In this document: positions 1 to 38,296 of the stretch, one piece after another
Position numbering within the stretch: position 1 is the stretch's first letter
How the letters are laid out: each line of letters opens with the position of its first letter
Assembly (NCBI GenBank): GCA_007571365.1
Contig: RKRN01000288.1
Span: forward strand, 1 to 38,296
Reading direction: 5' to 3'
Length of the DNA stretch: 38,296 nucleotides
Source: Candidatus Latescibacterota bacterium
GTDB lineage: Bacteria; Latescibacterota; UBA2968; UBA8231
Notes under the pieces: model-generated
Databases searched by the model: none
What the model was told of the DNA's origin: nothing
Seen by the model: the letters and a program-made list of their open reading frames with translations, nothing else
Made by a program: the position numbers and the translations under genes

Positions 1-2047
1 ATTGCCCCCGTTGCCCTCGGGTATCGATAAATAAATAGTCCGCGCAAGAGGCGTAGTCTATGTGCCCCAAGCCGGCGTCGGCTGAATAGACCAGCAGCGA
101 TGAGTCCTGCCAAGCGCAAAACGAGCCTGGGGGCAGGTGGTAGGCCACATCGCTCTGGTGGACAGTCCAAGACTGCTCCCAACCAAGGTTGGCATAGACT
201 TCGAGCCCATTGTCGTACACGACCCGCACCTGTCCTTGGGCAAACGCGCCGGAAAGCAGCGCGTCGTTCGTCGCCAAAAACTGGTCGTTGTGACAATAGG
301 CGATGGTGCGCACCGGGACGCGGAGGTAGTGCTTTTGCAGTTCGCGCAGCATGTAATAGGATTTGACCGTAGAGGCGATGCCCCACTCTAGCTGATCCGG
401 GAGCAGACAAGCGTGGCCAAAGGCCGCGGTCGCGGCGAGATAGCGGTCGAGATAGGTGCTGCGACTGTGTTTTTCGCCTTGGGGGATGTGCCCGGCAAAG
501 TACTGGTCGATGGTCCCCAGACCCGCATCAATTTCAATGGGATGGAGATTTTGCAGGTCGAAGTCCACCAGCGGCGGAATGCGGCTGGGATCCTTGCCGA
601 CCATACGAGCGAGGTAACCGGCTAGGAGACCAGCGTAAAACCAGTGATTGCCGCCGTTGCCGATGGCCAAGCCAGCTTGGGCTTGGGAGCGGAGGATGCT
701 CTGTTGCCGGGAATAGCTACTGGCCAAGTGGCCGGTTGCCGCCACATCTTCGCTAAAGTCGTTGAATTCCCAAGGAGGGACTTCGGCGTGTTCGCTTACG
801 TACAGGGCGTCGCAAGGGTATTTGTCGATGATGGTGCGTGCGTGTTCGGGTGAGCACGCCAGTGCTTCCGACGGCTTGAGCAAATAAAGCCCCGGGCCAG
901 TTGGGGTTGGGCTGCCGTCGGCGAGTTGGGCTGCCAATGCGGGCTGCCAGCGGGAACTGGTGGGGGCGATGTGGCGATAGTTGACTTGGAGGCTGGTTTG
1001 GTAGCCCAACTCGGACAGGGCATCGAGGTACTCGTTGAGGGCGTCTTCGCCTCCTTTGGCCTCGGCTCCTTCCACCACGAGCGTGGCGTCGCCGCTGCCA
1101 TCGTGCCAAGTTTCGCTGGGGTGGTTAATCAGCAAGTGATCGATGCCCATCAGCTTGAGTTGGCGCATGTTTTCGTATAACTCGACGTAGCTTTCTTGGG
1201 ATGCGTCGATATAGGGAATGTTGTACCAGACCCAATCGGCCAGTGCTTGGTCTGACTCGGCCACGGCCGTGGAAAAGGTTGGCAGGACTTCCTCGTATTG
1301 CGTAGAGACCGTTATGAGCCAGCGTTCCTGAAGCTCGCTGCGCTTGCCATTGCTTTGGCTGGTGTAGCTACAGCCGCCGTTGAGCTGGACCAGGCGCTGA
1401 GATTCGGCGTCGGACGGGGCGTACAGGGTAGAAGCCTGCGAATAGTGCCAATCCACGAAGCTAGACAAGAAATGGCCCGCAGTGCAGAGAATGCGCGGGT
1501 AGTTGTCGCCGAAGTTGAAATAGGGAATGGTGATCAGGCACGGGTGCAAGGCCCCGGTGACTCGGCCGAGCGCGAGGCCGGTGCCTTTGCCGTGCCCGCC
1601 CTCGATTTCCACGACGAGGGACTTGCCGCAGATGCGGAGCCGGTAGAGGAAATTGGTTTGTTCCTCGCCTAGTTTCCACTGCCAGCGGGCTTCGACGCAA
1701 TCGTCGACCTGCTCGCAGGAGATGAAGTGTCGCTCTACTTGTTCGCTGTTGGCCGGCCAAACCGAGCCGCCCATTTCCACGGCAATCCCGCCGTCTTCGG
1801 CCGGTTTGATCGGGTCGCTATTGTTGACTTCTAGCTCGATATCGGCGAAGGTTCCATCAATGGGTGTGTAGATGAATTGGACGACGGCAGAGACGGAGCG
1901 GCTTTCAAAAATAAAGGAAATACCCTCTTTGCGAATCGAGGTTTCGACTTCTTCGTGGAGTGCGGGAAAAATCGAGGTTTGACTTTGGCCAGCGGATGCG
2001 GACTGTGGCTCGCCCGGAGTTGTCGCCGTCCCGGTATGGTCTGTCAT
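1..2047 (-). CDS. Large unrecognised protein, possibly glycosidase-like; 3' end outside window
   Basis: The reading frame is open on the minus strand from an ATG at 2047 to the left edge (682 codons, no stop), so the C-terminus lies outside the window. An AGGA ribosome-binding site sits about 8 nt before the ATG. The N-terminus is Thr/Ser/Gln-rich with no hydrophobic signal, so it looks cytosolic. Residues 30-250 appear beta-rich. The middle part has a patch (YNIPYID, then MGIDHLLINHPSETWHDG) that resembles a barrel of a carbohydrate-active enzyme, and the end of the visible part (VRVVYDNGLEVYANLGWEQSW region) looks like a closing beta-sandwich. I do not recognise the family; a glycoside-hydrolase-like fold is only a guess from this layout. 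The short plus-strand frames over this stretch are shadows. It diverges from the flavoprotein gene at 2205. Confidence 0.72.
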   Translation of the reverse strand, partial: MTDHTGTATTPGEPQSASAGQSQTSIFPALHEEVETSIRKEGISFIFESRSVSAVVQFIYTPIDGTFADIELEVNNSDPIKPAEDGGIAVEMGGSVWPANSEQVERHFISCEQVDDCVEARWQWKLGEEQTNFLYRLRICGKSLVVEIEGGHGKGTGLALGRVTGALHPCLITIPYFNFGDNYPRILCTAGHFLSSFVDWHYSQASTLYAPSDAESQRLVQLNGGCSYTSQSNGKRSELQERWLITVSTQYEEVLPTFSTAVAESDQALADWVWYNIPYIDASQESYVELYENMRQLKLMGIDHLLINHPSETWHDGSGDATLVVEGAEAKGGEDALNEYLDALSELGYQTSLQVNYRHIAPTSSRWQPALAAQLADGSPTPTGPGLYLLKPSEALACSPEHARTIIDKYPCDALYVSEHAEVPPWEFNDFSEDVAATGHLASSYSRQQSILRSQAQAGLAIGNGGNHWFYAGLLAGYLARMVGKDPSRIPPLVDFDLQNLHPIEIDAGLGTIDQYFAGHIPQGEKHSRSTYLDRYLAATAAFGHACLLPDQLEWGIASTVKSYYMLRELQKHYLRVPVRTIAYCHNDQFLATNDALLSGAFAQGQVRVVYDNGLEVYANLGWEQSWTVHQSDVAYHLPPGSFCAWQDSSLLVYSADAGLGHIDYASCADYLFIDTRGQRGQ

Positions 2048-2075
2048 AGAATATCCTGACTCAGCGCATTTTTAG

Positions 2076-2087
2076 AATTTGCAAATT
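2076..2087. promoter_or_regulatory. Perfect 12-bp palindrome in the divergent intergenic region
   Basis: AATTTGCAAATT is an exact inverted repeat. It lies between the minus-strand gene starting at 2047 and the plus-strand flavoprotein gene. Directly next to it, at 2088-2093, the minus strand reads TTGACA, a consensus -35 box. No good -10 box follows at 16-18 bp; the nearest TA-rich hexamer is only 13 bp away. The placement suits an operator for a dimeric repressor, but this is inference from position and symmetry. Confidence 0.3.
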
Positions 2088-2174
2088 TGTCAAACATAGA
2101 AAATAAAAGAGGGTGTGTCAAGGTGGATGCGCTTGGTTTGCCCGCAGAGCAAAATCGTCCTATCTTATTGTTTT

Positions 2175-2180
2175 TATAAT
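2175..2180 (+). promoter_or_regulatory. Possible -10 box (TATAAT) for the flavoprotein gene
   Basis: An exact TATAAT lies 25 bp before the TTG codon at 2205. There is no convincing -35 hexamer 16-18 bp upstream. If it is used, transcription would start near 2187, which excludes the upstream in-frame GTG at 2115 and supports a start at 2193 or 2205. Confidence 0.3.
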
Positions 2181-2204
2181 AACTTTAGTGATGTGGGAAT
2201 CGGC

Positions 2205-3440
2205 TTGAAATCAAGGGATTGCATAGTGGTCGGCGGTGGGGCCGCCGGGATGCTGGCGGCCATTGTCGCCGCCGAGGCGGGCGAGCGGGTGATTGTACTC
2301 GAAGGCAGCGGAAAATTGGGGCGGAAGATATTGATTTCGGGCAATGGGCGCTGCAACCTGACGAATAGGGCCGCGGACGACCTCAGCCACTACCACGGTA
2401 CGCATCCGCGCTTTGTCCGCAGCGCGCTAGACCAATTCCGCTTAGCGGAAACCTTGGCGTTTTTTGCCGATCTAGGGATCGAATTTCGCGAAGAAAAACG
2501 GCAGCGCCTCTTTCCAGTGTCGGATCAAGCGCAAGCGGTCGTCGATCTGCTCGCGGACCGCATGCACTGCCTAGGGGTTCGCGTCGAAACCCAGGTCAAG
2601 GTGGTAGGCCTAGGCCGCGCCGCCGGCTCGCCGCGCTTTGAACTGCGCGATGCCAAAGGGCAGTGCTACACCGGGACGCGCGTGATCTTGGCCAGCGGCG
2701 GCGTCAGTCTCGCCCGCTTGGGAGCCGACCGCTCGGGTCTGGATTTGGCCGTGGCCATGGGGCATCAGCTCACCGACCTCAGGCCCGGATTGGTGCCGTT
2801 GATCAGCCCGGAAAAATACGTCGCTCGCATGCAAGGGCTCAAAGTCCGGGCCGAAGTGCGCGTTGCGCTTAAAGCAGGGCGCGAGGCCGTTGATACAGAT
2901 GACTTACTCTTTACAAAATACGGAGTTTCCGGGTTCTCCATATTAAACCTCAGTGCTCGCTTGGTCCCCGAGTTCGGGGCCAAGTGCGCCGTGCTCCGAG
3001 TTAATTTTTTCCCCGGTCGCAGCCCGCAAGCAATCAGCCAATTGCTCAAACATCGCTGGCAGCGCCATCCCCATCGCTCGCTCGAGCTGAGTTTTGCCGG
3101 GCTGCTTTCCAGCAAATTGGTGCGGCCCCTCTTGGAGCATTTGGGGTTCGACGCGGCACAGCGGGTCGGTCTGCTTAGCAAGGGTAGGCGCTGGCAGCTT
3201 GCCCAGCGTCTGACGAATTGGCCGATCGCGGTCAGCGGCCCGAGGCCCTTTGACTACGCCGAAGTGACCATCGGGGGGGTGCGCACGGCGGACATCAATC
3301 CCGATACGCTTGAATCCTTTTTGGTGCCCGGCCTGTACTTTGCCGGCGAGATGGTCGACGTTCACGCCGACTTGGGGGGATTCAACTTCCAATGGGCTTG
3401 GGCCAGCGGCGTACTCGCTGGTCGCCGGTTGGGCTCGTGA
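2205..3440 (+). CDS. HI0933/YhiN-family FAD-dependent oxidoreductase
   Basis: This is a cytosolic flavoprotein of the HI0933 (YhiN/BaiN-like) family, whose physiological substrate is usually unknown. The N-terminus has the Rossmann motif VVGGGAAGMLAA followed by the family signature LGRKILISGNGRCNLTN. The C-terminus keeps the closing FAD motif (GLYFAGEMVDVHADLGGFN) and the family end QWAWASG. The frame is open upstream to a GTG at 2115, but that extension (about 30 residues, Cys/Tyr/Phe-rich) is unlike the family. I prefer the TTG at 2205, which gives MKSRDCIVVGGG and has GGGA 7 nt upstream; GTG at 2193 is an alternative. The product is about 411 aa, a normal length. It is followed closely by the mocA-like gene and may share its transcript. 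Confidence 0.85.
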   Translation: MKSRDCIVVGGGAAGMLAAIVAAEAGERVIVLEGSGKLGRKILISGNGRCNLTNRAADDLSHYHGTHPRFVRSALDQFRLAETLAFFADLGIEFREEKRQRLFPVSDQAQAVVDLLADRMHCLGVRVETQVKVVGLGRAAGSPRFELRDAKGQCYTGTRVILASGGVSLARLGADRSGLDLAVAMGHQLTDLRPGLVPLISPEKYVARMQGLKVRAEVRVALKAGREAVDTDDLLFTKYGVSGFSILNLSARLVPEFGAKCAVLRVNFFPGRSPQAISQLLKHRWQRHPHRSLELSFAGLLSSKLVRPLLEHLGFDAAQRVGLLSKGRRWQLAQRLTNWPIAVSGPRPFDYAEVTIGGVRTADINPDTLESFLVPGLYFAGEMVDVHADLGGFNFQWAWASGVLAGRRLGS

Positions 3441-3479
3441 GTACTGGCGCGCTTGGTCTGTGGCCGTAGATTGAAAAAG

Positions 3480-4085
3480 ATGCGAGCAGATGCGACAGGC
3501 CGGGTGGCCGGCCTCATTTTGGCAGCCGGCATGTCTACCCGCATGGGGCCGCTCAAACAGCTATTGCCCTTGGGTGGCCGGGCGGCCATTGAATGGATCG
3601 CCGAGGTCGTGGGGCCGCGGTTGGATGAGGTGGTGGTCGTACTGGGCCACCGCGCCGCCGAGATTGCCCCAGTATTGGCTGCTTATCCGGTCCGTTGGGT
3701 CGTCAATACCGACTATCAAACAGGTATGCTCTCTTCCGTACAATGCGCGGTACAAGCGGTAGATACAGCAGCCGATTACTTGATTTGCCTCGGCGATCAA
3801 CCGCGGCTGAGTGGAGCCGTAGTAGAGCAGGTTTTGCAGGCGAGAAAACAGGTCGGCGCCGGCATCATCATACCCACGGTCGACGGGAAAAGGGGCCATC
3901 CCGTATTGATCTGCAATGCCTACCGGGCGGAAATTTTGGCCTTGCCGCTCACTGTGGGATTGAACGCGGTGACCCGGGGGCATCCCGAGGATACGTACGA
4001 GTTGCCGGTGGCAGAGGCCGCCATTTTGACCGATATGGACACGCCAGCCGACTACCAGCGCGAGTTAGCCCACTGGCCCGAGTAA
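3480..4085 (+). CDS. mocA: MobA-like NTP transferase, MocA-type molybdopterin cytidylyltransferase
   Basis: It is predicted to transfer a nucleotide (CMP in the MocA family) to molybdopterin, making the cofactor for xanthine-dehydrogenase-type enzymes. The N-terminal nucleotide-binding motif LILAAGMSTRMGPLKQLLPL is clear. It is followed by the acidic metal-binding patch CLGDQPRLS, GKRGHPVLI and the typical C-terminal DMDTPADYQ. The product is about 201 aa from the ATG at 3480; an upstream in-frame TTG at 3453 would add nine residues that do not belong to the family. The stop is 3 bp before the xdhC start, so the two are almost certainly co-transcribed, as is usual for molybdenum-hydroxylase maturation genes. 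The target enzyme itself is not in the window. A different sugar or alcohol phosphate nucleotidyltransferase role cannot be excluded. Confidence 0.82.
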   Translation: MRADATGRVAGLILAAGMSTRMGPLKQLLPLGGRAAIEWIAEVVGPRLDEVVVVLGHRAAEIAPVLAAYPVRWVVNTDYQTGMLSSVQCAVQAVDTAADYLICLGDQPRLSGAVVEQVLQARKQVGAGIIIPTVDGKRGHPVLICNAYRAEILALPLTVGLNAVTRGHPEDTYELPVAEAAILTDMDTPADYQRELAHWPE

Positions 4086-4088
4086 ATT

Positions 4089-5189
4089 ATGGACGATATC
4101 ATCCCTGAAATTGTTCGACGCAAAGAGCGAGGCGAGCGAATGGCTTTAGCTTCGCTGGTGTGGAGCACCGGCTCGATTCCCATGAGCGAACGGGCCAAAA
4201 TGATCGTCGCCGAGCAAGGCGACGTCGTCGGCACCATCGGCGGTGGGTGCCTCGAAGCCGAGGTCTTGAGCGTCGGCCGCATGGCGCTGGCCACCGGAGA
4301 AAATCAACTTCTGCGCTACACCATGACGGAAAAACAAGCCGGAGAGAGCGGCTTAAATTGCGGCGGTAGTGTGCGGATTTACACCGAAGTCATCGATCCA
4401 GACGAGCCGGACGACTTCTATGGCCGCGTGCTAGCGGCCCGTCAGGCGCGCCGCGGTTGCGCGTTGGCGACCCTGCCCAAGCAGCGTTTTGACTCGACTG
4501 GGGCGGGGCGGTTGTGGTTGGGGGCCGACGGCAGCACCGGCGGTTCACTGGGCACACCCGCGGCCGATCGCGAGGTGGCAGAGCGCTTGCCCGAAGTGAT
4601 CGCCCGTGCGCGCGGCCTAGTGTGGACGCTGGCCCCGAGCACCAAACTGGGCGAGGCGGTCGAAGTATTTATCGAGCCCTTCTTGCCCGAACCGGTGCTC
4701 TACGTCTTCGGCGGTGGCCACGTGGGCGGGCAGATTTGTGCGCTGGCCAAAAACGTCGGCTTTCGCGTCGTTCTCATTGACGACCGACCGGCGTTTGCCA
4801 GTCCCGAGCGGCATCCGCAGGCCGACGAGTGTTTAGTCGCCGGCATGGCCGAGGTGTTCGCCGATTTGCCCATTGACGACCAGTCCTATATCGTCGCGGC
4901 CACGCGCGGTCACCAACACGACGAAATCGTCGTCGAAGCGGCGATCAAGACGCCAGCGCGCTATATCGGCATGCTGGGCAGCGAGCGCAAGAAACTCATT
5001 TTGTGGCGGCGGATCGCCGAGCGCGGTGGAAACCCACAGCGCTTGGACGCCGTCTTTGCCCCAATTGGGTTTAACATCGGGGCGGACACGCCGGCTGAAA
5101 TCGCGGTCAGCGTCGTCGCCGAACTGATTGAGCAGTGGCGGGGAACGCCCAAAGTGTGGAAGACGAAGCGAAAAACTCATGGCGGATGA
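4089..5189 (+). CDS. xdhC: XdhC/CoxI-family molybdenum-cofactor maturation protein
   Basis: XdhC proteins bind molybdenum cofactor, help its sulfuration and insert it into xanthine-dehydrogenase-family enzymes in the cytosol. The 366-aa product has both expected halves. The N-terminal XdhC/CoxI domain carries SIPMSERAKMIV and GTIGGGCLEAEVL. The C-terminal Rossmann domain carries VFGGGHVGGQICALAKNVGF, DDRPAFA and GMLGSERKK. Length is normal for the two-domain form. The start is 3 bp after the mocA-like stop and the end overlaps the nitrilase start by 11 bp, so this is one operon. No molybdenum hydroxylase subunit is present nearby, which suggests the partner enzyme is encoded elsewhere. Confidence 0.9.
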   Translation: MDDIIPEIVRRKERGERMALASLVWSTGSIPMSERAKMIVAEQGDVVGTIGGGCLEAEVLSVGRMALATGENQLLRYTMTEKQAGESGLNCGGSVRIYTEVIDPDEPDDFYGRVLAARQARRGCALATLPKQRFDSTGAGRLWLGADGSTGGSLGTPAADREVAERLPEVIARARGLVWTLAPSTKLGEAVEVFIEPFLPEPVLYVFGGGHVGGQICALAKNVGFRVVLIDDRPAFASPERHPQADECLVAGMAEVFADLPIDDQSYIVAATRGHQHDEIVVEAAIKTPARYIGMLGSERKKLILWRRIAERGGNPQRLDAVFAPIGFNIGADTPAEIAVSVVAELIEQWRGTPKVWKTKRKTHGG

Positions 5190-6189
5190 ACTGCGCTACG
5201 GGGTGGCCGCCTGTCAGGTTGCCCAGCCCAATCCCACCGACCGCGCTGAAATGGCCCGCAACACAACGCGCATGGTCGAAATGATCGATATGGCCGTTGA
5301 AGGCTATGGGCCGTTTATGGACATCAAGCTGTTGGCCTTTCCCGAATTTGGCCACGCTGCGCCGATCTATCCCACCGCCAAGAGCTTGCTGGCCAAATTG
5401 ACCGTCCCCATTCCCAACGAGCACACAGCCCGCTTGGCAGACAAGGCCCGCGAATTGGGCGTGTACATCCAAACGGCCACTTTCCTCGAAGAGGATCCCC
5501 AATGGCCGGGCAAGGTGTTCAACGCGACCTGTCTGCTCGGGCCTGAAGGGCTGTGGTACAAATACCGCAAGGTCAATCCTTGGATCCCTTGGGAAGTCCA
5601 CGTCAGCCCGCACGATTTGGCCGACTACGAGGACGAACTGTTCCCGGTGGCCCAGACGCCGATCGGCTGCATTGGCGCGGCGATTTGCTACGACTGGCTC
5701 TTTCCCGAGCCGCTGCGCCAGCTCACGGCTCACGGCGCTGAGGTTCTCGTCCGCGTTTCGGCCTATATGGACCCTTGGGGTGCAACCCCGCCGCTGGATT
5801 GGTGGACGACGGTCAACCGCTGTCGTGCCCTCGAAAATACGGCCTATGTGCTCGCCGCCAATCAAGGGGCCGAGTTGAGGCACTATCCTCCCTTTTCTTG
5901 GCCGGGCGGCTCTATGGTCGTCGATTTCGACGGTCGCATCCTCGCCCAAGCCGATCCGGGGCCAGGCGAAAAAATCGTCGTCTCCGAGATCGATATCGCG
6001 GCCTTGCGGCACAGCCGCCAGCGGCGCGCCGGCCACCACACCTTGGCCCATCTGCGCAGCGAAGCGTATCCTATGTACGGACAGCCGTACTATCCGCAGG
6101 GCAGTTTCTCCGCAGCGGGCAATCACACCGTCGCCATGAACCAAGAGCGCATCGACGAGGTTAAGCAGCGGATAACCCGGCCGTCGTGA
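5179..6189 (+). CDS. Nitrilase/carbon-nitrogen hydrolase family amidohydrolase
   Basis: This enzyme family hydrolyses amide or nitrile C-N bonds using a Glu-Lys-Cys triad. All three are visible in their usual contexts: Glu56 in AFPEFGH, Lys131 in KYRKVNPW and Cys170 in AAICYDWLFPEP. The 336-aa length is on the long side, near aliphatic-amidase-like members. The start is the ATG at 5179, which overlaps the end of xdhC by 11 bp; a longer frame to 5128 would overlap xdhC deeply and adds no family sequence. The GTGA overlap with the methyltransferase gene downstream indicates translational coupling. The substrate cannot be read from the sequence. Linkage to xdhC/mocA might suggest nitrogen scavenging, for example purine-derived amides, but that is a guess. 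Confidence 0.85.
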   Translation: MADELRYGVAACQVAQPNPTDRAEMARNTTRMVEMIDMAVEGYGPFMDIKLLAFPEFGHAAPIYPTAKSLLAKLTVPIPNEHTARLADKARELGVYIQTATFLEEDPQWPGKVFNATCLLGPEGLWYKYRKVNPWIPWEVHVSPHDLADYEDELFPVAQTPIGCIGAAICYDWLFPEPLRQLTAHGAEVLVRVSAYMDPWGATPPLDWWTTVNRCRALENTAYVLAANQGAELRHYPPFSWPGGSMVVDFDGRILAQADPGPGEKIVVSEIDIAALRHSRQRRAGHHTLAHLRSEAYPMYGQPYYPQGSFSAAGNHTVAMNQERIDEVKQRITRPS

Positions 6190-6902
6190 AGCACTATGGC
6201 GACCGGCAGATCCGCCGCACCCTGAGCAAGTACGACACGCGGCCGGTGCGCCGCACCTTGACAACCGGCTGCGAGTTGCAAATGACAGCAGTCGGCGACG
6301 TTGATGCCTTGGTGGACCGCATGATCGAGCGCGAGGGGCGGCTCCAGCGGGTGGAGCGCTTTCCCTATTGGGCTGAGTTGTGGCCGACGGCGTTGGCCAT
6401 GGCCCGGTGGTTTTGCCAGGTCAAAGAGCCTATTCCCAGCGGTTGGGCTGGTGAATTAGGCTGCGGTTTGGGGTTGGTAGGTATTGCCTTAGCTAAGTTG
6501 GGTTGGCGCGTCGAAGCCACCGATTTCGTCGAGGACGCGCTGATTTTCGCCGCCCACAATGCCCGGCTCAACAAGGTCCAACACAACCACCGGGTGGCCT
6601 ATTTGGACTGGCGAAATCCCGTCGGCGAGCCGCGTGAGTGCTGGGTGGGGTCGGACATCATTTACGAAAAAAAGAATCACCGCTATCTCGAACGCATCCT
6701 GCACAAACTACTGCTACCCGGCGGTCGCTTTTACCTAGGGGATCCGCAGCGCAAAGATACCGATGATTTTGTCGCTCGGCTCGTCGCCCAAGGTTATAGT
6801 CAGCGGCGAGAAATGCGAACCGAGACGTGGAATTCAGTCGAGTACCAAGTCGCCATCCACGTATTTACCAAGCCTCAAGCCGCCAGCAGGGCACTTAGGT
6901 GA
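6186..6902 (+). CDS. Class I SAM-dependent methyltransferase (Methyltransf_16-like)
   Basis: The 238-aa protein has a class I methyltransferase fold. The SAM-binding motif I is GELGCGLGLVGIALAKLGW, followed by the acidic residue of motif II in VEATDFVEDAL. The upstream sequence FPYWAELWPTALAMARW matches the N-terminal signature of the lysine/protein methyltransferase group (Methyltransf_16, METTL-type), so a protein substrate is plausible but unproven. It starts with GTG, whose last bases form the TGA of the nitrilase gene, so translation is probably coupled. The 3' end overlaps the convergent HDAC-family gene by 28 bp, leaving no room for a separate terminator. Confidence 0.8.
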   Translation: MKHYGDRQIRRTLSKYDTRPVRRTLTTGCELQMTAVGDVDALVDRMIEREGRLQRVERFPYWAELWPTALAMARWFCQVKEPIPSGWAGELGCGLGLVGIALAKLGWRVEATDFVEDALIFAAHNARLNKVQHNHRVAYLDWRNPVGEPRECWVGSDIIYEKKNHRYLERILHKLLLPGGRFYLGDPQRKDTDDFVARLVAQGYSQRREMRTETWNSVEYQVAIHVFTKPQAASRALR

Positions 6903-7819
6903 GCAGCCACCGAAGCGGCGGTTCCCTCTAAATCATATCCGCCCTCTAGCAAGGAGACGAGGCGGCCCTCGCAGTGGCGGGTGGCTAGCTGGAGCACTAA
7001 CTCGGTTAGCTGGCCAAAGCCCTCAGCACTGAGCAGGATTTGCCCGAGAGGGTCGTGGCGATGGGCGTCAAAACCGGCCGACAGGAGGATAAAGTCGGGT
7101 TGGAACTGGTCGATGGCTGGCATGATGGTGTCGGTAAAATGGCCGAGGTAATCGGCATCGGTGCTGCCAGCCGGGACTGGGATATTCAGGGTTTGGCCGC
7201 GGCCCGCTCCTAGCCCGCGCTCGTCGGCCGCCCCCGTACCCGGATAGAGGGGAAACTGGTGGATGCTGCTAAAAAACACCGAGCTGTCGGCTGCAAAGAT
7301 GTGCTGTGTGCCGTTGCCGTGATGGACGTCCCAGTCGATGATCGCCACTTTGTCGCAGCCGCATTCGGCCCGCAAGTAGTGCGCGGCGACCGCCACATTG
7401 TTGAAGAAGCAAAATCCCATGATTGCCTCGACTTCGGCGTGGTGGCCCGGAGGCCGCATGCAGCAGAAAGCATGGTCGGCGTGGCCAGCGAGCAGGGCGT
7501 CGATAGCGGTTAAGGGGGCACCGGCTGCTAGCAGAGCGGCGCGGTACGTGCCTAAAGAGGCGGCGGTGTCTTGGGATACATAGGTGGGCCGCTCGATTTG
7601 TGCGAGGGCCGCTACTCGGTCCAAGTGGGCCGGTGAGTGGACTCTGAGTAGGGCGCGGCGCGGCACCGGCGGCGGTTGCAGGTGCAGAAATTGGGGCCAA
7701 AGTGCACGGTCTTTTAGATGCTGAACAATAGACTCCAACCGTGCGCGGCGCTCAGGATGCCCTTGGCCGGTGTCGTGCAACAAGGCGTCCGGGTGGTAGA
7801 TCAAGGCCGTCCTAGCCAC
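6875..7819 (-). CDS. Histone-deacetylase-superfamily protein (HDAC/AcuC/acetylpolyamine amidohydrolase type)
   Basis: Bacterial members of this zinc hydrolase family remove acetyl groups from proteins, acetylated polyamines or related amides. The active site is intact in this 314-aa protein: N-terminal GHPERRARL, the His dyad in RPPGHHAE, zinc ligands in DWDVHHGNGT, the third ligand in SAGFDAHRHDPLG, and the catalytic Tyr in LLEGGYDLEG. The start is ATG at 7819. The gene is transcribed together with the upstream Nudix gene, whose stop overlaps its start by 8 bp, and it converges on the methyltransferase gene. An acetylpolyamine role would be attractive given the aminopropyltransferase further right, but the distance makes this weak. 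Confidence 0.9.
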   Translation of the reverse strand: MARTALIYHPDALLHDTGQGHPERRARLESIVQHLKDRALWPQFLHLQPPPVPRRALLRVHSPAHLDRVAALAQIERPTYVSQDTAASLGTYRAALLAAGAPLTAIDALLAGHADHAFCCMRPPGHHAEVEAIMGFCFFNNVAVAAHYLRAECGCDKVAIIDWDVHHGNGTQHIFAADSSVFFSSIHQFPLYPGTGAADERGLGAGRGQTLNIPVPAGSTDADYLGHFTDTIMPAIDQFQPDFILLSAGFDAHRHDPLGQILLSAEGFGQLTELVLQLATRHCEGRLVSLLEGGYDLEGTAASVAAHLSALLAA

Positions 7820-8387
7820 AGCTTATCACTTTTCCCGCCTCTATAGAGGCAATGGCGCGGCGTCCGAGAATGCGAATATCCTCGGCGATGGCGGCATCGC
7901 CCAAGGCCGCGTGGTCGCACCAGCGCAAGTGCGTGGCCTCGCGCGGATTGACGCGGGCGTGCCCGCTTACGACGCGGCTAAAGTAAATCAGGTCTATGTG
8001 CTGATGGCCCGGTTCGATGTCTTCTAGGAGAATACACGCCGGGCGGTGCAGGACGGCGACTTGCCCCCACTGCTGTTGTTGGCCCAACAGCTCGACGGTC
8101 AGGCCAGTTTCTTCGCGCACTTCGCGGAGGGCGGCTTCTTCGGGCAGTTCCCCGGCGTCTATGTGCCCGCCCGGGGGGAGCCAAGCCTGCATTTTCTTGT
8201 GCCACAACAAGAGGGTGGCTTCTTGGTGGACGACAAAGGTCGTCGCCGTGAAGTCGCGGGTAATAGCCGCCAAGGTCTCTGCTCGTCGTGTGGGTGATAT
8301 AAAAAAACAAGGGCGTTCGCAGCGCGCCGGAGAGTCAATATAGCCGGTTGCTTGGTGGAACGAAAGCCGGCGACACACGCGCTGCAT
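7812..8387 (-). CDS. Nudix hydrolase
   Basis: Nudix enzymes hydrolyse nucleoside diphosphates linked to another group, often as housecleaning. The Nudix box is complete: it begins GGHIDAGELPEEAALREVRE and continues ETGL, with all glutamates in place, at about residues 75-97 of the 191-aa frame. The region before it (FVVHQEATLLLWHKKMQAWLPPGG) is the usual first half of the fold. The first 40 or so residues are Arg/Cys-rich and not family-like, so the true start may be a later non-ATG codon. The gene overlaps the HDAC-family start downstream by 8 bp and diverges from the E2 gene, with a short shared promoter region between them. The substrate cannot be deduced. Confidence 0.85.
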   Translation of the reverse strand: MQRVCRRLSFHQATGYIDSPARCERPCFFISPTRRAETLAAITRDFTATTFVVHQEATLLLWHKKMQAWLPPGGHIDAGELPEEAALREVREETGLTVELLGQQQQWGQVAVLHRPACILLEDIEPGHQHIDLIYFSRVVSGHARVNPREATHLRWCDHAALGDAAIAEDIRILGRRAIASIEAGKVISCG

Positions 8388-8414
8388 TGACCAACTTTGC
8401 TCGCCAATTATTTT
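8387..8414 (+). promoter_or_regulatory. Candidate sigma70-type promoter for the E2 gene
   Basis: TTGACC at 8387-8392 and TATTTT at 8409-8414 are separated by 16 bp, about 40 bp before the ATG at 8453. The surrounding segment is AT-rich relative to the genes. It overlaps the start codon of the divergent Nudix frame, so if that frame starts further in, the two promoters would lie back to back. Confidence 0.35.
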
Positions 8415-8452
8415 ACAAGACTTGCTTTACATTCCTTCAGACTGAGAGAGAT

Positions 8453-9718
8453 ATGGCTACTGAGATCGTCATGCCCAAGTTGGGGTTGACCATGGAAAGC
8501 GGCGCAATCAGCGCTTGGTTGGTAGAAGAAGGCCAAGAAGTACAAAAGGGCCAGGCCCTGTTGGAAATCGCCACCGATAAGGTGACGATGGAAGTCGAAG
8601 CGCAGGCCAATGGGATCTTACGCAAAATTCTGGTGCCGGCCGGCCAGCAAGTGCCGGTATCGACGACGATCGGCGTCATCGCCGCCGCTGGCGAAGACAT
8701 CGGTTCGTACGTCGCCGTTGCTCCGAGTGCCCCGGCCCCACCGGCAACTCCAACTCCTGCTGCTCCACCAGCCCTAGCTGTGCCAACCCCAGTTCCACAG
8801 ACTCCAGCTTCTGCGACTGCTCCATCGCCAACTTCGGCTCCGGTTGCACCAACGCCGGCCTCCTCCGCTGATGGCCGGCGCCCGCATAAGACCTCGCCCA
8901 AAGCGCGCAAAATAGCGGCCGCGCACGGTCTCGATCTGTCCGGCGTCAGCGGCAGTGGCCCCGGGGGCCGGATCGTCAGCGTCGATGTGCTGGCCTTGAT
9001 CGAGCAAGCTCGGCTAGCTCCGGCTCCGGCCCCAGCCGCGGGCGCGGAGGAGCGCGTTGAGTTGAGTCGGGCCGAGCAAGTGGCGGCCGAGCGGCTGACG
9101 GCCAGCTACCAACAGATCCCACACATTCACATTAGCATGGACGTGTCGGCCGTGTGGTTGCAGCAATTCCGCACCGGCTACCAGCTAGAAGGCAAGAAAA
9201 TCTCCTTCAACGATCTGATCGTCAAAGCCACTGCCCGCACCCTCGGCGAGTTCCCCCGCGTCAACAGCTTGGCAGAGGGGGGGCATTTCCGCTACGCGGC
9301 CCAAATCAACGTCGGCGTGGCCGTGGCGGCCGAGCAGGGTTTGGTGGTTCCAGTCATTCGCGACGCAGCCGCTAAGACCATTGAGGAAATCGCCTTAGAG
9401 GGGACGCGACTAGTCGCCGCAGCGCGGCGCGGCGAGCTAGGGCCCGACGACATGCTGGGTGGCACCTTTACCATCTCGAACTTGGGTATGTTCGGCGTCT
9501 CTCGCTTTACGGCGATCATCAATCCGCCGCAAGTGGCGATCTTGGCGGTTGGGGCCATAGAAAACCGGGTCGTAGCTGTGGGGACAGACGCATTTGCCGT
9601 GCGCCCGCAACTGACCTTGACGCTAGCCGCGGATCACCGCGTCGTTGATGGGGCGCTGGCCGCCCGTTTCCTCGCCCGCCTCAAAGAGGTCCTAGAAACG
9701 CCCGGCTTGCTCGGCTAG
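8453..9718 (+). CDS. 2-oxo acid dehydrogenase complex E2 (dihydrolipoamide acyltransferase)
   Basis: This is the acyltransferase core of a pyruvate-, branched-chain- or acetoin-dehydrogenase-type complex. The 421-aa protein has the three expected parts in order. The lipoyl domain (1-80) has the lipoylated Lys43 in ATDKVTM. After a long Ala/Pro/Thr-rich flexible linker comes the E3/E1-binding domain (about 145-185, with SPKARKIAAAHGLDL and GSGPGGRIVSVDV). The catalytic domain ends in ADHRVVDG, containing His395 and Asp399. The start is the ATG at 8453, preceded by GAGAGAG; an upstream extension to 8348 has no family sequence. No E1 or E3 gene is adjacent, so it works with partners encoded elsewhere. 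With only one lipoyl domain and no neighbours, pyruvate versus acetoin or branched-chain specificity cannot be decided. Confidence 0.93.
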   Translation: MATEIVMPKLGLTMESGAISAWLVEEGQEVQKGQALLEIATDKVTMEVEAQANGILRKILVPAGQQVPVSTTIGVIAAAGEDIGSYVAVAPSAPAPPATPTPAAPPALAVPTPVPQTPASATAPSPTSAPVAPTPASSADGRRPHKTSPKARKIAAAHGLDLSGVSGSGPGGRIVSVDVLALIEQARLAPAPAPAAGAEERVELSRAEQVAAERLTASYQQIPHIHISMDVSAVWLQQFRTGYQLEGKKISFNDLIVKATARTLGEFPRVNSLAEGGHFRYAAQINVGVAVAAEQGLVVPVIRDAAAKTIEEIALEGTRLVAAARRGELGPDDMLGGTFTISNLGMFGVSRFTAIINPPQVAILAVGAIENRVVAVGTDAFAVRPQLTLTLAADHRVVDGALAARFLARLKEVLETPGLLG

Positions 9719-9730
9719 CAGCCCTTCACC

Positions 9731-9759
9731 TTGACCCCATCTAGGCCGCCGGTTATCTT
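9731..9759 (+). promoter_or_regulatory. Candidate sigma70-type promoter for ftsH
   Basis: TTGACC (9731-9736) and TATCTT (9754-9759) are separated by exactly 17 bp in the 118-bp gap between the E2 gene and ftsH. This would leave a leader of about 70 nt. I saw no heat-shock (CIRCE-like) inverted repeat here. Confidence 0.4.
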
Positions 9760-9836
9760 CAAAAGCCGCAAAAATCAGGCCCTTTTCTTGGTGTAGCGGA
9801 GGTAGAAAAGCGCGTCCTAGCATTGGAAAATAGCGC

Positions 9837-11732
9837 ATGAAATTCGAGAAAAAGACTCAGCTTTCCATTGCGTACGCCGTCCTTACGCTGCTCCTACTCT
9901 TGAGTCTACAAAATTATTTCGCCAACCAAGTTGAAACCCTTCCGTACAGCCAGTTCCGGGCGTGGATCAAAAGTGGGCAGGTCATTGAGTGTACCTTCAG
10001 CGGCGAGTTCATCCAAGGGCGCGCTAATGTCGATGGCCGCGAGATTAGCTTCCGCACTGCCACCATAGACGATCCCGCGCTCATTGGCTTGCTCGAAGAA
10101 CACCAAGTCGAGTTTACCCGCCAGCCCAGCAACAATTGGTTCACCCAGCTTTTGTCGTGGATTTTGCCGGCGCTGATCTTCGTGGGGATCTGGCTGTTTA
10201 TCATCCGCCGCATGAGCGGCGGGGCCGGTGGCTTGATGTCCATCGGCAAGAGCAAGGCCAAGGTGTACATGGAGAAGGGGACGGGCATTACCTTCGACGA
10301 TGTGGCCGGCATTGAAGAAGCCAAAGAAGAGCTGCTGGAGATCGTCGAGTTTTTGCGTACCCCCGAGCGGTTTCAGGCCCTCGGCGGCCGGATCCCACGC
10401 GGTGTCTTGCTCGTGGGGCCGCCGGGCACGGGTAAGACGTTGTTGGCCAAGGCCGTCGCTGGCGAGGCGAGCGTACCTTTTTTCTCGATCAGCGGCTCGG
10501 ATTTTGTCGAGATGTTCGTCGGGGTCGGGGCCGCACGCGTGCGCGACCTTTTTGAGCAGGCCAAAAAACACGCCCCGGCCATTATCTTCATCGACGAGCT
10601 CGACGCCTTGGGCAAGGCCCGGGGGGCCGGCTCGTTTGGCGGGCACGACGAGCGCGAGCAGACGCTCAACCAGCTCCTCACCGAGCTCGACGGCTTTGAC
10701 ACCAACGCCGGCGTGATCCTCATGGCGGCGACCAACCGACCGGAAATCCTCGATCCGGCCTTGCTGCGCCCCGGCCGCTTCGACCGCACTGTGGCCGTAG
10801 ATCGGCCCGATGTCAAGGGGCGTGCGGCCATCCTCCAGATCCACGCCAAGGAAGTCAAGCTGGCCCCGGATGTAGATCTATACAAACTGGCCGTGCGTAC
10901 GCCGGGTTTCGCCGGCGCAGACTTGGCCAATGTCGTCAACGAAGCGGCACTTTTGGCGGCGCGGCGCGATAAAAACTCCATCACCATGTCCGAATTGGAA
11001 GAGGCCATTGAGCGCTCGGTGGCCGGGTTGGAGCGCAAAAGCCGGGTGCTCAACGAAAAGGAGCGCCGGATCGTCGCGTACCACGAAGCCGGCCACGCCA
11101 TCGTCGGCGAGATTTTGCCCGAAGCCAATCCCGTGCAGAAGATCTCCATTGTATCGCGGGGCATAGCCGCCTTGGGCTACACGCTGAATATGCCGCTGGA
11201 GGACCGCTATCTAATGACTAAAGAGGAATTGTGCGATACCTTGGCGGCGATTTTGGGCGGTCGGGCGGCCGAGGAAATAGTCTTTGGCGAAATATCCACG
11301 GGCGCGGCCAACGACTTGCAGCAAGCCACGCAAATGGCCGAGCGGATGGTCAAGGAATTCGGCATGAGCCAGCGCATCGGCTTGGTGGCTCATCGGACTG
11401 ACCGCTCGCAACAGTTGCTGGGCATGACCCCGGCTGATCGCGCCTATAGCGACGAGACGGCCAAGCTCATCGACGCCGAAGTCAAGGCCATCATCGATGC
11501 CGAGTACGCACGGGCCAAGGACCTGCTCGCTGAGCATCGGCAAGCGTTGGAGGATGTCGTCGAGATTCTCTTTGAGAACGAGGTAATGGACGGCGACCAA
11601 CTACGCAACGTACTGGTAGAGAACGGTATAGAGCTTCCACCTAGGCCCAAACAAGAGGTGCCGCCCGGCAGCCCCGCCGCGTCGAACGGCAATGCTCCGC
11701 AGCCGGAAGAGGAAGAGCGCGAAGTCCCCTAG
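9837..11732 (+). CDS. ftsH: ATP-dependent zinc metalloprotease FtsH
   Basis: FtsH is a membrane-anchored AAA+ protease that removes misfolded membrane proteins and short-lived regulators. The 631-aa product has a first membrane segment at about residues 11-28, a roughly 80-residue periplasmic part, a second membrane segment at about 105-125, Walker A GPPGTGKT near 194, pore loop FVGVG, Walker [12 protein letters not shown] and the second region of homology ending RPGRFDR. The protease has zinc ligands HEAGH at 416-420 and the third ligand Asp493 in GAANDL. The C-terminal tail is Pro/Glu-rich. All catalytic residues are present. The gene appears to be monocistronic between the E2 and MFS genes. 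It could cooperate functionally with the PspA module to the right, but nothing in the sequence links them directly. Confidence 0.97.
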
Positions 11733-11996
11733 CCTACAAGGCTGAGGCCAGCAGATTGGCGTGCGCCCGCTGTTACATACCCTCCCAAGCGGACCCTGGA
11801 AATCGGTTTCGGCTTTGAGAACGCGCCGGGCGTTGCGGCCGCCCATCCCGCTGCCAAATCCTCACCCCGATCCCCGCATTATTGGCTAGCCAGTACGGGC
11901 AACTGGCCTGAGCCGAAAATCGGCGGGGGGCTACAGACCTGTTGAATCTCCCATAGCTTAGGGCTGGTTGGCCCTGATGACGCCAGCAAGAGAGCG
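11733..11996. other. Intergenic region with no recognised feature
   Basis: This is 264 bp between ftsH and the MFS gene. I found no open frame with coding character, no clear terminator with a T-tract, no match to the inverted-repeat family found further right and no convincing promoter. It may hold the MFS promoter, but I cannot place it. Confidence 0.5.
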
Positions 11997-13223
11997 ATGC
12001 GCAGCATAAAATTCGTCAAAGGGAGCCTCTTGGAGCCCTTGAACAACGGCGATTTCGTGCGTCTGTGGCTGGCCAACGGCCTTTGGTGGCAGGCCATGTG
12101 GATGGAGATGCTGGCGCTGGGGTGGCTGGCTTTGGAGCTGACTAATTCTCCGTGGTGGGTGCAAGTTATCGGCTTTTACCGAGCCATCCCGCTGCTGATT
12201 ATGGGTTTGTTCGGCGCGGTGATTACCGATCGCTTTAAGCGGCGCTACATCGTTTGGACCTTGCAGTTGGTCAATGTGCTGGGGACGGGATTGTTGGCAC
12301 TCTTGCTCTTTGGGGGGTGGCTTGAACTGTGGCATTTGTCGGTGGTGTCGCTGGCGTTGGGAGCGTCTTGGGCGTTGGATTGGCCGACCCGGCGCAGTAT
12401 GGTGCCCGATCTCGTCGGCAAGGCCCGCACGGTCGATGCCATGGTGCTGGAGAATGTCATTCAGGGGTTTACGCGCATTGCTGGTCCTATCGCGGCCGGC
12501 TATGTCACGGCGGCCTATGGCAGCTTGGGGGCGCTGTTGGTGTTGGTCGGACTGGGCACTTTGTCGCTTTTCTTGTTAGCGGGTCTCAAGACAAACTCCA
12601 AAGCACCTAGTGCAGGCACGTGGACGGCGGGGTGGCAGATGTGGCAAGGGTCAGCCAGTATGCGGGCCTCGGCGCCGATATTCGGCGTTTTTCTCATCAC
12701 GATTTTTATGAACGTCTGGGTTTTTCCCTACATGAACCTGCTGCCGGTTTTCGCCCGCGACGTATTCGGCCGCGGCCCAGAAGCGATGGGGTGGTTGGGC
12801 GCGGCTAGTGGTGGCGGGGCGATTGTGGGCTTGGCTGTTGTCCAGCTAAGTCGCCGGAAGCTGAGCAATGAATGGCTCTTTGTCGCCGGCTCGTTGCTTG
12901 CGTGCATGGGCGTTGCCGCCTTTGCCTTGAGCGGGACCTTTGGCCTCGCTTTGCTGATGTTGTTTTGCTCGGGGTTGGGGCAGGCCGGCTTCAGCATTAT
13001 GCAGAGCAGCATCATCTTGGTCGAATCCTCAGACGAGATGCGGAGCCGGGCGATGAGCGCCTTGGTCGTGGCTATTGGCGTCGGCCCCTTTGGCCGCTTG
13101 CAGAGTGGGGCCATGGCCGAGGCTTGGGGCGCACAAGGCGCGGCGGGCATCATGGCAGTGCTGGCGGGGATAGCGACGGTGGGAACGGCGGTTTTGGTGC
13201 GGGGGTTTCTAGGGAAAAGATAA
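11997..13223 (+). CDS. MFS transporter (MFS_3/EntS-like exporter)
   Basis: This 408-aa protein is a 12-helix-type major facilitator of the MFS_3 group, which includes enterobactin exporter EntS and macrolide efflux proteins. The N-terminus has the family pattern LLEPLNNGDFVRLWLAN followed by a first helix. The loop between helices 2 and 3 carries GAVITDRFKRRYIV, the group's version of the MFS motif A. Long hydrophobic stretches repeat through both halves, with a more polar linker around residues 195-220. The start is ATG at 11997 after an AAGAGAG site. The substrate is unknown; small-molecule or siderophore export is typical of the family. It stands alone, between ftsH and a non-coding repeat element. 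Confidence 0.85.
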   Translation: MRSIKFVKGSLLEPLNNGDFVRLWLANGLWWQAMWMEMLALGWLALELTNSPWWVQVIGFYRAIPLLIMGLFGAVITDRFKRRYIVWTLQLVNVLGTGLLALLLFGGWLELWHLSVVSLALGASWALDWPTRRSMVPDLVGKARTVDAMVLENVIQGFTRIAGPIAAGYVTAAYGSLGALLVLVGLGTLSLFLLAGLKTNSKAPSAGTWTAGWQMWQGSASMRASAPIFGVFLITIFMNVWVFPYMNLLPVFARDVFGRGPEAMGWLGAASGGGAIVGLAVVQLSRRKLSNEWLFVAGSLLACMGVAAFALSGTFGLALLMLFCSGLGQAGFSIMQSSIILVESSDEMRSRAMSALVVAIGVGPFGRLQSGAMAEAWGAQGAAGIMAVLAGIATVGTAVLVRGFLGKR

Positions 13224-13293
13224 ATCCGCGCAGATTGCCAATTGCACGGTTTGTCTAGCATATCTACCTTGCAGATGCGTTGATCCAACCTCA

Positions 13294-13518
13294 TTAACTG
13301 ACGTTACGCAGCGAGAGCTGCCGGTTGGCAGTCGGTGCCGGGTAGGCTGGATCCCGCATACGCGGGAAGGACACATTTTCTTGGGTGCGCGGGCCTCTGG
13401 CCCGCACTGGATTCCCGCCCCGGGTCGGATCGCGGGGTGACGTTCTTGCGCGGCAAGGACGCCTTGGACCTGCAAGGATCCGACGATAACCAGCGACTGC
13501 ATACCATCAACTCATTAA
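13294..13518. repeat. MITE-like element A with imperfect terminal inverted repeats
   Basis: The left end TTAACTGACGTTACGCAG (13294-13311) is mirrored by the right end at 13497-13518 (CTGCATACCATCAACTCATTAA), with mismatches. The interior contains two hairpins: TCCCGC/GCGGGA around 13352-13367 and GCGGGCC-TCT-GGCCCGC at 13389-13405. A stretch beginning at that second hairpin and another just before the right end (cgacgataaccagcgactgc) also occur in element C. There is no open frame of note. It fills the gap between the MFS gene and the amino-acid dehydrogenase gene and ends about 5 bp before the latter's ribosome-binding site. Confidence 0.7.
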
Positions 13519-13536
13519 AGTAAAGGAGAGTGTCCA

Positions 13537-14832
13537 ATGTCCGAGTCTTTGTTTAGCGACGCCAGTCAACGGCTGGAGGAAGCCTTGGCGTACGCGTCCA
13601 TTTCCGACGACGCCATTGAGCGGCTCAAGTTGCCCAAGTCGAGTTTGAAAGTCTCCATCCCGGTGCGTCTGGACGACGGTACGTTGCGCATCTTTCCGGG
13701 CTACCGGGTGCGCTACGACGACACCCGCGGCCCGACCAAAGGCGGCATTCGCTACCACCAAGATGTGTCCATTGACGAGGTTCAGTCCCTGGCTTTTTGG
13801 ATGACTTTCAAATGCGCGGTGGCCAATTTGCCCTTTGGCGGCGGCAAAGGCGGCATCACGGTCAATCCCAAGGAACTATCCCCTTTTGAACTGGAACGAC
13901 TCAGCCGGGGCTACATCGAAGCCGTGGCCGACTTCATTGGCCCGGACGTAGACATTCCAGCGCCGGATGTCTATACCAACCAGATGATCATGGGTTGGAT
14001 GATGGATGAGTACAGCATTATCAAGCGGCAGATCACGCCCGCGGTTATCACGGGTAAACCCTTGACTATGGGCGGCAGTTTAGGGCGCGATACAGCGACC
14101 GCGATGGGTGCCTTTTTCACTATCGAGGCAACTTGGCCCAAGCTCGGCTCGAGTGGTGCGCCGGCCGACACGACGGTGGCCGTGCAGGGCTTTGGCAATG
14201 CCGGGGCCATCATCGCCGAATTGCTCTTTGATGCCGGATATAAGGTCGTGGCCGTAAGCGACTCCAAAGGAGGTATTTATCGGCATGAAGGACTCGACAT
14301 TCCCAGTGTGCGCCAGTTCAAGGATTCGACCCGTACCCTCAAGGCCGTGTACTGCGAGGGCACGGTGTGCAGCATCGTCGAGCACGACACCATCACCAAC
14401 GAGGAATTGCTCGCGCTCGACGTCGATATCCTAGCGCCAGCGGCGCTAGAAAATCAGATCACGGCGGCCAATGCCCGCGACATTAAGGCCAAGGCCGTGT
14501 ACGAACTGGCCAACGGTCCCACCACGCCCGATGCCGACCAGATCTTGCGCGAGCGGGGCGTGATCGTCTTTCCCGACATCTTGGTCAACGCCGGCGGCGT
14601 GACCGTGAGCTATTTCGAGTGGGTGCAGAATCGCCAGGGCCTATACTGGACGCTAGCAGAGGTAAACCGGCGGCTCAAGCAGATGATGGTTGAGGAGACC
14701 GAGCGCATTTGGGCTATTGCCCAAGAGCGGGGCATCGCACCGCGCACCGCCGCGTACGTCCACGCCTTAAACCGGATCGGCGACGCCGTTCAAGCCAAAG
14801 GCACCAAAGATTACTTCACCGATGGTCGATGA
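13537..14832 (+). CDS. Glu/Leu/Phe/Val-type amino-acid dehydrogenase, probably glutamate dehydrogenase
   Basis: It is predicted to deaminate glutamate (or form it from 2-oxoglutarate and ammonia) with NAD(P). The 431-aa length fits hexameric glutamate dehydrogenase. Substrate-site motifs are present: RGPTKGGIRYH, FKCAVANLPFGGGKGGI with the catalytic-site lysines, and PAPDVYTN with the catalytic Asp. The C-terminal nucleotide domain carries VAVQGFGNAGA. The motif TGKPLTMGGSLGRDTATA is typical of the glutamate branch. A strong AAGGAGAG site precedes the ATG. Its stop overlaps the start of an orphan tail-domain frame (ATGA). The upstream region is occupied by repeat element A, so any promoter must lie inside or before that element. 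Confidence 0.92.
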   Translation: MSESLFSDASQRLEEALAYASISDDAIERLKLPKSSLKVSIPVRLDDGTLRIFPGYRVRYDDTRGPTKGGIRYHQDVSIDEVQSLAFWMTFKCAVANLPFGGGKGGITVNPKELSPFELERLSRGYIEAVADFIGPDVDIPAPDVYTNQMIMGWMMDEYSIIKRQITPAVITGKPLTMGGSLGRDTATAMGAFFTIEATWPKLGSSGAPADTTVAVQGFGNAGAIIAELLFDAGYKVVAVSDSKGGIYRHEGLDIPSVRQFKDSTRTLKAVYCEGTVCSIVEHDTITNEELLALDVDILAPAALENQITAANARDIKAKAVYELANGPTTPDADQILRERGVIVFPDILVNAGGVTVSYFEWVQNRQGLYWTLAEVNRRLKQMMVEETERIWAIAQERGIAPRTAAYVHALNRIGDAVQAKGTKDYFTDGR

Positions 14833-15146
14833 AGAAAGCGACTATACGCCATGCCGCTGACTTCGGCTCTAGGGCAAGTGACCGGCTTGACGCTGACGCC
14901 GGGGGTCGCGCCGACAACTATCCCAATCCGTTCAATCCGGCCACCATCATCGAATACAGCCTCGCCGAGGACGCGGCCGTGCCGCTGGCGATCTACAGCG
15001 TCCTCGGCCAGCGAATCGGCAGCTACCAGGGTGGATGGGACGCCACCGACGACCGGAGCCAGCGCGTTTCTTCGGGGCTGTATTTCTACCGTCTGCAAGC
15101 CGGCGACGGCTTTAGGGCAACGCGCAAGATGCTGCTGATAAAGTAG
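14829..15146 (+). pseudogene. Orphan C-terminal secretion-tail (FlgD/T9SS type A-like) domain, probable remnant
   Basis: The 105-aa frame has the hallmark NYPNPFNPATIIEYSL, then IYSVLGQRI, SSGLYFYRLQAGD and the closing RKMLLIK of tail domains found at the C-terminus of large secreted proteins in FCB-type bacteria. The remainder of such a protein is missing: the 30 residues before the motif show no signal peptide and no known domain. About a dozen residues usually present between GQRI and WDATD are also shortened. It begins with ATG overlapping the dehydrogenase stop (ATGA), which may be chance. I read it as the decayed 3' end of a secreted-protein gene whose front was lost, although a translated short protein cannot be excluded. 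Confidence 0.6.
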
Positions 15147-15274
15147 GGGCCGCACCCACGCTCCCAGCGCACCTACCGCTACGCGGGCAACCACAAGGGA
15201 GGTGGAATATCCGTTACGCAGCAGCGTTAGTAGCAGGCTACCCGTTTGGAGCGCGGGCCGTGCTCGCCGCTGAA

Positions 15275-15303
15275 TTGACGCTAGCCAAGACGGCGGCTAT
15301 ATT
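15275..15303 (+). promoter_or_regulatory. Candidate sigma70-type promoter for the isomerase/LarA-like operon
   Basis: TTGACG (15275-15280) and TATATT (15298-15303) are 17 bp apart, 30 bp before the ATG at 15334. This is one of the best promoter matches in the window, and the spacing leaves a leader just long enough for the GGAGG ribosome-binding site. Confidence 0.5.
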
Positions 15304-15333
15304 GCGCCGAGTTCACAAGACACCGGAGGCTAT

Positions 15334-16098
15334 ATGCCTACTTCAGCGATTGGCGCGCAATTGTTCACCGTGCGCGATTATACCAAAACCCCCGACGATA
15401 TTCGCCAGACCTTCGCCAAGGTGCGAGCCCTTGGCTACGAGGCCGTGCAAGCCTCGGCTTTCGGGGCTATTTCGCCGGCCGAGCTGGCCGCGATAAGCAA
15501 GGCCGAGGGGGTGCAGATCGCGGCTACGCACACTAGTTACCAACGCATCTGCGACCAGCCGCAAGCCGTCGTCGAGGAGCACCAGATGTGGGGATGCCGC
15601 CACGTGGCCATCGGCGGCTTGCCCGCAGAATACCGACACCGCGAGGGCTTTGTCCGCTTTGCGGCCGAGGCTTCAGCGGCGGCGCGTCCGCTCATCGACG
15701 CGGGACTGACCTTTAGCTACCACAACCACAGCTTTGAACTGGAGCGCTTTGCGGGGCGGACGGGGCTGGACATCCTCCGCGAGGAGAGCGATCCAGCCGT
15801 TTTTTCCTTTGAAATAGATACCTATTGGATCCAACACGGCGGCGGCAACCCGGTCTCGTGGTTGGACAAGTTCCGCGACCGCATGCACATCGTCCATCTC
15901 AAAGATCTGAGCATGGACGGCGCCAAGCAGTGCTTCGCCGCCGTAGGGGAGGGGAACTTGGAGTGGGAACCTATTCTCACTGCTTGTAAAAGAGCGCAGA
16001 TTGAATGGTACTTGGTCGAACAAGATACGTGCCCGGGCGACCCGTTTGATAGCTTGGGGCTGAGCTTGCACAACCTGCGGGCCATGGGCTTGGACTAG
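15334..16098 (+). CDS. Sugar phosphate isomerase/epimerase (xylose-isomerase-like TIM barrel)
   Basis: This 254-aa protein belongs to the AP_endonuc_2 / sugar isomerase-epimerase superfamily, cytosolic metal-dependent TIM barrels. Metal-site segments are recognisable: SYHNHSFELERF, FEIDTYWIQHGGGNP, HIVHLKDLSMDG, and the final AVGEGNLEW, with VEQDT near the C-terminus. Length is typical for the short single-domain form. An excellent GGAGG site lies 5 nt before the ATG. It is followed 10 bp later by the LarA-like gene, so the two form an operon. The natural substrate is not determinable; inosose, ketose and hydroxypyruvate isomerases all fall in this superfamily. The pairing with a DUF2088 protein and a downstream SDR suggests sugar-acid or polyol breakdown. 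Confidence 0.88.
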   Translation: MPTSAIGAQLFTVRDYTKTPDDIRQTFAKVRALGYEAVQASAFGAISPAELAAISKAEGVQIAATHTSYQRICDQPQAVVEEHQMWGCRHVAIGGLPAEYRHREGFVRFAAEASAAARPLIDAGLTFSYHNHSFELERFAGRTGLDILREESDPAVFSFEIDTYWIQHGGGNPVSWLDKFRDRMHIVHLKDLSMDGAKQCFAAVGEGNLEWEPILTACKRAQIEWYLVEQDTCPGDPFDSLGLSLHNLRAMGLD

Positions 16099-16108
16099 GA
16101 GGAACGTC

Positions 16109-17290
16109 ATGCAGGAAATTTTTGTCCCGTGGGCCGTTTGGTACGGCAAAACGCCGTTCAAAATGGAGTTTCCCGACCATTGGGAAGTGGCGGTGCATTC
16201 GCTGCGCGGCGGGCCGGATATCGGCGACGCGGGCATTCGTCAGGCCCTGCAAGCAGCCATCGGCGCACCGCCGCTGCGCGAATTCGCCCGCGGCCGGTCT
16301 TCAGCGGCCATCTTGGTCGACGATCTGTCGCGCCCCACGCCTGCTTTTCGGCTCTTGCCTTATGTGCTTGAGGAGTTGGCGGCGGCCGGGATTGGGGCCG
16401 ATGCCGTAAAGATCATCTGCGCCTTGGCAGCCCACCGCCCGATGACGCGCGACGACTTGGTCAAGAAGGTCGGGTTGGACATCGTCGATACCATGCAGGT
16501 GCTCAACCACAATGCCTACGAAAACTTGGAATTTCTCGGCTACTCTAGCCGCGGAATCCCGATTTGGGTCAACCGCGATATGACCTCTTGCGAGGTCCGC
16601 ATCGCCTTGGGCATGATCACGCCGCGTGGGGGGATGTTTGGCGGCGGCGCCAAATTGCTCATTCCCGGTGCTTGTGGGCAGCAGACTATTATGCTCAACC
16701 ACCGCCATGTACACGAAAATTTTCGCGCCCATCTATCCGAAGTGGCGAAAATGGCCGGGGTCACCTATATCGTCAACCCGCTGCTCAACGCGAACTTGGA
16801 GATCTCGGGCTTGGTCGCCGGCGACACGGACGCGGCCTTTGCGCGGGGCTGCGAATTGGGGCGGGAACAATACGCCACCCAAGTGCCCGACGCTTTCGAC
16901 ATTGGCGTGTTCAACGCCTTTCCTAAGGATACCGAGCTGTGCCAAGCCGGATTGGCCATGACGCCGTTGGGCGGTAGCAAGAAAAATCCCTTCAACGAAA
17001 ACTCGACCACAGTCATCTGCTCGGCTAGCCCGGAGGGGCTGGGCTGGCACTCGGTGTTGGGGCCAGGGACCGCCCTGCGGGGAAAAGCCGGCCCGCCGGC
17101 CCGGCGCACCATTTTGTTTTCGCCGGGGGTCAACAAGTGGGATGTAGCCTCGCTCTTTGGCGCCGGGGTTATTTTTTGCAAAACTTGGGACGCCGTCTTG
17201 AACGAATTAGAAAAATATCACGGGGCCAGCGCGAACGTGTCGGTCTTTCCGGCTGGTGCGCTGCAACGGGCTGCCGACGCCAACTACTAA
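16109..17290 (+). CDS. LarA-like (DUF2088) nickel-pincer racemase/epimerase family protein
   Basis: LarA enzymes racemise or epimerise 2-hydroxyacids with a nickel-pincer nucleotide cofactor. The 393-aa protein has the DUF2088 signature DDLSRPTP, the His109 site in ALAAHRPMT (LarA His108), Lys182 in FGGGAKLLIPG (LarA Lys184, the pincer attachment residue) and His198 in LNHRH (LarA His200). Spacing from Lys182 to His198 is 16 residues, as in LarA. At the position of LarA His174 this protein has Pro172, so one of the nickel-site histidines appears to be lost. It may therefore be an epimerase variant rather than lactate racemase. A ribosome site AGGAGG lies just upstream. No larB/larC/larE genes are present. 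The stop codon lies inside the end of repeat element B. Confidence 0.8.
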   Translation: MQEIFVPWAVWYGKTPFKMEFPDHWEVAVHSLRGGPDIGDAGIRQALQAAIGAPPLREFARGRSSAAILVDDLSRPTPAFRLLPYVLEELAAAGIGADAVKIICALAAHRPMTRDDLVKKVGLDIVDTMQVLNHNAYENLEFLGYSSRGIPIWVNRDMTSCEVRIALGMITPRGGMFGGGAKLLIPGACGQQTIMLNHRHVHENFRAHLSEVAKMAGVTYIVNPLLNANLEISGLVAGDTDAAFARGCELGREQYATQVPDAFDIGVFNAFPKDTELCQAGLAMTPLGGSKKNPFNENSTTVICSASPEGLGWHSVLGPGTALRGKAGPPARRTILFSPGVNKWDVASLFGAGVIFCKTWDAVLNELEKYHGASANVSVFPAGALQRAADANY

Positions 17291-17502
17291 CTGATGTTAC
17301 GCAGTCTGCTTCTATCAGCGTGCCCTTTGACCGGCTCAGGGCCCAGCACCGTCGGCGGATCTTTGGGGGACAGACACATAGGTCTGTCCCTACGGTGGGT
17401 GCATCGCCGACCGCGGTGGGCTAAGCGGGTCGAAGCCCACGCACGGGACAATTTCCAAGGGGCCGACGGATTCTAACGCCATTGCGTAACATCAGGTACT
17501 AA
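17288..17502. repeat. MITE-like element B with terminal inverted repeats
   Basis: The left end TAACTGATGTTACGCAG (17288-17304) pairs with the right end TTGCGTAACATCAGGTA (17482-17498), 15 of 17 positions matching. The interior differs from elements A and C but contains a perfect hairpin, GGGACAGAC/GTCTGTCCC at 17367-17390. The first three bases of the element are the TAA stop of the LarA-like gene. The right end stops just before the AGAGGAG ribosome-binding site of the SDR gene. No coding frame of note. Confidence 0.72.
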
Positions 17503-17513
17503 AGAGGAGAAAA

Positions 17514-18290
17514 ATGCCACCGCTCGCACGTTTTGGTCTAGAGGGCAAAATCGTCATTGTCACCGGGGCTGGCCGGGGGATTGGCCGGACGATCGCCTTA
17601 GAATGCGCCCAATCGGGTGCCCACATCGCCGTTGGTAGCCGCACAGTGGCCGAATTAGCAACGCTAGCCGCCGAGATTGAGGGGGCGGGTGGAGCGTGCT
17701 TCTACCACCAACTCGACGTGACGGATGTGCGCTCTATTGAGCGTTTTATGGCCGCGGTCGTCGCGTACTTCGGGCGGATTGACGTGTTGGTCAACAACGC
17801 CGGTTACAATAAGGTCGGCAAAATCCTCGACTACGACGAGGCACTCTACGACTTGATCGTCGATGCCAATTTGAAGAATGTGTTTTTCTGTAGCCAGATC
17901 GCCGCACGGCAGATGATCGCGCAGGGGACGGGCGGCAATATCGTCAATATCTCTTCCCAGGCGGGCGTGGTCGGCGCACCGGAGCGCGGCCCGTACTCGG
18001 GGGCCAAGGGCGGCGTCAACAACCTAACGCGGACTATGGCCGCAGAATGGGCCGAGTATCAGATACGAGTCAATGCGGTGGCCCCCACCGTAACCCGCTC
18101 GCCGCTGGCCGAAACCGCCATGCGGGAAAGCCAAGCCTTCGCCGATGCCGTGAAAACCAAAAATTTGCTGCGCGGTGCCCTGGCCGAGCCCGAAGAAATG
18201 TCGGCCCCGGTGATTTTTTTGGCGTCAGATGCCGCGTCGATGATTACCGGGCACACGCTGGTGGTGGATGGGGGCTGGACCATCGTCTAG
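17514..18290 (+). CDS. Short-chain dehydrogenase/reductase (SDR, classical)
   Basis: This 258-aa cytosolic NAD(P)-dependent oxidoreductase has every classical SDR mark: the cofactor motif TGAGRGIG near the N-terminus, NNAGYNK, the catalytic Ser in NISSQAG, Tyr161 and Lys165 in YSGAK, and the C-terminal GHTLVVDGGW. The general layout is close to gluconate 5-dehydrogenase and 3-oxoacyl-ACP-reductase-like members. Given the isomerase and LarA-like genes just upstream, a sugar-acid or polyol substrate is more likely, but that is inference. The ATG at 17514 has AGAGGAG 5 nt upstream. The gene is separated from the LarA-like gene by repeat element B and followed by element C, so it may be transcribed through or from these elements. 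Confidence 0.9.
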   Translation: MPPLARFGLEGKIVIVTGAGRGIGRTIALECAQSGAHIAVGSRTVAELATLAAEIEGAGGACFYHQLDVTDVRSIERFMAAVVAYFGRIDVLVNNAGYNKVGKILDYDEALYDLIVDANLKNVFFCSQIAARQMIAQGTGGNIVNISSQAGVVGAPERGPYSGAKGGVNNLTRTMAAEWAEYQIRVNAVAPTVTRSPLAETAMRESQAFADAVKTKNLLRGALAEPEEMSAPVIFLASDAASMITGHTLVVDGGWTIV

Positions 18291-18298
18291 CGATCGCG

Positions 18299-18461
18299 TT
18301 ACTTACTGATGTTACCACCCTCTTGGGGGCGCGGGCTTCTGGCCCGCACTGGATTCCCGCCCCGGGTCGGGGCACGGGGTGACGTTCTTGCACAAGAATG
18401 ACGCCGGGGGCCAGCATGGGGCCGACGATAACCAGCGACTGCGTAACATCAGTTACCTAAG
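18299..18461. repeat. MITE-like element C with terminal inverted repeats, related to A
   Basis: The left end TTACTTACTGATGTTAC (18299-18315) pairs with the right end CTGCGTAACATCAGTTACC (18439-18457). The interior shares with element A a continuous block of about 60 bp that starts at the GC-rich hairpin (GCGGGCT-TCT-GGCCCGC, 18331-18347), runs through ggattcccgccccgggtcgg and ends at ggggtgacgttcttg. It also shares the 20 bp immediately inside the right end. It lies between the convergent SDR and M42 peptidase genes, where its hairpin could also act as a bidirectional transcription stop, although no T-tract follows. Confidence 0.72.
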
Positions 18462-18471
18462 TGAAATCCTG

Positions 18472-19605
18472 CTACAAGGGGAGTAGGCGGTCGCGGTATT
18501 GCGCCAGGCGACTGGCGAGCATGGAGTCGAGCGCGGCGGCCGAATGGGCTAACCCCGCGCCAATGCCGCGCTGAGCTACGTGGATGAGAAGACGCACTAG
18601 CCCGTTGGCATCGTCGAGGTGGATGTACTCGGGGGCCAATTGCGCGCCAGGCCCGGCGTTGTGATAGTTGCCCAGCGGCAGGGCCACGGCGCCGGTGCGA
18701 TAAGCGGCCTGCATAAGTGGGGTGGCTTCGCAAGCACCGCTGTCCATCAGCTTGCGTTGGTAGCGGAAAGTAGGCTGCTGGGCGGCCAATTCGTCGGCTA
18801 GGGCCGCCATCCCGCCGCTGATGTCTGGGTCAAAAACCCACAGCCTATCGCCCACCCGCAAAATCGGCCCGGCGCCGAGCACCGCTCCAGCCGCCACGCT
18901 GGAGCACTCAATGTTGATATAGAGCGCGCGGCGCGGCAAGAACTTGGCCTCTAGCGCGGCGAGCATACCGACGAAACCCACCTCTTCAGCGCGCGTGAGC
19001 AAGACGCCGAGGCGGACCGCAGCTTGCCGGCGAGCCAAAAAATCCAAGACGCACAAAGCCACGGCCGCGCCGGCCAAATCGTCGATCGCCCGGCCGCTCA
19101 AGCGCCGACCCCGCACCCGCAAAGCCGGCAAATCCCACATCGCAAAGGTCCCCGGCCCTTGGGGGCAGTCGCCGGCTGTGGCCACTTCAACTAGGGGATA
19201 GCGCGTTGCTGCTTCCGCTGCTTCCACCGTTCGGACGATAGTCCCGCGGATTCCGCGCTGCGTAGCCGGGCCATGCCGGTCGAATAGCCGTACGCTAGTC
19301 GCCAGCGCCTTTTCCAGCTCGACGCCGCCGAGTATCTCGAATAGGGCGCGGCCTGAACCTTCGGCGGTTTTCCACACTAAGCCGGGGTGATCGAGGTGGG
19401 CCGTTAAGACGATGAATTCGTCGTCGTCGTGTTGGCCGCCGCCGTCGTAGAACAGCAAGCTGTTGCCACAGCGGTCGTGGCGCACTTGGATGAGCGGCCG
19501 GGCGGCTGCGAATGCGCGGGCGATGCCAAAGGCAAAATGTTCGTGGAAAGGGGCTGTGGGGGCGCGGATGAGCGGCCGGGCGATGTGGAGAAAGTCGAGT
19601 TCCAT
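18472..19605 (-). CDS. M42-family zinc aminopeptidase
   Basis: M42 (glutamyl aminopeptidase/TET-type) enzymes are cytosolic two-metal aminopeptidases forming large complexes. The 377-aa product shows the metal and catalytic residues in order: LTAHLDHPG with the first His, GRAIDDLAGA with the bridging Asp, TRAEEVGFVG with the catalytic Glu pair, INIECSS (Glu where Asp is more usual) and the final His in LPLGNYHN. The start is ATG at 19605. Neighbours do not suggest a specialised role. The 3' end is 10 bp from repeat element C, which separates it from the convergent SDR gene. Its promoter region is shared with the divergent envelope operon. Confidence 0.86.
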   Translation of the reverse strand: MELDFLHIARPLIRAPTAPFHEHFAFGIARAFAAARPLIQVRHDRCGNSLLFYDGGGQHDDDEFIVLTAHLDHPGLVWKTAEGSGRALFEILGGVELEKALATSVRLFDRHGPATQRGIRGTIVRTVEAAEAATRYPLVEVATAGDCPQGPGTFAMWDLPALRVRGRRLSGRAIDDLAGAAVALCVLDFLARRQAAVRLGVLLTRAEEVGFVGMLAALEAKFLPRRALYINIECSSVAAGAVLGAGPILRVGDRLWVFDPDISGGMAALADELAAQQPTFRYQRKLMDSGACEATPLMQAAYRTGAVALPLGNYHNAGPGAQLAPEYIHLDDANGLVRLLIHVAQRGIGAGLAHSAAALDSMLASRLAQYRDRLLPL

Positions 19606-19648
19606 AGGCCAAGAAATAGCCCCTAACGGCCCATGCCGTCAACTCTTG

Positions 19649-19677
19649 TTGTCCCAATCGGTTAAGCTAGCTATTAT
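19649..19677 (+). promoter_or_regulatory. Candidate sigma70-type promoter for the 11-gene envelope operon
   Basis: TTGTCC (19649-19654) and TATTAT (19672-19677) have 17-bp spacing in the AT-rich divergent gap. They would start transcription around 19684, about 20 nt before the TTG start at 19704. There is no other obvious promoter before 36252 in this gene string because gaps between genes are 41 bp or less. Confidence 0.5.
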
Positions 19678-19703
19678 AAAAAAATTGCCATTGGGGATTC
19701 TAC

Positions 19704-21860
19704 TTGCTAAGACACTTGCCGACTCACTACCTAGACCACCTAGCCGGGCGCGATCAAGCCCTACTGGCCCCGCCCGGTACCCAGCAGCTAACCATGCGGG
19801 CGTTTTGGGTGGGAGCATTCCTCAGCTTTTTCCTCGCTGTCGGTGCTCCGTACGGCAACATGATCATCCGCGGCTCCTACATGGCCTTGGACTTCAGTAC
19901 GCCAGGGGCCATTTTTTTATTTCTCGTTCTCATTGGGCTGCTCAATGTGTTGTTCAAGGTCGCCGCTAGCCCGTCGGGCGCCGTGGTTTGGGCCTTGGTC
20001 GCGTGTTCGCTCTATGGCTTCTACTATGGTTGGATAGTTCCGCTCGATCTTTTTGCCCCCGGTTTTTTCTTTGCCACCTTCATCGTGGCCTCGTCTCTGC
20101 TCAACATGGTCTTGGTCGCTTGCGGGCGGAGTCTGGTCCTCAACCGGGCCGAGCTGATTGTCGTGTACGTCATGCTGTTGATCGTCTCGGCTCTTTGCAC
20201 TATGGGCCTGAGCGAGCAAATTCTGCCGATGATCACGGCGGTGTTTTACTTTGCCTCGCCGGAAAACAAGTGGCGGGAAATGCTCTTCCCCCATTTTTCC
20301 GCACGAGAAGTCCTAGTTGACGACGGGAGCGACAGCAAGACCTTTTACGAAGGGTTGGCACCCCAAGAGGCGATTCCCTACGCAGCCTGGGTAGAGCCTT
20401 TGTGCTGGTGGGCCGTCTTTCTCTTAGCGTTGTACGTGACCATGGTGTCGGTCGCGGTTATTATCCGCCGGCAGTGGATGGAGCGCGAGCGATTGCCCTA
20501 TCCGCTCACGCAGGTGGGCTTGGCGATGGTGCGGGGAGAGGAACGCGGGTCTAAGATCAATACCTTTTTTCGCCAACCGGCGATGTGGGCTGGTTTTATG
20601 GTGCCGATTTTTTTTGGCAGCTTGAAGGCGCTGCATCGCTACGACCCGGCTTTTCCGATCTTCGTCCTGACCAAATGGATACCCTTAGTGGGCAAGCAGA
20701 CTTTGCAAGTGACCGTCAGCTTCGCCATAGTCGGCTTTTCGTACTTCATCAATGCCAATATCGCGGCTGGAATCTGGTTCTTTCACCTGTTGGCCAAGTT
20801 TGAAAAGGAGTTCTTCGCGCTCGCTGGCGTGACGACCGAGCAGAAAGTTACCTTCGGCGTGGCCGACTTTCCCCTGATGGCCTACCAGGGGGTCGGTGCC
20901 TTGCTGGCGATGGTTGGGATTGGCTTGTGGGTGGGCCGGGAACACTTGGGCAAGGTGTGTAAAAAGGCCCTCGGCTTGGCGCCAGAGGTGGAGGATGGGG
21001 ATGAGATCATGTCGTATCGCGGGTCTTTTTTTGGCGCGGTAGGTGGGGTCTTGGTCATGTCGTGCTGGCTGTGGATCATGGGTACGCCGCTGTGGGTGGC
21101 GTTCGTTTTTGTCGTCGTGGCCTTGCTCGTTTTCCTCGGCATAACGCGCATCGTCGCCGAAGCCGGTCTAGCGGCTGTGCGAGCGCCGATGACGGCACCC
21201 GACTTGGTGATTTTGGGGTTGGGAACCGATTTGGTGACGCGGACCGGGGTATGGAACTTGTCGTTGGCCTATATGTGGGGCGCGGATGTGCGGGTGTTCG
21301 TCATGGCCACCTGTACCAACGCCCTCAAGCTCATTGAGGAGATGGAGCCGCGGCTGCGGCGGCTGGTGTTTTGGGCTATTATGCTTGCGCTCTTTATCGG
21401 TGCGCTCGGTGCGTTTTGGATGATTTTCCACATGGCCTATCAGCACGGCGGCGTGAACCTCAACGGTTGGTTTTTTAAGGGCGCACCCGAAACCGCATAT
21501 AACAACGCGCTCCGCAACCTAGAACCGACCGGCGTACATTGGCCGGGGCTGGGGTTTTTGTCCGGCGGTGCGCTCGCCATGGGGGCGATGATGTGGGCGC
21601 GGCAACGCCTGCCTTGGTGGCCGGTGCATCCCATTGGCTTTCCCATCGGGGCCAACGGCATGCTCAACTACGTGTGGTTTAGCGTGTTCTTGGCTTGGTT
21701 TATCAAGAAGCTGATCATGCGCTTCGGCGGAGTAGCGTTATATCGCCGCAGTCAGATGTTCTTTTTTGGCCTGATCTGCGGGCAGGTTTCGTGCAATGGA
21801 CTGTGGTTGATTATAGATTACTTCACCGGCAAAGTCGGTAACTCTATCTTTTGGGCATGA
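19704..21860 (+). CDS. DUF6785/DUF6784-type multi-spanning membrane protein (OPT-like)
   Basis: This 718-aa integral membrane protein has roughly a dozen or more hydrophobic segments and the family-type motif QWMERERLPYPLTQVGLAM after the first block of helices. I place it in the DUF6785/DUF6784 group of oligopeptide-transporter-like proteins; the function is unknown and transport is only suggested by the fold. The start chosen is TTG at 19704, with GGGG 8 nt upstream and a promoter just before it; ATG at 19794 (MRAFWVGAF) is the alternative and drops a polar 30-residue leader. Its TGA overlaps the ATG of the next gene (ATGA), giving translational coupling with the M28-FtsX fusion. A second, larger relative is two genes downstream, so the two may form a hetero-oligomer. 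Confidence 0.72.
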   Translation: MLRHLPTHYLDHLAGRDQALLAPPGTQQLTMRAFWVGAFLSFFLAVGAPYGNMIIRGSYMALDFSTPGAIFLFLVLIGLLNVLFKVAASPSGAVVWALVACSLYGFYYGWIVPLDLFAPGFFFATFIVASSLLNMVLVACGRSLVLNRAELIVVYVMLLIVSALCTMGLSEQILPMITAVFYFASPENKWREMLFPHFSAREVLVDDGSDSKTFYEGLAPQEAIPYAAWVEPLCWWAVFLLALYVTMVSVAVIIRRQWMERERLPYPLTQVGLAMVRGEERGSKINTFFRQPAMWAGFMVPIFFGSLKALHRYDPAFPIFVLTKWIPLVGKQTLQVTVSFAIVGFSYFINANIAAGIWFFHLLAKFEKEFFALAGVTTEQKVTFGVADFPLMAYQGVGALLAMVGIGLWVGREHLGKVCKKALGLAPEVEDGDEIMSYRGSFFGAVGGVLVMSCWLWIMGTPLWVAFVFVVVALLVFLGITRIVAEAGLAAVRAPMTAPDLVILGLGTDLVTRTGVWNLSLAYMWGADVRVFVMATCTNALKLIEEMEPRLRRLVFWAIMLALFIGALGAFWMIFHMAYQHGGVNLNGWFFKGAPETAYNNALRNLEPTGVHWPGLGFLSGGALAMGAMMWARQRLPWWPVHPIGFPIGANGMLNYVWFSVFLAWFIKKLIMRFGGVALYRRSQMFFFGLICGQVSCNGLWLIIDYFTGKVGNSIFWA

Positions 21861-24800
21861 AACACGCGGCTTACTACATCCTCTGCGTCCTCGCGCTGAC
21901 CGCCGATGGCGGTTGGGCCGGCGAGGACGGCGTGCGCCAAACCGTGGCGTATCTGTCGTCGCTCGGCTCTAGGGTCAGCGGCTATCCCGGGGCGGCCGCC
22001 GCGGCCGATTACGTCGAGCAGCGCCTGCGTGCGCTCGGCTTGCCCGAACTGACCCGCGAATCCTTTGCCATCACCGTGCCTATCGACCAAGGGGGCGAGT
22101 TGCTGCTCACCGACAGTGGGGAGCGCTATGCCCTCTATGGCCTGTGGCCCAACTTGGTTCGCACGCCGACGCTGCCCGAGTACCAAGGCGAGATGATCTA
22201 CGGCGGCGACGGCGAATGGGCCGATCTGGCGGGCTTTGCACTCGACGGCCAGATAGTACTGATGGAGTTCAACAGTTGGAGTCGGTGGTTGCAGGCCGCT
22301 TCGCTGGGCGCGCGCGCCATCGTCTTTATCGCGCCAGAGGCGACCACGACCGACCAAGCTACGGCTAAGTACTCCACGGCGCCGCTGGACATCCCGCGCT
22401 TTTGGATTGAAAGAGCCGCCGGCTTACAACTCAAGGAGCGGTTGCTCCAGCAGCCGGCTGCGGTCGTGCTCAAGGGGCGGATGGACTGGCAGCGCAAACA
22501 GGCTTGGAACATCTGGGGCCGGTTCCCGGGCACCGACCCGGCGCTGGCCGACGAGACCATTGTCATCGAAAGCTACTACGACGGCATGTCGGTGGTGCCG
22601 GCCTTGGCTCCGGCGGCCGAAGCGACCAGCGGCATTGCGGCGTTGCTGGCGCTGGCCGAGCACCTAGTGCGGCACCCGCCGCGCCGGCCGGTCGTGTTGG
22701 TGGCCACGGGCGCGCATTTCCAAGCGCAGCAGGGGATGGTCCACTTCCTCGAGCGCCACGCCCGCCTCCATCCCTACTACGCCGAGCGGATGGCCCAACC
22801 GCTCAAGCCCAAGCTCTTCATCTGCCTCGATCTGACCAGCCAGTCCGCCGGGTTGGGGATTTGGAACAATACCTTTAGCTACGACCTCAAGCGGTTTTTC
22901 GTGCCTTTTGGCCGGCGCTTTACGGCCTATGCCGAGGAGGAAGCGGCGCGGTTGGGCTTAGCGCAGGAACGGCCGCTGGCCAATGGGATCAGCCCGATTC
23001 GCGGTATGGACTGGTCGACCTTTGTGCCGGGCGGGGTCGTGGTCAGCGGGATGCAGGCCTTGTCGGCTGGGATTATCTCGCTGTCATTTGTAACCGTCAA
23101 CGACGCCCGCTACATCGTCGATACCCCGCTCGATACGCCCGAGCGGATGAACATCGACAATCTGTCGCGCCAAAGCCGCCTGCTCAACGCCATGATAGCG
23201 CGGGCCGTCGACGACGCAGACCTGTTTGCCGACTTGGAAGACTTTGGCCCGGTGCTCAAGGACAAATTGCGCTCCCTGCGGGTCAAGGTGCGGGCGTTCC
23301 CGCGCCGCAGCCAAGTGCCAGACCGCCCGATTGCCGACGCCATTGTCGTGGTGAATCCTTGGTTTAAGTCGCACAAAGGGCTCCGCCGGGCGCAGTACCA
23401 CCTCACGGATGGCCAAGGCGTTGCCGACATCGCTGGCTTGAAGACTGGCGGCTATCCGGTGGTGGCCTATCAAGTCGATCCAGCGACCGGGGCGATCGCG
23501 TTCGCGCCCGACCTGTCGGAAAGGGCGCAGAAGTTTAGCGGCGGAGTCGAGAATGGGTGGATGATCCCCAGCAGAATTCGCTGGAATACCAACGAAAAGA
23601 CCATCATCGTCTTTCCCAGTATTTCGCGGCCCTTCTACAGCATGATCGACTCGCGCTACCTGCGGTCGTTCAAGGAGATCAAAATCGTCGATCGCAGCGG
23701 CGTGGCCCCGCGGCAGTTTGGACTGGCGCGGGGATTTGACGAAGGCGAGGCCGTCGGCGTGGTGTTTGGCGCGCAGGACGCCGACGCGGACGACGGCATC
23801 AAGATGATCATTGACAACCGCTTACTCCTGCTCAACAGCGAAGGGGCCGAAGACGAGGCGCAGGCGCGCGGGCGCGGCTACGTGCTCAGTGAGGACTCGC
23901 TGATCCGCACCGGGATGCTGGCTGTCGAAGACATGTGGCAGCTCAACGAGGCGAGGCTGCGCACCTTGCGCGAGCACGCCATTGAAAATCAACGGCTAGC
24001 CCGGCTGCACCAGCGCGGCAAAGCCCTGATCGAGCAGGCGCGCCAAGCCGCAGAAGCCAAAAATTGGGAGCGCTATGTCGAGCACGTGCGGGCCGCGCTG
24101 GGCGTGACGTCGCGCGCGTACCCAGAAGTACTCCAGACGCTCAACGACGTCATCAGCGGCATGGTGTTTTTTCTCGCCTTGGTCATCCCGACGGCCTTCT
24201 TGGGCGAGCGGCTGCTGTTTGCGGCCGCTGATATTCGCCGGCAGCTAGCCGGGTTTGGCGGGTTGTTGCTGTTGATTTGGCTGGCCATCTCTCAGGTTCA
24301 TCCGGCCTTTGCCATTGCCCATCCGCTGGTGATCTTGCTGGCCTTTGCGATCATGGCGATGGCGGCGTTTGTCTTGGCGATGATCAGTGCCCGCTTCAAC
24401 CGCTATATGAGGGCCTATCAGGCGCGGGAAGCCCACGTCCACGAGACCGATATTAGCCGCGCCAGTGCCAGCTACGCGGCCTTTATGCTCGGCATTTCCA
24501 ACATGCGGCGGCGCAAGCTGCGCACCGGGCTGACCTTGCTGACTTTGGTTTTGCTCACCTTTACGGTGCTGTCTTTTACCTCGTTCAACACCCAGGTTCG
24601 CTACATGGCCTTTGCCATGGACCACGAAGGGACCTACGAGGGCGTGCTGATCCGCGACCGCAATTGGAATCAGCTAAACCGCCCCACGCTCGACTACGCC
24701 CGCTCCCACTTCGCGGCCGAGGGCGTGGTCGTGCCGCGCAACTGGTATGTCGCCTTTGACGACGAGCAGAAAAAGTACATCGAGGTCTTTGGCGATACCG

Positions 24801-26260
24801 CGGTGGTGCGGGCGACCGGGATGCTGGGGCTGATGCCGGAGGAAGTGCGCGTCACCGGCATCGATCAGGCGCTGGTGGCGGGGAGCTTCTTCGCGCGCGA
24901 GGACGAGGCATCGTGCCTGATGGCCGCGGGCATGGCCGAGGCCTTGGGCATTGGTCTGGCGGAGTTGGGCACGGCCACGGTGCGGGTGTTCGGCCGGAGT
25001 TTGGTGGTGCGGGGCGTGTTCGATCCCGATCTGTTTGAGGATATTCGCGACCTCGACGACGAGCCGCTGACGCCGGCAGACTTCCAGATGTCGAGTGCCC
25101 AAGCCCTCGGGCCGGTAGCCCAAGACGATATGAGTATCGCCGTAGATGAATCCGCGCTCGATATTCGTCCCTTCATCCACCTAGAGTCCGACAACGTGCT
25201 GGTCTTGCCCTATGGGACGCTGCGAGAGGCCGGGGGAATGCTGCGCTCGGTGGCGGTGCGGCTGGAGGACGGGGAGCGCGGACAGGAGTTGGTGGAGGAT
25301 TTTCTCCTGCGGCTGGCCATTACGCTCTTTGCCGGCCTGAAAGAGCCGGGCGCAGCCGCCATTAAGGTATTTTCCTACACCTCAATCGGGTTGACCAACG
25401 TCGAAGGCTTGGGGGCCTTGGTGATACCGATGTTCATCGCCGCGCTCATTGTGCTCAATGCGATGATGGGGGCCGTCTATGAGCGCTTCCGCGAGATCGG
25501 CATTTATTCATCGGTGGGCTTGGCGCCGCTGCACATTGCCTTGCTCTTTGTGGCTGAAGCCTGTGTCTATGCGATTATTGGCGTTACCTTGGGCTACATT
25601 CTCGGCCAGAGTTTGGGCAAAGTGCTCATTGCGCTGGACCTGCTACAGGGCATAAGCCTCAATTACTCGTCTATGGCGGCGATTGTCTCGTCGCTGATTG
25701 TGATGGCCGTGGTCTTGCTTTCGACGATATATCCGGCCAGGGTCGCCGCCCGCACGGCCGTGCCCGATACCGTGCGGCGCTGGACCCCGCCGGATCCGAG
25801 CGGGGACCGCTGGGAAATGGAATTCCCCTTTATGGTCAGCGAGGGCGAAGTGCGGGGCCTGTGTGGGTTTTTGGCCGGGTACTTCAGCGCCTATAGCGAG
25901 GAGTCCATCGGCGACTTCTACGCCGAGAAGGTCCAATTAGTCGAGGAAGCCGGCGAGCGCGGGCCGGAGTACGCGGTGCAGCTTTTGCTGTGGCTGGCGC
26001 CGTTCGACATGGGGGTGAGCCAGTTCATGCAGCTCGAATTTTTGCCCACCTCGGTCAAATCCGTCTATACCGTGGAGATTTTCATTCAGCGAATAAGCGG
26101 GCAGGACACCTTCTGGCAGCGGGTCAACTACCGATTTATCAATGGGTTGCGGAAAGAGTTCCTGCTCTGGCACACCCTCGCCGCCGAGTCGAAAGCCCAC
26201 CATCGCGCAGTCGCCGAAAAGATGTTGGCTGCGGCCGCCGAAACCGAGCACAGCGCATGA
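21857..26260 (+). CDS. M28-peptidase-like (probably inactive) / FtsX-permease fusion protein
   Basis: This 1467-aa envelope protein has a short signal or anchor (2-20), an M28-like aminopeptidase fold (about 25-450) with a PA-type insert near 105-170, a beta-rich and partly coiled middle (450-765), membrane helices (770-860), and an FtsX/MacB-type permease. The permease has its first helix after MRRRKLRTGL at 883, an extracytoplasmic part, three more helices at about 1190-1315 and a cytosolic tail to 1467. Most M28 zinc ligands are replaced: Tyr240 for His, Glu255 for the bridging Asp, Ala290-Gln291 for the Glu-Glu pair and Asp422 for the final His; Asp325 remains. It probably binds rather than cleaves peptides. 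No ABC ATPase for the permease half is nearby. ATGA overlaps join it to both DUF6785-type neighbours. Confidence 0.75.
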   Translation: MKHAAYYILCVLALTADGGWAGEDGVRQTVAYLSSLGSRVSGYPGAAAAADYVEQRLRALGLPELTRESFAITVPIDQGGELLLTDSGERYALYGLWPNLVRTPTLPEYQGEMIYGGDGEWADLAGFALDGQIVLMEFNSWSRWLQAASLGARAIVFIAPEATTTDQATAKYSTAPLDIPRFWIERAAGLQLKERLLQQPAAVVLKGRMDWQRKQAWNIWGRFPGTDPALADETIVIESYYDGMSVVPALAPAAEATSGIAALLALAEHLVRHPPRRPVVLVATGAHFQAQQGMVHFLERHARLHPYYAERMAQPLKPKLFICLDLTSQSAGLGIWNNTFSYDLKRFFVPFGRRFTAYAEEEAARLGLAQERPLANGISPIRGMDWSTFVPGGVVVSGMQALSAGIISLSFVTVNDARYIVDTPLDTPERMNIDNLSRQSRLLNAMIARAVDDADLFADLEDFGPVLKDKLRSLRVKVRAFPRRSQVPDRPIADAIVVVNPWFKSHKGLRRAQYHLTDGQGVADIAGLKTGGYPVVAYQVDPATGAIAFAPDLSERAQKFSGGVENGWMIPSRIRWNTNEKTIIVFPSISRPFYSMIDSRYLRSFKEIKIVDRSGVAPRQFGLARGFDEGEAVGVVFGAQDADADDGIKMIIDNRLLLLNSEGAEDEAQARGRGYVLSEDSLIRTGMLAVEDMWQLNEARLRTLREHAIENQRLARLHQRGKALIEQARQAAEAKNWERYVEHVRAALGVTSRAYPEVLQTLNDVISGMVFFLALVIPTAFLGERLLFAAADIRRQLAGFGGLLLLIWLAISQVHPAFAIAHPLVILLAFAIMAMAAFVLAMISARFNRYMRAYQAREAHVHETDISRASASYAAFMLGISNMRRRKLRTGLTLLTLVLLTFTVLSFTSFNTQVRYMAFAMDHEGTYEGVLIRDRNWNQLNRPTLDYARSHFAAEGVVVPRNWYVAFDDEQKKYIEVFGDTAVVRATGMLGLMPEEVRVTGIDQALVAGSFFAREDEASCLMAAGMAEALGIGLAELGTATVRVFGRSLVVRGVFDPDLFEDIRDLDDEPLTPADFQMSSAQALGPVAQDDMSIAVDESALDIRPFIHLESDNVLVLPYGTLREAGGMLRSVAVRLEDGERGQELVEDFLLRLAITLFAGLKEPGAAAIKVFSYTSIGLTNVEGLGALVIPMFIAALIVLNAMMGAVYERFREIGIYSSVGLAPLHIALLFVAEACVYAIIGVTLGYILGQSLGKVLIALDLLQGISLNYSSMAAIVSSLIVMAVVLLSTIYPARVAARTAVPDTVRRWTPPDPSGDRWEMEFPFMVSEGEVRGLCGFLAGYFSAYSEESIGDFYAEKVQLVEEAGERGPEYAVQLLLWLAPFDMGVSQFMQLEFLPTSVKSVYTVEIFIQRISGQDTFWQRVNYRFINGLRKEFLLWHTLAAESKAHHRAVAEKMLAAAAETEHSA

Positions 26261-29200
26261 ACGACAATAGCAAGAAAAGGCGTCAGGAAGCAAAAAGGCA
26301 GCGCCAGTGGGCCGAGGTCGAAGAGTACCGCGCCCTGCTCGAAGCGCCCAACCGCTTTGATGAAGGCTTCACCGTCCGCACCATTATCGGCGTGCTTTTT
26401 CTCTCGCTAATTATGACCCCCGGCGAGATGTTCCTCGGGCTATACACGGGGGGTGGCGTGGGCGCGGCCGCGCAATGGGTGACGGTGATTCTCTTTTTAG
26501 AAGTCGCCAAGCGCTCGTTTTCCTCGCTCAAGCGCCAAGAGATTTACCTGCTGGTGTACGTGGCCTCCGCCTTAATTGCCCGGGAGGAAGGCGCGTTTCT
26601 CGACTTGCTCTGGCGTCAGTATTTCGTGCGCTCAGCCGAAGCTGAGCAATTCGGCATCTCGCGCATTTTGCCCTGGTGGTGGGCGCCCTCGCCCGATTCG
26701 GAGGCCATTGCCGAGCGGACTTTTATCCACCGCGACTGGCTGGTGCCGATTCTGCTGTTGGTGGTCGGCACGATCATGGGCCGCATCGCTTGGTTTACTT
26801 CTGGCTACATGCTCTTCCGGCTCACTTCCGACCGCGAGCAATTGCCCTTTCCGACCGCGCCGATGTCGGCCTTGGCCGCCATGGCGCTGGCCGAGGACTC
26901 GGGGGCCGAGCAGGAGACGTGGAAGTGGCCGGTGTTTAGCATCGGCGCGGCTATCGGCGCGTCGTTCGGGGCGATCTATGTAGGGGTGCCGGTGGTCACC
27001 CAGCTCTGGGGTTCCAAAATAGAAATTCTGCCGATTCCCTTCTGGGATTTGACCCCTTACTTCGGCAACATCCTCCCGGCCACGCCGCTGGGGGTCGCCG
27101 TCCACTTGGGGCCGATATTCTCCGGGTTGCTCATGCCCTTCTGGTCGGTGGTGGGCTCCTTTTCCGGGGTGATGCTGCATACGGCAGTCAGCCCCTTGCT
27201 CTACGAATTGGGCTATCTGCCGCGTTGGGAAGTCGGCATGGACACCATCCGCACCCAAATAGCCACCGGGATCGACTTCTGGCGCGCCTTTTCCATTGGC
27301 ATCACCATCGCCGTGACCATCGTCAGCTTCTACCAACTCTTTAGCACCGGCCGCGAAAAGCGGGCCGAATTGCGCGAAAAGCTCCAGCTCCAGAAGGCCG
27401 ATCAGCCCGCGGTGTGCCAGCACTCGGACTGTCATCGCCCGTCCGAGGTGCGGGGATACTGCCTAAAGCATCTCGGCCGCGGCGATTTCAACTTGTGGAT
27501 CTGCGCGTCGCTGTTTTGCGTCGCCGCGATCTATCCCATCGTCTTGGCCAAGACCTTGTTTCCCACCTTGGTCAGCACGGGCCTGTTGGTGATTTTCGTG
27601 CTCATCGCCTTTGTCTATGCGCCCATCATGTCCTTTGTCAGCGCCCGGCTCGACGGCTTGGTCGGGCGGGAGATTTCGATCCCTTACGTCGATGAGGCCA
27701 TTCGCTTTATGACCGGCTTTCGCGGGGTCGAAATTTGGTTCGTGCCCTTTCCAGCCCGCAACTTCGGCGGGCATGCCGAGGGGTTTAGGGTCGTCGAGCT
27801 GACCGGGATGAAGTTTACCAGCCTGCTCAAGGCCGAGCTTTTTATGCTGCCTATTGTCTTGGTCGTGAGTATGATGTATTGGACCTTCCTCTGGCGCTTG
27901 GCTCCCATTCCCTCAGAGAGCTACCCGTACGCCCAACTCATGTGGCCGCTGCGGGCCTTTGACCAGGCACTCTACTTGTCCAGCACGATGTACAGCAAAA
28001 TGTGGCGCGCCGGGGAGGAGCTAGAAGGAGAGCTTGTGCCGCGCGGCCAAGCCGTGTGGAGCCCGAGCAATTTGCAGGACGGCCGTTGGTGGTACTGGCG
28101 GGTGCGATCCACCCGAGATTTAGGCGTCCCCGATCCGGTCAAGCGCGCCTATGGCCCTTGGTCGCAGACCGGATACTTCTACACGAGCTTCAAGGGTGGA
28201 AACGCGCCGCCGCTGCCGGAGGCTGCTGAGAGAATTGCCGCGGCCGCGAGTACTGCGTCGGATGGCCCCCAGCTTCTTTGGCCGCCCAACGGCCTAGCCC
28301 TGGCCACGCCGAATCCCAACTTCCGCGCGGCGGTCAATCTGGCCCCGGGCGATTCGCTCGACTTCTACTTTGAAGTGGATCGCCTGCCCAGCTTTGACGG
28401 CGAGTTTTTGCAGCGTTCTTCGGACCGGCCCTTGCTCTTTGAGGTCTTGTGGCGGGACATGCGCTTTACTGGCGACCGCAAGGACGACGATGGCGACCGC
28501 AATGTCGCAGCACTCGTCGCGGGCGTAGAGCCCGCCGGGCTGGGAGGCCAGCTCGGGCTGGCAGAAGGAGACCGTCTCCGCGCAGTAAACGGGGTTGAGC
28601 TCCGCGTACCCGAGTGGGACACCGAGCAAATCAACCGGTATTTTACTCAGGGCGCGGACTCGGTGTTTGCCGCTTGGGAGCGCGATGAGAAAACCATGCG
28701 CCGAGCCGCGGTACGCCGGCCGGGCGAAGTACTCGGGCTTGAGTTTGCGGCCGACACTTCATTTGTCGAAGGATGGACCGAATACGCTGCGGTGCGCGTC
28801 GCCACCGTAGCCGAAGAGGGGCTAGGCCACCGCTTGGGCTTGCAAGCCGACGACCACCTTATGACGATCAACGGCCAAAGTATTGACCAAGATACATGGC
28901 GCAGCGAGGAGGTCGTTGCCGCCTTTACGGCGGTCGTGGAGGAGACCGCGACCGCCGTAAAGGCCGAGTGGGAGCGGGATGGAGACCGCCGCGAGGGCTG
29001 GGTGGCCGACGCGTCATCGCTCCAGTTGGGTCTGACCTATCGGGCCGGGGCCGTCGAGGGCCTCGACGAAGAGTTGCTCAACAACCGCGACGACGACGGC
29101 GATGGCTTGATCGACGAAGATACGCACCACCCCCTCGACGGCGAGAAGTGGCCCATTATCCTCGGTGGTGCGGGGTTCGGCTTGGTGGCGTACTTTGCGC

Positions 29201-29457
29201 TGGCCTTTATGGGTATGCCGATTTTTCTCATCTGGGGATACGTCCAAAGCGTCAACGGCATTCCGCACTTTCTCATTCCGCAAATCATCGGTGCCCTGAT
29301 TGCCCGGCACTACTTTTGGAAGCGCTACGGCCGCCAGGAATGGCGGCGCTATGCCATGGTCTTGAGCGTGGGCTTCGGGGTTGGCATGTCGCTGATCGGC
29401 ATGTTCAGCGCGGCCTTGGCGATGATCAAAAAGGCCGTTTCTTCCTTGGCCTATTGA
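26257..29457 (+). CDS. DUF6785-type membrane protein with inserted tandem PDZ domains
   Basis: This 1066-aa protein is related to the 718-aa protein two genes upstream: it has similar N-terminal helix blocks and a similar C-terminal end (residues 966-1066), where an ARHYFWKRYG segment matches WFIKKLIMRFGG. Residues about 387-405 in a cytosolic loop form a Cys/His cluster (C-x4-C-x9-C-x2-H) like a small zinc finger. Between the last helix blocks there is an extra soluble region (about 620-960). It has a fibronectin-like beta segment, two PDZ-like domains (about 749-800 with EGDRLRAVNGVEL, and 843-905 with ADDHLMTINGQSI) and an acidic loop NNRDDDGDGLIDED (943-956) resembling a calcium-binding repeat. 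The start is ATG at 26257, overlapping the previous stop; a longer frame to 25990 lies inside the previous gene. Function is unknown; peptide or protein-terminus binding by the PDZ part is inferred. Confidence 0.72.
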   Translation: MNDNSKKRRQEAKRQRQWAEVEEYRALLEAPNRFDEGFTVRTIIGVLFLSLIMTPGEMFLGLYTGGGVGAAAQWVTVILFLEVAKRSFSSLKRQEIYLLVYVASALIAREEGAFLDLLWRQYFVRSAEAEQFGISRILPWWWAPSPDSEAIAERTFIHRDWLVPILLLVVGTIMGRIAWFTSGYMLFRLTSDREQLPFPTAPMSALAAMALAEDSGAEQETWKWPVFSIGAAIGASFGAIYVGVPVVTQLWGSKIEILPIPFWDLTPYFGNILPATPLGVAVHLGPIFSGLLMPFWSVVGSFSGVMLHTAVSPLLYELGYLPRWEVGMDTIRTQIATGIDFWRAFSIGITIAVTIVSFYQLFSTGREKRAELREKLQLQKADQPAVCQHSDCHRPSEVRGYCLKHLGRGDFNLWICASLFCVAAIYPIVLAKTLFPTLVSTGLLVIFVLIAFVYAPIMSFVSARLDGLVGREISIPYVDEAIRFMTGFRGVEIWFVPFPARNFGGHAEGFRVVELTGMKFTSLLKAELFMLPIVLVVSMMYWTFLWRLAPIPSESYPYAQLMWPLRAFDQALYLSSTMYSKMWRAGEELEGELVPRGQAVWSPSNLQDGRWWYWRVRSTRDLGVPDPVKRAYGPWSQTGYFYTSFKGGNAPPLPEAAERIAAAASTASDGPQLLWPPNGLALATPNPNFRAAVNLAPGDSLDFYFEVDRLPSFDGEFLQRSSDRPLLFEVLWRDMRFTGDRKDDDGDRNVAALVAGVEPAGLGGQLGLAEGDRLRAVNGVELRVPEWDTEQINRYFTQGADSVFAAWERDEKTMRRAAVRRPGEVLGLEFAADTSFVEGWTEYAAVRVATVAEEGLGHRLGLQADDHLMTINGQSIDQDTWRSEEVVAAFTAVVEETATAVKAEWERDGDRREGWVADASSLQLGLTYRAGAVEGLDEELLNNRDDDGDGLIDEDTHHPLDGEKWPIILGGAGFGLVAYFALAFMGMPIFLIWGYVQSVNGIPHFLIPQIIGALIARHYFWKRYGRQEWRRYAMVLSVGFGVGMSLIGMFSAALAMIKKAVSSLAY

Positions 29458-29498
29458 GGGGTGGACGAGGGCCACTATCGCCTGTATTTTCGCCGTTT

Positions 29499-29822
29499 AT
29501 GGACTTACTTGGGCGCATATTCCGCGTCGTGCGGGCGTACGCGGCGGCCCCTGAGCCACGCGATGCCTACGAGCCTTGGCCGCCGCCGGTGTCGCCGCCG
29601 GCGCCGGCCGAAGATCCAGTCCTCGCCGGGTATTACGCCAATCTGGAGCTGCCCTATGGAGCCAATTTGGCGGCGGTAAAGGCCGCGTGGAAGCGTCTGA
29701 TGAAGCAGTACCACCCCGACCGCCACGCCCGCGATCCGGCCAAGCGCGAAGTAGCCAACGCCCTGTGTGCCCAGTTGACACACGCCTATAAAGAGCTGGA
29801 AAAGTCGCTGACGACCCATTAA
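29499..29822 (+). CDS. Small J-domain (DnaJ-like) protein
   Basis: The 107-aa protein begins at ATG 29499 with a short amphipathic stretch (MDLLGRIFRVVRAYA), a Pro-rich linker, and a C-terminal J domain (about 45-105). The invariant HPD is present at residues 72-74 in KQYHPDRHA, and helices YYANLELPYGANLAAVKAAWKRL and the closing AHAYKELEKSL-like segment fit the fold. J domains recruit DnaK/Hsp70 and stimulate its ATPase. There is no Gly/Phe or zinc region, so this is a class III-type co-chaperone, possibly tethered near the membrane. It lies 41 bp after the PDZ-bearing membrane protein and 26 bp before the YjfI/YbjN-like gene. A longer in-frame extension overlaps the previous gene and is not credible. 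Confidence 0.82.
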   Translation: MDLLGRIFRVVRAYAAAPEPRDAYEPWPPPVSPPAPAEDPVLAGYYANLELPYGANLAAVKAAWKRLMKQYHPDRHARDPAKREVANALCAQLTHAYKELEKSLTTH

Positions 29823-29848
29823 CCAACATTTAGCACTGGAGGAAGCTT

Positions 29849-30241
29849 ATGGCAGACTTTGCCACTGTAAAGGAGTACGTCCTCGAGCTTGGCTTGGCCA
29901 TCGCCGAGGAAATACCCGAAGAGGAAATCATCGTTGCCAATGACGAGGAGCGGGGAGTACAAAACTTAGTTGTTGATTGCGAAGATACGGTGCTCGTAAT
30001 TGAGCAGCTTATCATTCAGGTCGCCGCGGCGGCCGCCGCGGCCTATAAGCGGATTTTGCAGATGAACCGCGACTTGGTCTTTGGGGCCTTCGTCCTCAAC
30101 GAGGAAGGCGATTTGCTGCTTTATCGCAATACGCTGGCGCTGGAGAATTTGGACTTAAACGAACTGGAAAGCACAATAAACTCCCTCAGCCTCGGCTTGG
30201 CCGAACACGGGGAGGAATTACTGGAGTTTGCCGCCAAATAG
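29849..30241 (+). CDS. YjfI/YbjN-like secretion-chaperone-fold protein
   Basis: This 130-aa, acidic, soluble protein has a beta-rich start (VQNLVVDCEDTVLVIEQLIIQ) and closing helices (NELESTINSLSLGLAEHGEEL). It resembles the YbjN / type III chaperone-like fold and the DUF2170 protein YjfI, which in E. coli precedes a PspA paralogue (yjfIJ). Here too it sits 13 bp before pspA, which supports the assignment. The core has LVFGAFVLNEEGDLLLYRNTL, typical of such small binding proteins. It starts with ATG after a strong GGAGGAAG site. Family-level recognition is moderate. The likely role is binding or regulating PspA or an envelope client. Confidence 0.6.
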   Translation: MADFATVKEYVLELGLAIAEEIPEEEIIVANDEERGVQNLVVDCEDTVLVIEQLIIQVAAAAAAAYKRILQMNRDLVFGAFVLNEEGDLLLYRNTLALENLDLNELESTINSLSLGLAEHGEELLEFAAK

Positions 30242-30254
30242 GGGAGGATAGGAC

Positions 30255-30965
30255 ATGGCAGGTATATTTCAACGTTTGTTTAAAACCGGGCAGGCTGAAG
30301 CCCACTCCTTAGTGGATAAGCTCGAAGACCCCATCAAGATGAGCGAGCAAGCGATCCGCGACTTAAAAAAGGACTTGCAGGAAAGCCTCAAGGCCCTCGC
30401 CGAGGTCAAGGCTATTTCCATAAGGCTCAGCCGCGAGTCCGAAGACCACCGGCGGCGCGCCGAAGACTACGAGCGCAAGGCCATGCTGCTGTTGCAAAAG
30501 GCCGAATCCGGCCAGATGGAGGAAGCCGAAGCCGACCGCCTGGCGCGCGAGTCGCTGACCCGCGTTGAGGAGGCCCAGAGTAGGCATGCAGAAGCCTCCC
30601 AACAGGCTCAAGCCCAACAGGCGATGGCCAACAAGCTACAGAGCAATGTCAACGATCTGAAGTCGAAAATCGCCTCGTACGAAAACGATCTGGTGACCCT
30701 CAAGGCGCGTACCAAAACCGCCAACGCCACCCGCAAAATCAACCAGCACTTGGCCAATATCGACTCCAAGGGCACCACAGCCCTGCTCGAACGGATGAAA
30801 GAAAAGGCCGAAGAGCAGGAAGCACTCGCCGAGGCTTACGGCGATATGGGGGATGCAGCGACCGCTATTGATGACGAGATCGACAAGGCCCTCGCCGACA
30901 GCAAGGGCGCCAAAGTCGATGACTCGCTGGCCCAGCTTAAGGCCAGAATGAAGATGACCCAATAA
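30255..30965 (+). CDS. pspA: PspA/IM30-family membrane-stress protein
   Basis: PspA proteins are ESCRT-III-like helical proteins that assemble on damaged inner membrane and maintain the proton gradient. The 236-aa product is almost wholly coiled coil, starts with the amphipathic helix MAGIFQRLFKTG used for membrane binding, and then has the family pattern DPIKMSEQAIRDLKKDLQESL. The extra C-terminal helix region (ATAIDDEIDKALADSKGAK) is nearer to the YjfJ paralogue group than to classical E. coli PspA, in keeping with the YjfI-like neighbour. GGAGG precedes the ATG. No pspF, pspB or pspC is present, so regulation is likely from the operon promoter at 19649-19677 instead of the enteric sigma54 system. 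Confidence 0.9.
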   Translation: MAGIFQRLFKTGQAEAHSLVDKLEDPIKMSEQAIRDLKKDLQESLKALAEVKAISIRLSRESEDHRRRAEDYERKAMLLLQKAESGQMEEAEADRLARESLTRVEEAQSRHAEASQQAQAQQAMANKLQSNVNDLKSKIASYENDLVTLKARTKTANATRKINQHLANIDSKGTTALLERMKEKAEEQEALAEAYGDMGDAATAIDDEIDKALADSKGAKVDDSLAQLKARMKMTQ

Positions 30966-30976
30966 GAGCCGCTGGG

Positions 30977-32617
30977 ATGAAAGCCCTCAGCCGCCGGCAG
31001 TTCTTAGGCGTACTCGCGGCGGCCGGTGGCTGGGCCAGCGAGTCCGACCGGCGGCTGCGGCCGATCCCCGGGCGGATCGTCAACGAGGGACCGCCGCGGG
31101 GGCATCTGCTGCGCGAGGTGCATGCTTGGGCCGACTTTGCCGCGGCCGACCGCAGGTGCGATGTCGCCATTGTCGGCGGGGGGATCTCTGGCTTGGCGGC
31201 CGCGTGGAAGTTGCGGCGATCGGGGGTGGAGCGAATTACGCTCCTCGACCTCGAAGACCAGCTGGGGGGCACCAGCCGCAGTGGCCAATGGGGCGACCGG
31301 GTGTTTCCTTGGGGCGCACACTACATCAACATCCCTCCCGCCGAAGCCGACTGCATCCACGAAATACTGCAAGATCTAGGCGTTATTGATGGCTACGACG
31401 CGGCGAATAAGCCGCTGGTTGCGGCTGGGGCGATGCTGCGCTGGCCGCACGAGCGGCTGTTCTATGGGGGGCGTTGGGTCGCTGGGCTGGATCCGTTTGC
31501 CGAGGCATCAAGCCGCGAGCGCGAAGTGCTGTTGCGCTTTGAAGACGAGATGCTGCGCTGGGCCTTACACCGCGGTCGGGACGGCCGCCGCGCCTTTGCC
31601 ATGCCCTTGCGCTACAGCACAGACGATACCAGAGTGCGACGCTTGGACCAGATCAGCATGGCCGAGTATCTCCGCGAAGAGGGTTGGCACGACGATCGAC
31701 TGCGCTGGCTTATTGACTACGCCTGCCGCGACGACTACGGCAGCACGGCCGCCCAAGTATCGGCGTGGGCCGGGATTCACTACTATGCCTGTCGGTTTTA
31801 CGACTACCGGCTGCACGAAGCCTATCCAGCGCATACGCTGACGTGGCCCGAGGGCAATGGGCATCTCGTCGCTCAACTCGCTAATAGGTTGGGAGACAGC
31901 GAGATCAAGCGACAGGCTCTAGTGGCTCGTCTAGCTACCGAGCGGTCGCAGGTGCGGTTGGGATACATCGACTTGGCGAGCGGAGAAAAACGGCAACTGA
32001 CCGCTGGGGCCGTGGTGTACGCCGGCAAGCTGCACGCGGCTCCCTATGCAATTGAGGGCCTGCCGGATGCACAGGCCAAGGCCATGGCGGCCATCGAGTA
32101 TAGCCCTTGGTTGGTGGCGGCGATTTTTCTCAAAGAGCCGCTCGCGGCCGCGCAGACGACTTGGGACAACGTCTTGTACGATAGCCCGTCGCTGGGCTAC
32201 GTGGTCGCGGACCACCAGCAGAGCCGGGGTGGTCGCGTGTTGCTGTACTATTGGCCCTTTGTCGATCAACTCGCCGAAGCCCGGCATACCTTGCTCGTGC
32301 AGGACCACGCCTTCTGGACCGCACAGATCATGGCCGATCTGCGCCGAGTCCACCCCGAACTCGACGACCTCGTCGAGCGCATCGACCTGTATCGCTGGGG
32401 GCACGGGATGATGCGGCCCAGCCCGGGAACGCTGTGGGGGCCGCTGGCCGGTTGGCGGCAGCAGCCTATGGCGCGGATATTTTTTGCCTCGTGCGATGCG
32501 ACCGGGCTGCCCCTGTGCGAAGAAGCGATCTTTGCCGGTATGTGGGCGGCGGAGCGGGCCATGGACTGCCTCGGCGTGGCGTATTCCTCCTCGCTGGGAG
32601 GGCTTGCGGATGCCTAG
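30977..32617 (+). CDS. Tat-type FAD-dependent amine-oxidase-like flavoprotein
   Basis: The 546-aa protein begins MKALSRRQFLGVLAAAGG, a twin-arginine signal (Arg6-Arg7 in SRRQFLG), so the folded flavoprotein is probably exported. The FAD-binding motif is VAIVGGGISGLAAAWKL (about residues 63-79), followed by LDLEDQLGGTSRSG, as in protoporphyrinogen-oxidase/amine-oxidase-type enzymes (NAD_binding_8). The C-terminal FAD segment is recognisable around SCDATGLPLCEEAIFAG. Its last 8 bp overlap the start of the aminopropyltransferase gene. Flavin amine oxidases of this general type can act on polyamines, so a link with the aminopropyltransferase product is suggested, but the substrate is unknown. Desaturase or protoporphyrinogen-oxidase-like activity is an alternative. 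Confidence 0.75.
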   Translation: MKALSRRQFLGVLAAAGGWASESDRRLRPIPGRIVNEGPPRGHLLREVHAWADFAAADRRCDVAIVGGGISGLAAAWKLRRSGVERITLLDLEDQLGGTSRSGQWGDRVFPWGAHYINIPPAEADCIHEILQDLGVIDGYDAANKPLVAAGAMLRWPHERLFYGGRWVAGLDPFAEASSREREVLLRFEDEMLRWALHRGRDGRRAFAMPLRYSTDDTRVRRLDQISMAEYLREEGWHDDRLRWLIDYACRDDYGSTAAQVSAWAGIHYYACRFYDYRLHEAYPAHTLTWPEGNGHLVAQLANRLGDSEIKRQALVARLATERSQVRLGYIDLASGEKRQLTAGAVVYAGKLHAAPYAIEGLPDAQAKAMAAIEYSPWLVAAIFLKEPLAAAQTTWDNVLYDSPSLGYVVADHQQSRGGRVLLYYWPFVDQLAEARHTLLVQDHAFWTAQIMADLRRVHPELDDLVERIDLYRWGHGMMRPSPGTLWGPLAGWRQQPMARIFFASCDATGLPLCEEAIFAGMWAAERAMDCLGVAYSSSLGGLADA

Positions 32618-34130
32618 GCTAGGTGCGCTGTTTTTACTGGCGGCCATTTTCGCCGCCGCCGTCTGCGCCATCGTCTATCAGCTCCTCATCGGCAGCGTGG
32701 CGTCCTACTTCCTCGGCCATAGCGTCGAGCAGTTTTCCCTGACGATCGGCTTTTTCCTCGCCGCGATGGGGCTGGGCTCTTGGCTTTCGCGCTTTGTCTC
32801 CGATCACTTGTTGTTGACGCGGCTAGCCCAGTTAGAGATTTGGCTGGGGTTTTTGGGAGGGATTTCGGTGGGTGTGCTCTACGTGCTCTACGGATACACC
32901 GACCACTTTAGGGCTGGCATGCTGGCTTTGAGCGTTGTGATTGGCGCGTTGATCGGCCTAGAAGTACCGCTGATTACCCGGCTGTTGCGCGGGCACGGTA
33001 CGCTGCGGGCGGCGTTATCAAACGTTTTATCCCTCGATTATCTGGGGGCCTTGTTGGCCTCGTTGCTCTTCCCGTATGTCCTGTTGCCCTTCCTCGGCAG
33101 TCTGCACACGGCGTTGGTCGCTGGTTTGGTCAATGCTGGCCTTGGCCTCGGGGTGGTGATCGCGTTTAAGGGGACGTTGCTAGCGCCGCGTACCTTCGGC
33201 TGGCTCGGGGCGCAAGCGCTGGTGGTTATTGCGGCACTAGGAGTACTGGCTTGGCAAGGGGAAGGGCTGCGGGCGCAGTGGGAAAGCGATCTGTACGAAG
33301 ACCGCATCGTCTACAGCGAGCAATCGACTTATCAGCAAATCGTCCTGACTCAGCGCGACGAGCATCTGCGGCTCTATCTCAACGGGCACTTGCAGTTCGC
33401 CTCCATCGACGAGCACCGCTACCACGAAGTCCTAGTCCATCCGGCGATGGCCCTGACGCCCTCCCGCGAAAGGGTCCTCATCATCGGGGGAGGGGACGGC
33501 CTGACGGCGCGCGAAGTGCTCAAATACCCGGAGGTTGAACACGTTGATCTAGTCGATCTCGACCCGGCAGTAACCCGGTTGGCCCAGCGCAATATCCACC
33601 TGACCCGGCTCAACGACAATGCCTTGAATCGCCGCCAAGTTCGCGTGGTCAACGAAGATGGCTTTGTCTTTTTGCAGCGCGCGCACGTGCCCTATGGCGC
33701 AATACTAATCGACTTGCCCGATCCCCGCGAAGAGAGCTTGGCCAAGCTCTATTCGGTCGAAGCCTATAGGCTGTGTCGCAAGGTGCTCAGCCCGCAAGGC
33801 ATCTTGGCAACCCAAGCTTCCAGCCCGTACCACGTCCGCAAGGCGTACTGGAGCATTGCCGCCGCCTTGGAGGAAGCGGGCTTTGCCGTCCACTCCTATC
33901 ACTTGCACGTGCCCTCTTTTGGCGAATGGGGATTTCACTTGGCCGGACCGGCCGGGCTAGAGCCGACCGCGGTCGATTTTGCGGTTCCCACGCGCTATCT
34001 CGACCGCCAAGTCTGGGGCGCCCTTGCGGTTTTCGACCGCGATATGAGCCGCCTGCCCGTACAGGCAAACCGACTTGATAGACCGGTGCTGGCGCGTTAT
34101 TATCGACAAGGTTGGGGTGCTCAGTTTTGA
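32610..34130 (+). CDS. Membrane-embedded polyamine aminopropyltransferase (spermidine-synthase-like)
   Basis: This 506-aa protein fuses an N-terminal block of about seven hydrophobic helices (10-225) to a spermidine-synthase domain (240-506). The enzyme part has QQIVL, NGHLQFASIDEHRYHE, the SAM-binding GGGDG at 293-297, the acidic VDLD that binds the nucleoside, and the active-site DLPDP (Asp368, Asp371). It should transfer an aminopropyl group from decarboxylated SAM to an amine at the membrane face. No SAM decarboxylase is adjacent. The start is ATG at 32610 with GGGAGG upstream, overlapping the flavoprotein stop. Such membrane-fused aminopropyltransferases are known to occur with PspA, DUF4178 and DUF350 genes, so an envelope-modifying role for the product is plausible. 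Confidence 0.87.
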   Translation: MPRLGALFLLAAIFAAAVCAIVYQLLIGSVASYFLGHSVEQFSLTIGFFLAAMGLGSWLSRFVSDHLLLTRLAQLEIWLGFLGGISVGVLYVLYGYTDHFRAGMLALSVVIGALIGLEVPLITRLLRGHGTLRAALSNVLSLDYLGALLASLLFPYVLLPFLGSLHTALVAGLVNAGLGLGVVIAFKGTLLAPRTFGWLGAQALVVIAALGVLAWQGEGLRAQWESDLYEDRIVYSEQSTYQQIVLTQRDEHLRLYLNGHLQFASIDEHRYHEVLVHPAMALTPSRERVLIIGGGDGLTAREVLKYPEVEHVDLVDLDPAVTRLAQRNIHLTRLNDNALNRRQVRVVNEDGFVFLQRAHVPYGAILIDLPDPREESLAKLYSVEAYRLCRKVLSPQGILATQASSPYHVRKAYWSIAAALEEAGFAVHSYHLHVPSFGEWGFHLAGPAGLEPTAVDFAVPTRYLDRQVWGALAVFDRDMSRLPVQANRLDRPVLARYYRQGWGAQF

Positions 34131-34143
34131 AAGGATATGCCAG

Positions 34144-34692
34144 ATGGGTTTAAGGAAATGGTTCGGTGGTCGTCAAAACGAGGACGAACCGACTTATCAG
34201 GAGTATTCGCTCAGCACTATGAAAGTGGGTTTCCTAGTCGATTACGACCTCAAAACGTGGCAAGTCACCGGCCGGGGAAGCTATGACTACGACGGCTATA
34301 CGACCGAGGAATGGGAATTGCAGGCCGAGGGTCAGGTGCGCTTCTTGGAGTGCGCCATAGAAGACGGCCAAGCCTATTGGACTTGGACACAGGCGATTGG
34401 TATCGACGAGATTGAGGGCGATATGGCCGCGGCGATTATCGCCGCTGGCGACCCGCCTGAAGTCGTGCGCTTGGCCGGCGATGAATACGTGGGAAGCACC
34501 AGCGCGGCGGGCCTGTACCGCAAAGACGGCAGCGCGGCGGAGCGCGAATTTGTCAGTTGGTCGTTTGCCGGAAAAGAAGACAAGGTGCTCTTCATCAGCC
34601 AGTGGGGCGAGCGCGATTTTGCCGCGTACGCCGGATGCTACGTCGAGGAATACCAATTCACCGACATCTTGCCGGTGGAGGAAGGAGCCTAA
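34144..34692 (+). CDS. DUF4178-family protein
   Basis: This 182-aa soluble protein has the DUF4178 pattern: the strand VGFLVDYDLKTWQVTGRGSYD, then EEWELQAEGQVRFLECAIEDGQAYWT, and a second barrel-like half ending FVSWSFAGKEDKVLFISQW. The fold is expected to be a beta barrel with no catalytic residues known. ATG 34144 follows an AAGGA site; an in-frame extension to 34075 would overlap the aminopropyltransferase gene. The neighbouring lipoprotein starts one base after its stop codon. Genomic association of DUF4178 with PspA, DUF350 and spermidine-synthase-like proteins is known; the biochemical role is not. E. coli YjfK occupies the comparable place in the yjfIJKL operon. Confidence 0.75.
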   Translation: MGLRKWFGGRQNEDEPTYQEYSLSTMKVGFLVDYDLKTWQVTGRGSYDYDGYTTEEWELQAEGQVRFLECAIEDGQAYWTWTQAIGIDEIEGDMAAAIIAAGDPPEVVRLAGDEYVGSTSAAGLYRKDGSAAEREFVSWSFAGKEDKVLFISQWGERDFAAYAGCYVEEYQFTDILPVEEGA

Positions 34693-34693
34693 A

Positions 34694-35398
34694 ATGCTTC
34701 GGCGCATGGCCTTGCTAGCCCTATTCGCGCTCGTGGCCTGTGGAGGTTCCAAAGATCCGGTGCAGGAGCTAGTGCGCGACCTCGAGCGCTATCCCGAGTA
34801 TTCTCTGATCGTCGATGATACCCGCGTCGAAGGCTCGGTTTTCCCCGACTACGCGCTGCGCTTTCAGGTGTTGACCGCTGCGGGACAGCGCGTCGCCGGC
34901 CGCGATACCATCGTCTATCAGGAGCGCCGCACGGATTGGCTGGAAGTCGGCGAAAAGGTCTTCTACCGCTACGACAACTACGTCGGCATGGTCGTGGCCT
35001 CCAAGTCGCTGGACGGCCGCCGCACCAGTACTAATCAAGCGCACCCGCCTAGCTATCAATACGTCGGCAATTCCCAGTACGGGTTTTGGGGAGCCGGCGG
35101 GTTTTGGCAATTCTACGGTCAGTACGCGCTAATGCGCGACTTAATGGGGGGGTGGAACGTGGGCCGCGGCGATTGGGAGGACTACCGCCGCAACCGAGAA
35201 CGGGGCCGCCCGTACTACGGGCCGGTAAAGGGCGGGCGGCCCGCTTTTGGATCGCGCGGCTCGCAAACCCAAAAGACGCGACCGCAATTCTACCAGCGTC
35301 AGCAAAGCCGCCGCCAAGCCTTTAGCGGCCAGGTCAAAAACCGCATGGGACGCACCACGTCTGGGTGGGGACGCGGCGCCTCGCGCGTTGGAAAATAG
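34694..35398 (+). CDS. Putative lipoprotein with Arg/Gly/Tyr-rich C-terminus
   Basis: The 234-aa product has a lipoprotein signal, MLRRMALLALFALVACGG, with lipobox LVAC and the acyl-accepting Cys at about residue 16. A roughly 100-residue folded part follows (DTRVEGSVFPDYALRFQVL, DTIVYQERRTDWLEVGEKVFYRYDNYVGMVV). The last 110 residues are rich in Trp/Tyr/Gly, then strongly basic (Arg/Lys/Gln), with no membrane helix. I do not recognise a family. The place next to DUF4178 and DUF350 genes is like that of E. coli YjfM in the yjf operon, but I see no clear homology. The basic tail could bind anionic lipid or nucleic acid at the outer face. GAAGGAG precedes the ATG. Confidence 0.65.
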   Translation: MLRRMALLALFALVACGGSKDPVQELVRDLERYPEYSLIVDDTRVEGSVFPDYALRFQVLTAAGQRVAGRDTIVYQERRTDWLEVGEKVFYRYDNYVGMVVASKSLDGRRTSTNQAHPPSYQYVGNSQYGFWGAGGFWQFYGQYALMRDLMGGWNVGRGDWEDYRRNRERGRPYYGPVKGGRPAFGSRGSQTQKTRPQFYQRQQSRRQAFSGQVKNRMGRTTSGWGRGASRVGK

Positions 35399-35409
35399 GG
35401 GGGAACGCA

Positions 35410-36252
35410 GTGGACAATATAGCGAAGATGGCTCAGTCCTTAGTCTATCTCGTAGAGGCTTTCATCCTGCTTTTTGTTGCCAAGCAGGTCTATGCCCGAG
35501 TTTTTCGCCGGGTCAATCTCAAAGACGAACTTTTTGGCCGCAACAACCACGCCCTAGCCGTTGCGATGGGCGGCTACTTCTTTGGGATTTGCTTGGCGTT
35601 AGGGGGGGCGTTGAGCGGCCCTTCGCTCGGCTGGCAAGCCGACCTGCTAGGCATCGCCCAGTACGGTCTCTTGGCGATTGTCCTGATGGGCTTCGCCGGC
35701 ATACTCTGCGAGCGGGCGCTCCTGTTCCACTTCGACAACCGCAAGGAGGTCATCGAGGATCACAATATGGGGACGGCCTTTGTCGAGGCGGGGATGCACA
35801 TTGCCAATGGCCTGATCGTGCTGGCCATTATGCTGGGGGAAGGGCCGCTGTGGAGCGGCGTGGTTTTCTGGCTGCTGGCGCAAGGGGTGCTAGTGGTGGC
35901 CGGGTTGCTCTACGAGTGGATTACCCCCCATTCGATTCACCGCGAACTAGAGCGCGACAATACGGCGGTCGGTTTGGCCTTCGGCGGCGTATTGGTGGGC
36001 ATGGGCAATATCGTCAGTATCGCCGCCGCCGGCGACTACGCCGGGTGGCAAGAAAGCCTCAAAATTTTTGGCATGGACGTGGTCTTTGGTTTTGTCGCGC
36101 TCTACGCTATCCACAAGTTGACCGATGTGCTCTTGGCCGCTGGAGTGCGCTTGGGGGCCGAACAGGTTGAGGAGCAGCCAAATGTAGGGGCTGGGCTGAT
36201 AGAAGCCTTCGGCTACGTGGGAGGATCGATCTTAATCGTCTGGATCTTCTAA
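35410..36252 (+). CDS. Tandem DUF350 (YjfL-like) membrane protein
   Basis: This 280-aa integral membrane protein contains about eight hydrophobic segments. The length is roughly twice that of E. coli YjfL (DUF350). A repeated pattern, Asn-x-Ala/Gly with small residues, occurs four times (NNHALAVAMGGY, HNMGTAFVEAGM, DNTAVGLAFGGV, PNVGAGLIEAFG), consistent with two DUF350 units each having two halves. DUF350 proteins are associated with PspA-type stress operons, and their activity is unknown. The start is GTG at 35410 behind a G-rich site; ATG at 35428 is an alternative. It ends the operon: its 3' end overlaps the convergent flippase-like gene by 21 bp. Confidence 0.78.
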   Translation: MDNIAKMAQSLVYLVEAFILLFVAKQVYARVFRRVNLKDELFGRNNHALAVAMGGYFFGICLALGGALSGPSLGWQADLLGIAQYGLLAIVLMGFAGILCERALLFHFDNRKEVIEDHNMGTAFVEAGMHIANGLIVLAIMLGEGPLWSGVVFWLLAQGVLVVAGLLYEWITPHSIHRELERDNTAVGLAFGGVLVGMGNIVSIAAAGDYAGWQESLKIFGMDVVFGFVALYAIHKLTDVLLAAGVRLGAEQVEEQPNVGAGLIEAFGYVGGSILIVWIF

Positions 36253-37266
36253 GCTATTCCGCCGGCTCCGGTGCCACTGCCACAGTAGAGTTGGGCCACC
36301 AACCAAGACATAGGTCAGCGTGGCTAAAGCATGGGTCAACGTGGCGCAGGCCAAGGCCGTGGCGAGAGGCACCGAGTAGAGGCGGTGCATGGCTTCGCCG
36401 AAGAGCAGATGATACGAACCGATCGCCCCGGGCGTCGGAATGATTACCCCGATGGACGAGATGGCCATGATCGCCAGTGCTGCTGTTGCGTCAAGGTCGT
36501 ATGTTTGATGCAAGCCCATGCCGATAAAAGCCGCGTACACAGTAAATACATAAGCTGCATTGAGCAGGATTGAACTGACGAAAATTTCAAAGTACGCCAT
36601 CGGCTGTTGCCGTAGGGCGGAAAGCCCGTCGATGAAGGTCTCGACGATTTCGAGGACGCGCTCGCCGCTCCCCCAAGCGCGCTGTGCGACTAGCGGGCGA
36701 ATACCAGCTAAAATTTTTTCCCGATAAATCGATACCAAGACCAAGGCACTCAGCGCGGCCAGACAGCCGACTAGGGCTAGCAGGCCGATGGTGTCTCGAT
36801 CGGCACCGCCCGGCAGCCAAAGTACGGGCAGGGCAATATCGATATAGACGATGAGCCAGAATAAGACGATGAGCCAAAACAGATCGAGAATGCGTTCCAC
36901 CACTATCGTGGCCATCAAGGCACTGATGCTCGCCCCGGTGGCCCACTTGATACTGACGCACCGCAGAAATTCGCCCGAGCGCGGCACGGCCACATTGGCC
37001 GCATAGCATATGGCTAAGGCGAGCGATGCGTTGATATTGCTCACTTGTGGGGCAAAGGGCCGCATCAGAACCTGCCAGCGCCAAGCCCGCAAGACCAAAG
37101 TCCCCAGCGTTGCGACGCAGATGACCGCAGCCCAAACTGGTGAAATGCCGGTCATGGCATCCCAGAGTTCGCCGCGGCTTATCCCCGCAAAGGCCCAATA
37201 CATAAAAAGCCCCATTAGGCCTAAGCTCAGCCCGTACTGGAGGGCTTGTTTCAGCATCTTGTGCAT
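36232..37266 (-). CDS. Lysylphosphatidylglycerol synthase TM-domain / flippase-like membrane protein
   Basis: The 344-aa protein has about eight hydrophobic segments and matches the pattern of the UPF0104/LPG-synthase transmembrane family. It has an early helix ending in LRAWRWQVLMRPF, then AICYAANVAVPRSGEFLRC, a middle VERILDLFWLIVLFW and the late GVIIPTPGAIGSYHLLFGEA motif. Members move or display lipid-linked molecules; no soluble catalytic aminoacyl-transferase domain is attached. The start is ATG at 37266; a second ATG at 37257 is possible. It is transcribed in the same direction as cysC, separated by 76 bp with a strong hairpin. Convergent overlap with the DUF350 gene means the two transcripts run into each other. 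Confidence 0.85.
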   Translation of the reverse strand: MHKMLKQALQYGLSLGLMGLFMYWAFAGISRGELWDAMTGISPVWAAVICVATLGTLVLRAWRWQVLMRPFAPQVSNINASLALAICYAANVAVPRSGEFLRCVSIKWATGASISALMATIVVERILDLFWLIVLFWLIVYIDIALPVLWLPGGADRDTIGLLALVGCLAALSALVLVSIYREKILAGIRPLVAQRAWGSGERVLEIVETFIDGLSALRQQPMAYFEIFVSSILLNAAYVFTVYAAFIGMGLHQTYDLDATAALAIMAISSIGVIIPTPGAIGSYHLLFGEAMHRLYSVPLATALACATLTHALATLTYVLVGGPTLLWQWHRSRRNSLEDPDD

Positions 37267-37285
37267 CGCGCTGGCAAACGTATAA

Positions 37286-37307
37286 CAGGGGATCGGGCGA
37301 TCCCCTG
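37286..37307 (-). terminator. Strong hairpin between cysC and the flippase-like gene
   Basis: CAGGGGATC (37286-37294) and GATCCCCTG (37299-37307) form a perfect 9-bp stem around a GGGC loop. Read in the direction of cysC transcription it comes after the cysC stop (37343), but only a weak T-run (GTTATACGTTT) follows. It may be a terminator, a transcript stabiliser or an attenuator for the next gene. Confidence 0.4.
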
Positions 37308-37342
37308 CTGTATGGCGGAAGGAATAGGCTGGGCGGGCTTGT

Positions 37343-37963
37343 TCAAGCCTGTATAGGTTGAATTTTGCCCATTTTCTCTAATAGGTCGATGACCTGCACG
37401 GCCGCCTCCGCGGGCGTTGCGATGTTGGTTTCGATGACTAATTCAGGCTTTGCAGGTTCTTCATAGGGATCTGAGACGCCGGTAAAATTGGGTATTTCAC
37501 CGGCTCGGGCTTTTTTGTAGAGGCCCTTGGGATCGCGCTCTTCGCATAACTCAATTGGGGTATCGACAAAAATTTCGACGAAATCGCCCTCTGCCATCAG
37601 TGCCCGCACCTGGTCGCGGTCGGCTCGATAGGGGCTGACAAAGCTGGCGAGGGTTAGGAAACCCCCATCGACAAAGAGCTTTCCTACCTCGCCAATTCGC
37701 CGGATATTTTCCGCCCGGTCGTCAGCGGAAAAGCCCAGATTCTTGTTGAGCCCAAAGCGGATGTTGTCGCCATCTAGCACATAGGCCAAATGGCCACGAG
37801 CGGCTAAAGCGTGTTCGACAGTATAGGCAATCGTACTTTTGCCCGAACTCGGCAAGCCCGTCAGCCAGAGCAAAACCCCTTGTTGGTGCAGCAGGCTTTC
37901 GCGTTGTTGGCGGCTGACATGCCCTTCGTGCCGGACGATATTAGTCGCTTTAATAGCAGTCAA
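37343..37963 (-). CDS. cysC: Adenylylsulfate (APS) kinase
   Basis: APS kinase phosphorylates adenosine 5'-phosphosulfate to PAPS, the sulfate donor for reduction or sulfotransfer. The 206-aa protein carries the P-loop GLPSSGKST, the APS-binding segment LDGDNIRFGLNKNLGFS, then DDRAENIRRIGEVGKL, FVSPYRADRD, and the lid region GLYKKARAGEIPNFTGVSDPYE. All family motifs are intact and the length is normal. The start is TTG at 37963, with AGGTGA 5 nt before it. No ATP sulfurylase (cysN/D or sat) or PAPS reductase is nearby, so it may feed sulfotransferases or a pathway encoded elsewhere. It diverges from the PorV-like gene. Confidence 0.94.
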   Translation of the reverse strand: MTAIKATNIVRHEGHVSRQQRESLLHQQGVLLWLTGLPSSGKSTIAYTVEHALAARGHLAYVLDGDNIRFGLNKNLGFSADDRAENIRRIGEVGKLFVDGGFLTLASFVSPYRADRDQVRALMAEGDFVEIFVDTPIELCEERDPKGLYKKARAGEIPNFTGVSDPYEEPAKPELVIETNIATPAEAAVQVIDLLEKMGKIQPIQA

Positions 37964-38136
37964 AGTTCACCTCGTGCGTTTAGAGAAGAAAACTCATAAT
38001 AACGACCATACGGCCTTGATTGGTCAAGGAAGTGGTCTGGGCGCACACGGGGCTATTTTATTATCGGTTGATAGTCTATATACTTTATACTTTATTTTAT
38101 AGTCATACATTACAATACAAACGCATCTCACCAAGC

Positions 38137-38144
38137 GGAGGAGG
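38137..38144 (+). promoter_or_regulatory. Strong ribosome-binding site of the PorV-like gene
   Basis: GGAGGAGG lies 7 bp before the ATG at 38152, stronger than most sites in this window, which suggests high expression as expected for an outer-membrane protein. The AT-rich stretch at about 38055-38110 upstream (several TATA-like hexamers) probably contains the promoter, but I cannot single out a -35/-10 pair. Confidence 0.5.
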
Positions 38145-38151
38145 CAAGCGT

Positions 38152-38296
38152 ATGAAAATTGCAATTAGCATCACTTGTGCGGCCCTACTGGCAACTGCTA
38201 GCGATGGGGTAGTCAACATTCAGAATGTAGGTTCGGGTGCTCGCGCTCAGGGTTTGGGCAACAGCTTTGTGGGGGTGGCCGACAACGCCGATGCGG
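38152..38296 (+). CDS. PorV/UPF0164-like outer-membrane beta-barrel protein, 5' part only
   Basis: Only 48 codons are visible before the right edge. They encode a short signal peptide (MKIAISITCAALLATA) followed by VNIQNVGSGARAQGLGNSF and VGVADNADA. This GxGARAxGxG-xxFVxVADDA pattern is the N-terminal signature of the PorV/UPF0164 outer-membrane protein family, which in FCB bacteria acts as a shuttle or porin-like barrel, in some species for the type IX secretion system. The orphan tail domain at 14829 is in line with this genome encoding such secretion, but the evidence is limited to the first 48 residues. Confidence 0.7.
   Translation, partial: MKIAISITCAALLATASDGVVNIQNVGSGARAQGLGNSFVGVADNADA

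What the first reader, a model, noticed from the sequence alone, without database searches (positions are those of the whole stretch)
19704..36252. An 11-gene, 16.5-kb envelope operon that puts two DUF6785-type proteins and an M28-FtsX fusion in front of a PspA/aminopropyltransferase/DUF350 module
All eleven genes are on the plus strand. Gaps are 41 bp or less, four junctions overlap or are 1 bp apart, and only one good promoter is visible (19649-19677). The second part (YjfI-like, PspA, aminopropyltransferase, DUF4178, lipoprotein, DUF350) corresponds to a known kind of membrane-stress gene set. The first part (DUF6785, pseudo-M28-FtsX, DUF6785-PDZ, J domain) is not part of any version I know. 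The joint layout suggests that the large membrane complex senses or handles envelope damage, and that PspA, the J protein and polyamine modification act as its effectors. The functional link is inference from co-directionality.
Basis: partly seen in the sequence, partly recalled or inferred. Interest (0 to 1): 0.78.

Follow-up and report, generated by a model that had tools for sequence, protein, structure and literature searches.

The report
Two stacked envelope modules, not one
A long run of eleven same-direction genes in an uncultured Latescibacterota bacterium is really two separable units set end to end, a little-studied ABC-type membrane machine and a published PspA/polyamine membrane-stress set with its own conserved promoter, so the proposed single sensor-effector operon is only partly right.

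Summary
(1) The back half is a published set: CesT/Tir-PspA dyad with 7TM-spermidine synthase, DUF350, DUF4178 and lipoprotein (Ravi et al. 2024), here plus a J protein and a Tat-type amine oxidase. (2) The J gene belongs to the back half. (3) The halves are separable. They are joined in genera g1-g4 of one Latescibacterota family; at the same site g6/g7 keep only the front three genes and two g4 genomes only the back eight. In 20/20 back modules outside the family the front trio is absent. (4) A promoter lies between the halves at 29462-29490 (TGGACG-17-TATTTT): upstream of the J gene in 13/18 loci (variant in the other 5), also where the module is unlinked, and in 0/160 upstream regions of the other genes. 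(5) The front trio belongs to an undescribed LolCDE/MacB-like ABC system: B is a degenerate M28 aminopeptidase fused to FtsX; DUF6785 has an OPT fold. B-C pairs occur across phyla; deep Latescibacterota carry A-B-C-p330-PqqD-FtsX-ATPase; the own genome has one FtsX-ATPase pair elsewhere for up to ten B copies.

The parts
19649..19677 (+). Promoter of the front unit, TTGTCC-17-TATTAT
   Evidence: Consensus scan; conserved in most genus g1 relatives
19704..21860 (+). Gene A, DUF6785/DUF6784 membrane protein, OPT-like fold by model
   Evidence: Pfam; AlphaFold2 pLDDT 89.9, pTM 0.90; Foldseek match to YS1, E 5.4e-7
21857..26260 (+). Gene B, degenerate M28 aminopeptidase-like domain fused to FtsX-type permease
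   Evidence: FtsX; PDB aminopeptidase match E 5e-16; catalytic residues replaced
26257..29457 (+). Gene C, divergent DUF6785-like membrane protein with two PDZ domains
   Evidence: PDZ; profile match to A
29462..29490 (+). Internal promoter of the back unit, TGGACG-17-TATTTT; predicted start near 29497
   Evidence: 13/18 J-gene upstream regions, 0/160 controls; 4 hits in 5.47 Mb for a stricter form
29499..29822 (+). Gene D, J-domain protein with HPD motif; belongs to the back unit
   Evidence: Pfam DnaJ; HPD in 18/18; travels with E-L
29849..30241 (+). Gene E, CesT/Tir-like (YjfI-type) chaperone
   Evidence: PF22550 E 2e-44
30255..30965 (+). Gene F, PspA
   Evidence: PF04012 E 5e-43
30977..32617 (+). 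Gene G, FAD amine oxidase-like protein with twin-arginine N-terminus
   Evidence: Pfam; RR motif in the readable orthologues
32610..34130 (+). Gene H, membrane-fused polyamine aminopropyltransferase
   Evidence: NF002956 above cut-off, E 1.7e-179
34144..34692 (+). Gene I, DUF4178
   Evidence: PF13785
34694..35398 (+). Gene K, lipoprotein
   Evidence: Conserved lipobox
35428..36252 (+). Gene L, double DUF350 (YjfL-type) membrane protein
   Evidence: PF03994, two stretches

Best explanation
Two functional units stand head to tail. The front unit (A-B-C) is one of several paralogous copies (up to ten B genes in this genome) of an undescribed LolCDE/MacB-like (type VII) ABC system. B is a permease half with a catalytically dead M28 aminopeptidase-like domain, probably outside the inner membrane, which I infer binds peptides or protein ends. 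A and C are OPT-fold-type membrane partners (shown by model for A, by profile match only for C). Energy probably comes from a shared small FtsX plus LolD-like ATPase encoded elsewhere in the genome (inferred from gene order in deeper relatives). The likely job is ATP-driven handling of envelope proteins or peptides. The back unit (D-L) is a PspA membrane-stress module of the published CesT/Tir-PspA-spermidine synthase kind: PspA and the CesT/J chaperones act at the inner face of the membrane, while the aminopropyltransferase and a probably exported amine oxidase adjust polyamines at the membrane (inference from families). The back unit has its own promoter at 29462-29490. Read-through from 19649 is possible, so partial co-expression is likely, but an obligate joint sensor-effector complex is not supported.
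For: Separability at one site; back module without the front trio in 20/20 loci outside the family; conserved promoter before D; B-C pairs with LolD-like ATPase and small FtsX in other families and phyla; single FtsX-ATPase pair in the own genome; B-A fusions; OPT fold; degenerate M28; published PSP group.
Against: The joined layout was kept across four genera and is probably ancestral to the family, with a C-D gap of about 41 bp, so some co-regulation may be selected. The internal promoter is predicted, not measured. No ATPase was found beside the family copies of the trio.
Confidence: 0.68

Rival explanations
1. One reading: one 11-gene operon in which the front membrane complex senses or handles envelope damage and PspA, J protein and polyamine enzymes are its effectors.
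For: Co-direction, short gaps, layout conserved in 12 of the 19 family genomes in which the module was found.
Against: Internal promoter; front lost with back intact in G016 and G017, back moved away in g6/g7; no PspA beside B elsewhere.
Confidence: 0.15
2. The front trio is a peptide importer: OPT-like subunits carry oligopeptides, the dead M28 domain is the receptor, and nutrient uptake rather than envelope upkeep is its role; its place beside PspA is incidental.
For: OPT fold of A; M28 aminopeptidase-like domain; PDZ in C and PqqD in the fuller operons, all peptide-binding kinds.
Against: LolCDE/MacB-type machines move cargo outward or transmit force rather than import (established knowledge); other copies lie beside parvulin/SurA-like and type IX-like secreted proteins.
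Confidence: 0.25

Closest known systems
CesT/Tir-PspA-spermidine synthase operon, second group of Ravi et al. 2024 (PMC11237479; example AAN56746.1)
   Same: E, F, H, I, K, L correspond gene for gene
   Different: J protein and twin-arginine amine oxidase added; front trio upstream in part of one family
LolCDE / MacB / FtsEX (type VII) ABC systems
   Same: FtsX permease domain in B; LolD-like ATPase and small FtsX in homologous operons
   Different: Degenerate M28 domain and DUF6785/OPT-fold subunits; no ATPase gene beside the window copy
OPT oligopeptide/metal-chelate transporters (barley YS1)
   Same: Overall fold of A by model
   Different: No significant sequence match to the PDB or to the Pfam OPT family
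M28 aminopeptidases (YwaD, 2ek8)
   Same: Fold of the N-terminal part of B by profile
   Different: Metal ligands and catalytic Glu replaced; fused to a permease

Membership tests
CesT/Tir-PspA-spermidine synthase operon (Ravi 2024 group 2) | Adjacent CesT/Tir and PspA genes | tested here: met
   E and F, 13 bp apart
CesT/Tir-PspA-spermidine synthase operon (Ravi 2024 group 2) | Spermidine synthase fused to N-terminal TM domain | tested here: met
   NF002956 over residues 6-505
CesT/Tir-PspA-spermidine synthase operon (Ravi 2024 group 2) | 8TM (double) DUF350 and DUF4178 genes | tested here: met
CesT/Tir-PspA-spermidine synthase operon (Ravi 2024 group 2) | Ctha_1186-type lipoprotein | tested here: inconclusive
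   K is a lipoprotein but no model for that domain was available
Type VII ABC system (LolCDE/MacB) | FtsX-type permease domain | tested here: met
   PF02687 E 6.7e-12; MacB/LolC/YtrF in PDB
Type VII ABC system (LolCDE/MacB) | Cognate ATPase gene in the same operon | tested here: not met
   None in the window; present in 7/27 homologous loci and as a separate pair in the own genome. Hence 'works like', not filed as a member
M28 peptidase | Metal ligands and catalytic Glu | tested here: not met
   His to Tyr in most copies, Glu-Glu to His-Phe
OPT transporter family | OPT fold | tested here: met
   Foldseek E 5.4e-7, TM 0.64 by target length; model only
OPT transporter family | Sequence match to the Pfam OPT family | tested here: not met
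   Only DUF6785/6784 hit
J-domain protein | HPD motif | tested here: met
   18/18
Single 11-gene operon | No internal promoter | tested here: not met
   Conserved element 29462-29490; transcript not measured

The most novel reading that the evidence does not exclude
DUF6785 and M28-FtsX genes form an undescribed, multi-phylum ABC machine in which one shared LolD-like ATPase and small FtsX drive many alternative pseudo-peptidase/OPT-fold heads, each handling a different class of envelope peptide or protein; in this family one head was additionally placed under joint control with a PspA stress module.
Probability: 0.3. Interest if true: 0.82.

Novelty: new variant of a known kind. Interest (0 to 1): 0.55.

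Why it matters
It corrects a tempting operon story and replaces it with two testable ones. DUF6785, with no paper in the searched library, gains a fold (OPT), a frequent gene partner (M28-FtsX) and a likely energy source (LolD-type ATPase). The published PspA-polyamine module gains two conserved additions, a J protein and a probably exported amine oxidase, and a promoter whose regulation can be tested.

Tried and rejected
J gene as part of the front unit: rejected, it accompanies E-L, also where the front genes are absent. A dedicated alternative-sigma regulon from TGGAC-N18-TATNTTCG: not supported, only 4 sites in the own genome, and the one other site examined lies before a sulfatase gene; it looks like a housekeeping-type promoter. 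ATPase beside the family paralogues of the trio: none found by motif. Structure of C: model too poor to use (pLDDT 46). PDB sequence search for A: no match. Literature on DUF6785/DUF6784: none held. The same promoter element upstream of E in the families without a J gene: not found.

Full report
What is there. The window is a whole contig (C290) of a 5.5-Mb metagenome assembly; named relatives are mostly Candidatus Latescibacterota. Family searches confirm A (DUF6785/6784), B (FtsX), C (PDZ), D (DnaJ), E (CesT_Tir_1), F (PspA), G (FAD amine oxidase), H (polyamine aminopropyltransferase, above the NCBIfam cut-off), I (DUF4178) and L (two DUF350 stretches). K has a conserved lipobox. C is a remote relative of A.

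Back half. Ravi et al. [quoted passage not shown] E, F, H, I, K and L match it. D and G are additions in this family. G keeps a twin-arginine N-terminus in the readable orthologues, most followed by a Cys, so it is probably exported (inference). In two other families of the same class the module exists without D and G, mostly as E-F-I facing H-L-K.

Are the halves linked? In the family, genera g1-g4 keep A-C followed by D-L with the same flanking genes (G001 lacks D). Two g4 genomes (L059, L060) have D-L at that very site with A-C gone. Genomes of g6 and g7 (L048-L050) have A-C at that site without D-L; where D-L is found in g6/g7 (L054-L058) it is not next to A-C. A tree of E+F+H+L places g3 with g6/g7 (support 0.99), so the joined layout is probably ancestral to the family and has since come apart, with front genes lost on two separate g4 branches (some deeper branches are weakly supported). 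E is found in 19 family genomes, and 12 of these are joined. Outside the family 0 of 20 modules carry the trio; one (L165) has a remote DUF6785 gene nearby. Because the flanking genes are equally conserved, the linkage is weak evidence of function.

Promoters. Upstream of D the element TGGACN-16..18-TANNTT occurs in 13 of 18 loci; the other five, all g4, carry TTGATN-17-TATATT by inspection. Among 160 upstream regions of the other ten genes there are none. The pattern was noticed by eye first, mainly in g1, so the more independent part of the test is g3, g6 and g7: 5 of 5, at -72 to -207 from the J-gene start as aligned, in otherwise different sequence, including unlinked modules. A stricter form occurs 4 times in the 5.5-Mb own genome and twice in a 6.3-Mb one-contig relative. 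In the window it is at 29462-29490, five bases after the stop of C, with a predicted start at about 29497.

What the front unit is. B is found in 59 of 64 Latescibacterota genomes, with ten matches in the own genome, and in all 14 DUF6785-bearing genomes tried through loci mostly labelled as other phyla. Among 27 sampled loci outside the family, C lies next to B in 21 (one with a 2-kb gap), PspA in none. A LolD-like ATPase lies in the same run in 7; L200 and L201 show A-B-C-p330-PqqD-FtsX-ATPase and L202 the same without A. The own genome has the orthologous small FtsX and LolD-like ATPase as one pair at C57. In some paralogues B and A are fused in one frame. A has a confident model whose only PDB matches at E below 0.001 are two entries of the OPT transporter YS1. 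The M28 part of B matches YwaD-type aminopeptidases but lacks the metal and catalytic residues. Other copies lie beside parvulin/SurA-like, PorV-like and type IX-like secreted proteins. I infer a LolCDE/MacB-like machine for envelope peptides or proteins; substrate and direction are unknown.

Verdict. Observation confirmed, interpretation partly supported. The array is two adjacent units with separate promoter elements, and any coupling is partial. The front system is the more novel part.

Noticed in passing
window 30977-32617: The amine oxidase gene carries a conserved twin-arginine N-terminus, most orthologues with a following Cys, suggesting a Tat-exported (lipo)protein.
   Followed up: partly
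L036 10117-11231: A 1.1-kb insert between C and D in G007, with a repeat of the C-end/D-start sequence at both ends.
   Followed up: no
L053, L062, L043: M28-FtsX and DUF6785 fused in one reading frame of about 2,100 residues, near parvulin/SurA-like or T9SS-like genes.
   Followed up: partly
L200, L201, L202, L190: Fuller operons of the front system with p330, PqqD, small FtsX and/or LolD-like ATPase genes.
   Followed up: yes
L042 8584-8686: Relative G001 (genus g2) has no J gene between C and E.
   Followed up: no
L165 111-2042: A remote DUF6785 paralogue (30% identity) beside the lipoprotein gene of a PSP module outside the family; single case.
   Followed up: no

Follow-up and report, generated by a model that had tools for sequence, protein, structure and literature searches.

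Does the M28-like domain that is fused to an FtsX permease at this locus still act as a peptidase and, if it does not, what might it do on the outside of a membrane? We examined a 38,296-nucleotide stretch of DNA from a Candidatus Latescibacterota bacterium (contig RKRN01000288.1 of assembly GCA_007571365.1; this whole stretch is hereafter referred to as the window). The permease gene at 21857–26260 is real; its reading frame starts with an ATG at 21857, stops at 26260 and encodes a protein of 1467 amino acids, P0001.

Predicted fusion of a PA/M28 domain with an FtsX core

When P0001 was searched alone, FtsX (PF02687; residues 1188–1300, 46 bits against a cut-off of 25.5, E = 6.6e-12) was the sole Pfam domain recognised, with no match to Pfam M28, and the PDB returned a weak match to 2ek8 (E = 0.008). 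With a profile built from 33 members of the family, the matches were 2ek8 (E = 9e-16), YwaD (5e-13) and nicalin (2.5e-7); Pfam M28 was recognised in 25 of these 33 members and PA in 12. An AlphaFold model of residues 24–764 had a mean pLDDT of 77.8 and a pTM of 0.81, and Foldseek, given this model, found 2ek8 (E = 5.8e-23) as well as PaAP, the transferrin receptor, BSAP (TM-score of 0.65 on the target) and GCPII. A sub-profile restricted to the main M28 part placed at the top of its PDB matches 2anp, which we take to be the E151H mutant of the Aeromonas/Vibrio enzyme; nicalin (E = 2.4e-8) and the Vibrio enzyme scored alike, and nicastrin matched weakly. These searches, together with the model, identify the outer part of the protein as a predicted M28 aminopeptidase fold into which a PA domain is inserted.

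Hydropathy analysis of P0001 indicated seven membrane segments, at approximately residues 766–784, 800–820, 825–843, 892–910, 1182–1200, 1227–1245 and 1273–1291. The last four are predicted to be the usual FtsX/MacB core, laid out as a helix, a periplasmic region and three helices, with the coupling loop between core helices 2 and 3. Because the protein also has a likely signal peptide, the predicted topology places its large N-terminal part outside and the loop of residues 1203–1228 inside. The features of the protein are as follows.

21857–26260, + strand: PA/M28-FtsX fusion protein P0001, 1467 aa (ORF calls; FtsX Pfam match; M28 profile and fold)
21857–21919, + strand: putative signal peptide, residues 1–21, MKHAAYYILCVLALTADGGWA (as read directly from the sequence, without a predictor)
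21926–22186, + strand: predicted first part of the M28 fold, residues 24–110 (2ek8 and YwaD match the profile from its position 5 on; AF2 model)
22187–22471, + strand: predicted PA domain inserted in the M28 fold, about residues 111–205, with approximate boundaries (Pfam PA in 12 of 33 members; Foldseek matches to PA-containing M28 proteins)
22472–23221, + strand: predicted main M28 part with the former active site, residues 206–455 (profile, Pfam, Foldseek)
23222–23836, + strand: predicted beta-rich region, residues 456–660 (AF2 secondary structure)
23837–24151, + strand: predicted helical stalk running to the membrane, residues 661–765 (AF2 secondary structure)
24152–24385, + strand: three predicted extra transmembrane helices, about residues 766–843 (hydropathy)
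24530–24586, + strand: predicted FtsX core helix 1, residues 892–910, with NMRRRKLRTG just before it (hydropathy; top conservation among segments)
24587–25396, + strand: predicted periplasmic region of the FtsX core, about residues 911–1180 (topology from hydropathy)
25418–25756, + strand: FtsX domain including the last three helices, residues 1188–1300 (Pfam FtsX, 46 bits; matches to MacB, LolC and YtrF)
25463–25540, + strand: predicted cytosolic coupling loop, conserved, residues 1203–1228, MMGAVYERFREIGIYSSVGLAPLHIA (conservation; placed as the MacB coupling helix, PMC5985334)
25757–26257, + strand: predicted cytosolic C-terminal region, residues 1301–1467 (predicted topology)

The first-pass annotation of this DNA had described an M28-like domain fused to an FtsX permease. 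Both domains stood up to these analyses; the PA insertion, and the two overlapping genes that flank the permease gene (see below), had been missed.

Replacement of the catalytic and metal-binding residues

We established the register of the former active site from two independent HMMER alignments and from an alignment by MAFFT that included two canonical M28 enzymes encoded in the same genome. HMMER aligned the segment 'saHfqglrG' to 'GAEENGLIG' of 2ek8 and to 'AAHEVGLRG' of 2anp. The Glu-Glu pair of M28 enzymes accordingly falls at His287-Phe288, in agreement with MAFFT, and not at Ala290-Gln291, where it had been placed at first. The remaining assignments of that annotation, with Tyr240, Glu255 and Asp422 as replaced ligands and Asp325 as a retained one, were in the right register by both methods; that of Asp422 is anchored on the P-x-D just after it. 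The positions concerned are listed below.

22574–22576, + strand: Tyr240, in place of a metal-ligand His; Tyr, Phe or His across the family (alignments, tally)
22619–22621, + strand: Glu255, in place of the metal-bridging Asp; nearly always Glu, otherwise Asp, Ala, Ser or Asn in single members (tally)
22715–22720, + strand: His287-Phe288, in place of the catalytic Glu and a ligand Glu; His invariant, the next residue Phe or His (alignments, tally)
22829–22831, + strand: Asp325, the M28 metal-ligand Asp, retained and invariant (alignment, tally)
23108–23134, + strand: Arg418, invariant; Asp422, in place of a ligand His; Pro424 and Asp426, invariant (alignment, tally)

Only Asp325 is kept out of the five metal ligands of M28 enzymes (His, Asp, Glu, Asp, His), and the catalytic Glu is represented by His287. 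With four of the five ligands and the catalytic Glu replaced, the aligned sequences support the earlier suggestion that the domain is a pseudopeptidase. In the family sequences we saw no second invariant set of His, Asp and Glu residues that might form an alternative complete two-metal site. Asp242 and Asp426 are further invariant acidic residues beside Asp325; ordinary M28 sequences, too, have counterparts of these two residues accompanying the ligands. In the members with Glu255, a mononuclear metal site composed of Glu255, His287 and Asp325 could in principle form. At other loci, this genome also codes for canonical M28 enzymes whose residues are intact.

Conservation of the altered site across the family

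To describe the variation at these positions, we tallied the 56 rows within the phylum that cover the former site, a few of which represent a single gene in overlapping copies. Position 240 was Tyr in 51 rows, His in 4 and Phe in 1; position 255 was Glu in 54, Asp in 1 and Ala in 1; position 288 was Phe in 39 and His in 17; and position 422 was Asp in 49, Asn in 6 and Gly in 1. His287, Asp242, Asp325, Arg418, Pro424 and Asp426 were invariant in all 56 rows and in all of 8 further rows, six of which come from four genomes outside the phylum. These outside members (L116–L120 and L133, in G101, G175, G188 and G138) share these invariant residues; two of them have Ser or Asn at position 255. Position 255 is Ala in L065, Ser in L117 and Asn in L120, with the rest of the pattern kept.

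Of the 64 genomes of the phylum, 59 contain full-length relatives; among 130 other genomes, the search found them in 5, which include the four just named. The closed genome of one relative (G049) has seven family members. In a tree made by a quick method and with an arbitrary root, the members from outside the phylum occupied deep branches, which suggests that, within the sampled family, the enzyme residues were already lost in the common ancestor. The rows with His at position 240 were scattered over separate parts of the tree, so that this His need not be a leftover of the enzyme state. Comparison with close orthologues gave dN/dS values of 0.10–0.19 for the M28 and PA domains; those of the membrane part were lower.

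The same substitutions occur in every family member examined, which points to more than chance, and the loss proposed for this one protein thus turned out to be clade-wide; a search for homologues with intact ligands found none in the same family. Since the enzyme set occurs in no member examined, the residues named above are invariant and dN/dS is 0.1–0.2, the sequences identify this as a family of old, selected pseudo-peptidases.

A three-gene module with OPT-like membrane proteins

The permease gene overlaps its upstream and downstream neighbours by 4 bp each, at ATGA junctions.

19704–21860, + strand: DUF6785/DUF6784 polytopic membrane protein, with a putative start (Pfam, E = 5e-107 and 8e-29)
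26257–29457, + strand: second polytopic membrane protein, here called DUFdown, related to DUF6785 and, distantly, to OPT (hhalign, OPT profile, Pfam)

We counted the neighbours of the permease genes ourselves at 25 loci with flanks (L058–L060, L063–L076 and L114–L121), some of which are cut by contig ends. At least one of DUF6785 and DUFdown lay beside the permease or was fused to it in 23 of the 25, and both did in 11. Fusions in one frame were found at L065, where the permease and a DUF6785 domain make up a protein of 2129 aa, and at L062. Even though DUF6785 genes are numerous (up to 58 candidates in a genome, of which 19 were scored), one would be expected to adjoin a permease gene by chance at a few percent of loci. 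Given this low expectation and the 23 loci observed, the gene order argues for a strong association of the permease with DUF6785 and DUFdown as a module.

The two partner families appear to be homologous to each other. An hhalign comparison of DUFdown with DUF6785 gave 91.5% and E = 9e-7, rising to 96% and E = 2e-9 with more sequences. No Pfam family covers the membrane part of DUFdown. Against Pfam OPT (PF03169), the DUFdown protein of L117 scored 25.9 bits (cut-off 25.8) and that of L116 gave E = 3.7e-4; the copy in the window scored 27.5 bits in a genome search, yet had no hmmscan hit. Comparison of DUFdown with OPT by hhalign gave collinear pieces with E = 6e-4 and 4e-3, and that of DUF6785 with OPT was without significance. 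Profile searches of the PDB with both partner families gave no matches, and the AlphaFold model of the DUF6785 partner had a pLDDT of 50 and a pTM of 0.44. These similarities tentatively suggest an OPT-transporter ancestry of the partners, to which DUF6785 itself would be linked only indirectly.

Several other features of these genes and their surroundings were observed. DUF6785 is hugely expanded in the phylum (G000 and relatives), far exceeding the permease-linked copies. The DUFdown protein in the window, of 1066 aa, contains a pair of PDZ domains as well as acidic repeats of the DDDGD type (KDDDGDRN, RDDDGDGLIDED), which most paralogues lack. At L114, where G049 has a deeply diverging paralogue of the module, an extra polytopic gene (12126–13583; 486 aa frame) lies directly upstream. 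In the window, the module is followed by the genes for a small J-domain protein (29499–29822; DnaJ Pfam, E = 1.4e-7) and a PspA/IM30 protein (30255–30965), both syntenic in the orthologous locus L063; this synteny hints at envelope stress for the copy in the window. A divergent M42-type peptidase gene (18472–19605, − strand), which points away from the module, is syntenic in L063 as well.

Proposed role of the permease

We propose that P0001 is a non-hydrolytic receptor or gatekeeper subunit of a transporter-like complex, a reading that we consider, taken as a whole, to have about an even chance of being correct. Its parts differ in strength: the PA/M28 domain is very probably non-hydrolytic, the permease probably acts together with the OPT-like partners, and a peptide-type ligand is a tentative suggestion, to which we give somewhat less than an even chance. 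A helical stalk would hold the PA/M28 ectodomain beyond the cytoplasmic membrane; of the seven transmembrane helices beneath it, the final four would make up the FtsX (type VII ABC) core. At the former active site, the usual two metal ions could no longer be held, and hydrolysis would be gone; the cleft, rebuilt around the invariant His287, Asp325 and Arg418, may have become a binding or docking surface. In a putative complex with the two co-encoded OPT-like membrane proteins, the permease would present a ligand to these partners or gate access to them. A peptide or peptide-like molecule is the most likely ligand in view of the M28 ancestry of the domain and the OPT ancestry of one partner. 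The FtsX core may couple the state of the ligand across the membrane by means of the conserved cytosolic loop, which would make contact with an ATPase that acts in trans or with a different cytosolic partner.

The cytosolic side bears on the first alternative, which differs from this proposal in the source of energy. An ABC ATPase encoded elsewhere might dock on the coupling loop and drive mechanotransmission, as in MacB, LolCDE and FtsEX, with the pseudo-peptidase as a moving outer arm. The coupling loop (YERxREIGIYSSVGLAPxHI), which corresponds in position to the coupling helix of MacB (PMC5985334), is among the most conserved stretches of the protein, and this argues for a retained cytosolic contact. 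No ABC ATPase was found among the neighbouring genes scanned, just as the first-pass annotation had stated. A few LolD-like ATPases of the closed genomes G049 and G038 lack a nearby FtsX gene (for example, G049:3066789 and G038:3256471), three strong ones in G038 included; such orphans make supply of an ATPase in trans possible. In G049, however, no strong LolD-like ATPase occurs within 100 kb of any of the seven family members, whereas the ordinary FtsX permeases of that genome mostly have one within a few kb, and there is no sign as to which ATPase would serve the family. Given the conservation of the loop, an ATPase or other cytosolic partner may act in trans; a fully ATP-driven machine appears somewhat unlikely. 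Adjacent ABC ATPases at L071 and L072, a few kb off, were considered and rejected as partners; in L072 the ATPase adjoins a separate small FtsX gene.

The cleft itself bears on the second alternative, namely that the M28 domain is purely a scaffold or gatekeeper that holds the complex together or sterically screens substrates, its old cleft having no small ligand. Nicastrin and nicalin, pseudo-M28 ectodomains with polytopic partners, would be the models: nicalin pairs with the seven-helix TMEM147 and nicastrin with APH-1 (PMC7505659). Nicalin was among the best profile matches to the main M28 part, with nicastrin a weak one, but the strict invariance of His287, Asp325, Arg418 and Asp426 in the old cleft suggests that the cleft still has a role of its own, and we regard a pure scaffold as unlikely.

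We also considered whether the domain might be a remodelled, active hydrolase, either with one metal on Glu255, His287 and Asp325 (perhaps also Asp422) or with His287 as a general base, that cleaves an unusual amide or ester. His287 is invariant where the catalytic Glu should be, and 2anp, the top match of the sub-profile search, has His at the same position. The title of Bzymek et al. 2005, as cited in PMC4320195, describes the E151H mutant of the Aeromonas/Vibrio M28 enzyme as functional, and a type VII permease with a hydrolase-type periplasmic partner exists in YbbAP-TesA (PMC12646458). The E151H mutant, however, kept all of its metal ligands, whereas four of five are replaced here; moreover, position 255 is Ala, Ser or Asn in L065, L117 and L120, and position 240 varies among Tyr, Phe and His. 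For these reasons we consider continued hydrolysis to be quite unlikely. That P0001 is a degenerating gene copy, as the lost enzyme residues alone might suggest, can be dismissed with near certainty: dN/dS is low in all domains, full-length frames occur in many genomes and the pattern is identical across phyla, in line with the initial view that this is not random decay.

Comparison with known systems

Our search of the open literature found no description of an M28-FtsX fusion, of DUF6785 or of a bacterial relative of nicalin. The module gives DUF6785 a physical context, and the soluble domains should allow direct study of a dead peptidase site.

In fold, PA insertion and profile similarity, the ectodomain resembles the PA-containing M28 aminopeptidases (2ek8 of Aneurinibacillus, YwaD/BSAP of B. 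subtilis and PaAP of P. aeruginosa); it differs from them in the replaced residues and in the fused permease. The membrane part shares with the type VII ABC permeases MacB, LolC/E, FtsX, YtrF and YbbP the FtsX domain, the coupling loop and the arrangement of one helix, a periplasmic region and three helices, and differs in its PA/M28 ectodomain, its three extra helices and the absence of an adjacent ATPase. ADOP orphan permeases (TIGR03434) form large paralogous FtsX families without an adjacent ATPase and have two FtsX domains in about 800 aa. The present family is likewise one of paralogous FtsX permeases without an adjacent ATPase, but has one FtsX Pfam domain together with an M28 domain. 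As a separate observation, ADOP-like permeases with a double FtsX domain, about 35 in number and roughly 800 aa long, are encoded in G038 (for example, at 462496–519358), mostly without a nearby ATPase. Together with nicastrin/APH-1 and nicalin/TMEM147, YbbAP-TesA is the closest analogue in terms of function. In YbbAP-TesA, unlike here, the hydrolase TesA is active, separate and not related to M28, and the ATPase YbbA is present. The downstream partner is a candidate distant relative of the OPT transporters of oligopeptides and metal chelates (PF03169), a similarity that lies at the limit of detection.

The likeness to nicalin of the multipass translocon and nicastrin of gamma-secretase consists in a membrane-borne pseudo-M28 domain with a polytopic partner; here, in contrast, an OPT-like partner stands in the place of TMEM147 or APH-1, and the protein has seven predicted helices with an FtsX core. 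By analogy, the module might be a prokaryotic counterpart of nicastrin/APH-1 and nicalin/TMEM147, in which the pseudo-M28 domain would receive or screen substrates for the OPT-like pair while the FtsX core provides the coupling, although we consider so close a correspondence very unlikely. On that reading, the module would represent a novel type of transporter, coupled to a receptor, of which duplication has given each genome a number of versions side by side. Pseudo-M28 domains are parts of two central eukaryotic membrane machines, and a bacterial family would appear to make similar use of one, here combined with an orphan type VII permease and OPT-like proteins, phylum-wide and beyond, in several copies per genome.
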